DNA of 64,000 bases from Lunularia cruciata (lineage: Eukaryota; Streptophyta; Marchantiopsida; Lunulariales; Lunulariaceae): the NCBI GenBank assembly GCA_948567375.1, contig OX419759.1, positions 51,116,593-51,180,592 of the forward strand, read 5' to 3'. How positions within the stretch are numbered: the stretch's first letter is position 1; each line of letters begins with the position of its first letter. Positions 1 through 64,000 of this stretch are shown here, piece after piece. Position numbers and translations under genes: made by a program. Below the pieces are notes generated by a model. The model was not told the DNA's origin and ran no database searches. It was given only the letters and a program-made list of their open reading frames with translations.

Positions 1-2245
1 GTCTTATGTTTTAATCTCTCTCAAAAAACTTAATCTGTTGTTCAAAGTTCTTCTAATTTTTTTGGTGAGAACCAATAGATTGGTCTACTCAATGGAGTAC
101 TACTTAGTAATAGCTCAATCTTGAAGGGCATAAATTGGTCAAAAGGTACCCTTTAGGAAGGTAATTTAAAAGCACATTTTTGAAGTCTTGAACTATTTAA
201 ACAACCATTGCCTTTTGAGATCTCTTATACCCATTAGATTCTCCTTGCTCAATCAACTTGATCCACATTGTAAAAACAAGAATGTTTTCCTCTAAAGCGT
301 GTTCTACAAATATTATATTGACAAACTTCTCATCTTGGGGTTAACTAATCTTAAGTGTATTACTCAAAGATATAAAAAAACCTAATTTATAACCTTGATT
401 TGGTGTTGTGTTTGAATTTACCATTATGTCTAATCAATTTATCCTTATGACATTAAAGTCAAGGAAAACCTAGAATGATATCTTAGTGTAGGGGACCTAT
501 TATAAATCTCATACATTTTGAATATGTTTTCCTAACCTTTCTACCATCTACCATCATCAATTTGCTACACAATATTGGATTGCTAAAAATATATATTTCC
601 TTTGCTAATTGTATGGATATAATTTTCTTAAAACTCCCATAATCAACCAAAATCTTACAATTATAATCAGATATTATAACTTGAAATTAAATCAAACTTG
701 CAAAGTCTAAGCTTTTAATCTCATTGGAATAAATCAAATTCCTAGTAAATTGCTTGATATCTCTTGTTAGAACTCTTAATTTCATGATCTTCATGCTTCA
801 AGAAATCCATTTGTGAAATGGATAGAGGTCATCCATTCTTAGTTAAAAATTTGGCAATAAAATTTTTAATTGGTGATAATAAAAGAAACCACCATTTTGT
901 CACAATTGTTCTTTGTCTACAATGCTAAGAGGTCTTTGTTAGATAGCATGAATCTCCATTGGTGTTGATTTCTCCACTTTTGTGTGGTGTGTTTGTAAGT
1001 TCTCTGAAGGTCTAGGTTGAGACCAAATCATGACAACCAAGGAATTAAAGCACTCGGCCAAATGTCTAGCCTTGTGTATAATTACTTCCAATTAGGTGCA
1101 TGATTTCAAGCCTCTCAAAACCCAATCTAGAGCTTTGCCTTCTTGTATATTTAGAATTTGCATCATTTTGTTTTAGAATTAAGTGATGTAGATCCTCACA
1201 AAACCAATCTACCTCAGTTTTGCAAATCTATCTCATGTGGCTTGTGCATCATTCATCACTTGGAATTTCCTAATTATTTTACTTCTAAATTCTTCTCATG
1301 CCAAATTTGGAGCAAGAAATTGCCATTGAGCTTGCTCTATTTAGAATTTTCATCATAGTTTTGTCTCTTCATCTTATTAGCTTGAAGCCAAGAGGATCTA
1401 TCTCTGTTCATCTAGAAAATTTGTAGCTTCAAAGTATTATTCACAATCAAATACAAAGTTCTCTACTAACTTGGTAAATTCTTGCCTTTAAATATCTTAG
1501 GCTTTAGAAAGCACACTCAATCTTCTTCTCAAAAGATATCTCATTTTGTTGTTATTCTTGATCCACACAATATTTCTCTTCCAACAATCAACTAAGATGT
1601 TCTATATTTATCATTGCATAATGATGATAATTTCAAGCATTGCCACCATGGCTATTACTACATTACCAAACTACTTAATCACAAATGCCTAAGTTAACAT
1701 GTACATGCAAAGCATTCATTGCTCTTTGTAAGATACTATTGAAATAATCAATGGTTCATTAGTCAAGATAGAGCATTCAAAAGAATTTGACCAAAACTTG
1801 AAATGACATGGACTTACAAATCCCAATGATTTGGGGAAATGGATTTGGTGGTTCATAGATTCTATATATTCCATTCTTTCTTTGATATCAATGTAAAAGA
1901 TAGAAGAGAAAAATAAGAGAATATAGATCATATTGAGACTTTCAAATGAGAGCAACTTCCAATGCCTAGCTTAAGCTCAACTTTGATTTTTATAAGCAAC
2001 TTGGATACAAGCCTCTCAAGAAACTTCCAAGGAAGCTTTCTTTTAGAAATCACCTTACTTGTTGTGCAAGCTAAGCTAGCCATTTATTTGGCATACAAGT
2101 TAAGCTAACCATTAAATTGACATACAAGATCCTCACCAAGAAGTGTCCTAGATTTTTCTAGAATATTCTTAGAATTTCTTAACTATATGTTATTTCTATT
2201 ATATAGTTAGTGATATTTATCTTTTGTTAGCTCTATATTATTACA
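1..2245 (-). mobile_element. Y-1: 5' half of a Ty3/gypsy LTR element, cut by the window start
   Basis: Reading on the minus strand, this stretch holds a 5' LTR (1892-2245), a degenerate initiator-Met-like primer-binding site at about 1881-1891, and a leader/gag/protease region that reaches roughly the start of reverse transcriptase at position 1. The assignment comes from base-level similarity along its length to the matching part of Y-2 (about 12100-14489). For example, the block around 60-180 parallels 12165-12270. The rest of the element lies outside the window. It is an old, heavily broken copy; I see no long open frame. The short open frames at 1158-1358 and 1716-1955 are not credible genes. 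Confidence 0.75.
1892..2245 (-). repeat. 5' LTR of Y-1
   Basis: On the minus strand it begins TGTAATAATATAG and ends CTTTTACA, matching the LTRs of Y-2 in both termini. It is about 354 bp, shorter than the Y-2 5' LTR (425 bp). The inner edge abuts the primer-site-like sequence, which fixes it as the 5' LTR. Confidence 0.75.
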
Positions 2246-2299
2246 CAAGCTTACCAAATAATGAATCTCTCTAATCACCTAAGTCCCTCCTTATATATC
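2246..2299. other. Junction between Y-1 and Z-A
   Basis: This 54-bp AT-rich spacer lies between the outer end of the Y-1 LTR and the first sequence alignable to the Z LTR. It may be the decayed beginning of the Z-A LTR; I see no other feature. Confidence 0.4.
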
Positions 2300-3150
2300 A
2301 ACTCAATCATGCTAAGATGTTGGATGATGATTTTGGTAAGCACTTTGTTATCAATCATTGCTTAGGGATTACTTAAAGGTAGCTGGATACAATATTAAGT
2401 CAAATGATTGCACTAATGAGCTACTATTTGCATTGTCAAATTGGCCATCAAATGCACCATTAGAGCTAGATTATTGGCTGCTCAAGAGGTAGTATACCTC
2501 AAAGTACAACTCCAAAAAGGTCATTTCTCTTATGTTGAACCTTTGAGCTCTTGGCTATAGTGGACAAAGGCCAGCAAGAACCACTTGGATTCTCTTAGCT
2601 AGAGTTGGTGTGGCTTGATTGTGTGCTAAGAACCTATTGGTAGTTTCTATTGAGTGTTGAGTGCTGAGATTTGATATCTAAGTTGAGCCTTTGAGCTCTT
2701 GGTTATGGTGTACAAAGACCAACAATTGTCTTAGAGTGGGTGTGGCTTGATGATGTACTCAAGACCATTTGAGCTCTTGGCTGTGGTGGATAAAAGCTGA
2801 TGAAAGTCACTTGGATTCTCTTAGCTAGAGTAGGTATGGCTTGATGATGTGCTCAAGGTCTGGTAGTTTCTATTGAGTGTTGAATACTCATATTTGAGAT
2901 ATCTTATTTGAGTTTTGATTGACTTATTACATAGAAGAAGTGAGTTACCAACATGGATTGGAGAACCTTACTTCTTCTATGCTGAGTCTTTGAGCTATTG
3001 GCTATGGTGGACAAAGGTTGGCAAGAGTCACTTGGATTCTCTTAGCTAGAGTGTGGCTTGAAAATATGCTTAGAGCTTGTTGGTAGTTTCTATTAAGTGT
3101 TGAATGCTCAGATTTGAGATCTAAGTTGAGCCTTTGAGCTCTTGGTTATG
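2300..3150 (+). repeat. 5' LTR region of Z-A with internal tandem duplications
   Basis: Similarity to the 3' LTR region (29030-29642) and to the Z-B LTR (36396-36860) starts near 2313. From 2537 to 3150 a segment beginning gagcctttgagctcttgg recurs about five times (starts near 2537, 2685, 2771, 2983 and 3128), with units of unequal length. The exact 5' end is uncertain because Y-1 abuts it. The LTR proper probably ends near 2936, after which repeated LTR-derived segments continue. Confidence 0.65.
2930..2981. repeat. 12-bp inverted repeat at the Z-A LTR/leader edge
   Basis: The arms catagaagaagt (2930-2941) and acttcttctatg (2970-2981) are perfect reverse complements around a 28-nt loop. 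The hairpin sits where the Z 5' LTR gives way to the leader. Its function is unknown. Confidence 0.6.
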
Positions 3151-3439
3151 GAGTTGAGTTAAATATGAGTTGGAGAGGCTTCTAGAGGTCTCAAATTGAG
3201 TGAGGCCCAAGTTGAGGTCTTGAAGTGGCAACAAAGGTCTTACATTGAGACCAAGTTGGAGGTCTCAATTAGTGCAATTTGGCATTTTGAGGAACAAGGT
3301 TGTTAGGTTGACATTTTGAGGCACAAGGTTGCTGGGTTGAGAGGCTACAAGGCCTAGAAGGGTCAGCTTGTTGATGTGAGGCTAGCTAGTTTAAAGAATC
3401 TTTTGGTAAAATTGGCCCACTCTTCATCAGTGTGTCTAC

Positions 3440-3503
3440 TTAGGTTTGAACCTTGGAACTTTGGTTAGTAGATTGGTGCCTTAGCCAATTGATCAATCTT
3501 CAC
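3440..3503 (-). other. tRNA-like sequence (box A and box B) in the leader of Z-A
   Basis: On the minus strand a box-A-like TGATCAATTGG is followed, 32 nt later, by a box-B-like GGTTCAAACC. This is the spacing found in tRNA genes and tRNA-derived sequences. The same block occurs at the equivalent place in Z-B (49131-49193), so it belongs to the element. The anticodon stem does not pair, so I do not call a functional tRNA. In the element's sense strand the order is box B complement then box A complement, as expected if tRNA-primer cDNA had been captured; this is inference. Confidence 0.5.
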
Positions 3504-3559
3504 TTGTTGTCTTAAAGATTGGTTGACTCATATCTATACCTATATATCTTTGGCTAGGA

Positions 3560-5600
3560 GAGGACCATTGATCCCATCCTTGGTGATCTTGGTAGTGTAA
3601 GAGTAGATAGATACTTCTATTATATCAAATGCCAAGTGGTAGCAAAATCAACCCAATTGGATTTGTGAGATATAGAGTTACCATTGGACTTCTTTTGATT
3701 ACTCCTTCCATTCTTTACTTCCTATTTATGTGAAAGTACCTTGATATTTGGGAGCATTGGTGTTCTAGTGTGCTCTTGGTGGTGGAACCAAAATGAAGAC
3801 CAATCTGACTATCTACATTTCTTTTAGTTGAAGTAGGAAGTGATGACCTATAGACTATGAGAGTCTGTGTTATGATGGTAGGTTACAAGTTACCCTTTTC
3901 CCTAATATAGTTGTCACCATTAGAGGTACTTAGGAAAAATTAGTTGGTGGTATCCAATTGTTGGTGGCACTTGGTGGTTATGGTTGTGGTTTGGGATATA
4001 CTATCACAATAAAGTTTTATAGGAATTTAAGAGGAGATTTTGGTATATTATGCAATGGATTTATGCAAAATGGCAATTGGTATCAATTGTAACTCAAGTC
4101 TTTATGAGGGAGGAGATTGATTTCAATTTGGAGTTTGACATAAGAGTTGATCTAGTTGAGAGTCTACATTATGTGTCCACATTGATATGGTGGGACATGG
4201 GATAAGATTTATGGGGTTTCTAAAAGCCTCAAGTGTTATTCTAGTATAGTGGTTACTATTGAGTTGGATAATTTCATCCAAGAGTTTGATAGTTGGTGTT
4301 ATCTATAAAAGATATAGAACTCAACTTTGTTTTCATCCTTCATGGCAAGGAAGAGGTTGTTTTGACACATAGAGTATAACACATATACCAATGGATGATT
4401 ACCATGAGTTCAAGCAAGAATACATGAAATAGATTGAACTATGGAGACAATATTGGTCATCAAACTACATTTCCTTCACCTTAGGCTTGGTTTCCAAAGG
4501 TAAATATCCAATACTTATGAGTTTAGCTCTAGTAGCATTGGTATATCTAATGGTGATGCACTAGTTGGAGATGGTGATACAATAGGTGGAAGTACAACTA
4601 TAGGAGGGTGGTGTAATATTGAGGTTTAACCCTATGGTGGAGTTCTTCCAATGCTTGAGGCAAACCTACCAAATAATATGGATTGACAAGCTAAAGAACT
4701 TGAAAGAGTGCCAATGGAAAGCTAGAGAGAGCCTACACAAGGCATATACTTGCATTAGACTATTGATCAGCTTCACTCAAGGTGTTATTGAGGCACAAGT
4801 TGTCTTGTTTTGGTATAATATACTATACAAATTTTTTTTATGTAGAGTACTTGATGCTATATTATTATAAACTACCTCACCAACTTGGCAATTATCTTCG
4901 ATTTGGCATAGCACAATAAGCTCAAAATGGTGGAAGAGAGAGTGGTGACATCTAAATTTGATAAGGAGATCTCATCCATAGCCAGTACTTCTTCTAGGAT
5001 GAAATAGAGTACCCCACATCATGTTGGCTTTAAGAGTAGAGTAGATTACCTTGATCTTATTGAGCAAGTGGAGTCCTTAATGCACCTAGATCCCTACCCT
5101 CATTTTTTGCTGAACAAAAACCACTAAGTGGTGGTGTTGCTTGTTGGACTTGTGGTGGATCTCACCCCAAGAAAGAGTGCATCCAAGATAATGGTCATGC
5201 AATCTCAAGAGAAGATCAACTAGCCTAGAGGTAGTGTGACCATTGCCACAAATTTAGTCATATTAGTTACCAATCCTTTGACTTATACTCAAGTTACAAA
5301 GTTGTAGGAGGTAGAGGACCCATTGGTCAAGAGGACAAGGTGGTGGAGGTGGAGGTAGAGAAACTTCACTTGGTAGGGGCATTATATTTATTATTGCATT
5401 TGATACAACCATGGCTACTCAAATTGTGTAGTTAGAGTAGAGATTGGCTAGTATGAGTATAGCTCAAAGAATATCAAATTTAAGTGTTAAGGCTTCTAGC
5501 TCTTATGTTTAGCAAAAGATATGTCCTTGAACTCATGAGTGGATCAACACACGTAGATGCATTTGTTGTTGTGATTAGGAATGTAATATGTGCTTGGAAG
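3560..5600 (+). other. gag region of Z-A
   Basis: This is decayed coding sequence aligning with the Z-B gag region (49430-51350). Near 5135-5185 a zinc-knuckle-like CWTCGG...H....C can be read. Near 5230-5290 a second cysteine/histidine cluster, CDHCHKF.H, follows. Two tandem knuckles at the end of gag fit the nucleocapsid part of a Ty3/gypsy Gag. The region is broken in many places. No functional protein is implied. Confidence 0.6.
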
Positions 5601-5789
5601 CTTAGAGGAGCACCAATGTAGTTGGACTCATAGATGGGCCAAACATCACCAATCTTTCATACTTTTTAGGGCACTACAAACAAAATTTATGGGTACTAGA
5701 CATCCTAGTGTAGGTGTGGTAAGTAGAGATGGAGTGAAACATTGACCAAATACTAATCAACCACCTACTTCTATTGAGTCTAGCACAAT

Positions 5790-6260
5790 GTTGAGGGTAG
5801 CTCTATTGATTATATGCTCCTCTTTATTCTCAACCATCAATATGTTTATACTAGGAGTTGACATAGTTCTAGTATTCCAGTTAGTTGCAACACTTTGTGA
5901 GAGTAGGGATGGCGTAGTTTCTACTTCTAGTGCCAAGGTGTTTGATGGTAGAGGCAACTTGGTTGAGGAGCATGGGATCTATTTTGCTATTATTGGTTTA
6001 TGGGAGGTAGCAACTACTAGGTTGGAAGAGTTAACTTTTAGACTTGCATTTGGGCAAGATAGGTTTACACCTAGGGTTGTTTTATTAGATAACCAGCATG
6101 AGATTTTTAGTTTGGTTGGACCTTTAGGGAAGGTTTATACACCATAGAGGGTCTTATTAGACTCTAGTGCACAACCCTTTATGTTGGGGAAGGTTATAGT
6201 CCTTGGTCTTGAGCTATGGAAGACCAAAGTTGAGAGGTGTCTATTTTAGATTTATACATC
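5790..6260 (+). other. Protease region of Z-A
   Basis: An aspartic-protease-like segment reads RVVLLDNQHEIFSLVGPLGK, followed near 6150-6185 by LLDSSAQPFMLG. This is the D-[ST]-[GS]-A active-site neighbourhood typical of retroelement proteases. The matching block in Z-B lies near 51720-51880. It sits directly downstream of gag and upstream of the methyltransferase-like region, so the order is gag-PR-MT-RT. This is a fossil copy. Confidence 0.55.
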
Positions 6261-6662
6261 TACAGGGGTGATTCCACATAGTATATCACATTTGAGGAGC
6301 TCATTGTCCAGATTTATATTGATCATTTAATTGATAATTTGGCAGTAAGAGCTCAAGCCATTGCAATAGTAGCAGAGTCATATGATGTGTTAATGGGAGG
6401 AATAGTGTTTATACTCCATGGGTTTAAGCATGAGGGTTAGGATATTAGGAGGAGAAAATATCCTATAGGCCAAGTTTGTATTCAAGTAAGGACATGTATA
6501 TCACCTAGGGTGGTCTTTAGTAATGGAAATCTTGGCTCATTAAATCAAAGACTATAACATCAATCTCAACTTTAAGTGGTTCCATTAATTGGCCTAGTGA
6601 GTTATTGGAGGAGAATTCACATACATAGAATTCCCTAATATAGAGAAGATCACTTGGATTTG

Positions 6663-8553
6663 TGTGGTACCCACATTTTTCATTTTGGATGAGTTTTGAA
6701 GAAGAAGTGCATTGCTGAAACCAAATTGAAACCAAATAGAGAAGAAATGAGGGGAAACTTGTGTTTTGATCAGGCTTGAGGAAGTCTACTTTGTGTTCGA
6801 GGAAGAAGGACTCAGATTGGATCAAACCCAAAGAAGCTTACTTTGTGTCAGAGGAGGAAAAACTCGGAGCAGACGCTGAAGGAGTGCAGACCCGAAGGAG
6901 GAAGGAAAGTTGTAGGTCAAGATTCTTGCGGGGGCCATATCTCAATGACCACAAGTCTAAATCAAGCATGATATATCTCGTTGGAAGCGTTTTGTTCAGA
7001 GCTTTCCATTGCCACCAAAATCGTAAAGTTTAGAGGTCTATAGAAGAAGTTACAAGCATTGAAGTTTTGGGAGTAGATGTACAAAGTAGTTTGGTGTCTT
7101 CGGGTCAATGTGACTTTGGACTTCGTACTTTGGACTTTGGGTTTATATGACTTTGGGTCTAAAGACTTTACTTCAAGATAAATATGATTCAACCCAATGA
7201 AGTCAGACCTTGGAGTGCAGTGAAGGTGACTTTGAGAGTTTTTCCATAGGGATCAGAGGAAGTTAAGAGTAGTGAAAGAAGATAGTTAGGATACCCATGA
7301 CTTTAATTTCAGTTCTGATTGAAGATGAAATATGAATTGAAAGAGAAGTAGCAATAGTGAATAAACCCACAATGCAAGATCAGACAATAAGTGTTGTTGG
7401 GTCAGTTACATGAGTGATTAGGAGAAAGTAGATTACAAATTGAAGGTGTAGATAGTGTATTCATGCTTTCAATTACAATTCTTGATGATGACACAATAGA
7501 ATTAGCAAAGGAATTGATAATAGTTAGACCCAAAGTAGATAAAATAGGAGTGCATGTGTCTTTGGATTTGACATTTGACACTTTAGAGAAGAGTGGATCG
7601 AGAGATAGAGATTTAGAAGGATTACCTGTTATAGGAATTGTAGATCAGAGTGGAGAATTAGTAGAATTTGTAGAGGAATTAGAAGTTGTGAAACCCGAGG
7701 ATAGAGTAATAGTGAGTAAAGTTACTTCAAGATTGGAAGCCAAGGAAGAAGTAGACATTGGATCGGAATAGAAACAGATTTGAGATTTGAAGAGACAGAT
7801 ATGAAGGGTTGCATTGTCATTTTGGATCTCTAGGTTAGAAGAGTTGTTGTAGAGCGGTATAGTTGTTAGAACTGTCGATTGCTTCACTATTTAAGAGTGA
7901 CATTTGTAATCTTATGTTGTTCAATGCTCATTATTTTTGAGAATAGATAAAGCAAAGTGTTGTGAAGTAGTGCTCATCGCTTGAGCTTGATTCCGAGTAT
8001 CAGCTTTTCAATTGTGTTTGTGAGTGTGTGGAGAAATTTGAAGTACAAGTCAATGTGCTTGTTAGATGTTGGATTCCACAGCCTTGATCTTCATTTTGTG
8101 TGTTTGATCTTGAGTGAAGTGCAATCAAAGCAATGCCTTGACAGATCTGAGAGGAATTGTAGTGTTGATAGTATTTTGCATTTGTGAGTGTAGTGCAAAG
8201 TTGACATGAAGCAATTTCGATCAAGAAAGTTGTGCCTTTAGTGGAAGGGTGGAACACAATTTTGAGGCAAAGTTGTTTTGCAGTGAAGTGCCGTTTTTGG
8301 GAGAGCCTGAATCATCACAATCAAGATTGTTTGGAAGGAGTTGTGATTAAGGAATGTTAATTTGTGACAAGATTGCAAATCAGTGCTTGTTACTCTCTTT
8401 TGGGTGTGGTTTCTACCTAAGAGATTAAAGAAGAACTCAAGAAGAACTAAATTGTTACTTTGCTTTGTATTGGACATTTCTGACTCATATCTCTGCCGGA
8501 ACAAACTTTACTTACCCGATAACCGCAAAAGTGATATTTACCGGGTTGTCACA
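6663..8553 (+). mobile_element. X-1: 1.9-kb unit with TG...CA ends and perfect 5-bp TSD
   Basis: It begins TGTGGTACCCACATTTTT and ends CCGGGTTGTCACA. It is flanked by the perfect duplication atttg (6658-6662 and 8554-8558), inside Z-A sequence that is continuous in Z-B near 52320-52345. At 1891 bp it matches X-2 (1887 bp without its insert) and X-3 (1896 bp). Around 7463-7771 it encodes a short acidic segment related to the C-terminal part of the X-4 coding region. There is no LTR pair, reverse transcriptase or transposase inside. The simplest reading is a solo LTR of a long-LTR family, or a non-autonomous unit mobilised by a retroviral-type integrase. CpG motifs are more decayed than in X-3. 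Confidence 0.85.
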
Positions 8554-8842
8554 ATTTGGAGTATAAGTATGATGAGTAGAGTTGTTCCATTCACTTAGGA
8601 TGTTCTTTTATGGAGTTCCAATGAGGAGTTGTAGTAACATGTAGATTAGCTGGTTGAGTAGGCTTGGAGTAGAGCCTTTGTATCACCAATGGACCAGGTT
8701 GAGGATGATCCTCTAGAATCTATAACCTTGTCACCTTTGGATACCACACATATTGCTTGGGAGTATCTAATGGAGTGAGTATGCTTATTTGAATTTCTTT
8801 GGTGGGATTAGCACTAGGATAGTTGCAACCTTGCAAGAAAAT
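8554..8842 (+). other. Start of the methyltransferase-like region of Z-A (motif I side)
   Basis: After the X-1 target duplication, Z-A resumes and aligns with Z-B 52335-52600. Near 8800 the sequence tttggtgggattagcac corresponds to the F-G-G-I motif I region of the methyltransferase-like domain seen more clearly in Z-C (63557-63571). The domain is interrupted by Y-2 just after motif I. About five bases (8838-8842) next to Y-2 have no counterpart in Z-B. Confidence 0.6.
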
Positions 8843-9259
8843 TGTAAAAGACCAAGGAGAGAAATAAAATAATAGAAGACAGAAGTGGAAGATCACATTG
8901 GGATTCTCAAGTGAAGTAAATTCTAAATGCCTAGCTTGATCATGGCTTAGATATTTATAAGTAACTTGGTTACAAGACTCATAAGGAGCTTCCAAGTAAG
9001 GTTCCTTCTAGGAGCTAACTTACTTGGAATGTAAGGTAAGCTAGTCGTTTACTTGGCATACAAGTTACTCAACCCTTGGAAAGTTCCTTGAAGCTTCTCA
9101 CCAATAAGTTTCATGTGTGCTTCTAGAATATTCTACTCACAAGCTTTCTCAATGCTTCTAGCACATTCTTAGGCTAGTTCTACTTCTTTTGCTATACTTA
9201 GCTTAGACTACTAACTCATTAGCTTCTACAAACTTGTCTACTAACTCCATATTATTACA
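8843..9259 (-). repeat. 3' LTR of Y-2
   Basis: On the minus strand it runs from TGTAATAATATGGAG to CTCTCCTTGGTCTTTTACA, about 417 bp. It pairs with 14065-14489. A further partial LTR copy follows on its inner side. Confidence 0.8.
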
Positions 9260-9443
9260 TACAAGCTACTCTACACTTGAAAAAGTTCCTAAAAGCTTCT
9301 TACCAAGAAATTTACATTTTGTTTCTAGAATATTCTTCCCACAAGCTTGCTAGATGCTTCTAGCACATTATTAGGCTAGGTTTACTTCTTTTGCTATATT
9401 TAGCTTAAATTGTTAACTTGTCTACTAACTCCATATTATTACA
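9260..9443 (-). repeat. 184-bp tandem duplication of the LTR start in Y-2
   Basis: This segment repeats 9076-9259 (both end ccatattattaca on the plus strand). The 3' side of Y-2 is therefore a partial LTR start followed by a complete LTR. The two copies are visibly diverged, so the duplication is old. Confidence 0.75.
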
Positions 9444-12400
9444 GATCTTCCACTGCTAGTTGGTGATAGCCTTGTTGCCATGGAATCTTAAAACTCATGT
9501 AGGGCTGTCTATGCATTATAGAGATGAGAAAGAGCTCTCATGTGACATTGTGAAGGGGATATCCTTTCCAAATGACCAATAATGCATTGAATGCATTATT
9601 GGTGGCCATGTTGGATGCTATGACATGCAAGTATATGATCAACTTCATATTCTTCATGATTGTTGATAGAATGGGAGGAGGAAGGGGTTAGACATGAGTG
9701 GAAAAGGAAGATGGGTTAGAAAAAAACAATTTTGGAACATGTAAGACATGATTGATCTGCATATGATTAGGGAGAGCAAGTTAGTAATCAACAAGAGAAA
9801 TGATTTGAGTATTCTCAAATGGACCTATCCAATTGGGAACAAGTTTATGGACTTGAGTATCAAGTGGGAGAGGAAGGTTACTAGAAAAAGCATGGCCTTA
9901 TCACCTAGTTGAAAGATGAGATCATGATGATGCTTATTAACATATTGCTTTAGCTAATTTTGAAAATTGGCTTGGTATAAGGATTTAGATAATATGGAAA
10001 AGAAGGTGGAAGTATGTGAGACCTAAGATTTTGGAGCAAGAAGAGAATTTGGAACAAGTGGATCCTATCTATAATTAAGGAAGGAAGGAGAAAAGCCAGT
10101 ACTTGCTTGCTTGGAATTATTATAGGCAAACTCAACAACCACAAGACAAGTATCTTAATCATATGGTGAACATCAACAAAGGCATATAACATCTCCCAAG
10201 TGCAATTTGCTTGTTTTATTTATCCATCAGTTTGAGGATGATAAGCTATAAAAAATGCAAGCTTGGTACCAAGGAGTTTAAAAATTGTTAACCAAAATTA
10301 ACTAGTAAAGCAAATATCTTGACCAGAGATGAGAACCCTTGACATCCCATATGGTTGAAGATGGTGTCAAAGTATACTATACTTTTGTGGTAGGAGCTAA
10401 ATGAATTTTCTTATTGAGCTTATCAACAAACACTACAATGGCTATATGGCCCTAGTCCAACTTTGGAAAGGATGTAATGAGGTCTTAGCTTATGTGTTCC
10501 CAACAAGTAGATATAATAGGTAGTGGTTAAAAGATTCCACTTGGCTTTTAGTCATTGGTTTGGTTGCATTGGCAACTCCCACAAGATCTACAAACTCTTG
10601 AACCTCTTGTGCCATGTTGGGCCATCACCATTGATGTTGAAGGGCACCTAAGGTCTTGTCCATTCCCATGAAGCCAATTATTGGCAAATCATAGGCCTCT
10701 TGAAGCCACACAAGTTATAGATCACCCTTGGCTAAAACATAGATCCAATTCTCATAAAATAGAGGGCCTCCTTTGAAGGGAAAAGTGTTGGAATCCTTGT
10801 CATGTATTGCAAGACAACCTTGTACCAATTGAAAGAAGGTCTTGCTATAAAGCAGTCATAAAATTGACTTGGAATTTTAAGTCAATTGACAATGTTGTAA
10901 TTTTTGTTGTCCTAAAGAGTCTTCAAACCAGGTCATTAGGATAGGGCATCAAGGATGACATGGTACTTGTTGAGTTTGTATTCAAGCTTGATGTCAAAAA
11001 ATTATACTTGTTCTTCCCATTGATGATGTAGACTCTTCATGTGCTCCAAATAGAAGGTCTACAACAAAAGTTTGTGATTGGTTTGCATGATCACTTGTTT
11101 TCCCAACAGAGAATGTCTCTATATCTTTGTGGTATATACCATTAGTAGTTGTTCTCAATCCCAAATAAAATAATTCCTTTTTTGGTGTTTAATTGGTGAG
11201 ACACAAAGGCAATGGGATGTGGACCATTTGGAAATTCCTACTACAACATAATTCCAATGGTAAAGTTAGAAGTATCAAAATCAACCATGCAAGGTAGTGA
11301 GGATCATATGCTTGGAGGATGGGTCATAAAGACACCATATGTTTCAATTCATTGAATGATTCTTTGTGCTTTGTGGTCCATTGAAAGCTTGATGTCTTCT
11401 CCAAGAGATTTATTAATGATGCAATCACATGAGCATAGTAATAGATGAACCATTAGTAGAAATTTTCCAATCCATTGAATGCCACACTTCCATGGTATCC
11501 TTAGGAATAGGCCAAGAAGTAATGGTCTGATTTTCTTCTCTTCCATCTTGATCTTCTTTGATGAGACCTTATAACCCAAGAAGGTAACTTCCTTTTACCA
11601 CAAGGTATTGCCATAAGTTGCCACAAGGTATTGCTGCAAGGTGCCACAACTTCCATTGTCAAAGTCGTCTTAGGACTTCTTATACATATCTTGTGTTCTA
11701 CCTTTGTCTTACTATAGATTAAAATATCACCCAAGAACACTACCACATATCAATCCAACGTTGCATCCAACACCCAATGCATTTGATCTATGAAAATTGT
11801 TGGAGCATTAGTGAGCCCAAAAGGTAAAACTCTCCACTCAAATGCCAATACCTTATGCAAAAGATAGTATTTTTCACATCCTTCCTATTAATGGGAATTT
11901 GCTAATAGCCACTTCAAAGATCCAACTTGGAAAAGTATTGTGTTCCACTTAGTTGATCAACAAGTCATCAATTCAAGACAAGAGATATGCATTCTTCATT
12001 TTTAGTTTATTAAAGCCGTTATAGTCAATATGGAATTGAATTGTCCATCATTTTTTGTTACAAAGAGTATTGGTGCTCCACAAGAAGATGTACTATATTG
12101 TATAAAATCCTTCTCCAACAATTTGTTCAGTGTTGTTCAAAGCTCTTCTAACTCCTCTGGTGAGAGCCTTTAGATTGGTCTACTCACAAGAGTACTACTT
12201 GGCAATAGCTCAATCTTGAAGTGCATACCTTGATCAAAAGGTAACCCTTTTGGAAGATCAATTAAAAATATATTTGAAAATTCTTGCACTATTAGATCAA
12301 CCATTGCTTGTTAAGATTACTTACTCTCACTAAATTCTCTTTGTGAGATTGACTTGATCCACATAGAAAAAATGAAATTATCTTTCTCCAAAGCTTGCTC

Positions 12401-14050
12401 TATAGTTGTTATATTGACAAACTTCTTAATTTGGGATTTTTCTTAAGTATCTTACTTAGAGGTGCCAAACAACCTAATCAATAATTTGTGTCTTGGTGTT
12501 GTACTTGAATTTATCATTTGGTTGAATCAATTGAACCTTATAAATTCAAGCCAAGGTAGACCTAGAATGACATTGTAATATAGAGGAGTTACTACAAAAT
12601 TCATATACTTTGAATACTATTTCCCAATCTTGAATATAATAGGATGTAAGGTATGAAATGTAGAACACTTTCTTCTATCTACTATCATCAATCTACTACC
12701 AAATATTTGCTTGATAAAAATACATAATTCATTTTCCAATTGCATGGATATGCAATTATGTTAATTTGATCTCAAAACTTCCACAATCAACTAAAATCTT
12801 AACACAATGATCAGATATCATATCTTGCAAATGTATCAAACTTGTATGGTTCAAACCTTCAATCTCATTGGAACAAATCAAGGTCTCAATAAGTGGCTTG
12901 ATACCTCAAATTTGGATTCTTTGTTTCCTTGATCCTCATATTCCAAGAACTCCATTTGGGCAATGGTGAGGTTGTCCGTTCATAGTTAGATATTTAGCAA
13001 TGCAATATCCTATTTGGTGACAATAAAATCAACCACCATTTTGTAGTAGATAGAGTAACCATTGCAAATAGAGAAAATTTTCTCTAATTGTAGTGCTAAG
13101 TAGTCTCCATTAGATGGCATCAATCTCTATTGGTGTTGGCTTCTCTACTCATGTGTGGTGTGTTTATAGGTTTTATGGAGGTATAGGTTGAGACCAAGTT
13201 GTAACAACCAAGCAATCAAAGTGCTCAGCCAATTATATGGTTTCTTCCAAGTGTTTGGATTCTTGCATGGTCACTTCCAATTTGGTGCATGATTTCAAGC
13301 TATTCACAATTGATCTAGAGCTTCATCTTCTAATATCTATAGAATTTATATTATGGTGTTTTAGAATTGAATGATGTAACTCCTCCCAAAACTAATCTAC
13401 TTCAATTTTACCAATCTATCTCATGCAGCTCTTACAACATTTATTGCTTAGAATCTCTCAATTATTGTATTCTTGAATTCTTTTCTAACAAACTACCATT
13501 GAGTTTGCATCACCCAAAATTTTTGCCATAGTTTTCCACTCCATTTGTTTTGCTTGAAGTCAAGAGAATCTATCTCCATTCATCTTGAAGATTTATAATT
13601 TCAAAATAGCATTTGTAATTATACACAAAATTCTTCATTGCATTCAAGAGATTCTTACCTTCAAATACATTTGTCTTTAGAAATTGAATTTTCTCTTCTT
13701 CTTCTCAAAATGTTACTCTCACAACTCTCTTGTTGCTGATGATCTTTGTCCTTTAACAATCAAGTAAGGTACTCAATTTATTATTGCATAGCAATGATAA
13801 CTTTGAGCATTACCACCATGACTACCACTATATCAAACTATCTACTTGCATGATCTAAGTTAACACATGGATGCAATAAGTCTATCACTCTTTGTAAATT
13901 ACAATTTGAAGCATTAGTGGTTCATCAAACAAAGTGATTTTGTTTAGAAATTTCTATTCAAAGCATGAAATGATGTTTTGGTAATACATGGATATAAAAA
14001 TCCCAATGGTTCGAGAGAAAAGAATTTAGCAATTCCAGCCATTGTATTTC

Positions 14051-14063
14051 TACTTTGATACCA
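14051..14063 (-). other. Primer-binding site of Y-2 (initiator-Met type)
   Basis: On the minus strand, one base after the LTR end, TGGTATCAAAGTA matches the 3' end complement of plant initiator tRNA-Met (TGGTATCAGAGC) closely. It defines the orientation and the 5' LTR. Confidence 0.75.
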
Positions 14064-14064
14064 A

Positions 14065-14489
14065 TGTAAAAGATTGAGTAGAGAAATAGTAGAATGGAAG
14101 ACCAGAGTGCAAAATCACATTAGTGCTATCAAGTGAAGGAACTCCCAATGCCAACTTGAGCTTGGATTTAGTATTTATGGGTAACTTGGGTACAAGACTC
14201 CCAAGGAGCTTCTAAGGAAGGTTCCTTCCAAGATTTGCCCTACTTGGAGTGCAAACTAAGCTAGTAATTTACTTGGCTTACAAGTTAAACTAACCGTCAA
14301 CTTGGTGTACAAGTTACTCTACCCTTGGAAAATTCATAGAAGCTTCTCACCACAAAGCTCCAGTGTGTTTCTAGAATAGTCTAGCTATAAGCTTTCTTGA
14401 TGCTTCTAACATATTCTTAGGCTATATTTAACGTAGACTATCAACTCATTAGCTTATATTAACTCAACTACTAACTCCATATTATTACA
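14065..14489 (-). repeat. 5' LTR of Y-2
   Basis: This 425-bp LTR has the same termini as the 3' LTR (TGTAATAATATGG to CTTTTACA on the minus strand). It borders the primer-binding site on its inner side and Z-A sequence on its outer side. Confidence 0.8.
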
Positions 14490-15400
14490 CAAGCATACAG
14501 ATTTAGAGGTACTTGTATGTGGAGAGGGATAAAATTGCTAAACAAGTCTCTCTACATCATGTGGCATACTTGGCCTAATGGTATCTTAAGTTATTACCAA
14601 TGCTATTAGTCAAGGCTAACCAAAACACCTTATTATCAAACATTTCCTTATTGGAGGTCTAGATCTAGAGAGACATGGTAATATTTAATTGGTGATTAAT
14701 AGATGGCTATGTAAAGGATACACTCATGTTGGCAAAGTTCAAGGTCTATAGGATCCACACTCTTATATATTTTAGGAGATATTATGTATATTATGGCATC
14801 TCTAGATTCATCAAGCAATTTCTCCAACAAACATTTTGGAAAATATCCCTTTGATATGTGATTCTTACACATTGGTGGTAGCAAGTACACATTAGTTTTG
14901 GTCTTGGATTGGACCTATTATGTTGTTAGATGCAGCTAAAGTTGGATCATGAGCTCATTAACTTTGTCTTTTGTGGGTAAACCTATAACCGAGAGAGGTT
15001 CTAAAATGTGCCTATGATGGTAGTTATCGACCATCACACCTTATTGTTAATGATATTTTGGACGTTGGGTGCCAATCTTAGATGGTATGAGTGGCTAGTA
15101 GGTCACTTATGGCAAAGGTGAACCTTGTAGTGCAGCCTAGAGCTACTTTACCTTCTCTCATGAGTTTCTCAACTTTGCATGCTTATCAAGAGGGATGCCT
15201 TGGACTTGTTTAGGACTCATAATTATAATAGTTGGTGAAGTCCAATGTCAATGAGAGAGAGCAAGCAATAGGTTTTTATATCAATATCACTACCATTTCA
15301 ATAGTGTTAGAGATATCTAAGCATCAAGTGTTAGTTAGATCATGGACTTGAACTATTTGACATGGATTGTGAGCCTTGGATTGGTTGAGCAACACATGAT
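14490..15400 (+). other. Second part of the methyltransferase-like region of Z-A
   Basis: It aligns with Z-B 52605-53350 and Z-C 62640-63500 (complement). Readable landmarks are a YVERD-like motif II near 14510-14530, a motif VI-like stretch near 14840-14855, and the later blocks near 14950-15000 that correspond to the conserved S-R-A-H-R segment in Z-C. The closing motif IX/X region falls near 15240-15390. It is heavily decayed and recognisable mainly through the better kept Z-C copy. Confidence 0.55.
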
Positions 15401-15439
15401 GCACTTACATGCATCACCACTCAAACTCTTGTGACACTC

Positions 15440-15640
15440 TATTGCTATTTAGATGAGTCAAGCACATGTTGGGGATGAGATGCAAGGTGAATATGGTATT
15501 CTTGGTATACAACAAATGACTACTAGTGAGAGTCATCTACTTGGGGTACATCCAAGTGAGTGTGGTATACTTGGGATACACCTTGGTCTACTTGGGATGT
15601 ATTTAAAGGACATGTGGAGCTTGCAGCCAAAGTAGAGGGA
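15440..15640 (+). other. Linker with short peptide repeats between methyltransferase and RT regions of Z-A
   Basis: A readable stretch contains repeated short motifs of the form L-L-G-V-H-P and G-I-L-G-I-H, spaced about 10-20 residues apart. Z-C has the same feature near 62400-62560. It is low-complexity linker; no function can be assigned. Confidence 0.45.
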
Positions 15641-16079
15641 GTTTTTTTGCTCTAAGCTCGTGGACTTTAGCAATTGGAGGTATGACAACATTTCTCCTAA
15701 TGTCTCAATGTAGCAATTACTTAGTGCATCTTCCACCTCCATGATAGTTCTAAAGGATACTTGGGAGAGCCAAAAACTGGACCTAAGGTTATAAGAGAGG
15801 AAAGACAGAGCATTGGAGGTTCTTAAAGAGCTACACAAGTTGTTTTGCCTTGAGTATGAAAGATTTGGATGCTTTGAAGTGACATGGTATTTGGATTGAG
15901 TAAACTAATGATACACTAATCTTTTGACATCCCTCTAGATATAATTATATGGAGAGAGCCTTGATTTAGAGAATGAGTTGAGACCTTTTTGAGGCTAGTT
16001 TAGTTGAGATCTCACATGGAGAGTATGCTTCAACCACAATGATGCAAGCCAAGAAAGATATGCGTGATAACTACATGGG

Positions 16080-18146
16080 TAGGTGGATGCATGAAGATTA
16101 ACATCCTATCAATTGATAGACTTGTGTTAATTGGTAGGCTATACCTACACTAAATGAGACATTGGATGTAATCAAGCATGCAAAGGTCTTTAATACTTTG
16201 AATCTTTAAGCAAGGTCATCAATTGCCAATCTTGGAAGAAAAAAGTCAAAGATAGCATTCTAGGCTATTGATCCTCATGGTAAAGATATATTGTATCAAT
16301 GATATTTCTTAGCATTTGGGTTAAAGAATGCTCTTACCAAATTCTAAAGATTCATGGATAGGATCTTATGGGAATAAATTTTGCTTGATGTTATATTGAT
16401 GATATTTTGGTCTACGGTGCTACTATGGAGAAGCATGAGAGATATTGTTGGAGAGGTTTGAGAGATTAAGATCTCATGGACTCAAATTACACCTTGGGAA
16501 GTGTAGATTCTTCCAAGAGCAAGTTGAGCATTTGGTCATACTATCTATATTGGCAGACTTGGTGTTGAGTAGATCAAGGTGGAGGCTATTGCACATATTC
16601 CTTGAACTACACATTTGATTAAGTGCAAGTATTTCTTGGATTGGTGAAATTTTATTATTATTAATTTAATATGTAAGAGGATTTAGTGCAATTGCCAAGA
16701 CCTTGCCAAAGTGAACCAAGCTTACATACAAGTGGTGTTGGGAAGATGAGCAAGCAAGAGCTTTTATGGAGCTCAAGAAAAGGTTGACATCATCTCTTAT
16801 CCTTAAGAGACCAATCAAAGGACATCTATTTCAAGTTCATTCTGATTGGAATATGTTGGGACTTGAAGCATTGGTCACTTAATAGGATGAGGTGGTAGCC
16901 TACACTTGTCACTCCAAGAATTTAGCAAAAGCCAAGTACAATTCCTAAGAGTTAGAGTGTTTAGTTGTAGTATGGGCAATAGCACATTTCTAATATTACT
17001 TATTTGGAAACCACTTCATTCTCATCACTAATCATCAACTAATGAAATGGTTGATGGAGTTGAGCAGACATTCAAGAAAGCTTACATGATGAGCTTTGAT
17101 TTTATAGGTTTATGATTTCATGATTGTTCATAGAACTAGAGTGGTGGGCCATGATACAAATAGATTGAGTAGAAACCCATGCACTTGCCAACATGGTCAA
17201 ACAAGAGCATCTTGGCATGGTGAGATGGATGAAGTGATGGTTCCAAGTTGGAATGCATTTGCTTTTTTTATATATTGAGGCTTTGGTGTTATCTCTCTCA
17301 ATACATATAGAAAAATTTATTGGGGTCATGATCCAAAGATTAGAGATATTGGTATGGGTTAGCATGATATTCATGATGATGTCTTGGTGATGGAATATCT
17401 TTACATGGGTTTTGTGGGTGGTATAATTAGTACCAAAGAGAGAGAAACCATGTCCTTTAGCAAGCCAAACAGTTTAGATTGGAAGGTAGACATCTCTTTA
17501 GGTATGGGAGGATGGTAAGATGCAAGTAGTACCCCTTCTATCTCAAAGACCATAATTGGTATGACATACTCATGAAGAGCTAGACATTTTGGAGTAAAGT
17601 AGACATATAGTTTGCTTTAAAGTCATTTTTAGTGGCCCAACATGCATTTCAATGTACAATAGTTTGTTGACAAATGTGTAGATTGTGATAGAGTTAGAGT
17701 GTCATTCAATGCTCCTATACTACAATTACACCTAACATTGGTTGGATTATTCCTAGAGTTTGGATTTTATTGGACCATCACCATTGATTGTGAGATATCA
17801 TCCAAATGTTTTGGGAGTGGTGGATCACTTCTCTAAGTAGATTACATTGGTGGCACTTCTTGACAAGTCAAATGAAGGGACAACTTACTTATTCCTAGAT
17901 TGAGTTCTTAGTCATTTTGGTGCACCAATTGAGGTCTTGATTGACCAAGGTATAGAGTTTTTGAGAGATTTTTAGGTCTTGTGTGACAAGGTAGTGTGAT
18001 CACTATAGTATCTCCCAATATCACCTTTAGGCAGATGGTTTAACAAAGAGAGTTTTTTAGATAGTGAAGAGAGGATTGTATAAATATAGTTTGTACAAAG
18101 ACCACTTGGGAGATTGGGATCTCTAATTATCTTGGTTGGCTATAGG
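16080..18146 (+). other. RT, RNase H and first part of integrase of Z-A
   Basis: The reverse transcriptase region is about 16080-16700, with the Y-I-D-D-I-L-V-Y block near 16390-16420. RNase H is about 16740-17170 (an F-Q-V-H-S-D-W segment near 16830). Integrase runs from about 17480 and includes the H-E-E-L...F-G-V zinc-domain region near 17570. It continues to the W insertion at 18147 and resumes at 24433. The same order is seen in Z-B and Z-C. This is a fossil copy with many breaks. Confidence 0.65.
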
Positions 18147-18731
18147 TGTAATACTCCAAGGACAAGAGAACTCTCTAAGAGAAATACAAGAGAGAAAATG
18201 CAAGTTTCACACTCAATACTCTGATGCCCCAAAGGAGCACCTTCTCTTTATTATATAGCAAAGGAAATCCCCTCAAAGGAAGCTCCACCCTTGGATTAAA
18301 TCCATGGATTGGTGACCTATCAACGGGCTCCATCCTTGGATTAGTTGTTTCAATGGGTGACATGTCAATCCTTGTCCTACCTAGTTGGTCAAATGGAATC
18401 TTTAGAGAATCTTCATATAGGGAGCTCAAAATTGCATAGGTGAGGTACCATTGGGAAGCTATAAACAAGATAATTCATATGGGGGAGAAGGTGAGCTTTT
18501 TTGCCTAAGAAGGGAGGAATCTTTCTATTTTAAGGGCCTAATTCATCCAATTAGGTCTCTAAAATTAGCTCTAAAGTTTTCAGGCTATTTCTAACTTTTG
18601 CCCTATAAGTAGAAGTACTCTTTTGGTGACACCTTTGTTTGATCTTCTTAGCTCATTGTACACAAAATCCTTCTAGATATTACCAAGCCAATTTTCACCT
18701 CCAAATAATATATCTAGCTACTTGTATTATA
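18147..18731 (-). repeat. 3' LTR of W
   Basis: This 585-bp LTR reads tgtaatactccaagg ... cttgtattata on the plus strand. It pairs with 23834-24432. A TATA-like ctatataataaag on the minus strand lies near its promoter-proximal part. Confidence 0.85.
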
Positions 18732-18824
18732 GACTTCCACTCTTTTAAGATGCAATGTCCTTGTTGCAAAGTTGTTGCTCAAAAGATTGAACTAACATTG
18801 GTGCATTGGTCAAGTTAGCTACTG

Positions 18825-18905
18825 TCTCCATGTTGCCTTATATAGTAGGTACCCTTTCCAATGGACCAGATATTCCACATGCGGATGGCAAGTACCACGG
18901 ATACA
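18825..18905 (-). other. Chromodomain-like segment of W
   Basis: On the minus strand the sequence encodes V-E-Y-L-V-H-W-K-G-Y followed by K-A-T-W. This is the core signature of chromodomains at the C-terminus of chromovirus integrases (YLVKWKGY....TWE). It places W among the chromoviruses, whose chromodomains bind methylated histone H3 tails and steer integration. The assignment rests on this short motif and on its position after integrase, just before the 3' LTR. Confidence 0.65.
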
Positions 18906-19349
18906 TTTTTGGAGAATGCATTTGATCTCATACCCCTCTGCTTCATCAACAAGTGTTGGACAAGGTCAACTTTCTTGGATGGAAGAGAAGTGGGATGGCC
19001 AGGGAGCATATTAGCATAATAAGGAAACAAGAAAAAATGGGTGGATCTACATATGTGGTGGTAGCTTGAGGTGATAAGCCACAACGTCCATGCAATGAAG
19101 GATAGAGAAAGGTCAATAAAACAAGGTTTGAGCTAATAAGGACCAACTAACTGGAGGTTGGTGGTTGACAGCCAAATTGGATCTCCCACATTGAACTCCA
19201 TGTATTGGCGGTGTGCATCTGCATACTACTTCTGCCAATTTGAGCAATCTACAATCTTTGCTTGGTGTTCTCCACACCTTGTTGGATTTTAGAAACAAAA
19301 ATGTCGACAATGTCAATATTGATAGCCACTAGATAGACCTTCATCAAGC

Positions 19350-20300
19350 TTGAAGGTGTGAAAGATGCTCTCCATACATGAGGAAGAATGGTGTGACTTG
19401 TGTAGAGGCATTCACTGAATTGTTGTAAGCAAATTCCACCAATGAGAGTAAGGTGTCCCAACTCTCTTGCTCATCCAAAGTAAAGCCCCAAAGCATGTCC
19501 TCAAGCATGTCCAATAGTGTGATTTTCCCTCTTTGTTTGTCCATCAATCTGTGGATGGTAAGCTATGGACATGGCCAATTTGGTTATGAAGAACCCAAAG
19601 AGTGTTCCCCAAAACAAACTAGTGAATTGAGTGCCTCTTTCTATGATGAGCACTCGAGACAAGCAATGATGCAAAATGACTGCGTCTAAGTACAATTGTG
19701 CTAGTTGTGGGGCAATCACATCCTTAGTGGTAAGATGCACATGAATCATTTTGCTGAGTCGGTTGAAAAAGACTACAATGGGGTCAAACTTAGAGGTGGT
19801 CTTGGGCAATTCACAAACCATATCCATGCTTACCTGTTCCCAATGTTGTGTAGGAGTGGGGAGAGGTTGGAGTAGTCATATAGGAGCTTGATTAGAAGCT
19901 ATATTTTTTTGACAAAGTAGGCAGCTCTAAACATATTCTATCACATTGTTGCTCATCTTGGGCCAATAATAATGGCGTTTGACCGCATCCAAGGTGTTGT
20001 CCACTCCAATGTGACCTACAATGGCAAAATCATGATATTTTGCTGGGATGGTGGTTCTTAGATTTGTGTCATCTAGGATCCATAACATGCCATCACAAAA
20101 GGTGAGTCCTTGGGTGTTGGTGATGCCTTTAGATGATTGAGCACCTACAATTTGTGGATCATTTTTTGTAGTAGCAAGAATCTTGGGCCAAAATTCAGGG
20201 TCCATCTTGACTTCCACCACCAAATTCTTTGTCATTGGCATTTGGGTGAATGCATATGCAAGTTTCTTCTTGCCTTCCACATATCTGATTGTCATGTTGA
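19350..20300 (-). other. RNase H end and integrase region of W
   Basis: The minus strand shows the RNase H tail (R-Y-V-E-G-K-K near 20280). It then shows the integrase zinc domain (H-I-G-V-D-N-T-L and Y-Y-W-P-K-M near 19950-20010) and the catalytic core (M-D-M-V-C-E-L-P near 19815 and an I-E-R-G-T-Q-F block near 19640). Fossil copy. Confidence 0.75.
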
Positions 20301-20759
20301 ATTGTTGTCTCCATTCTGCCCACCAAATTTGTCAATGAGAAAGATCTTTCTATGTCTCAAAGTAGACTAGAGTTTTGTGGTCCATCTCTATCACAAATGC
20401 ATTCTCACCCAAACAGTGCTTCCAATGCTTGGTTGCCAGGACAATGGCCAACTCTTCTTGTTTGATGGTGTGATAGTTGCATTCTACCGGTAACAACTTA
20501 TGAGAGAGATATGCAATTGGGTACCATCTATCCTACCATTCTTGTTGTAAGGCTACTCCTATTGCTACATCTAATGCATTTATAACCATCTTGATTGGAC
20601 ATTTTGGGTCACACCATTTTGAGATTGGTGCATGTAGTAATACATCTTTCAACTCTTGAAAGTCCAATTCTTATGCAATTCACCTATCGACTTCTTCCTC
20701 TTGCCCAATAGTGCTATTAGAGTTTGTGCAATCTTAGAGAAGTCCTTGAAAAAATTAAT

Positions 20760-21590
20760 GATAAAATCCCATCAATCCCAAGAAACTCTTGCATTGAGTC
20801 TGATCTCCTGAAGCAGTCCAATTTTGAATGACTTCTATTTTATTTATTAACACTTGGATACCTTCTGCACTTACTTTATGCCCTAAGTAGTCTACTTCAG
20901 ATTTGCTAAACTTGCACTTTGAGATTTTGGCATACAATTGATTTTGTCATAGAATCTGGAAGACTTCTTGTAGATGTTGCTTGTGCTCTATCAATATCCT
21001 ACTGTAGACTAAGATGCCATCAAGAAAAATGATAACACATTTATCTAAGTACAAATAAAATATGTCATTCATCAAACTCATGAAAGTGGCTAGAGCGTTG
21101 GTGAGGCCAAACAACATTACCAAGTACTCAAAGTGACCATACCTTGTTTGAAAGGTCATTTTGTGTATATTTTCTTCCACAATTCTGATTTGGTTATAAC
21201 CGCTATGCAAATCAAGTTTGGTGAAGTGCCTTGCTCCATTTAGTTGATCAAACAAGTCATCCATGCAAGGTAATGGATATTTGTTCTTCATCTTTTTTTG
21301 ATTCAGTCCCCGGTAGTCAATGCACATGCGCATTGTTCTATCCTTCTTCTTCACAAAACATACAAGAGCTCCGTATGGTGATATGGTGGGTTAGATAAAC
21401 CTCTTCTATAATATATCCTCAATTTGAGCCTTACACTCCTCCACCTCATGAGGTGATAGTTGATATGGGGCCTTACAAGGAAGTGTCTTCCCAGGAAGCA
21501 TCTTAATTTTATAATTTACTCTCTTTTTTGGTGGTAAACCTATGGGTAATTCATCCGGAAAGATATCTTGGAACTTATTGAACACATCTT
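20760..21590 (-). other. Reverse transcriptase region of W
   Basis: Readable blocks include [34 protein letters not shown] and F-L-D-G-I-L-V-Y-S, the usual order of a plant gypsy reverse transcriptase. Downstream, Y-L-G-H-K-V-S-A-E-G-I marks the connection towards RNase H. Fossil copy. Confidence 0.85.
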
Positions 21591-22149
21591 TCAATTTCTC
21601 AAGAATTTGTCCATTGTATTGGGCACTCTAGACTTCTCTTATTAGAACCATGAATAATCTATCTATCTTACCAATAGATGTGGTCCTTATGACATACAAA
21701 GGTAGCTCTTGCCTTTGTGATCTTCCTTTAACCCCAAAGATCTTCCATTGACCAATTTTCACTACTTTCTTTCTCTAATCCACCAAGGGATTATAGTGCT
21801 CCATCAACAATATACCTATGATTGCATCATAACAAGGTAGTGGGATCACTTGCCACTTGATATCCTCCTATAGAGAGTATTACCTTTCTAGGTAATGACT
21901 CAATCCTCTCTGTCTAACAATAAGGTAATTATACTTTGTCCTTCTCTAGTTCTATCCCCAACCTTATTGCAATAGAGTGAGATAAGAAATTATTTTTTGC
22001 CCTAAGGTCTACCAACACTTTCATCGGATTTCCTTCTAGCATTCTATTTACAACAATTAATTGTGTGTTTATCTTCCCTCATCTTTGCACACTTGTCCTC
22101 TTCCTTCCCCTGCTTTTACTCTTCTTCACCGGGATAATAAGGCTATGAG

Positions 22150-23800
22150 GTACATTTATTTGCAATCTTTGTTTTCTAATGTGGTTTCCATATCCTCCTC
22201 TTCAATTCATCTCTCCATTTGGTTCAAGAGTCATTTGTATGGAGGCCAAGGGCCTCTAAGATGATGAGCATGATAATTGATCTAGGTGCCCAATTTGGCA
22301 ACAATTGTAACATCTCCTTGTTGTGCTTGAGCCCCTTCTCCCCATGAGACTCCTTCTCTCCTTTATTTGACTTGTCTTTGTTTTGCTTGGAGAGTTCTTG
22401 CTCCTTGGTCTTGGAACCAAATGTTGCACAATTTCATACAAACTGGTCCACCAAAATTGTATGTCTTAGCTTGATAGTTTTGCATTGGTTTTATCGCTAC
22501 ACCTCCTCCATGTGCTCTTGCTATTCTTTGAGTGCAAGCATGGCTTCAAAAACCATACAAGGATTTTTCACCATTACCTCTTGGCAAATCCGCTCTTTTA
22601 ATCATCTCTTGAAATTGTCAAGAGCTTTGGATGGACTCATACTGGTTATCACAACTTGTAGATCCAAAAATGCCTCCATGTACTCTTGTATCTTATTCTT
22701 CTACTTCAACCCTTAGAGTCTAGTTTGTGCCATTTGCATAGAATCCATAGATTGGAAATTCTTGAGCAGCCCTTCTTGAGCAGCCCTTTTCCTTCTACCA
22801 AAAATGATTTTTCCTAAGCAACATACCATGTGAGTGCTTTATTGGTCAAGTACCCACACACAAACACACCTATAGAATGATCAATGATCTCCGTTGTGAA
22901 CAATCAAAGGTATCAATTTATTCTTGAAATCCAATTTTCCACTACTCCCATGGAATTTTGTCCCTTGTAAGGCTTGATGTTGAACGTCTTTTTCATTCAT
23001 GGTAACAATGTGGCTTGGTTGTTGATTGGACTTAGTGTCATTGGCATGCATAACTCTCCAGGTCCTTTGATTGTTGGTGCTGGTTGTTGAGATGACTTCC
23101 CTTCTTGCATTACTTGATTGTTATTAACAGTATATATTTGCCATGGTCATCTTGATTTCCCAAAACTTGTTCAACATCCCCCCGCATTCCTTGCATTAAC
23201 TCCTATAACTATAGATCCAGGATTCCTACACATGGCCAATGTTCAATTGTTACTTCCTACTTCAATAGAGGGTTAAAATGATCACTTAAGAGGGAGCACA
23301 AACTATGGGGACTACCATTGGGACCTCAGAGGCTATCACTTGCTGATAAAATTTCTCACCAAAATTATGGACTACAAAATCCCTAAATATTACTTTTAGT
23401 CTAACTACATAATAGATTTCTACTAGCATGTTGAAAGGATGAAGATTTGGTATATTCAGATCCATAACATCATAATAAAATATAGATTGTCAAATCCCAC
23501 TCTTTGTTGTATACCACAACAGGTAGAATCACCGGGTTTGGTGGAATTCATCACTTTGTCCATGAATTCTACTCAAAAGTGATAAACAAGAGATACTCTC
23601 ATTTGCTCACGCTGAATGTACATAATCTTTATATGAAATGGATTCAAGAATGGGAAGCTAGGTGTAGGAATTTGTCCTCCCGGTACCTCCATCCCATCCA
23701 CTCTCTAAAACACTTTCCAAGTCTAACAATTGCACTATTTTTTCTCTCCTCAAATTACTTAATTTTAGTAGCTCATGTTCTTCCAAGAGGGGTGATCCAT
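22150..23800 (-). other. gag region of W
   Basis: It lies between the primer site and protease. A zinc knuckle C-Y-N-C-C-Q-I-G-H-L-D-Q-L-S-C (CX2CX4HX5C spacing as read) is at about 22270-22312. The remainder is decayed gag sequence with little recognisable structure. Confidence 0.6.
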
Positions 23801-23817
23801 TCTCTTGAATTAAAACA

Positions 23818-23832
23818 CCTAATTTGAAACCA
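23818..23832 (-). other. Primer-binding site of W
   Basis: On the minus strand TGGTTTCAAATTAGG follows the LTR end after one or two bases. It agrees with the initiator-Met primer site TGGTATCAGAGCAGG at about 12 of 15 positions. Confidence 0.55.
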
Positions 23833-23833
23833 T

Positions 23834-24432
23834 TATAATACTATGAGGATAAGAGAACTCTTCAAGAGAAATACAAGAGAGAAAATGCAAATTTCACACT
23901 CAATAGTCCGATACCCCAAAGGAGCACTTTCTCTTTATTATATTGCAAAGAGGATCCACTCAAAGGAAGCTCCACCCTTGGATCAGATACATGGATTGGT
24001 GACCTATTAGTGAGTTCTATCCTTGGATTAGTTGTTTCGATGGTTGATATGTCAATGCTTGTCCGATCTAGTTTGGTCAAATCCATTTGACCAAAGAGAA
24101 TCTTTAGAGAATATTCCTATAGGGAGCTCAGAATTATGTGGGTGAGGTACCATAGGAAATCTCTCAATGAGATGAATCATAGGAGGATAAGGCAAGCCTT
24201 TTTCCATTGAGAGGAGAAAATTCTTCCATTTTCAAGGCCTAATTCATCCGTTCAGGCCTTCAAAATTGGCTTTATACTTTTTTGGCTATTTTTTACTTTT
24301 GCAGTATTATTAGAAGTACTATTTTTGTGACACTTCTATCTGATCTTCCTAGCCCATTGTACATAATATCCTTCTAGATGTTACCAAGTCAATTTTCACC
24401 TCAAGATAATATGTCTAGCTCCTTGTATTACA
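23834..24432 (-). repeat. 5' LTR of W
   Basis: This 599-bp LTR begins TGTAATACAAGG on the minus strand and borders the perfect TSD atagg on its outer side. It pairs with 18147-18731. Confidence 0.85.
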
Positions 24433-24730
24433 ATAGGCTATTGGTTTATCTAGTAAGCCTCCTTTGCAACATTCTCTCCTTCTCTCTCTCCCATAGAGTA
24501 AGCTCTATATATGAGATCTAGATTTACCTATAGCCTTTGTCATGCTGTGATTGTAGTTTTGGACTTGGATGATATGGATGTATGGATGAGCATATGTTCT
24601 CAACATGCAAAGATCTTTTGGAGAGTGATGCCTATGGCCTTTGAGAACTTAGCAATGCTCAACATAGGGATACCTTACATTACAATACTATTTAAGGAGG
24701 AGGTTATAGACCCTTGATCCATTCATTCCA
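24433..24730 (+). other. Integrase C-terminal part of Z-A
   Basis: Z-A resumes after the W target duplication with ataggctattgg. It aligns to the complement of Z-C near 59560-59840, which covers the end of the integrase and the sequence leading to the PHD segment. Confidence 0.6.
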
Positions 24731-24879
24731 TCTAATTCATTATATATATCTATAGTAGATTGCATGAACAACTCTTGATGTGACTAGAAGCCACATTATC
24801 TTAAGAGTACAGGAGGTTTTACCTTCCAAAGTCTTTATGTTAGAAGGAGATGGTATTGTTGTTTAGAAGGATCAGGTGT

Positions 24880-25075
24880 GCAATTATGCATGATGAAACC
24901 TCCTAAAAATTGATGGCATGATGGACCCAAGTTGGAAATTGTAGGTGTAGGCTTGTGGTATATGTTATGTGGCTCTTGGAGTAAAGTTGCTATTATGTTA
25001 GTGTGTGATAGTTGTTTGAGAGGATAGCATATGGCATGTTTGATCCCTCCCAAGGGTGTTGACTATGTCCTTGAT
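24880..25075 (+). other. PHD-finger-like segment of Z-A
   Basis: The plus-strand sequence gtgtgcaattatgcatgatg ... gatagcatatggcatg is a decayed version of the PHD-encoding stretch that is intact in Z-C (59191-59400). Encoded residues equivalent to N-C-A-Q-C, D-G-T-M-D-P-S and W-H-M-A-C remain recognisable, spread over the region. Apparent short open frames on the opposite strand here are shadows. Confidence 0.55.
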
Positions 25076-25161
25076 CTACACTTGATGTACCTACAGCTAA
25101 TTCACTCCTTATGTTGATATAGATTATAGACAAGTGACTAATGATTGGGCTCAATAGCACC

Positions 25162-28100
25162 TATGACAACTCGGCAAATATCACTTTTGCAATAATCGGG
25201 TAAGTAAATTTTGTTCCCGTAGAGATACAAGTCAGAATTGGTCAAATACAAAGTCAAACAGTAACCTGTAGTTTTTCCTGGTTGCATCTTTAATCTCTCA
25301 GGTAGAAACCACACCCAAAAGAGAGTAACAAGCACTGATTTGCAGTCTTGTCACAAATTCACACTCCTTAATCACAACGCCATCAAATATTTCCAAAAAA
25401 TCTTGATTGTGATGATTCAGGCTCTCCCAAAAATGGCACTTCACTGCAAAACAACTTCGCCTCAGAATTGTGTTCCACCCCTCCACTGAAGGCACAACTT
25501 CCTTGATCAAAATTGCTTCACATCAACTTCGCACTGCACTCACAAATGCATATACTACCAACACTACAATTCCTCTCAGATCTATCAAAGCATTGCTTCG
25601 ATTGCACTTCACTCAGGATCAAACACACAGAATGAAGATCAAGGCTGTGGAATCCAACATCCAACAAGCACACTAACTTACACTTTGAATTTCTCCACAC
25701 ACTCACAAACACAATTGCAACGTTGATACTTGTAATCAAGCTCAAGCAACAAGCACTGCTTCACAACACTTTGCTTTATCTATTCTCAGAAATTATGAGC
25801 ACTGAACAACATAATACTGCAAATGCAACTCTTAAGTAATGAAGCAATCGACAATTATTTTCCTAATGTACCTCTTCCTAACAACTCTACAAACATGCAG
25901 ATCTGAAATGACAATGCACCTCTTCATATCTGCCTCTTCAAATCTCAATTCTATTTCTAATCCAATCCGATGTCTACTTCTTCCTTGGCTTTCAAACCCG
26001 AACCCGAAGTAAATTTACTTCTTACTACTCTGTCCTTGAGTTTCACATCTTCTACTTCTTCTACCAGATCCAGCAATTCTTTTTCCTGATCTGAAATTCC
26101 ACTAGTGGGTAATCTATCTAACTCCTCATCTCCCGACCCACTCTTCTCTAATGTCTCGACTGGTAATTTTGAAGACATTTGTACTCCTATGTTATCTACT
26201 TTGGGTTTTGCTCTAACATCCTTTCGAAGCTTTTCTATCTCTATTTTCACTAAGTCTAATCTAATTGAAATATTATCTTCTACTTCTAATATCTTCCTAT
26301 CTACACGAGTTCTTAACTTAATCAACAAGGCATTCAAATCAGTGTCTTTTGCCTGTCTTCGCCTCGTCTCCTGCACTAACAACTTCAACTCATGCAGTCT
26401 CATCTCTTCAATTCAAACGCTAGCCTCTGTACTCAACATTGCGTTCATCTTGAGGACTATCTCCTTCACTGGCTCCAATCTCATTTTTCTCTCTCACTCT
26501 CAATCTGCAAGCCAATCCTCCCTGTACATCACCAACTCCTCTTTGAACTCAGCTTTCACTGTCTCCTTCTCCTTTTCCTTCTGAACAACCTTCTCCTCTT
26601 GACTACAAAGTAACTCTCGTAATCAATCTTCTTCTCTGTATTGTGCCGCCAACTCTCTTTGTCAGAGTTGCTTCTTGTCCTTGACACTATCCATCACTCT
26701 ATCGAGCTCTTGATCCTTTGCTGCTACTCTCGCCATAGCATGGAATACTTCTACTCTTGAATCAGCAAACTGCTGCTTCAAGATTTCATACTCTGCTACT
26801 TGTCTCTCCCTTGCTATGTCACTCTTCTTCATAAGATCCTCTCAATAACTTACTTCTCTCTTCAGGTCTTTGATTACCTGACTTCTCTCTACTGCCTCCA
26901 CTTGCAGTACTTCTCTTTCCTCCTCACCTTGAGTTATACTCTTCTTCAACTCCAAGTTCTCTTCTTCTAATCGCGCTAATACCTGCAATATAGTCTTTAC
27001 CTCCGGACAAGTCGACTGCATCTCCTTCTTCCTATGCTCCAATTTCACCAACAATGGGCACACCACCTCCCTCAGATACTCCACTCCATCTCTCGCAACT
27101 ACTTCTTCTTGCATAGAAATCTCCTTCCTTACCTCTTCTTCACCCGATACTCACCTTCTCCTCTGCAGTCTTTGTATCAGAATCAAAGCCTCACTTCTTG
27201 AGCTTTCTCCTACCTCTTCCTTTGCTTTACTCGGCCCCGCTTCACACTTCACCTTACGTCTTGAGCGAACTCCTTGCTGTACTACGATCTTCTTTTCTTT
27301 GGGCACAGTTACTTTGTCTTCCAATTGTGTGTTGTCTTCGGCTTCCATCTCGGCTGGCACTGCTTCTTCGTAGTCATCAGCTGCTGGTGCCGAGGTCATG
27401 TCTCCCCCTTCATCACTATCGCTACTCGTATCTCCACTCTGCAGCATTAGCTCAGGCTCCTCCTCATGTTCCGAGTCTTTAGTTTTTAGCTCGGCATCTT
27501 CTTCAGAGTCTTTGTCCTCCGACTCGATTACCACCATACCTCGCCTTGGGTTGCCTCTTTGCGTCTTCCGAGGTTCCTTTGTGTCTTTGGCTTCACCTTG
27601 CTGACCCCTCTTCTTCAACTTCAGAGTACTCGCTTCTATCTCCACGCTTTTACCCGTCTTCATGTAGTACTCATCCGTGCTCCGGATTTGAAGAATGTAT
27701 TGTTGTTCCTCCATGTTGACTTCTCTTCTCAAGTTGGGATGGAAGTGAGACACCATTCTGTTTCACTCCGCCAAATTGAGCAAATTCAACCATGTGCTGC
27801 AAACGGCACGATGTAGTGTGGAGGCAACTTATCCCACAAATTCCACACCATCTGTCTCATACTCCCATGGAAGCACATTGCCCAATTAATAGGTTCTCTT
27901 GCAAACAACTTATGGAAGAACACCGCTTGGTGTTTCATCACATAAGTTGTTCTCTCCGGCTTCAAGATTGCCATGAGAGCACTCACAATCCCTCTCTTCA
28001 CTGGATCCTTGTAACTCTCAACCTTATACCCATTCTTTGTCTCTTTGAAGAGAAAGCATCTCTCACCTCCTGAGTCTCTTGAGCTATCTCTCCCTTCTCC

Positions 28101-28934
28101 AAGAACATGGCTCCCTGCTCCGAGCCTGCCTCCTTCCCGAGTACGAGTCTCCAATCTGACTTTGTCCAGTGAGCCGGATTTCCTCTCTTCCCTTCTTCCT
28201 CGGGTCCATCAAGACACTTACTCTCGATGATTTCTGTCATGAACCCTAGAAAGCTTACATTCCAGTTCCATGCTAGAAATGTGATCCAAAGTTGGCTCAA
28301 GACTTTGATCCTTGCTATTACATCTAACCTCTGAATTGCATGATTTCTCACTACAAATTCGGAGTTCTTCTTTCCTCCTCCCATCTCTTTTACTTTCTCA
28401 CTCTCTCTCAATTTCACTCTTGCGACTTCTCCCTTGTGCACTAACACAATTCCAACTCTATTTCCCTTCCCACAATCACCTGCAAGACGACTTTGCAATG
28501 ACAAAGGAAAATTACTCAACATTTTGTCTTTGCAAGTTTGATTTTTTATAGAGTTGCGCTTCTTCGTCTTCTGTCACTTTGAGTTTCTACCAAGAAATCA
28601 CACCTCCTGCATGCACCTACCACTGTTAATCACCTTCGTGTGTATGGGCCACCGGTTTTGAACGGTCCCTTCTTGAATTTCTTGCCCCGACGAAAGGTGG
28701 TTAGACTGCCTTTGCCTCGGGTTAAGCTCCCCCCAATACGAAGACAATTTACTTTGGGTTGTATGCTGATAGGGCATTTCTGAGTACTTTGCCTTATGAC
28801 CCAAAGTCACATTACCTCGGGTTTCATCCCAAAGACTCTTTTCTTTGCCTTCTTTGACCATACAGGCGCAATTCGACTTCTCTATACACTTCTTCTCCTA
28901 AATTTTGAAAAAAACAAAAAATGTGGGCACCACA
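25162..28934 (-). mobile_element. X-4: long (3.8-kb) X unit with coiled-coil coding region
   Basis: On the minus strand it begins TGTGGTGCCCACATTTTTT and ends GCCGAGTTGTCATA, the same termini as X-1 to X-3. The flanks gcacc (25157-25161) and gtacc (28935-28939) are a near-perfect TSD. Z-C has the uninterrupted target near 59110-59130. Length is 3773 bp, twice the short form. It shares about 45 bp at the start and about 1.1 kb at the end with the short units; the middle is extra coding sequence. No LTR pair, reverse transcriptase, integrase or transposase is visible. The short forms may be deletion derivatives of such a long form. Confidence 0.8.
25957..28530 (-). other. Coding region of X-4: gag-like N-terminal part, acidic linker, coiled coil
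   Basis: Reading on the minus strand, the upstream part (about 27780-28520) is globular and includes W-N-W-N-V-S-F-L-G-F-M-T-E-I and K-L-F-A-R-E-P-I-N-W-A. This style is reminiscent of the uncharacterised plant transposon ORF1-type proteins. It is followed by a highly acidic D/E/S-rich and K/R-rich stretch (about 27160-27760). Next come heptad-like E/K/L-rich segments (about 26250-27110), and an acidic C-terminus with V-E-T-L-E-K-S-G-S-G-D that is also present in X-1, X-2 and X-3. I do not recognise the protein. It is broken in this copy, with a handful of breaks. Confidence 0.5.
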
Positions 28935-29029
28935 GTACCCAACCACTTGATCTTTGCTCACCATAGGGCATTATTGGAGTAGATAGCTATGTAGAGTGAG
29001 ATGGACCTAACTATAAATTAGGGAGCAAT
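28935..29029 (+). other. Z-A tail upstream of the 3' LTR
   Basis: It aligns with Z-C 59022-59130 (complement): cttgatctttgctcaccata and agatagctatgtagagtgag have clear counterparts. It leads into the purine-rich stretch agggagcaa just before the LTR. Confidence 0.6.
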
Positions 29030-29642
29030 TTTTTAGAGTTTATGTTTGACATTTATATGATTTTTGCTTCTATAGTGTATGATATTAATCATACACTATA
29101 TGTTCATGTATATGGATAACAACTATCATGATATTTGTAGCATTGAAGCTAGTTTTCTAGGATGCTTGAGTAACAATTTTGACAATCATTGTGGAATCAA
29201 CATTTGCTCAAGGACTACTTAGTGATGGCTCGATAAAATGTTAGGTCAATTGATTGCACTATTGAGCTATTATTTTCACTATTAGATGGGCCTTTATATA
29301 CACCATTAGGGCTAGATTCTTTGGCCACTCTAGAGGAAGTATACCTCAAAGTGCAGCTCTAGAGAACTCAATTTTTCTTTGTTGAGGCTTTAAGCTCTTG
29401 GGTATAGTGGATAGTGGCATGTGAGCATCACTTGGATTCTCTTAGCTCAAGTAGGTATGGCTTGAAAATATGATCATGGCCTATTTGCAGTTTCTATTGA
29501 GTGTTGAATGCTCAAATTTAAGACATGATCTGAATTTTGATTGATTGATTATTGTAGGTCTTTGGAGTTTGTGTGTGACTTCTATATGAGTTGTGCTTTT
29601 ATAGTGTATCATGTTGATAACAATGTATATACATATAATATA
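29030..29642 (+). repeat. 3' LTR region of Z-A
   Basis: It starts near tttttagagtttatg and ends near ataatata, matching Z-C 58361-59021. A segment of about 100 bp containing cttctatagtgtat occurs at both edges (about 29030-29123 and 29555-29642), as in Z-C. The inner core starts near 29124 (tatcatgatatttgtag). Confidence 0.65.
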
Positions 29643-30465
29643 CTTCTACTGCCAAAGATCACTAACTTGATCAAGCCAATAGAAGTTTGATACCTCTTAT
29701 ATACCAAGTCAATTTGCTTATGCAAAGTCCAAGATAGAGGTCCTATTGTGGTATTCATACTTTCTGTAAAATTTGCAATTTTGTTTTGTTTTGTTTCTTT
29801 TTGACAAGGATAAGGGGAGTTATTTGCATGTTCAAAGGAAGAAATGCCTTTTTTAAGTATTCATCAGATTCTACCTATGTATATGTGAAGATAAAAATAA
29901 GATATCCATAAATATCTACATAGTATTATGGGAGGAGTACAAAGAAATCATACTCAAAGGAAGGGCAAAACTAGAAGAGAAGTACTAAGAATTGTTGGAA
30001 CCAAAGACCATCTACCAATTTAAATGATGTTGCTACCTAGGCAAAGAACCACCACCAAGGACATTTGGCATCCATCAAAGAGTTCCCACTTGAGGACAAA
30101 GATGGCTCAACCAAAGAACCTTGAATATAAAAATAAGAGCTAGTAGATTAATTTCATACCTTGTCATAAATTTACAAGAGCATTGCAAAGAAAATTTGTG
30201 GATAGAACTTCTTTGCAATTGTAGCACCCTTGATAGAAAGATAATTTAACCAAGAAGAGCAATGAGAAGGATCCTTGAAGTGATTCTTTTCTCCTCATGG
30301 ATACATAAGTGTGCAATGAGAGAGAAGGAGTGAATTACTCTAGAGCAAGCATTTGATATTCTTTCTTTGGAATTGGGAGCTATCATATAGGTGTCTATAT
30401 GAGTGGACTTGGGGGCACTCAAAGAATATGTTTGGATTAGATATAACTATTCCAAATAGCATTAT
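29643..30465. other. Unassigned intergenic sequence
   Basis: AT-rich sequence with no long open frame, no recognisable domain and no match that I can see to the repeat families in this window. It may be flanking DNA of Z-A or an older unrecognised element. Confidence 0.5.
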
Positions 30466-31211
30466 TGTTATCTTTCAAGGATAGGTGACCTTAAGAGCAA
30501 CACAAGAGAAAGTTTTGCACTCAATTTCCGATGCCCCAAAGGAGCACCTTGACTGTATGTATTATATAGCAAGGGGACTCCCTCGAAGGAAGCTCCACCC
30601 TTGGATCAGATACATGGATTGGTGATATGTCAATGAGCTCTACCTTTAGATTAGTTGCATGCATGGGTGACATGTCAGTTCTGATACTATCTGGTTGGTC
30701 AAACCATCTTTGACCAAAGAGAATTTTAAGGAATATTCCTATAGGAATCTCCTAATTGCATGGATGAAGTACCATTGGAAAATGCTTAATGAGATAAGCA
30801 TAAAGGAGGAAAGACTAGCATTTCCTTTGTGTGAGGAGAGGAGGAGGGATTTTACATTTTGAGGCCTAATTCATCCATTTAGGCCTCCAAAATTGGCTCT
30901 AAATTTTCCAAGCTATTTTTGACTCCTACACTATTAGTAAAAGTCATCTTTTAATGACATCTCTATCTGATCTACGTAGCCCATCATAGATAACATCCTT
31001 CTAAATGTTACCAAGCCAAATTTCATCTTTGGATAATATGTTTAGCTTTTGGTATTACAAATTCAGGCCATTTTTGGCTCTTGCCCTATTAATAGTACTC
31101 TTTTGGTGACATATCTATCTAATCTACCTAACCTATCATACATAATATTCTTCTAGATATTACCAAGCCAATTTTCACCTTTAGATGATATGTCTAGTTC
31201 TTGGTATTACA
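30466..31211 (-). repeat. W-s1: solo LTR of the W family with duplicated LTR start
   Basis: It matches the W LTR along its length (gatgccccaaaggagcacc, ttggatcagatacatgg and aggcctaattcatcc are shared). It is flanked by attat (30461-30465) and attac (31212-31216), a 4 of 5 TSD. The full LTR is 30466-31059; 31060-31211 repeats the first 152 bp of the LTR (minus-strand sense). No internal region is attached. Confidence 0.8.
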
Positions 31212-31216
31212 ATTAC

Positions 31217-32506
<1,290 letters not shown>

Positions 32507-32966
32507 CTTGTGATATACATAACTAACACCATTTGAGAGTAATCCACACTAGGGAACACAAAAGGTTCAGGTTGCTCCAAGATTTTTATAGCAACATCAA
32601 ATCCTAGAGTGCATATTAATCAAACTCTCATGGATAGTTTATCCATAGGTTGAAAGATTATCTCTATCACTAATCTTGAGAACTAGCTAATGAAGGTGGT
32701 AGTATTTTTGTAGCTGTACTAAGACTCTCTCCAAGATTCTTCCCTAAAGTCTTCAAAAGTGCTTTTACTCCACTACACTCATGTTCTTTTGAAGGTCCTT
32801 CTACTCCACAAACGTCACACAACTCCTTGGTCTTAGATCTTCTCCCTCCCAATCTTGGTGAAGAAGGTCCAACATGCAAACCCAAGTCAAGTAATCCTCT
32901 CATTTCCCTCAATCTCTTGCTCTCAAAATTCAATGGACATGAACTTGCCTTATGTCCCTTCTCTCC
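32507..32966 (-). mobile_element. Internal fragment of the V family
   Basis: The complement of this stretch matches V 42380-42836, the leader region just upstream of V gag. It includes the block encoding L-D-L-G-L-H-V-G-P-S-S-P-R-L-G-G-R-R-S-K and the untranslated run up to the gag start. Both edges are abrupt; the right edge coincides with a perfect hairpin (32951-32989). Confidence 0.85.
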
Positions 32967-32989
32967 AGATAGTGGAGAGAAGGGACATA
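32951..32989. repeat. Perfect 17-bp inverted repeat at the edge of the V fragment
   Basis: The arms tatgtcccttctctcca (32951-32967) and tggagagaagggacata (32973-32989) are exact reverse complements with a 5-nt loop, gatag. The left arm is V-derived sequence; the right arm has no counterpart in V. This looks like a fold-back breakpoint. Confidence 0.9.
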
Positions 32990-33427
32990 CATCAAGTGGA
33001 TGTATAAGATGAACTCTAGGAGGCCCTAATAGTAATGCATCATGAAGATAAAGGTGTAGTTATTGAAGTTCTAGCACACTTGTTGCCAACATTTTGTAGG
33101 CCTACAATAAGATTCTTGTAAATAATTCTCCATCAATACAAAGAAGAGAGACCAAATGCAATGGATTATACATTTTTGGTCAAGAGATTGCACACCAATA
33201 GGTACATAACAAAGGCAAAGATAGCCAAGATGAAGGAGGAGAAGGTTAGACACCTATACAAAGAAGAGTGCAAGAAGGTGAATGCACTAGTGCAAGAAAA
33301 TCAAAAAGTCAAGGAGTAGAACACCTTACGAGCTATAGAGAAAAAGACCTTTGAAGAAGATATCCAAATATTGTTTGGAGATCTTAGAGCTCTTTGGATC
33401 AAGGGTAAAAAAAAGGAGCAAGGGTAC

Positions 33428-34117
33428 TATGAGCCGGCCTGTCTCTCACTCAAGATGAACCTTTGATGGCTATTATGGTAGCACATCATGGACTAAGAAG
33501 GCAAAGAACCCCAACTCCATCATACTCCTCCAAGGCTAACACTCCAAGACTCAAGACATTGCTCGCTAGAGAACTTAATGATAAAGAAATAGTTGCAAAT
33601 GAAAGGATGATGAGTACCTCCTCACCCCTTGTTTATATACTTGTGAAATAGTTACACACTAAAGTTACTATTTACTATAGTAACTCAAGTTACTAGGCTA
33701 AAAGTCACGTTAAGTCAAAAAGTATAAAGGAATATCCATCCACATGGGCATATTCCACTAAGCATGTGATTTTATCTTTACCCAACCACTAAGTCAAGAA
33801 TTCCTTCACATGGGTATCCTTGGACTAAAGAAGAATCCAAAACAAAAAGGCTTGCAGCCCAAGAGTTCTCAACTCTTTCCTCAAAGCCAAACACCTAAGA
33901 ATAATACCAAGTCAACACACTAGAATCCTAAGTAGTGGTGCTCATCTTTTCCACTTCCTTTAAAGTAAAGTCCCCTCTATCTTAGCTATGACTAAATTTA
34001 GCTATTCATGACTAATGTAGAACTATCCTTTATCTCTATATAAATGATATCTCTCAAGTACTTATAATACCAAGCTAAATATCATAACATCACACACATG
34101 CACAAATGGGTATGACA
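33428..34117 (-). repeat. Solo LTR of the V family
   Basis: Exactly 690 bp, the length of both V LTRs, and the reverse complement of them. In sense it begins TGTCATACCCATTTGTGCATG and ends GGCCGGCTCATA. It is flanked by the 4-bp direct repeat gtac (33424-33427 and 34118-34121). It is clearly more diverged than the two V LTRs are from each other, so it is an older insertion of the same family. Confidence 0.9.
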
Positions 34118-35594
34118 GTACAAAGAAGAACTACATAGAAAGGATGTAGAGGTTGCAAGCCTTTGAGATAAGTTGAACCAAGAGAAGGTAGAGATTGTTA
34201 CCTTGTAATTATATATGTCTCAATACAAGAAAGAGGAAGCAATTAAGATGTAAGTCTTGCAAGAGAAGCTCAAGAAAGAGGAGATGGAGTAGTAGATTGG
34301 CTAAAGATCATGCAAGAAGTTACAATTAAAGTCAATGCATAGGAAACAAACTCCAAAGAAGAGAAGCTTAAGATCATTAAGGAGCTAAGAGATCTTTAAG
34401 ATTAGCTAATAGCCATAAAAGAGGAGGTAGATGTAGGTAGGATGATCGAAGCCAAGCTTCATGAGCTAAAAGTACAAGTCTAAATGTTGAGTGCTCAAGC
34501 CTACAAAGATTTAAAGGTGGACCAATTGTCCTTAAATTCAAGGAACATGTAGATAGAAAATTTCAAGAAACCTATGACATTATAGTACTAGAGATTGCAT
34601 ATGACAAGGAGAGAATCAAAATCCTCCTTAAGCAGCTAGAGGCAAAGGTAGTATTGTAGTTTGTACTAAAGAACACTCACTAAATAAAAATTCTTTGCAG
34701 TTGTTATGATCTTTGGAGTAGGATGAAGATACCCAAAGACAATAAAGTAGGAAGTTTCTTTGAGAGAGAATTAATACATTCTACAACACATGGTAATTTA
34801 TTGGTAATGTTCATATAAAAAAGATAGAATAAGACAAGGATGATAAATCTGCAATGTATAGTGTAGATGCAAGGAAGTGCAATCTTGGTAGATCTTTGCA
34901 TTTTCTCAATTGTCAGATCCTTTGGTTAGGAGTAGGAAGTACTATTTAAGATATCTACTACATATCAATATCTATTCAGCCCTTTGAACATGAGTAAAGC
35001 AAAAGTGCCACAAGCTCTTTATTGCTTATTCTTAATTTTGAATATTGGTTGTATGTCTCTATTGAGTGATTGTGAGGAATCTTTGTAGTAGGAACCCAAG
35101 TAATTGGTTGTGTGTGACTAATATGGCTAGGGTATGAGATCCTTGGTAGTTCTTAAGGAGCAAAGCAATGCCTTGATGGGTCTCAAGTGAGCTATAGTGT
35201 TGAAAGTACTACAAGAGCAAATACAACACATTATTGCCAATCCAAAGAGGCTTTGGAGTTGTGTCATTGGGAAGGGTAGAACATATTCTTTGGAATTGAA
35301 GTCTTTGTAGTAGAAGTAACATCTTTGAGTTGCTTGAATCATTACCTTTAGGAAATAGTTGGAACTTATCAAAAGTGAAAGTGATTTTTGAATATTTTTT
35401 GTTTGCCATAATGCACCATTGGGGGTGACAATACCCTTTTCTAGGAGTGGTTCTTGCCCAAGAGGTCAAATAGATAACAATAAATAATTGAAAATTTTGA
35501 TAGTTCTCTTGAAATCTAGTGATTTTGTTACCCGTACCTTTGTGTGAATACCTATTCCTTGATGTTATATTGTAAATTAAATGACATTGGGTTG

Positions 35595-36341
35595 TGTAAT
35601 ACCAATAGCTAGACATATGATCTAGAGATGAAATTTGGTTTGGTAACATCTGGGAGGATGTTTAACATGATGGAATAAATAGATTATATAGAGGTATCAC
35701 CAAAAGAGTACTTCTATTAATAGGCAAGAAATCAAAACATGCTTGAAGACTTTAGAATCAATAGCTACACATATGATCTACAGGTAGAATTTGGGTTGGT
35801 AACATCTAAATGGATGGTACACGTAATGGATGAAGTATATCAGGTAGAGATATCATGAAAAGAGCACTTCTACTAATAGGGCAAAAACCAAAATAGGCCT
35901 GAAACTTTAAGAGGTAATTTTGGAGGCCTAAACAGATAAATTAGGCCTCAAAAATATGTTGATTCCCCCCTCCAAACAAATGAAAGGTTGGCCTTCCCTC
36001 CTCCTTGGTTTGTCTTGCCAAGAGCTTTCCAATGGTATCTCACCCATGTGATTCTGAGATTTCTACAAGAAGATTCTATAAAAGATTCCTTCCCATCAAA
36101 GCTTGTTTGACCAACCAAATGGGACCAAGATCAACATGTAACCTATCCAAGCAAGTAATCTAAGGGTGGAGCTCACTGATAGGTCACCTATCCATGTAAT
36201 TAATCCTATGGTGGAGCATCCTTGGAGGAGATCCTCTTTAGCTCTATAAGAAAGACAAGTTGCTCCCTTGGGGCACCAAAGTTTGAGTGTGAAACTTGTG
36301 TTTTCTCTTTTTTGTTTCTCTGCTATCCTTGGAATATTATA
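35595..36341 (+). repeat. W-s2: solo LTR of the W family with duplicated LTR start
   Basis: The complement matches the W LTRs; here the sense runs on the plus strand, from tgtaatacc to ccttggaatattata. Flanks ggttg (35590-35594) and ggttt (36342-36346) form a 4 of 5 TSD. The first 162 bp (35595-35756) are repeated at the start of the following full LTR. The duplication has the same inner breakpoint as in W-s1, so both belong to one subfamily. Confidence 0.8.
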
Positions 36342-36395
36342 GGTTTTCACAACTACTCTAGTATAATCTAATATAATATCTCTTAATAGGTCCTA

Positions 36396-36860
36396 TGTCA
36401 TGCCATTTGTAGCATCACACCTAGATTGCTCGGACTCTAGAGTAGTAATGTTGGTAGTCATGAGTATTTTGGTAGTTACTCATAGACTACTTGTTGATAA
36501 ATAGATTTTATGTTCACGATATTGACTACATAGTAGGGCCCACTATCACTTGCACCATTTGGACCATCGGGTGTGCCGTCAGCGGGACATTTAGGGTTTG
36601 TGACCTAGCTCAAGTCCAAGGGGTATACTTTTGAAGTGCAGTTCCAAAGAGCTTACTTCTCTAATGTTGAGCCTTCTAGTTCTTGGCTATGGTGTACAAA
36701 GGCCAACGAGTGTCACCTAGATTCTATTAGTTAGAGTGGGTATGGCTTGACTATAATCAATGCCCAATTGTTGGCAAATTATTGAGTGACAGATTAAGTA
36801 TTGATCTGGTTGAGTGTGATTCAAGTTGTGTAAATAAACTAATTACATCAGAAAAGTGAG
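36396..36860 (+). repeat. 5' LTR core of Z-B
   Basis: It begins tgtcatgccatttgtagcat and shares with the Z-C LTR complement the blocks cagcgggac, agctcaagtcca.ggggtata, gttgagcctt and gagtgacagat.aagta. It runs into the V insertion at 36864. The upstream edge of the LTR is disturbed by X-5 and W-s2. Confidence 0.75.
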
Positions 36861-36863
36861 GTC

Positions 36864-37553
36864 TATAACACCCATTTGTGCATGTGTGTGGTATTGTGAT
36901 ATTTAGCTTGGTATTACAAGTACTTAAGAGATATTATTTATAAAGATAAAGGATGGTTCTATATTAGTCATGGTTAGCTAAAGTTAGTCATAGCTAAGAT
37001 AGAGGGGACTTTACTTTAGAGGAAGTAGAAAAGATGAGTACCACTATTTTGGATTTTAGTGTGTTGACTTGGTATTATTCCTAGGTGTTTGGCTTTGAGG
37101 AAAGAGTTGAGAACTCTTGGGCCCGCAAGCCTTTTTGTTTTGGATTCTTCTTTAGTCCAAAGATGGCCCATGTGAAGGAATCCTTGACTTAGTGGTTGGG
37201 TCAAGATAGGACCACATGCTTAGGAGAATATGCCCATGTGAATGGATAATCCTTTCTACTTTTTGACTTTACTTGACTTTTAGTCTAGTAACTTGAGTTA
37301 CTATGGTACTTAGTAACTTTGGTACGTAACTATTTCACAAGTATATAAACAAGGGGTGAGGAGGTACTCATGATCCTTTCATTTGCAACTATCTCTCTCT
37401 CATTGAGTTCTCTAGTGAGCAATGTCTTGAGTCTTGGAGTGTTAGCTTTGGAGGAGTATGATGGAGTTCGGGTTCCTTACCTTCTTAGTCCATGGTGCGC
37501 TATCATAATAGCCATCAAAGGTTCATCTTGAGTGAGAGACAGGCCGGCTCACA
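36864..37553 (+). repeat. 5' LTR of V
   Basis: 690 bp, from TATAACACCCATTTGTGCATG (canonical TG start changed in this copy) to GGCCGGCTCACA. A TATA box, tatataaa, lies at 37342-37349, with candidate transcription start downstream. Confidence 0.95.
37342..37349 (+). promoter_or_regulatory. TATA box in the V 5' LTR
   Basis: tatataaa is followed by acaaggggtgagg and is conserved at the same place in the 3' LTR (48235-48242). It probably marks the U3/R promoter of the element. Confidence 0.7.
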
Positions 37554-37557
37554 TTTT

Positions 37558-37574
37558 TGGTTCCATTGCCGGGA
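37558..37574 (+). other. Primer-binding site of V (tRNA-Asp type)
   Basis: TGGTTCCATTGCCGGGA, four bases after the LTR, agrees at most positions with TGGCGCCGTTGCCGGGGA, the tRNA-Asp primer site used by plant Athila/Tat elements. Confidence 0.75.
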
Positions 37575-38316
37575 CCTCTCTAGAAGGCAAGATAATGTTC
37601 CGTGTTCAATTCTACATTAGGCTGAAGGAGGCTATGAGAGCTCACTTGGAGAGGACATTAGGAGAGGAGAGGGCTGAACTTATGTTAGAGAACCAAGATC
37701 CATTTGTATACCGTGTAGTTCATTATGATGTCTTTGAGGTGATTTTGTACATCTTGTACACATGAGAGGAATTGGAGAGATTGTGTGAGGTGGATTGCAG
37801 ATTTTGGAGATTAAGGTGATTTTGGGCAAAATCTCAAGTTTTAGATTTGGACTTGAGATTTCTACACATGATAGCTTGGATTATCTTTCAGTTAGTACAC
37901 TTGAAATTATTGTGAGAGCTTTTATGCGCACTAGGTTAGAATTTTTGAAAGTTGATAGGGTAAAGTGCTCTCGCAATTGCATGCTCTTTGGAAAATTGTA
38001 CAGAGTTTGCCATTTCTTCAATTTTTAGTGAATTGTCCTGAAAATTTCCAAGAAAATTCAATGCACTATATTCTACTTATTGCCACAAAAATTAGAGAGA
38101 TATCTTTCTTGCACAGGGAGGAATGAGTTTTTGAAGTGAAGGGGGTGGTTTTCACACCAAATCTGGAATATGGGTGCTGAATAGAAAGGTGTCTAGGCCA
38201 AATGGCTCAATGAAAAGATTTGAAATTTTGCAAGGAGTGACACCCTAGAGTTGTTATCAAGTGTGCCAAATGTCAAAGGACTATGATATACTGGTTGTGA
38301 GATTTGAGTGACATTA
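37575..38316 (+). other. V leader, upstream part
   Basis: It contains a short open frame (about 37590-37763) encoding a basic/acidic alpha-helical-looking peptide (R-L-K-E-A-M-R-A-H-L-E-R) with no recognised family, then non-coding sequence up to the X-2 insertion. Together with 42105-42840 it makes an unusually long stretch between primer site and gag. Confidence 0.5.
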
Positions 38317-41300
38317 TGTGGTACCTATATTTTTTATTTTGGACGAGTTTAGAAGAAGAAATGCACAGCTGAAACCAAATTGAAAGCAAATGGAGAAGAA
38401 ATGAGTGCAAACTTGTGATTTGATCAGACCCGAGGAAGTAGACTTCATGTAAGAGGAAGAAGGGTTTGGTTTGAATCAGACCTGGAGAAGCTTACTTCAT
38501 GTCAGAGGAGTGAAAAACTCGGATCAGACGTTAAGGAGGGCAAACCCGAAAGAGAAATAGAAGTTGCATGTCAGGATTCTTGAGGGTGCCATATCTCAGT
38601 GACCACAAGTCCAAATCAAGCGTGCTATATCTCGTTAGAAGCGTCTCGTTCAGGGCTTTCTATTGCACTCAAAATCACAAAGTTTAGTGGTCTGTAGAAG
38701 AAGTTACAAGCATTTGAAGTTTCGGGAGTAGATGTACTTTGGGTTGAGGTTCTTTAGGTCAATGTGATTTCGTATTTTGTACTTCGGGTTTACATAACTT
38801 TGGGTCTAAAGACTTTGTCTCAAGATGAAGATGACTAAATCCGAGGTAGTTGGACCTCAGAGTGTGTGGTACCCACATTTTTCATTTTGGACGAGTTTTG
38901 AAGAAGAAGTGCCTTGCTGAAACCAAATTGAAACCAAATGGAAAAGAAATGAGTGTAAACTTGTGATTTGATCAAACCCGAGGAAATTGACTTCATGTAA
39001 GAGGAAGAATGGCTTGGTTAGGATCAGACCCGAAGAAGCTTACTTCGTGTCAGAGGAGGGAAAAACTTGGAGCAGACGTTAAGGAGGGCAGACGCCGAAG
39101 GAGAAATAGAAGTTGTAGGTCAAGATTCTTGCGGGTGCCATATCTCAATGACCATAAGTCCAAATCAAGCGTGCTATATCTCGTTGGAAACGTCTCGTTC
39201 AGGGCTTTCCATTGCCACCAAAATCGCAAAGTTTGAAGGTCTGTAGAAGAAGTTACAAGCATTTAAAGTTTTGGGAGTAGATGTACTTCGGGTCAAAGTG
39301 TCTTCGGGTCAATGTGACTTCGTATTTCGGGTTTACATGACTTCGGGTCATGAGACTTTGCCTCAAGATGAAAATGACTAAATCAGAGGTAGCCGGACCT
39401 CGGAGTGCAGTGAAGGTGACTTCGGGAGTTTTGCGAGAGGGATCAGAGGAAGTTAGAGTATAGAAAGAAGATAGTTAGGATACACATGACTTCAATTTCA
39501 GTTCTAATTGAAAATGGAACTTGAATTGAAGGAGAAATAGCAGTAGTGAATAAACCCGAAGTGCAGGATCAGACTGTAAGTGTCTTCGGGTTAGTAACAT
39601 GAGTGATTAGGGGAAAGTGGGTTATAAATTGAAGGTGTAGATAGTGTATCCATGCTTTCAATTACAATTCTTGACAATGACACATTAGAATTAGTAAAGG
39701 AATTGATAGTAGTGAAACCCGAGGTAAGAGAGATAGAAGTGCAGGTGTCTTCGGATTTGACATTTGACACTTTAGAGAAGAGTGGGTCGGGAGATAGAGA
39801 TTTAGAAGGCTTAACTATGATAAGAATTTCATATCAGGAAGGAGAAATGTTAGAATTAGTGGAGGAAGTAGGAGATGTGAAACCCGAGGACAGAGTAGTA
39901 GGAAGTAAGATTACTTCGGGTTCGGGTTTGAAAGCTGAAGAAGAAGTAGACATCGGATCGGATTAGTAACCGATTTGAGATTTGAAGAGGCAGATATGAA
40001 GAGGTGCATTGTCATTTCGGATCTGCAGGTTGGAACAGTTGTTGTAGAAACGGTATAGTTGTTAGAACTGTCGATTGCTTCACTACTTAAGAGTGGCATT
40101 GGCAGGAAATTGTTGTTCAGTGCTCATTATTTCTGAAAATAGATAAAGCGAAGTGCTGTGAAGCAGTGCTCGTCGCTTGAGCTTGATTCCGAGTATCAAC
40201 TTTGCAATTGTGTTTGTGAATGTTTGGAGAAATTCAAAGTGCAAGTCAGAGTGCTTGTTGGATGTTGGATTCCACAGCCTTGATCCTCATTCTGTGTGTT
40301 TGATCCTGAGTGAAGTGCAATCGAAGCAATGCCTTGACAGATCTGAGAGGAATTGTAGTGTTGGTAGTATTCTGCATTTGTGAGTGCAGTGCGAAGTTGA
40401 TGTGAAGCAATTTCGATCGAGGAAGTTGTGCCTTCAGTGGAAGGGTGGAACACAATTCTGAGGCGAAGTCGTTTTGCAGTGAAGTGCCATTTTTGGGAGA
40501 GCCTGAATCATCACAATCAAGATTGTTTGGAAAGATTTGATGGAGTTGTGATTAAGGAGTGTGAATTTGTGACAAGACTGCAAGTCAGTGCTTGTTACTC
40601 TCTTCTGGGTGTGGTTTCTACCTGAGAGACTAAAGAAGAACTCAAGAAGAACTGAAATTGTTACTTTGCTTCGTATTTGGATATTTCTGACTCGTATCTC
40701 TGCGGGAACGAACTTTACTTACCCGATTACCGCAAAAGTGATATTTGCCGGGTTGTCACAGAGTGCAGTGAAGGTGACTTGGGGAGTCTTACTAGAGGGA
40801 TCAGAGGAAGTTAGAGTAGTGAAAGAAGATAGTTAGGATACCCATGACTTCAATTTCAGTCTTGATTAAAGATGGAACATGAATTGAAGGAGAAGTAGCA
40901 CTAGTGAATAAACCCGAAGTGCAGGATCAGACAGTATGTGTCTTCGGGTGAGTTACCTAAGTGATTAGGGGAAAGTGTGTTACAAATTGAAGGTGTAGAT
41001 AGTGTATTCATGCTTTCAATTATAATTTTTGACGATGACATAGTAGAATTAGCAAAGGAATTGATAATAGCAAAACCCAAAGTAGAAGAAATAAGAGTGC
41101 AAGTGTCTTCGGATTTGGCATTTGACACCTTAGAGAAGAGTGGGTTGAGAGATAGAGATTTAGAAGGCTTAATTATGATAGGAATTGCAGATCAGGAAGG
41201 AGAAGTGTTAGAATTAGTGGAGGAATTGGAAGTTGTGAAACCCAAGGACAGAGTAGTAAGAAGTAAAGTTACTTTGGGTTTGGGTTTGGAAGCCGAGGAA

Positions 41301-42104
41301 GAAGTAGACATCGGATCGGAGAAGAAACTGATTTAAGATTTGAAGAGATAGATATGAAAGGTTGCATTGTCATATGAGATCTGCAGGTTTGTAGAGTTGT
41401 TAGGAAGAGAACTGTCGATTTGTTCACTATTTAAGAGTGGCATTTGTAGTCTAATGTTGTTCAATGCTCATAATTTCTGAGAGTAGATAAAGTGAAGTGC
41501 TGTGAAGCAGTGCTCGTCGCTTGAACTTGATTCCGAGTATCAACTTTGTAATTGTGTTTGTGAGTGTGTGAAGAATTTTGAAGTGCAAGTCAGAGTGCTT
41601 GTTGGATGTTGGATTCCACAACCTTGATCTTCATTCTGTGTGTTTGATCCTGAGTGAAGTGCAATCAAAGCAATGCCTTGACAGATCTGAGAGGAATTGT
41701 AGTGTTGGTAGTATTTTGCATTTGTGAGTGCAGTGCAAAGTTGATGTGAAGCAATTTCGATCGAGGAAGTTGTGCCTTCAGTGGAGGGGTGGAACACAAT
41801 TCTGAGGCAAAGTTGTTTTGCAATGAAGTGCCATTTTCGGGAGAGCCTGAATCATCACAATCAAGATTGTTTGGAAAGAATTGAAGGATTTGTGATTAAG
41901 GAGTGTGAATTTGTGACAAGATTGCAAGTCAGTGCTTGTTACTCTCTTCTGGGTGTGGTTTCTACCTGAGAGATTAAAGACGCAACTAAGAAGAACTGAA
42001 ATTGTTACTTTGCTTTGTATTTGACAAATTCTGACTCGTATCTTTGCGGGAACAAACTTTACTTACCCGATTACCGCAAAAGTGATATTTGCCGGGTTGT
42101 CACA
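38317..42104 (+). mobile_element. X-2: X unit inserted in the V leader, itself split by X-3
   Basis: It begins TGTGGTACCTATATTTTTT and ends GCCGGGTTGTCACA. The flanks catta (38312-38316) and cattg (42105-42109) are a 4 of 5 TSD. Subtracting X-3 and one TSD leaves 1887 bp, the short-form length. X-2 sequence up to ...cctcagagtg resumes exactly after X-3. It encodes the same acidic segment (about 41010-41330) as X-1 and X-3. Confidence 0.9.
38865..40760 (+). mobile_element. X-3: X unit nested inside X-2, perfect TSD
   Basis: 1896 bp from TGTGGTACCCACATTTTTC to TTTGCCGGGTTGTCACA. It is flanked by gagtg on both sides (38860-38864 and 40761-40765). It is the best-preserved short X unit and richest in intact CpG, with many CTTCGGG/CCCGAAG words. 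Around 39652-39966 lies the acidic segment V-R-E-I-E-V-Q-V-S-S-D-L-T-F-D-T-L-E-K-S, also seen in X-4. There is no polymerase or transposase. Confidence 0.93.
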
Positions 42105-42289
42105 CATTGTGAGGAAGGGTCAATTCTGCAGAGTGGAGATCTCATGCATGAGGAGTTTGAGATCAACAAAAAGCATGTTTGAGTGTTTAGATTCATCTTG
42201 GGAACATGGAGGGTCATCAAGAGTGGAAATTGAGATTATGCAAGGTTCCCCAAGGGTTTGAGGTGATTGTAGGGGTGGATTTGAGGAAA

Positions 42290-42680
42290 AGAGAGTTTAC
42301 AATAGAATTTGAATAGAGTGTTGAGAGGATCCAAAAACCTACACCACTTGGAGGAAAGAGTGAGTCTAAGTGCTTTCTATGTGGAGAGAAGAGACATAAG
42401 GCAAGTTCATGTCCATTGACCTTTGAGAGCAAGAGATTGAGGGAAAGGAGAGGCTTACTTGACTTGGGTTTGCATGTTGGACCTTCTTCACCAAGATTGG
42501 GAGGGAGAAGATCTAAGACCAAGGAGTTGTGTGAGGTTTGTGGAGTTGAAGGACTTCCAAAAGTACATGAGTGTAGTGGAGTAAAAGCACTTTTGGAAAC
42601 TTTGGTGAAGGATCTTGGAGAGAGTCTTAGTACAGCTATAGAAGTACTACCACCTTCATCAGCTAGTTCTCAAGATTAGT
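42290..42680 (+). other. Zinc-finger-like ORF segment upstream of gag in V
   Basis: The sequence encodes a CX2CX4HX4C knuckle (C-F-L-C-G-E-K-R-H-K-A-S-S-C, about 42370-42411). This is followed by a basic segment (L-G-G-R-R-S-K-T-K) and a second cluster (C-E-V-C-G...H-E-C, about 42530-42575). The segment ends before the untranslated run that leads to gag. The zinc knuckle of Gag proper is separate (43754-43796). Its function is unknown; it could be a captured or duplicated nucleocapsid-like module. Confidence 0.6.
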
Positions 42681-42912
42681 GATGGAGATAATCTTTCAAC
42701 TTATGGATAAACTATCCATGAGAGTTAGATTAATATGCACTCTAGGATTTGATGTTGCTATAGAAATCTTGGAGTAACCTGAACCTTTTGTGTTCCCTAG
42801 AGTGGATTATTCTCAGATGGTGTTAGTCATGTATATACTCTATTAGTAATAGAGTGAGAGAGCAGAAAAGAGAAAAAAAATTGAGAGAAAAGAAAGATAG
42901 TGAGGGGTTAAG

Positions 42913-43470
42913 ATGGGGAAACTTCCGGTTTTCTTTGGCAAGGATGGAGAAGATGTGGAGGCCTTTGTGAGAGACTTCAAGAGAGCTTGCATAGGAAACA
43001 ATGAGAGGAGGAAGAATGAGTGGGCTTCATTATTACCATATTTCTTTGAGGATGCAGCACTTACATGGTATGAGTCAGAATACCAAAAGAGAGAGAGGAG
43101 AGATGGGGAAGAGGAGTCTTGGGAGACTTTGACTTCAGCACTCATTGAGAAGTTTCTTCCTGATGAGAGTTATGAGAGATTGATGAGTGAGGTTATATTT
43201 CTCAAGCAAGGAGATGGAGAGAAAGTGAGACTCTATGTGGAAAGAGTGGAAAAGTTGGAGTCCAAATTTTGCATAGTGTTGAGGAAGGGTGGGGATGATG
43301 TGGAGACTATAATGATTGGCATAGGGGCCATGCTCACCAAGAATTTTGGGAGGATTGAGACCACAAATTAGAAGCAAGGTGAGATATGAGAAACCTTCTT
43401 CCAAGGTTGAAGCTATCAAGATCGCAATTCGTATGGAGGAGAGTTTGGAAGAGGATGAGAGTGATTTGGT
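42913..43470 (+). other. gag domain of V
   Basis: M-G-K-L-P-V-F-F-G-K-D-G-E-D-V-E-A-F-V followed by W-A-S-L-L-P-Y-F and A-A-L-T-W-Y is the classic start of a Ty3/gypsy Gag (retrotransposon gag family, capsid-like fold). A purine-rich untranslated run (42840-42912) precedes it. Largely open. Confidence 0.88.
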
Positions 43471-43753
43471 GGTGAAGGAGGTTATGCATCCTCCTCAAGG
43501 CTACAAGTATGGTGGAACTTCTGATACTTTGGTGGCAAGGGTTGCACCACAAGTAGTGGTTGCTCCAGTTCTTGCATCTCCACCAAAAGATCCACTTCAA
43601 ACCATCACAAAACAACTTGCGGATCTCACAATCAATGTGGTGCAACTATGGGAGAAGAGAGAGGTGGATCAGAATGTAGGGAGAGGGCCTAGGATTTATG
43701 GAAACTATCCATATAGAGGAGGCCAACCAGCCAACAATTTCAATGATAGAAAT

Positions 43754-43796
43754 TGTTTTGGTTGTGGAGGAAGAGGCCATATCCAAAGGAATTGCC
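43754..43796 (+). other. Nucleocapsid zinc knuckle of V
   Basis: C-F-G-C-G-G-R-G-H-I-Q-R-N-C fits CX2CX4HX4C exactly. It is flanked by glycine/arginine/tyrosine-rich sequence, as usual for nucleocapsid. Confidence 0.9.
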
Positions 43797-44339
43797 CAAA
43801 TTCCACTTACTATGGAGGAAGGAGTTATGAGAGAGCCAATAGAGGGAAAGAGGAAGGTAGTGAAACCCAAGTGGCTCCTAATCCCAACAAAGGTAAGGGG
43901 ATAACATCCATAGATGTGGTTGAGAGAAAGTATGAGAAGGGAGAGTGCTCAAACCCCAAGGGTCTTAATTTGGAGCTTTTGGCACAAGAGAAGAAGAGAG
44001 CTCGTTTTGCAGAGGATGTTCACTCTTCTCAAGGATTTACTTCAAGAAAGGATACTCCTATGTCTACTAGGAGCACTCGCACCTCAACACCATCAACAAC
44101 AAAGACTCCAAGGAAGAAGTTGGGGATGGAGGATTTCTTGATTTCAAAGCAACAATGGAACTACAATGTGTTGGAGGATGTTGGTAGTCACAAAGCTAAC
44201 ATCACAATGGGCCAATTGATTGCTTTGAACCCTACCTTGAGAAAGGAGCTTAGAGGTGGTTTGAGTTCTACAAGGAGCAAGAAAAAGAAGAAAGCAAAAG
44301 TTCCAATATCAATGGGGGTGGTGGATGCCAAGCCAGCAC

Positions 44340-44700
44340 CATGGGAAGCTTGTGAATATGCCTCCAAGATTGATGTGAGAGTGAATAGTCACAACATCAA
44401 GGATGCATTGGTTGATGGAGGATCAGCAATGAATGCCATGTCAGAAAGGTTGATGAAGAAGTTGGGTATGATACCCTCAAGACCTTCAACATTTGTGGTG
44501 AGCATGGCAAACAAGCAACAAGTTTGACCAGTAGGAGTGATGGATAAGGTGGTAGTTTCAGTTATGGAAGTTCAAAATCTCATGACTTTCCAAGTCTTGA
44601 AGGATTCAAGCTATGACTTACTTCTTGGGAGGCCATGGTTGAGAGCAACACGCACAATTGATCGATGGCACAAAGGGTACTTGAGGATTGGGCAATCAAA
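44340..44700 (+). other. Protease region of V
   Basis: D-A-L-V-D-G-G-S-A-M-N-A-M-S near 44402-44443 matches the active-site neighbourhood of plant gypsy proteases. Further on, D-L-L-L-G-R-P-W-L (about 44610-44640) is the conserved flap/second-domain motif of this protease family. It sits between gag and reverse transcriptase, as expected. Confidence 0.8.
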
Positions 44701-45129
44701 CCATAAAGTCACAGTTCTTGTGACTAACACCACCAACACTTCACATTCAGATACACCATCTTCTGATTATTGGGAATCAGATTCTGAAGAAGGAGCTTCA
44801 GGTGTGGACACAAGCATGGAGGAGGAGACTTCCACGGAGGAGGATGAATCTGAATCTGATTCAGATGTGTATCCCTTGTGTGCTGTGGATTTTGCACCTA
44901 AGCCAGAGGTTTTGAAGGACCCAGAAAAATCACCATTGACACTTGAGGAGGTAGAGAGAAAGTTAGCTACCCTCAAGTATGGCCCAAATGTTACCAAGGA
45001 GGAGAAGGTGAGATTTGAGGAGATTTTCTGCAAGTTCATCCATGTGTTTGCTTTTAGTTACAAGGATTTGAAGGAAGTCACCTTGGAGGAGCACAAGATA
45101 GAGGTGGAGTCACATGCAAGACCAATCCG

Positions 45130-45870
45130 CCAAAAGCAATGTCGCATTAGCCCACCAATATCTTTGGTTGTGAAGGAGGAGATTGATAAGCTCAAGGAGG
45201 CTGGATTTATCTTTGAGGTGGAGAATTCACAATGGGTGTCTCCAATTGTCATTGTGAAGAAAAAGAATGGCAAGCTTTGGGTATGTGTGGATTACAAGAA
45301 GCTTAATGCTATTACCAAGAAGGACTACTACCCATTGCCATTCATTGATGAGATCTTGGAGGAGGTTGCAGGTCATGAGGGGTACAGTTTTGGAGATGGT
45401 TATAGTGGATACAACCAAATCAAGATTGCACCAGAGCATCAACAACTCACCACATTCACCACACCTTGGGGAACTTACGCTTTCAAGGTCATGCCTTTTG
45501 GGCTTTGCAATGCTCCAGCCACATTCCAAGGGTTCATGAACAAGGTATTTGAACCTTTCATTGGGAAATTTGTGAGAGACTTCATTGATGACTTTTGTGT
45601 CTATGGGAGCAAGGAGGAGCACTTTGAGCACCTAATCAAAGTCTTGCAATGCTTGGATGAGGCAAATGCATCACTCAACCCAAAGAAGTGCATTTTTGGA
45701 TGTGAAGAAGGTCTACTTTTGGGGCACATCATCTCCAAGGATGGAATAGCAGTTGATCTTGAGAAGGTAAGGAAAATCTCAGACCTTCCATTCCCTTCAA
45801 GCTTGACAAAGTTACGCCAATTCTTGGGGATGGTTGGGTACTATAGGAGGTTCATCTTCTCATTTTCCAA
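45130..45870 (+). other. Reverse transcriptase of V
   Basis: All main blocks are present: G-F-I-F-E-V...S-P-I-V-I-V-K-K-K-N-G, C-V-D-Y-K-K-L-N, G-Y-S-G-Y-N-Q-I, T-F-T-T-P-W-G-T-Y-A-F, M-P-F-G-L-C-N-A-P-A-T-F-Q and the catalytic F-I-D-D-F-C-V-Y-G (about 45580-45608). L-G-H-I-I-S-K-D-G-I follows. F-I-D-D with F-C-V-Y-G resembles the Athila branch more than chromoviruses. Confidence 0.92.
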
Positions 45871-45999
45871 CAAGGCTTATGCATTGACCATCTACATGAA
45901 GAAGGGTGTAGATTACATGGTGATTTTGGAAGACAAGGAGGCTCTCAAAGCTTTTGAGGAGCTCAAGCAATCCCTTGTTGTAGCTCCAATTCTTGCTAA

Positions 46000-46385
46000 A
46001 CCTGATTGGAGTAAGCCTTTCATTCTCTACACTAATGCTTCTAATGTAGCTATAGGATGCACTCTTAGTCAATTAGACCAAGATGGGCATGATCATCCAA
46101 TAGCTTATGCTAGTAGGCAGATGGTTTCAGCAAAGAAGAACTACTTTGTCACGGAGAGAGAAGGGTTGGCATTGATCTTTGGTCTCAAGAAGTTTAGACA
46201 CTACTTGATTGGAGGGAAAGCCACAATTGTCACGGATCACAAGGCTTTGAAGTACATCTTCAACAAGCCTAATGTTGAAGGGAGACTAGCAAGGTGGATG
46301 ATACTCTTGTCTGAGTATGACTACACCATTGAGGATAGGCCAGGAAAGAAACATGCAAATGCTGATTTGTTATCTAGAGCCTATG
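46000..46385 (+). other. RNase H of V
   Basis: It begins with S-K-P-F-I-L-Y-T-N-A-S-N and contains T-E-R-E-G-L-A-L-I-F and V-T-D-H-K-A-L-K-Y. It ends with the tether signature K-K-H-A-N-A-D-L-L-S-R. These are the normal landmarks of gypsy RNase H. Confidence 0.9.
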
Positions 46386-46649
46386 ATCATGATGGAGATG
46401 AGCCAATGGATGATTCCTTCCCGGATGAGGAGCTCATGACAATCTCAGTCACTCAAGAGATTCCAATGGAGTACAAGGAGATTGTGGATTTTGTGACAAG
46501 AGGTAACTATCCAAAAGGGATGCATGCTAGGGAGAGGAAGGCCCTTGGAGCAAGATCTAGACCTTACACAATGGTGGAGGATATTCTTTTTCACCAAGGA
46601 GCAGATGGTCTACTTCGAAGAGCAGTGGGTAAGGAAGAGTCTATCCTAC

Positions 46650-47465
46650 TCATAAAGGAGTTTCATGAAGGTCTAAGTGGAGGACACTTTGCAGGAAAGG
46701 TGACTGCTTTCAAGATTCTAGATGCAGGTTACCATTGGAGAGGGATTTCAAGGATTGTCTTGATTATTGCAAAACTTGTCATGTTTGTCAAGCTTTTGCT
46801 AGAAAGTCTACATCCACTCCACCACTTAAATCAATTCTATTGCTAGGACCTTTTGAGAAGTGGGGAATTGATTTTGTAGGTCCTCTCAATAGAACAAGGA
46901 ACAATTGGTACATTGTGGTAGTTACTGATTACCTTACCAAGTGGGTTGAGGCTAGACCATTGAGGGACAAGAATGAAGATGAAGTGGGTAGATTTCTTTA
47001 TGAACGCATTATCACTAGGTTTGGATGCCCTTTGGAGTTGGTTTCTGATAGAGGAGGAGAGTTTATAGGAAGCATTACTACAGCCATGCTACAAAATTTC
47101 TATATCACACATAGAGTAACTACATCCTATAAGCCAAATTCCAATGGCTTGGCAGAGAGAACCAATCAGACCTTGTGCATGATGTTGGCCAAAGATGCAG
47201 AAATGGAGGGGGCTAAACATCATTGGGACAAGAGGATTCATGCAGTTTTATGGGACTATAGGACAACCATGAAGACTTCCACCGGATATTCTCCATTTCA
47301 ATTGGTATATGGTATTGAGTCTACCTTACCTATTCACTTTGATCTTCCTACCTTTCAAAGCATTCATAGGAGATTGAAGAAAGCACAAGGAGGTGATGAG
47401 AAGTCAAGGAAGGATCAACTCATGGAGTTGGAAGAGGCAAGAGCAGTTGCTATGGTTTGAGTGGA
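46650..47465 (+). other. Integrase of V
   Basis: The zinc domain (H-E-G-L-S-G-G-H-F then C-K-T-C-H-V-C) is followed by the catalytic core W-G-I-D-F-V-G-P, V-S-D-R-G-G-E-F and S-N-G-L-A-E-R-T-N-Q. This gives the D, D and E of the DDE triad. G-Y-S-P-F-Q-L-V-Y-G closes the core. The C-terminal tail runs to about 47700 and shows no chromodomain or PHD finger. Confidence 0.9.
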
Positions 47466-47747
47466 GCAAGCCCAAAGGAAACAAAAGGAGAGCTATGACA
47501 AGAGGCAAGGCAAGAAGAAGGTGATTGGGTAATGTTGTTTGATTCCATTTGATTCAAGAGAGTGCAAAAGAAGTTTTTGCCTAAGTACTTTGGACCTTTC
47601 ATAGTAGAGAAGGTGTGGGGCAATTACACCTATGATCTCAAGGAGTTGGGAGGAAGACATTTTGATAGGAATAACCATGATAAGTTGAAGATGTACCATA
47701 GAAGGTAGAGAGGCCTTCACTTTGAGGACAAAGTGAAAACTTAGTCC

Positions 47748-47756
47748 AGGGGTAAA
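47748..47756 (+). other. Polypurine tract of V
   Basis: aggggtaaa directly precedes the 3' LTR, the usual plus-strand priming site. Confidence 0.6.
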
Positions 47757-48446
47757 TGTAACACCCATTTGTGCATGTGTGTGGTATTGTGATATTTAGC
47801 TTGGTATTACAAGTACTTAAGAGATATTATTTATAAAGATAAAGGATGGTTCTATATTAGTCATGGTTAGCTAAAGTTAGTCATAGCTAAGATAGATGGG
47901 ACTTTACTTTAGAGGAAGTAGAAAAGATGAGCACCACTATTTTGGATTTTAGTGTGTTGACTTGGTATTATTCTTAGGTGTTTGGCTTTGAGGAAAGAGT
48001 TGAGAACTCTTGGGCCCGCAAGCCTTTTTGTTTTGGATTCTTCTTTAGTCCAAGGATGGCCCATGTGAAGGAATCCTTGACTTAGTGGTTGGGTCAAGAT
48101 AGGACCGCATGCTTAGGGGAATATGCCCATGTGAATGGATGATCCTTTCTACTTTTTGACTTTACTTGAATTTTAGTCTAGTAACTTGAGTTACTATGGT
48201 AATTAGTAACTTTGGTACGTAACTATTTCACAAGTATATAAACAAGGGGTGAGGAGGTACTCATGATCCTTTCATTTGCAACTATCTCTCTCTCATTGAG
48301 TTCTCTAGTGAGCAATGTCTTGAGTCTTGGAGTGTTAGCCTTGGAGGAGTATGATGGAGTTCGAGTTCCTTACCTTCTTAGTCCATGGTGCGCTATCATA
48401 ATAGCCATCAGAGGTTCATCCTGAGTGAGAGACAGGCCGACTCACA
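47757..48446 (+). repeat. 3' LTR of V
   Basis: 690 bp with intact TG...CA ends (TGTAACACCC ... GACTCACA) and about 15 substitutions against the 5' LTR. Its TATA box is at 48235-48242. Confidence 0.95.
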
Positions 48447-49420
48447 TGTCAAGGAGAAATCTGGTTAAAGAAATGAGAGTGTTGGTGGTATCTCGAAGAC
48501 TTAATCATTGGTAGCTCAATTGGAGTTTAGGTTTTCCCTAGTGTGCAGAAGCTCATTTGATTGATGTAGATTTGGAAATGAGGCAAACGGTGTGCAGAAG
48601 CGTTGGCAAAATTTTGAGCAAAGAGAAGCAATTTGTGAGCAATGGTTGTGATTTTGAGCTCAAGAAGTGAAAGCAAGACAAATCTGGTGCAAGTTGGGTT
48701 CAGAAAGTGAAATTGAAGGTGGAGTTGGTCATGAATTTGTGATTTAGAGAAACCGGTTATTTTAATTTGGCTTTAGTGGAGAGTTAGCAAAAGATTTGGC
48801 GGTCAGTCAAATTTAGGAATTTACATCAAATTTTTGCTAGAGTTTACATCAGATTTTGGCTTGCTTTGGAAGAGTGTTGCTTTTTTGCCAAATTTGGAGG
48901 AGTTTCACTTGAGTTGGAGGATTTTGCTAGATTTGGAAAGGGTTCAAAGTGGCAAGAAAAAAGGCCTCATTTGGCATTTAGAGGCTTTGAGGCATAGGGC
49001 TGTGGGCTATGAGAGGCTATGAAGGCTAGAAGGGTCAGCAAGCCAGTTTGCTAGCATGATGCTAGCTAGTTTAGAGTAAATTTTGGTCATTGTTTAGCAA
49101 AATCTGCACATCTTGCTAGATTGTGCACAATCGGGTTTGATCTTTAGATCTCTGGTTCTTAGACTGGTGCCCTAGCCAACTGGTCCACCCTCACTTGTTG
49201 TCCTAGTGACTATTTCACTTTTATACACTTGTAGCTTTGGCTAGGAAAGATAGTTTGATCCCATTCTTGGTAATCTTAGCAGCATGGGAAGTAGATAACT
49301 TATATTATATCAAATACCAAATGGTGACAGAGTTAGTCCAATGTTGATTTATGAGATAGAGGGTTTTTTTTAGGTTTCTTGTGATTGCACCCCCTCCATT
49401 CTCTACTTCTTGTTTGTGCA
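48447..49420 (+). other. Leader of Z-B
   Basis: Long untranslated region between the LTR and gag. It aligns with Z-A 3160-3620 in the blocks aaggctagaagggtcagc and gctagctagtttag, and holds the tRNA-like block at 49131-49193. No convincing primer site was found. Confidence 0.6.
49131..49193 (-). other. tRNA-like sequence in the leader of Z-B
   Basis: The minus strand has a box-A-like TGGACCAGTTGG (one mismatch to TGGCNNAGTNGG) and a box-B-like AGATCAAACCC about 33 nt later. The position is equivalent to 3440-3503 in Z-A. The anticodon arm does not form a proper stem. Confidence 0.5.
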
Positions 49421-49429
49421 CCATGTTTA

Positions 49430-51350
49430 TATGAGGTACTTTGACTTTAGAGCTTTGGTGCTATGGTGTGCTCTTGATAGTGAGGCTAAAGTGATAACCA
49501 GTCAGACTACCTATGTTTCTCTTTGGTGAGGTAGGAAGTGATGACCTACAAAACGTGAGAATGCATGTTGTGATGGGAGGTTATAGGTTGCAATTTCTCC
49601 TAGTGTAGTTGTCATAGTTAGAGTTACATTAGTCAATGATGTTTAGTTGGTAATGTTGGCACTTGGAGGTATTCGCACTTGGTGGAGTACTTGTAGAGGT
49701 TCCAATTGCAAGTTGCAGTTCTTGGTTACTTTGTCATGATGGAGTTCTTTAGGGATTTCAAAGGAGATAGCACTGCAATATGCAATGGGTTTACTTAGAG
49801 TGGTGCTCATTATCAATCTGTAACTCAGGTCCCAGTGAAGGAGGAGATTGACTTTGAGTTGGAGTTTGACACAAGAGCTGATTCAGTTGAGAGTACACTT
49901 GGTGTGTCTACACTATTGTTGTGGGACATGGACAAGATTTATGGGGCCTCCAAAAGTCCCAGGTGTTACTCTAGTATAGTGGGTACCATTGAGTTAGATG
50001 ATTTCATTTAGGAGTTTGATAGTTGGTGTGATCTACAATAGACCCGACTTTGTTCACACCCTTCATGGCATGAAAAGGGTTGTTTTAGCATTTAGAGGGT
50101 CTATCAATGGACAACTACCATGAGTTTAGGAGAGCTCACTTGGAGGAGATTGAGCTATGAAGGTAGTATTGGTCTTCAAACTATGTCTCCATTACTTCAG
50201 GCTCAATTTCTAGAGGTAGATTGGCTATACCCACAAGTTTTAGCTCTCGTAGTGTTGGTGGATCTCTTGGAGATAGTGCTACTACGAGTGAAGGTACAAC
50301 TATAGGAGGTGGTGTAGTACCGGGATCTAACCCCATGGTGGAGTTCTTCTAGTGTTAAGCTGAGGAGCTTGTAGGAGTTCCAACATAAGGCTCAAGAGAG
50401 CTTACATGAGGCATGAACTCAAGGAGTTACGAAGGCCCAAGAAGTCCCATTTTGGTATGGGATACTGGACAAGGAGTAATGATGTAGAGTATATGATGCT
50501 ACATTGTTATAGGCTACTTTGCCTACTTTGGCAGTGGTCTTTGGTTTGGTTGAGCATATTTAGCTCAACATGTTGGAGGAGAGAGTGGTGATATCTGGAT
50601 TTGGTAGGGAGATCTTATCCAAAATTATTACTTCTTCTAGAGTACAGTAGAGTGCACCATGCTATGTTGGTTTTTGAGCACAGGTTGGACAGCCTAGATC
50701 CTATGGAGCAAGTAGAGGGCCTAGTGTTGCTAGACCTTTACCTTCATTTTTGGGTCAACAAGCCAATGAGTGGTGGTGTTGCTTGTTGGACTTGTGGTGG
50801 ACCTCACCATATGAGAGAGTGCACTCATGTTAGCTAACCTAATACCTCTAGTGCATCATAGCCAACATAGAGATAGTGTGAGCATTGCCACAGATTTGGT
50901 CACACTAGTGACCAAATCTGTGACCTACGCTCATAGTTATGGAATGGTAAGGCGGCTATGGCAAGTGGTAGAGGAACTCCAGGTCATGGAGGACAAGGCA
51001 ATAGAGGTGGTGAAGAGGATCCATACCTAATAGGGGTGCAATACTTTCCCTTACTTATGATATAGCCATGGCTACTTGCAATTGGAGTTGAGATTGGCTA
51101 GCATGGCCATAGCTCAAGGGAGATCAGATTCAAATGTTGAGGCTTCTACCTCATATGTTGGTGATAGAGACATTTTGGATTTTATGTGCGGAGCAACACA
51201 AGTGGATGCATCTATTGCAATGACTAGGAGTGCAGTATGTGCTCTAGAGCATAGAGGAGCATCAGTGGAGTTGGACCCACAAAGAGGAGAGGTTGGTAGA
51301 CAAGTCAGACTTCCCCAATGTTTTACACTCTCTAAGGCACAATAAATGAC
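49430..51350 (+). other. gag region of Z-B
   Basis: It has two zinc-knuckle-like motifs: C-W-T-C-G-G-P-H-H-M-R-E-C (about 50785-50825) and C-E-H-C-H-R-F-G-H (about 50880-50925). The remainder aligns with Z-A gag. Broken in several places. Confidence 0.65.
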
Positions 51351-51719
51351 ATCTATGGCTCCTAAATGTCCTAGTGCAGGTGTGGTAGGTGGTGATGGGG
51401 TGCATGATGGACTACCTACAAGACAGCCATTACTACTACACAGACTAAGTCTAGCATGATGTTGGAGGTGGCTCAGCTGATTATGCACTTTGCATTATTC
51501 TCAACTAGTGATATGTTGGGAGTTGACCCAACCCCAATGTTTTGGTTGGCTACCACGCTTTGTGAAAGTAAAGATGATGTGGTTCTTACTATTAGATTAG
51601 AGGTGGTTAATAGTGGAGTTGACTTGGTTGAGGAGCATGAGATCCACTCTACAACCAATGGTTTATGGCAAGCAACAACAGCTAGATTGGAAGAGTAACC
51701 AACTAGACCGGTCTTTGAG

Positions 51720-52150
51720 TAAGCATAGTTTACACCTGGGGTTGTCCTATTTGATAACCAAAAGGGGATTTTTTGGTTGGTGGGACCTTCAAGGAAGGTT
51801 TATACATCATAGATGGTCTTAGTTGACTTTGGTGTGCAGCCTTTTATGTTGGGAAAGGCTGCAATTGTTGGTCTAAAGTTATAGAAGACCGATGTAGAGA
51901 GGTGTGGTTCTACACAATACATCATTTGTATGTCTCTAGGAGGTGGTTCTACACAATACATCACATGTGGAGAGCTTTTTGTCCAAATTCAGCTTGGTCA
52001 TCCAATTGATAGCTTTGTGGTGAGAGCCCAGGCCATTGCGATTGTGGTTGAGTTCTATGATGTGTTAGTTGGGGGAACAGTGCATATCCCATGGGGTTTC
52101 AATATTGACTATTGGGAGGAGACAACCTCCTATAGACCAGGTTGGCAGTC
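51720..52150 (+). other. Protease region of Z-B
   Basis: It is equivalent to Z-A 6060-6440: LFDNQ...FWLVGPSRKV is followed by a protease active-site-like segment and Q-P-F-M-L-G-K (about 51810-51860). It precedes the methyltransferase-like region. Fossil copy. Confidence 0.5.
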
Positions 52151-52499
52151 TGGTGAAGGACAAGTATATCATCTACTAATATGCTTCAATAGTGGCAATC
52201 TTGGCTCACTACAATCTGGAACCATGGCGGCTTTAGTTTCAGCTTTCAATGATCCTATTACTTGCCAAGTGAATTATTAGAGAGGAATGCCCATGCAGAG
52301 GATACTCCAATACCAAAGGAGATCATTTGGATTTGGAGTACAAGTGAGATTGTTCCATCCACATTGGATGTTCCTTTGTGGAGTTCAAAGGAGGCATTGT
52401 AGCAGCATGCAGATGAGTTGGTGCAACAGGCTTGGAGTGGAGCCTTTGTACCACTAGGCAATGAGTGTGAAAATGAGCCTCCAGAGTTGATTACCTTGA

Positions 52500-53355
52500 C
52501 ACCTCTAGATACCACACTCATTGCTTGGTAGTATCCAATAGAGGGAGTATGTCTATTGGAGTTGTTTGGTGGGATTAGCATTGGACTAGTTGCGGTACTA
52601 CAAGTGGGTACACGAGTACATATCTACTTGTATGTGGAGAGAGATGAGATTGCTAGGCAAGTCTCTCTCCATTATGTGGCACACTTGGCCTATTAGTATC
52701 ATGAGTTATTACCAATGTCAGCAATCAGGGTTAGGAGAAGGCCCTACCAACAGATGTTTCCTTGCTGGAGGCACATGATCTAGAGAGACATGGGCCTATT
52801 CATTTGGTGATTTTTGGATGGCCATGTAAGGGAAATATACGTATTGGTCTTAAGGTTTGGGTCTTGAAGAACCCTATTTTAGTGTATTTTGGGAGATGTT
52901 ACAACATCTCTAGGTTCATCAATCCGTTTCTCCAACTTACATTTTGGAGAATGTCCCTTTGATGGGTGATTCTTGCACTCAGGTGGTGGTGAGTACGCAT
53001 TAGGTCCATTCTTGGATGGGACCTGCTGTGTTGTTACATGCAACCAGAGTGGGATCATGGGCTCATCATCTTCATCTTTGGTAGACAAACCTCTTACCTA
53101 GAGAGGTTCTACAATGTGCTTATGATAGGATTCAGCAACCAGACCACATCATTGTTGATGACATCTTGGATGTTGGGCATTAGTCTTAGATGGTGGTAGT
53201 GGTTGATAGATCACCTATGGCAGTGGTGAACCTATTTGGGAAGCCCAGAGCTACTTTTCTCACACTTATGAGTTTCCTAGGCTCCCATGCTTTTTGAGAG
53301 GGAGGCCTTGGACTGGTTTGGGACTCATAGTTACAGTAGTTGGTGGAGCTCAACA
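52500..53355 (+). other. Methyltransferase-like region of Z-B, motifs I to VIII
   Basis: Visible motifs of cytosine-5 DNA methyltransferases: motif I L-F-G-G-I (about 52560-52575), motif II Y-V-E-R-D (about 52630-52645), motif IV H-L-V-I-F-G-W-P-C-K-G (about 52800-52833, carrying the Pro-Cys that holds the catalytic cysteine in active enzymes) and motif VI L-E-N-V-P (about 52942-52960). The VIII-like block follows at 53040-53090. The order I-II-IV-VI-VIII is canonical. Q interrupts the domain at 53356. The copy is decayed, but motif IV is especially clear here. The family assignment is mine, from motifs only. Confidence 0.7.
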
Positions 53356-54539
53356 CTATTGCGGGATTTTTCTGGTCTCAAGAGTGAACTGAGCACCTGG
53401 CTGCTTGTGCTTAGATTGCTCTTGTCGTTGATGACTTGAGACTTCTCTTAGTTTGACACTCTCTCTCTTACTCTGGTATGGTCTGCAATCTCATCCTCGA
53501 TAGGGCAGGTTGTTCTAATCGCTCCCAATGGTAGGCTTCTCTTAGGGTTTGTATGTTGGATCTTGTAGATTAATGCTAATCTCTGTAGAACTGTTGTGTT
53601 TGGCCTCGTGGCTCTACTCCTATATTGTCTTGTTTCCAATTCTCTTTCATGCTCAGGTTTGTGGGTTTGGATCAGACGGATTCTTAGATAGGTTCTGATG
53701 AGACTTATGGAGTAGTCATAAATGAATTAACCATGATCAAACCCAGGTGTCCAGATCACTGAACTATGTCAATCACATAGACTAGACCAAGAGCTCCAAA
53801 AATGGAGTCCTTCCCTTGACAATATTCATAACTTAGAGTGCACACATTTATTCACAAATCATCATTTTAACCAGTCTTGTAGTTATAATTTGGACAAAGG
53901 CAAACAACTCTTCTCTATGTAGTGACCACACCTAACTCACTAGCTGTCCAATCAACTCATTCCAACAAATCTTTCCATCCTTGTCCAATCACAGACAACC
54001 AGCCTTCTCAACCTCTTCTCTTTGATGCACTATCACAGTCAAGACAAGAGCACTCTAGAAAATTCATTGTTCTTCTTTGTTGGCACAACCAAGCATTTCT
54101 CTCTTCCTTTTGCCCAGACTTTCCCCTTGAAGGTTCCCCTGTCTGATCTTACCTTCTCATTTGATGCATCATCTCTCTTCCTTCTCTTTGCTCATACAAG
54201 CAACATCTCTCACCTTCAAAGTTCTCCGCCATAACCCTTTAGCCTATAAGGAAAATAATGAATTCTTCTCTCCTTCTGCTTTTGCACAGCCAATTGCCTC
54301 CCTTTTGAGATTTCTCTCTTTTGCAGCCTTCATCAAAACCTTCACCTTCTTTCCTTAAATCCTCTCTGGCCTTGCTTCAGCCAAGGACCTTCTTTCTGAC
54401 CAATCGAAGCTTCTCCCAAACCCTTTCATGGCACTTCACTATCAAGACTTCTCTCTCTGACCTCTCAAAGCATCTTTTGAAGCCTAAATGTCCTGTCCAT
54501 TTGCCAAAGAAGAGTCCTTTAGCCTGTTCATTCAAGGTA

Positions 54540-54990
54540 TCTCCATTCACTGTCAAGACTCCTCTCTATTCACCCTTTTGTCTCCATTCACTGTCAAGAC
54601 TCCTCTCTGATATCTCCTTTCAATCTCCATTCATTGTCAAGACTCCTCTCTGATTCTCCTTTCAGTCTCCATGCACCGTCAAGACTCCTCTCTATTCACC
54701 TTTTCATCTCCATTCATTGTCAAGGCTCCTCTCTGATTTCTCCTTTCAGTCTCCATTCACTGTCAAGAGCTCCTCTCTGATCCCTCAAAGCATTCTCCAA
54801 AGCTCTAATGTCAATTCATTGTTAAGAGCTCCTCTCTGATCTCTCAAAGCATTCTCCAAAGACCTACTTCCTGTCCATTCATTGTCAAAGAGTACTCTTG
54901 CTTCCATTCAAAGCCTCTCCCCAAATCCCTAAGTGTCCATTCATTGCCAAAGCTCCTCTCTGATCTCTCAAAGCATTCTTCAAAGCTCTA
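54540..54990. repeat. Minisatellite in Q, unit about 50 bp
   Basis: About eight diverged units around the core ccattcactgtcaagactc followed by ctctctgat. Unit length is 48-60 bp. Later units grade into a variant with ctctcaaagcattctccaaag. Confidence 0.8.
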
Positions 54991-55009
54991 CTGCTCTGTT
55001 ATCTCCTCT

Positions 55010-55420
55010 CTAGCAAGATTTCTCTCTCAAAGCATTTTCTCTCAAAGTCCTTGTTTGTTCCTCTCCAGCAAGATTTCTCTCTCAAAGCATTTTCTCTCTT
55101 TGCTCAAAGCTTTCCCTTAAACCATACAACTTTGTCTTCTCCAGCAAGAGTTCTCTCTCAATGCATTTTCTATCAAAATCTTTCATGTTTGCATCCATCA
55201 GCAAAACATCTTCTCTCAAAGCTTTCACTTAAACCCTACAACTCTGTCTTCTCCAGCAAGATTTTCTCTCAAAATCCTTCCTGTCTGCATCCATCAGCAA
55301 AACATCTTCTCTCAAAGATTTCTCTTAGACCCTACAGCTCTGTCTTCTCTAGCAAAAGTTCTCTCTCAATGCATTTTCTATCAAAATCTTTCTTGTCAAA
55401 ATTTCATTCTCTGTCCAAGT
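55010..55420. repeat. Second tandem repeat block in Q
   Basis: Longer repeats (roughly 60 to 130 bp) built from tctccagcaag, ttctctctcaaagcattttc and catccatcagcaaaacatc. Three to four copies are recognisable, diverged from each other. Confidence 0.75.
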
Positions 55421-56154
55421 TCCCAGCTCCTGCACATTTGCATTGTCCTTCAAGAAAACTCTTTTTTCCCTCTGCCCTGCACTCTCAAGCCTTACCTTCC
55501 TTTCCTCTTTCAAGTCCTCTTCTCCAAGTTCTTCTTTTGAAAAAAAATCCTCCCTCTCTTCTGTCCTGCCAAAAGAGGAGACTCTCTTGAATATTTCGCT
55601 CACCTTGTCCTATCTACAGGAAAATTTTTCAGTCCCTTCAACTCCTAAACAATCTTGCCCTTTTCTTCTAGAAACCTTCCTTCTCCCTTGCACTCCTCTC
55701 AAGGCCTACTTTCAAGAAATTATTCCCTTGACTCTGCGTTCCCCTTCTCCCCAAGCCACAGTTCTCCTTTCTCTTCTTCAAAGCACTCCCTTGAAGCTTA
55801 AAAAAAAATTCTTTTGCTCTGCCACTAATGAAATATACTCCTAAGGCCCAATAGCACAAACAAGGTCCCAAACTCATGTAACATAAATTTAAGCTCCAAG
55901 TTTGTATAACACAAAGAAACTCCCGCCTCAAAGCAAAATTAAACAAACCCTCAAGCTTATAGCAGCACAAAACTACTTCTGGCCTTTACAATAATATAAA
56001 AAATATTTCCGAAAAATATTTCCAAGACAAGGTAGCATAAAATGACTTCTGAGACACATTGATATAAAATATCCAAGTTCCTTGCAAAACAAAGAAGAGG
56101 AAAAAAACTTTCATACCAAATGGCATCAAGAGTATACATGGGCTATTTCCCCAA

Positions 56155-56500
56155 CAACAATGCCAATGAGAGAGAGAGAGTGGGTGATGGGTTTTTGTAC
56201 CGGTATTACCATTGTTCCAACAATGTAAGAGGCATCTAGGTAACCTGAACAAGAGAGGAAATACCAAGAGTTTGGAGGTTCTTGAGGAGCTACACAAGTT
56301 CTTTTGCCTTTATCATGAAGGATTTGGGTGCTCTTATGAGACCTGGTATACAAATTGAGCTGACTAGCAATATACCAGTTTTTTGACATCCTTATCAACA
56401 TAGTGATATGGAGAGAGCATTGATTTAGAGCCAGAGTAGTGACCTTTTTGAGGCTGGTTTGGTGGAGATTTGACACGGAGAGTATGCATCAACTACAATG
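56155..56500 (+). other. End of methyltransferase-like region and linker of Z-B
   Basis: aatgagagagagagagtggg...atgggtttttgtaccggtattacc corresponds to the motif IX-side block E-R-E-R-V-M-G-F-C-T-G-I-T of Z-C (62745-62785). Much of the linker present in Z-A and Z-C is absent here. Confidence 0.55.
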
Positions 56501-56529
56501 ATGCCAACCAAGAAGGATATGCATGAAAA

Positions 56530-58360
56530 CTATATAGATAAGTGGATGTGTGGAGATTACCGTCTTATTAACCAATAAACTAGGGCTGATTGGTATGCCA
56601 TGCCTACACCGGAGGAGATCTTTGATGCAATTGGGCATGCAAAGGTCTTAAGTACTTTGGATCTTTGAGCATGATATCATCAGTTTTTGATCAAGGAGGA
56701 GGATAAGTCCAAGATAGCATTTTGAGCTATTGATCCTCATGGCAAGGATGTGTTATATTAGTGGAGGTTCTTACCATTTGGGTTAAAGAATGTTCCTACT
56801 GAGTTCTAGAGGGTCATGGATAAGATTTTAGTTGGATTGGATTTTGCTTGGTACTACATTGATGACATTTTGGTCTATAGCACTATGATGGAGGAGCATG
56901 AGAGATATTTGTTGGAGGTGTTTGAGAGATTGAATCTCATAGACTCAAATTCCATCTTGGGAAGTGTAGGTTCTTCCATGAGCAAGTTGAGTATTTGGGT
57001 TACTCTATCTACCCCGGAGGACTTGGTGTTCAGTAGACCAAGGTAGAGGCTATTGCACATATTCCTTGACCTACAAATGTGAGCAAAGTGCAAGCATTCC
57101 TTGGGTTGGCAGAATTGTATCATCACTATGTTAGAGGATCTAGTAGTGCCATTGCCAAGGCCTTGATGAAGCTGACCAAGCTTATATAAGAGTGGTGTTG
57201 CGGAGATGAGCATGAGAGAGCTTTTATAGAGCTCAAGGAGAGGTTGACATCTGCTCCTATTTTGAGGAGACTGATTAGAGGACGACCACTTCAGGTTCAC
57301 ACTAATTGGAGTATGTTGGGGCTAAGAGCAGTGCTCACCCAATATAATGATGAGGAGAAGGAGTTTTTGGTGGCCTATGCTAGTTGCTCCAACAATTTAG
57401 TGGAGGCAAAGTATAGTTCATATGAGGGAGAGTGCTTGCTGCAGTTTGGGCAATAACATATTTTTGATGTTACCTATTTGGTAACCCTTTTACTCTCATC
57501 ACTTATCATCAGCCAGTGAAGTGGTTGATGGAGTATGACAAGCTTTCAAAGAAGCTTGCACAATGGGCTCTGATTTTTCATGAGTATGATTTCATGGTTA
57601 TTTACAAACCTAGAGTGGTGAACCATGATGCAGATGGGTTGAGTAGAAACCCATGTCCTAGCTAGTAGGATCAGACCGGAACATGTTGGCATGGTGAGAC
57701 AAATGAGAAGATGATGCCAGGTTGGCATGCATTTTCCTTTCTTTGTATATGTTTTGAAGCTTTGGTGGTATCTCCCTTAGCGCATACATGAGGAGTTATT
57801 GATGTCACAAATCCAAAGCATGGAGATAGTGATATAGCTCAACAAGACATTCATGATGATGTCTTAGTGATGGACTATCTTTGCATTGGTGTTGTGAGTT
57901 GCACAATTGGGACCAAGGAGAGAGATTGTGTTCTTCAGCAAGCCAAGCGGTCCAGATTGGAGAGAAAACACCTTCTTTGTGTATGGGAGATGGTAGAGTG
58001 CAAGTAGTACCACTTCCATATCAGAGACCATAGTTGGTCCGTCATGCTCATGAGGAGCTAGGACATTTTGGAGTAAAGCATACATAAAGCTTACTCCAAA
58101 GTCATTATTGGTGGTGCGGTATGCAGACTAATGTACAACAATTTGTTGCAAGATGTGTGGTTTGTGACCAAGTTAGAGCATCATTTAATGCTTCTATGCC
58201 ATAGTTACACCCATTACCTATCATGGGATTGGGTTATCATGGGATTTTTTAGACTTGCTAGACCTTTACCGTTGACTATGAGATATCATCGATATGTTTT
58301 GGTGATGGTGGAGCACTTCTCCAAGTGGATTGAGTTGGTTGCACTTCTTGACAAGTCCAA
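56530..58360 (+). other. RT, RNase H and partial integrase of Z-B
   Basis: The RT catalytic block Y-Y-I-D-D-I-L-V-Y-S is near 56850-56880. RNase H landmarks (V-H-T-N-W-S and E-G-E-C-L) occur near 57290-57440. The integrase zinc domain is near 58040-58190 and the core start (V-M-V-E-H-F-S-K-W) near 58300-58330. The sequence stops abruptly at the Z-C LTR at 58361. Fossil copy. Confidence 0.75.
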
Positions 58361-59021
58361 TGTTGTGCATATATACATCGCTACACAACAACATCACTGT
58401 CAACATCATACACTATAGAAGCACAACTCACACATAAGTCATACATAGACTCTAAAGTGCCACAATAATCACATTGCTTAACACTCTCAACTCAACTCAA
58501 CTCAGATCAGTACTTGATCTGTCACTCTATAAACTGCCAACAACTGGGCACTAATTACATTCAAGCCACACCCACTCAAGCATATAGAATCCAGGTGATG
58601 CTCACCGGCCTCTGTCCACCATAGCCAGGAACTCGAAGGCTCAACATCAGAGAAGTGAGCTCTCTAGAGCTCACTTTGAAACTATACCCCCTGGACTTGA
58701 GCTAGCACTAAAACACTAACGGTCCCGCTGACGGCACACTTAATGGTGCAAATGGTGCAAAGTGACGGTAGGCTCCACCGTGAAGTCAGTACCCCGAACA
58801 CATAATCTAACCGTCGGAAAGTAGTCTTTGAGAAACTGCTAGAATAACTCTAACTGCTATCACTGGAACTCTAGTGTCCGAGCATCTAGATGCGGAACTA
58901 CAAATGGTGTGACAGCTGTCGTGCGTATATACATTGCTAAACAACATACATTGATGTCAACATCATACACTATAGAAGCACAACTCACACATAAGTCATA
59001 CATAGACTCTAAAGTGCCACA
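58361..59021 (-). repeat. 3' LTR region of Z-C
   Basis: On the minus strand it runs from TGTGGCACTTTAGAG, just after a purine-rich gggaggcga, to GCACAACA. About 105 bp are repeated at both edges (58361-58466 and 58919-59023), of which 66 bp are identical (58401-58466 and 58958-59023). A second possible TG boundary is at 58914 (TGTCACACCATTTGTAG), so the LTR limits are ambiguous. Confidence 0.7.
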
Positions 59022-59190
59022 ATCGCCTCCCTAGCTGGCGGTTAGGTCCCTCTAACTCCAGATAGCCATCTACTCTAAGTATATGGTATACCCTCTAATG
59101 GGCAAAGATCAGGAGGCCGGGTGCTATGGAGCCCTATTGTTAGTCGCTTGTCTACAATCTATACCATATAAAGAATGAACTAGCTATAGG

Positions 59191-59490
59191 TCAAGTACAT
59201 CTAGGACATAACCACTGTCCCTGAGGAACCACCGTGAGGGGAGGAGTCATACATGCCATATGCCATCCTCTCAAACAACTATCACACACTAACATAGTAG
59301 CAGCTCTACCTGAAGAGCCGCATAACATACACCTCAAGCTTGCACGTACAAGTGCCAAGCTTGGGTCCATAGTACCATCAATGTTTGGAAGGTGGCATTG
59401 TGCACAATTGCGCACATGATCCTTCCAAACAACACCATCACGTCCTTCTAACACAAGGACTCCAGATGGCAAAGCCTCGTGCACTCTCAA
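59191..59490 (-). other. PHD finger downstream of integrase in Z-C
   Basis: On the minus strand the sequence encodes L-R-C-M-L-C-G, then V-C-D-S-C-L-R-G-W-H-M-A-C, then W-L-C-P-R-C. This fits the C4HC3 cross-brace of a PHD finger, with the conserved W two residues before the last Cys pair. Upstream is another Cys pair (N-C-A-Q-C) with D-G-T-M-D-P-S, possibly an extended zinc region. PHD fingers read histone H3 tails, commonly methylated or unmodified K4. In this position it would replace the chromodomain of chromoviruses as a targeting module; that role is inference. It is open over about 100 codons and lies between integrase and 3' LTR. Confidence 0.85.
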
Positions 59491-59499
59491 GATAATGCG

Positions 59500-59760
59500 G
59501 CCTGTAGAAACATCAAGTGTTGATGGTGTTGTCTGTTGTAGATATACATAGTTGCCTAGATGAAATTAACGGATCGAGGGTCTATAACCTCCTCCTCGAA
59601 TGGTAGCATAGCGTAAAGTATCTCTATGTTGAGCAATTGCCAAGTTCTCAAAAGCCATCGGTATCACTCTCTGAAAGATCTTTGCCCGCTGAGAACACGC
59701 GCTCATCCATACATTGGGGTCATCCAAGTCCAAAACTACAGTAGCATCTTGACGAATGGC
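59500..59760 (-). other. Integrase to PHD connecting segment of Z-C
   Basis: Non-repetitive sequence linking integrase and PHD finger. It aligns with Z-A 24450-24880. No domain was recognised. Confidence 0.5.
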
Positions 59761-59769
59761 TGCATGTTA

Positions 59770-60560
59770 ATCTGGATCTCGTCCACAGAGTAGAAAGTAT
59801 GGAGAGAAGGATGCTAAGGAGGCTTGCCGGCTAAACCAATAGCCCATGGCCAACCAAGGTAATTGGAGATCCCAATCTCCCAAGTGGCCTCTTTGCAAAC
59901 CATACTTTTGCAATCCTCTCTTCACCGTCTGAACCACTCTCTCTGCTAAGCCATCTGCCTCAGGGTGATCTTGGGATGTAGTATGATGATCAATCAAAGC
60001 CTTGTCACACAAGACCTAAAACTCCCCCAAGAACTCTGTACCCTGATCAACCAAAACCTCAGCTGGTGCACAAAAATGACTAAGAACTCGATCTAGGAAT
60101 GAGTAAGCTGTCCCTTCACTAGACTTGTCAAGAAGTGCCATCAACTCAATCCACTTGGAGAAGTGCTCCACCATCACCAAAACATACCGATGATGTCTCA
60201 CAGTCAGCGGTAAAGGTCCGGCAAAGTCCAAACTCCAACGGTAACCCAATCCCATGATAGGTAATGGGTGTAATTGTGGCATAGGAGCATTGAATGATGC
60301 TCTAACTCGGTCACAAATCACACATCTGGCAACAAACTGCTGTACCTTGGTCTGCATACCGCGCCACCGATAATGACTCTGGAGTAAGCTATACGTACGC
60401 TTTACTCCAAAATGTCCTAGCTCCTCATGAGCATGACGGACCAACTGTGGTCTCTGTGATGGAAGTGGTACTACTCGCACTCTACCATCCTCCCATACAC
60501 GCAAAAGGTGTCTACCCTCCAATCTGAACCGTCTGGCTTGCTGAAGAACACAGTCTTTCT
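59770..60560 (-). other. Integrase of Z-C
   Basis: The zinc domain (H-A-H-E-E-L-G-H-F-G-V and C-V-I-C-D) is followed by W-S-L-D-F-A-G-P-L, L-V-D-Q-G-T-E-F and A-D-G-L-A-E-R-V-V-Q, supplying the DDE triad. V-M-V-E-H-F-S-K-W-I-E lies between them. It resembles plant gypsy integrases. Upstream of it (60560-60768) lies a stretch specific to this family. Confidence 0.88.
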
Positions 60561-60829
60561 CCTTGGCCCCAACTGTGCCACCCACAACACCAGTGCAAAG
60601 ATCGTCCATCACTAAGACATCATCATGAATGTCTCGCTGAACTATACCAATATCTTCACTCTTTGGATTTGTGACCTCAATAACTCCTCCTGTATGCGTT
60701 GAGAGAGATACCACCAAAGCCTCTACAAATATACACAGAAAGGCTGATGCATGCCAACCTGGCACCATCTCCTCATCTGTCTCACCATGCCAACATGCTC
60801 CGGTCTGATCCTGCTAGCTAGGACATGGG

Positions 60830-61250
60830 TTTCTACTCAACCCATCTGCATCACGGTTCACCACTCCAGGTCTGTGAACAACCGTGAAATCATACTCCTC
60901 AAAAATCAGAGCCCATCGTGCAAGCTTCCCTGAAAGCTTGTCGGACTCCATCAACCACTTCAGTGGCTGATGATCAGTGATGAGAGTGAAGGGGTTACCA
61001 AATAGGTAACATCTGAAATGTGCTACTGCCCAAACTGCTGCCAAGCACTCTCCCTCATATGAAATATACTTTGCCTCCGCTGAATTGTTGGAGCGACTAG
61101 CATAGGCCACCACAAACTCCTTCTCCTCATCATCATGTTGGGTGAGCACCGCTCCAAGCCACAACATACTCCAATCAGTGTGAACCTGAAATGGTCTTCC
61201 CTTGATTGGTCTCCTCAAAATAGGAGCAGATGTCAACCTCTCCTTGAGCT
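60830..61250 (-). other. RNase H of Z-C
   Basis: Landmarks are F-Q-V-H-T-D-W-S, S-Y-E-G-E-C-L-A-A-V-W-A-V, L-I-T-D-H-Q-P-L-K-W-L and the closing N-R-D-A-D-G-L-S-R-N. All are typical of gypsy RNase H. Confidence 0.9.
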
Positions 61251-61960
61251 CTACAAAAGCTCTCTCCTGCTCATCTCCCCAACACCACTTCTGTGTAAGC
61301 TTGGTCAGCTTTGTCAAGGCCTTGGCAATGGCACTAAATCCTCTAACATAGCGGTGATAGAAATTTGCCAACCCAAGGAATGCTCGCACTCTGCTCACAT
61401 CCGTAGGCCAAGGAATACGTGCAATAGCCTCCACCTTGGTCTGCTGAACACCAAGTCCTCCGGGGTAGATAGTGTGACCCAAATACTCAACCTGCTTGTG
61501 GAAGAACCTACACTTCCCAGGATGTAATTTGAGTCCATGAGATCTCAACCTCTCAAACACCTCCAACAATTGTTGCTCATGCTCTTCCATAGTAGTGCTA
61601 TAAACCAAAATGTCATCAATATAGCACCGAGCAAAATCCAATCCAGCTAGGATCCTATCCATGATCCTTTAGAACTCAGCAAGAGCATTCTTAACCCAAA
61701 TGGTAAGAAACTCCACTGATATAACACATCCTTGCCGTGAGGATCAATAGCCCAAAATGCTGTCTTGGACTTATCCTCCTCCCTGATTGGCAACTGATGA
61801 TATCCCGCTTGAAGATCCAAAGTACTGAAGACCTTTGCATGCCCAATTGCATCAAAATCTCCTCCGGTGTAGGCATGGCACACCGATCAGCCCTGGTCTA
61901 TTGGTTGATAGGACGGTAATCTCCACACATCCGCCTATTTGTATAGTTGCCATGCATATC
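61250..61960 (-). other. Reverse transcriptase of Z-C
   Basis: L-D-L-Q-A-G-Y-H-Q-L-P-I, F-L-P-F-G-L and the catalytic C-Y-I-D-D-I-L-V-Y-S (about 61597-61626) are present. Y-L-G-H-T-I-Y and F-L-G-L-A-N-F-Y-H-R-Y follow. Same subgroup as Z-A and Z-B. Confidence 0.9.
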
Positions 61961-62189
61961 CTTCTTGGCTGGCATCACTGTTGCTGATGCATACTCTCCA
62001 TGTGAAATCTCCACCAAACCAGCCTCAAAAAGGTCACTACTCCGGCTCTAAATCAATGTCCTCTCCATATCACTATATTGACAAGGACGTCGGAAAATTG
62101 GTGTGTCGTTAGTCAGCTCAATCCGTATACCAGGTCCCTTTAGAGCACCCAAATCCTTCATACAAAAGGCAAAACAACTCGTGTGACTC

Positions 62190-62640
62190 CTCAAGAACCT
62201 CCAAACCCTCCGTCTTTCCTCTCCAGTAAGCTTGGGTCCAAGATCTGGCTCCCAAGTATCCTCTGTAATTGTAGTAGGAGTGGAAGACGTACTGATTGGC
62301 TGCTACACTGGGCCCTTGGGAGCAATAGTGTCATGCTCCTGACCACTAGAGGTCCCAACCTTTGTGCAAAAAACTCCCTCCACTCTGGTTGCAAGCTCCA
62401 GACGTCCTCTGGCTGCATCCCATGAGGACCAAGGGTGTAATCCAAGTAGCCCATGCTCACCTGGATGGACTCCAAGTAGACCACTCTCCCTAGTAGCTAC
62501 TGGATGTGTCCAAAGAATACCATGTCCACTCGGTCCACCGTCCCCAGCATGTGCCTGAATTGTCTCGATAGGCACAGGGCTCACAAGTGTCCGAGTGGTG
62601 ATGCCTATCAAGCGCATCCTATGCTGCTCTGCCAAGCCAA
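62190..62640 (-). other. Linker with short peptide repeats in Z-C
   Basis: Repeated motifs L-L-G-V-H-P-G-E and G-L-L-G-L-H-P lie between the methyltransferase-like domain and reverse transcriptase, as in Z-A. Probably a flexible linker or processing region; no family recognised. Confidence 0.5.
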
Positions 62641-63600
62641 GGCTCACAATCCAGGTCAAACAATTCAGGTCCATAGCCTGTCCTAACACCTGACGCTTGG
62701 ATGCCTTTGACACTGCTGGAACAGCGGTAATACCGGTGCAAAAACCCATCACCCGCTCTCTCTCATCAGCGTTGGGCTCCACCAACTGCTATAACTGTGA
62801 GTCCCAAACAAGTCCAGATCCTCCCTCTCAAAAAGCATGAGAGCTTGGGAAACTCATGAGTGTGGGAAATGCGGCTCTAGGCTGTCCAACTAGGTTCACC
62901 ACTGCCATAGGTGACCTATCAGCCACTACCATTGTCTGAGACTAACGCCCAACATCCAAGATATCATCAACAAGAATGTGGTCTAGTCGTTGAATCCCAT
63001 CATAAGCACACTGTAGAACCTCTCTGGGTAAGAGGTTCATCCACCAAAGATGAAGACGATGAGCCCGTGATCCCACTCTAGCTGCATCTAACAATACAGC
63101 AGGTCCCATCCAAGAATGTACCTGATGTGTACTCGCCACCACTCTGGTGCAAGAATCACCTAACAAAGGAATGTTCTCCAAAAGGTAAACTGGAGAAACA
63201 GACTAATGAACCTGGAGATGTCGTAGTATCCGTAACATCTCCCAAAACACACCAGAACAAGGATCTTGAAGACCCAAATCACGGCCTGCACGTGTATGTC
63301 CCTAACATGGCCATCTAGAAATCACCAAGTGAATAGACCTATGTCTCTCTAGGTCATGCGCCCCCAATAAGGAAATGTCTCCTGGTAGGGGCTTCTGGTA
63401 ACCTCTGACTGCTAACATTGGTAATAACTCCGGATACCGATAGGCCAAGTGTGCTACATGATGTAGAGAGACTCACCTAGCAGTCTCATCTCTCTCTACA
63501 TATAAGTACCTCTGTACTTGTATACCCGCCTGTAACACTGCAACTAGTCCGGTGTTGATCCCACCAAACAACTTCAATAGGCATATCTCCTCTACTAGAT
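62640..63600 (-). other. Cytosine-5 DNA methyltransferase-like domain of Z-C
   Basis: Motifs in order on the minus strand are: I, L-F-G-G-I-N-T-G-L (about 63545-63571, SAM-binding F-x-G-I-x-x-G); II, Y-V-E-R-D-E (about 63482-63500); IV, R-W-P-C (about 63303-63315); a G-L-Q-D stretch with V-F-W-E near 63240-63270; VI, L-E-N-I-P (about 63165-63181); VIII-like, V-G-S-R-A-H-R-L-H-L-W-W (about 63025-63065); IX/X, R-V-M-G-F-C-T-G-I-T and L-G-Q-A-M-D-L-N (about 62660-62755). The order is canonical, not the permuted order of plant DRM enzymes. The VIII-like block recalls S-A-A-H-R-A-R-Y-F-W of DNMT3/DRM proteins. The domain sits between protease and RT; no activity is implied for this broken copy. 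Confidence 0.78.
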
Positions 63601-64000
63601 ACTGCCAAGCAATGAGTGTGGTATCCAGAGGTATCAAAGCAATTGCCTCTAGAGGCTCATCCTCACACTCATCTCTTGATGGTACGAAGGCTCCACTCCA
63701 AGCCTGCTGCACCAACTGATCTGCATGTTGCTGCAATGCCTCCTCTGAACTCCACAATGGAACATCCAAGGTGGATGGAACAATCCCACTTGTACTCCAA
63801 AGCCGAGTGATCTCCTCTGGTACTGGAGTATCCTCTGCATGGGCGTTCCCCTCCAAGAAGTCACCAGGCCAAGTAACTGCAGCACTGAAAACTGAAAGCT
63901 AAAACTGATGCTGCCATGGTCCCGGACTGTAGTGAGCCAAGACTGCCACTACTGAAGCATACTAGTAGGCGAAATACCCGTCCCTCACTAGAGTGCCAAC
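63600..64000 (-). other. Sequence upstream of the methyltransferase domain in Z-C
   Basis: It encodes an acidic segment with P-V-P-E-E-I-T-R-L-W and D-V-P-L-W-S-S-E-E-A-L-Q-Q-H. It aligns with Z-B 52190-52500. It may be the N-terminal extension of the methyltransferase-like domain; no known domain was recognised. Confidence 0.5.

Follow-up and report, generated by a model that had tools for sequence, protein, structure and literature searches.

A DNMT3-type cytosine methyltransferase carried by a Ty3/gypsy retrotransposon family of liverworts and mosses

The window, i.e. the whole stretch of DNA analyzed here (64,000 nucleotides), contains three copies, named Z-A, Z-B and Z-C, of a Ty3/gypsy family in which a cytosine-5 DNA methyltransferase (DNMT) is located between the protease and the reverse transcriptase (RT), as a previous sequence-only reading had claimed. 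The methyltransferase is of the DNMT3 type, to which it is nearest in sequence and fold, and its activity is only predicted. Related elements occur in liverworts and mosses; the combination itself has already been described in a green alga. A genome parasite that carries the type of enzyme used to silence parasites reverses the usual picture of the arms race, and its presence in liverworts and Sphagnum, including Marchantia, makes the question of why a retrotransposon would methylate DNA testable in a tractable plant.

The three copies, all of them decayed, were recognized by self-comparison and tblastn. Z-A extends from about 2330 to 29617 and is interrupted at 6660-8553, 8843-14489, 18149-24430 and 25162-28924; Z-B extends from about 36396 to 58361 and contains a younger element, X (36866-48447), and a 2.8-kb insert (53358-56154). 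Z-C, a minus-strand copy, occupies the window from about 58400 to the last base and continues beyond it; its visible part goes from the protease-DNMT linker through the LTR region, and its protease and gag would fall beyond 64000. The parts of the copies are the following (P0071, P0076 and P0040 are Marchantia proteins described below).

2330-2672, plus strand: Z-A 5' LTR part, direct repeat of 29176-29519 (76% identity)
4201-5318, plus strand: Z-A gag region including the knuckle region (tblastn, P0071 residues 2-360)
5767-6428, plus strand: Z-A protease region (tblastn, P0071 residues 510-729)
8599-8836, plus strand: Z-A linker and start of the DNMT, after the insert 6660-8553 (tblastn, P0071 residues 818-899)
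14489-15404, plus strand: Z-A remaining DNMT, after the nested element 8843-14489 (self-comparison, tblastn)
15817-18147, plus strand: Z-A RT, RNase H and first integrase part (homology)
24421-25060, plus strand: Z-A remaining integrase and PHD finger, after the nested element 18149-24430 (tblastn of P0040)
29176-29519, plus strand: Z-A 3' LTR part, direct repeat of 2330-2672
36396-36815, plus strand: Z-B 5' LTR part, just ahead of X (78% to 58914-58495)
49928-50927, plus strand: Z-B gag region including the knuckle region (tblastn, P0071 residues 1-350)
51444-52262, plus strand: Z-B protease region (tblastn, P0071 residues 512-782)
52265-53357, plus strand: Z-B linker and most of the DNMT (homology, tblastn)
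56172-56240, plus strand: Z-B motif X piece of the DNMT, after the 2.8-kb insertion, with the UAG-CAR-YYA stretch missing
56249-58361, plus strand: Z-B RT, RNase H and first integrase part (homology)
62480-63898, minus strand: Z-C protease-DNMT linker and DNMT3-type methyltransferase domain, core about 63600-62620 (best homologue E 4.1e-177)
60814-62254, minus strand: Z-C RT and RNase H (RVT_1 1.6e-14, RT_RNaseH 2.8e-34; tblastn to P0076)
59332-60813, minus strand: Z-C integrase (Integrase_H2C2 6.5e-17, rve 6.9e-8)
59197-59331, minus strand: Z-C PHD finger at the integrase C-terminus (PF00628 1.2e-10, 41.7 bits, cut-off 24)
58400-59134, minus strand: Z-C 3' non-coding region and LTR, ends approximate (matches Z-A 28925-29617)

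The order gag-protease-DNMT-RT-RNaseH-integrase is seen by homology in Z-A and Z-B, where the protease too is recognized by homology, and the RT, RNase H and integrase of Z-C are above the Pfam cut-offs; protease, RT, RNase H and integrase follow each other as in Ty3/gypsy elements. All three copies carry the DNMT. The claim that it occupies the same slot in each of them holds on both sides in Z-A and Z-B, but in Z-C only the RT side can be seen (RT downstream, from 62254 onward), the protease being beyond the window. The copies are 73-85% alike over the DNMT stretches. The Z-A LTR parts are on the same strand, with exact LTR ends unmapped; 58495-58914 of Z-C matches 36396-36815 of Z-B, and 60093-59194 of Z-C (integrase) is 70.7% identical to P0040.

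The window also harbors other elements. X is a younger Ty3/gypsy with LTRs about 98% alike (36866-37554 and 47759-48447) and two open frames, 43325-44527 and 44528-46846, split by a TGA; its RT, RNase H and integrase are above cut-offs, its protease and zinc-knuckle matches are weak, and there is no DNMT match among the matches listed. Over matched parts its RT shares 73% of residues with a Marchantia protein and 65% with one from Riccia, which, with the 70.7% identity between the Z-C integrase and P0040, makes a bryophyte, perhaps a liverwort, the likely host. X also has tandem 1.35-kb repeats at 39403-40760 and 40761-42104 (90% alike). The insertion 53358-56154, within the Z-B DNMT, has tandem repeats at 54540-55369. 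An LTR element is nested in the Z-A integrase (18149-24430; repeats 18149-18729 and 23836-24430, 81%), with a gypsy-like RT on the minus strand at about 21474-20272 and related sequences at 30476-31213 and 35595-36321. The element nested in the Z-A DNMT (8843-14489) has repeated ends at 8843-9266 and 14065-14494 (71%), and part of it, 12106-14319, matches 13-2134 at 69%. A pure TA repeat of 55 units occupies 32011-32120.

The minus strand of Z-C from 63898 to 62480 is one frame of 473 codons, with six stops, that reads as a cytosine-5 methyltransferase; its catalytic core, 62640-63600, is where the sequence-only reading had placed the domain. Against the Pfam DNA_methylase model, the check which that reading had proposed, the raw Z-C stretch scores E 0.018 and 14.9 bits, where the curated cut-off is 22, and the single-frame translations of Z-A and Z-B have no match, because of decay and frameshifts. 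By itself this resembles a refutation, but the homology search settles the domain as real: 70 proteins were found for Z-C at E<=1e-3 among 7,997 candidates scored, the best (4.1e-177) from Calypogeia fissa and others from Sphagnum, Marchantia and Riccia, and six of nine homologues scanned with Pfam (three of five and three of four) exceed the DNA_methylase cut-off. In NCBIfam, five homologues matched the dcm superfamily model alone, with 37-42 bits for a cut-off of 100.65. A profile built from 21 homologues recovered 379 proteins at E<=1e-3, 120 of which were listed.

The motifs of Z-C are given below by the first bases of their first and last codon, with motif numbers that are our own labels.

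63577-63523, minus strand: motif I
63508-63478, minus strand: motif II
63331-63247, minus strand: motif IV
63193-63157, minus strand: motif VI
63097-63028, minus strand: motif VIII
62872-62857, minus strand: motif IX
62779-62728 and 62698-62653, minus strand: motif X

The canonical order that had been proposed is thus read from I, II and IV through VI, VIII, IX and X, and it matches the DNMT3 family, without a DRM-like rearrangement (I-IV-VI-VIII-IX-X). The Pro-Cys of motif IV, also part of that proposal, is kept in Z-C, where a stop follows right after it, and in Z-B, but is replaced by Leu-Cys in Z-A; all three copies retain Glu-Asn. In a profile search against the PDB, DRM chains align over profile positions 386-511 only, and the DNMT3A match runs from 388 to 573 (388-573), weakly so in the stretch of motif X. 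Of two structure predictions, one made with 21 sequences (P0003, pLDDT 43.3) was set aside and one made with 87 sequences (P0004) was used.

The homologues are 41-74% identical to Z-C over aligned parts (70 matches; Marchantia, Calypogeia, Sphagnum and Riccia; P0071, P0074, P0076, P0001, P0012, P0038 and others); the matches listed between the window and these proteins are those of 10 of the 70 used as queries. Wherever homologues have both protease and DNMT, the protease precedes, and this fusion recurs in Marchantia, Calypogeia and Sphagnum. Simple motif patterns identify protease and motif IV, always in this order, in 29 of 135 fetched homologues; the other 106, many of them short, have no pattern match to protease, motif IV or both. 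Marchantia P0071 (1278 aa, from a cluster of 18 sequences with the UniRef label CCHC-type) has a gag part, protease and DNMT and then ends; its gag match in Pfam is weak (E 0.054) and its DNMT match passes the cut-off. The Marchantia gene model P0076 joins DNMT, RT and RNase H, all above cut-offs, with a protease motif ahead; Marchantia P0040 combines pieces of the DNMT with integrase-like sequence and a PHD, and in P0090 protease and DNMT are above the Pfam cut-offs. Databases label these bryophyte homologues as hypothetical, unnamed or by domain, and some as 'DNA (cytosine-5-)-methyltransferase'.

A midpoint-rooted tree, without outgroup, was built from 65 domains, namely those of 62 of the 87 proteins of alignment A3 (at least 230 residues in the domain) and the three Z copies. 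In this tree the Z copies fall into a single clade with support 1.0, and their neighbors are groups from Calypogeia, Sphagnum and Marchantia (0.79-0.87 at the nearest nodes); Marchantia sequences cluster (0.81), as do two Calypogeia sequences (0.998), and Sphagnum is intermixed with unnamed sequences. These data bear on a recent chance capture of the domain, without any role, into one ancestral copy. The decay of all three copies in the window and the moderate dN/dS support for constraint would agree with it, but the domain sits in the same slot in copies that differ as much as these do, Marchantia and Calypogeia sequences each cluster in the tree, and liverwort and Sphagnum proteins have the same protease-DNMT fusion. 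Common to several hosts, this fusion contradicts a chance capture, which we rejected as very improbable. That the domain belongs to the element, as the sequence-only reading had maintained, is borne out by the three copies and by the fusion in three genera.

Relatives were also searched for outside plants. Viral contig scans gave 22 and 33 pattern matches and zero relatives, and 202 phage records had a match, with identities of 24-31% among the five listed. Scans of another kind, for tRNAs and Rfam families, found nothing. In the prokaryote genome collection, 13 contig stretches fit the pattern and one encoded a relative, L001, a contig of 9,285 bases deposited as part of a cyanobacterial (Synechococcales) MAG. 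L001 is most likely a eukaryotic contaminant of that collection, and looks like a DNMT-Gypsy element with open frames. Its ends share 127 identical overlapping bases, which would fit circular assembly of the element; it contains no inverted repeats at a minimum length of 40, and a non-coding stretch of it has no match in plasmids. Two long open frames are in the same phase: 3-3491, with a DNMT above the Pfam cut-off, a protease below it (20.5 bits, cut-off 24.3) and a knuckle-like CCHC seen by eye; and 3492-6635, with RT, RNase H, integrase and PHD, all above cut-offs.

Land plants have true DNMT3 genes (PMC6453930), and one such host gene, with retroelement pieces adjoining by accident, could have been read as part of an element. 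This explanation, the least credible of those considered, is contradicted by L001, where protease and DNMT are in one frame with RT in phase after the stop, by Marchantia models such as P0076 that join protease, DNMT, RT and RNase H, and by three copies within 64 kb, and it was rejected.

The boundary between DNMT and RT carries a second feature of the family. UAG-CAR-YYA is the consensus for efficient tobamovirus readthrough (PMC3542737), and the stops at this boundary fit it as follows.

62297-62305, minus strand: Z-C in-frame UAG followed by CAGCCA, at the end of the gag-protease-DNMT frame
15711-15719, plus strand: Z-A UAG followed by CAATTA, at the DNMT/RT boundary

In L001 the fitting stop is TAG CAA TCA at 3489-3497, between the two open frames; TAG CAG CCA of Z-C and TAG CAA TTA of Z-A are at the homologous place, in frames that have decayed, and Z-B has lost the stretch. 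The frame boundary of X (44525-44530) reads TGA CCA and not UAG-CAR-YYA. The window has 2,408 TAGs, of which only 5 are in this context, and L001 has 190, of which 2 are. With 5 occurrences against an expectation of 5.64, the nonamer TAGCARYYA shows no enrichment in the window (in L001, 2 against 0.36); the argument therefore depends on its position at homologous boundaries, and because Z-A and Z-C are related copies, the three boundaries count for no more than two independent lineages. Following CAR, the codon varies (Ser, Pro, Leu) while YYA is constant, which points to selection on RNA rather than on protein. The DNMT belongs to the Gag-protease frame, upstream of a probable leaky stop. Readthrough of the tobamovirus kind would yield as much DNMT as Gag, and less RT-integrase, and the Gag-side DNMT may be packaged with Gag. 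If the stop is leaky, a checkable prediction follows: the enzyme should be found in Gag amounts and packaged.

Pairwise dN/dS of the DNMT is 0.54 for Z-A/Z-B, 0.40 for Z-A/Z-C and 0.39 for Z-B/Z-C, with bootstrap intervals (0.37-0.75, 0.29-0.54 and 0.28-0.56) that overlap the neutral ranges; the corresponding RT-RNaseH values are 0.49, 0.40 and 0.68. In neutral simulations, with 40 runs under each of four settings that differed in transition and CpG bias, the DNMT means were 0.68-0.83; two of the three DNMT values fall under the 95% range in all four settings and the third is inside it in two. This suggests a DNMT constraint of moderate strength, of the same order as that of RT. We also considered that the domain, with little catalytic activity, might mainly bind nucleic acid or have a structural role within Gag. 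Divergence agrees with this, since between L001 and Z-C the DNMT (45% identity) has changed faster than RT-to-PHD (61%), and so does the Klebsormidium relative discussed below, inactive in yeast, although inconclusively (PMC5890265). Nevertheless, alignment A2 (21 rows) shows W185, P186, C187, E230, N231, V232 and P233 conserved at >=90%, as would be anticipated if the enzyme works, and we regard a structural role as unlikely.

Depletion of CpG and CHG was considered as a sign of self-methylation and rejected, because elements without DNMT are equally depleted and L001 hardly. CpG observed/expected is 0.03 in Z-A, 0.12 in Z-B and 0.36 in Z-C, and in elements without DNMT it is 0.27 (X) and 0.15 and 0.04 (nested); L001, which has one, is barely depleted (0.78 in frames, 0.91 outside). 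CWG is depleted in several elements measured, most strongly in Z-A (0.19). Such values agree with a plant host that methylates CG and CHG sites, and they provide no indication of self-methylation, a role of the element DNMT that is speculation.

The integrase of Z-C ends with the PHD finger listed above, which is also found in L001 (39.9 bits) and Marchantia P0040 (36.7 bits; cut-off 24) and, just below the cut-off, in Z-A (PF00628 5.6e-5, 23.5 bits). Among 60 of its 123 PDB matches are the PHD-finger proteins CHD4, KMT2D, PHF12, PHF21A, KDM5 and AIRE, several of which bind histone H3 unmethylated at K4.

A more far-reaching reading, to which we give a probability of roughly 0.3, is the following. 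A Gypsy element would have acquired a DNMT3 once, either before land plants arose or early in their evolution, and would have founded a lineage that still exists in liverworts and mosses; the tobamovirus-type leaky stop would place the DNMT in the Gag polyprotein at Gag dosage; and the integrase PHD, of a kind related to readers of unmodified H3, would steer insertion, so that the element would arrive pre-methylated in chosen chromatin. Animal DNMT3 pairs a PHD-like ADD with the methyltransferase, and the proposed element would be a split version of that pairing. Alternatively, the DNMT could act in trans, its targets being the host or competing elements (e.g. silencing host regions or rival retrotransposons) and not its own cDNA. 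A soluble product could escape the particle, and spill-over onto the Symbiodinium genome was discussed by de Mendoza et al. (PMC5890265); but the Gag-side position suggests packaging, and K. nitens, with a Gypsy-Dnmt3, has a land-plant-like methylome (PMC5890265). We consider action in trans unlikely.

Land plants have been stated to lack elements of this type (PMC6338049), and a 2025 paper mentions DNMT3s in streptophyte retrotransposons, citing work of 2018. The main text of a 2019 survey of plant LTR retrotransposons does not contain 'methyltransferase', 'PHD' or Marchantia. Titles and abstract openings, from a search with most subscription papers and preprints outside it, named no DNMT-Gypsy in bryophytes and no leaky stop or PHD in these elements, and the literature found does not describe the bryophyte homologues as retrotransposon DNMTs.

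In the 2018 work, de Mendoza et al. reported captured DNMTs in DIRS and LINE retrotransposons of dinoflagellates and in a Gypsy retrotransposon of Klebsormidium (PMC5890265). The sequence-only reading named precedents in a few algae and dinoflagellates; that for a plant gypsy is nearer than it supposed: KnitGypsy-Dnmt3 of the streptophyte alga Klebsormidium nitens. Compared by description only, this is, like Z, a streptophyte LTR Gypsy with a non-rearranged Dnmt3-related methyltransferase in its polyprotein; its domain is under purifying selection, and it gave no detectable methylation in yeast, a result called inconclusive by its authors (PMC5890265). Of the 379 profile matches, the 120 listed, most of them without organism name, include none labelled as a K. 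nitens protein. KnitGypsy-Dnmt3 differs from Z in its host, a charophyte alga and not a land plant; possibly in its repeat structure, which is DIRS-like according to the Fig. 4 legend (PMC5890265), whereas Z-A has direct LTR parts with unmapped ends and L001 lacks inverted repeats of at least 40; and in a methyltransferase assigned by the authors to the Pol ORF (PMC5890265), whereas that of Z is in the Gag-protease frame. Moreover, PHD is absent from the main text and a leaky stop goes without mention in the element sections of that paper (PMC5890265). SymbioDIRS-Dnmt3 and SymbioLINE-Dnmt of Symbiodinium are, like Z, retrotransposons with a captured cytosine methyltransferase, and the SymbioDIRS enzymes are active in yeast (PMC5890265), but they belong to the DIRS and LINE classes and have dinoflagellate hosts.

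Two further systems are comparable in part. Tobamovirus type I readthrough has the same exact consensus as the ORF1/ORF2 boundary of Z-A, Z-C and L001, but its signal sits inside the replicase gene, whereas here the candidate readthrough would split Gag-protease-DNMT from RT-integrase. Chromoviruses, which are Ty3/gypsy elements with an integrase chromodomain, likewise have a chromatin-reader module at the integrase C-terminus; in Z a PHD finger takes the place of the chromodomain.
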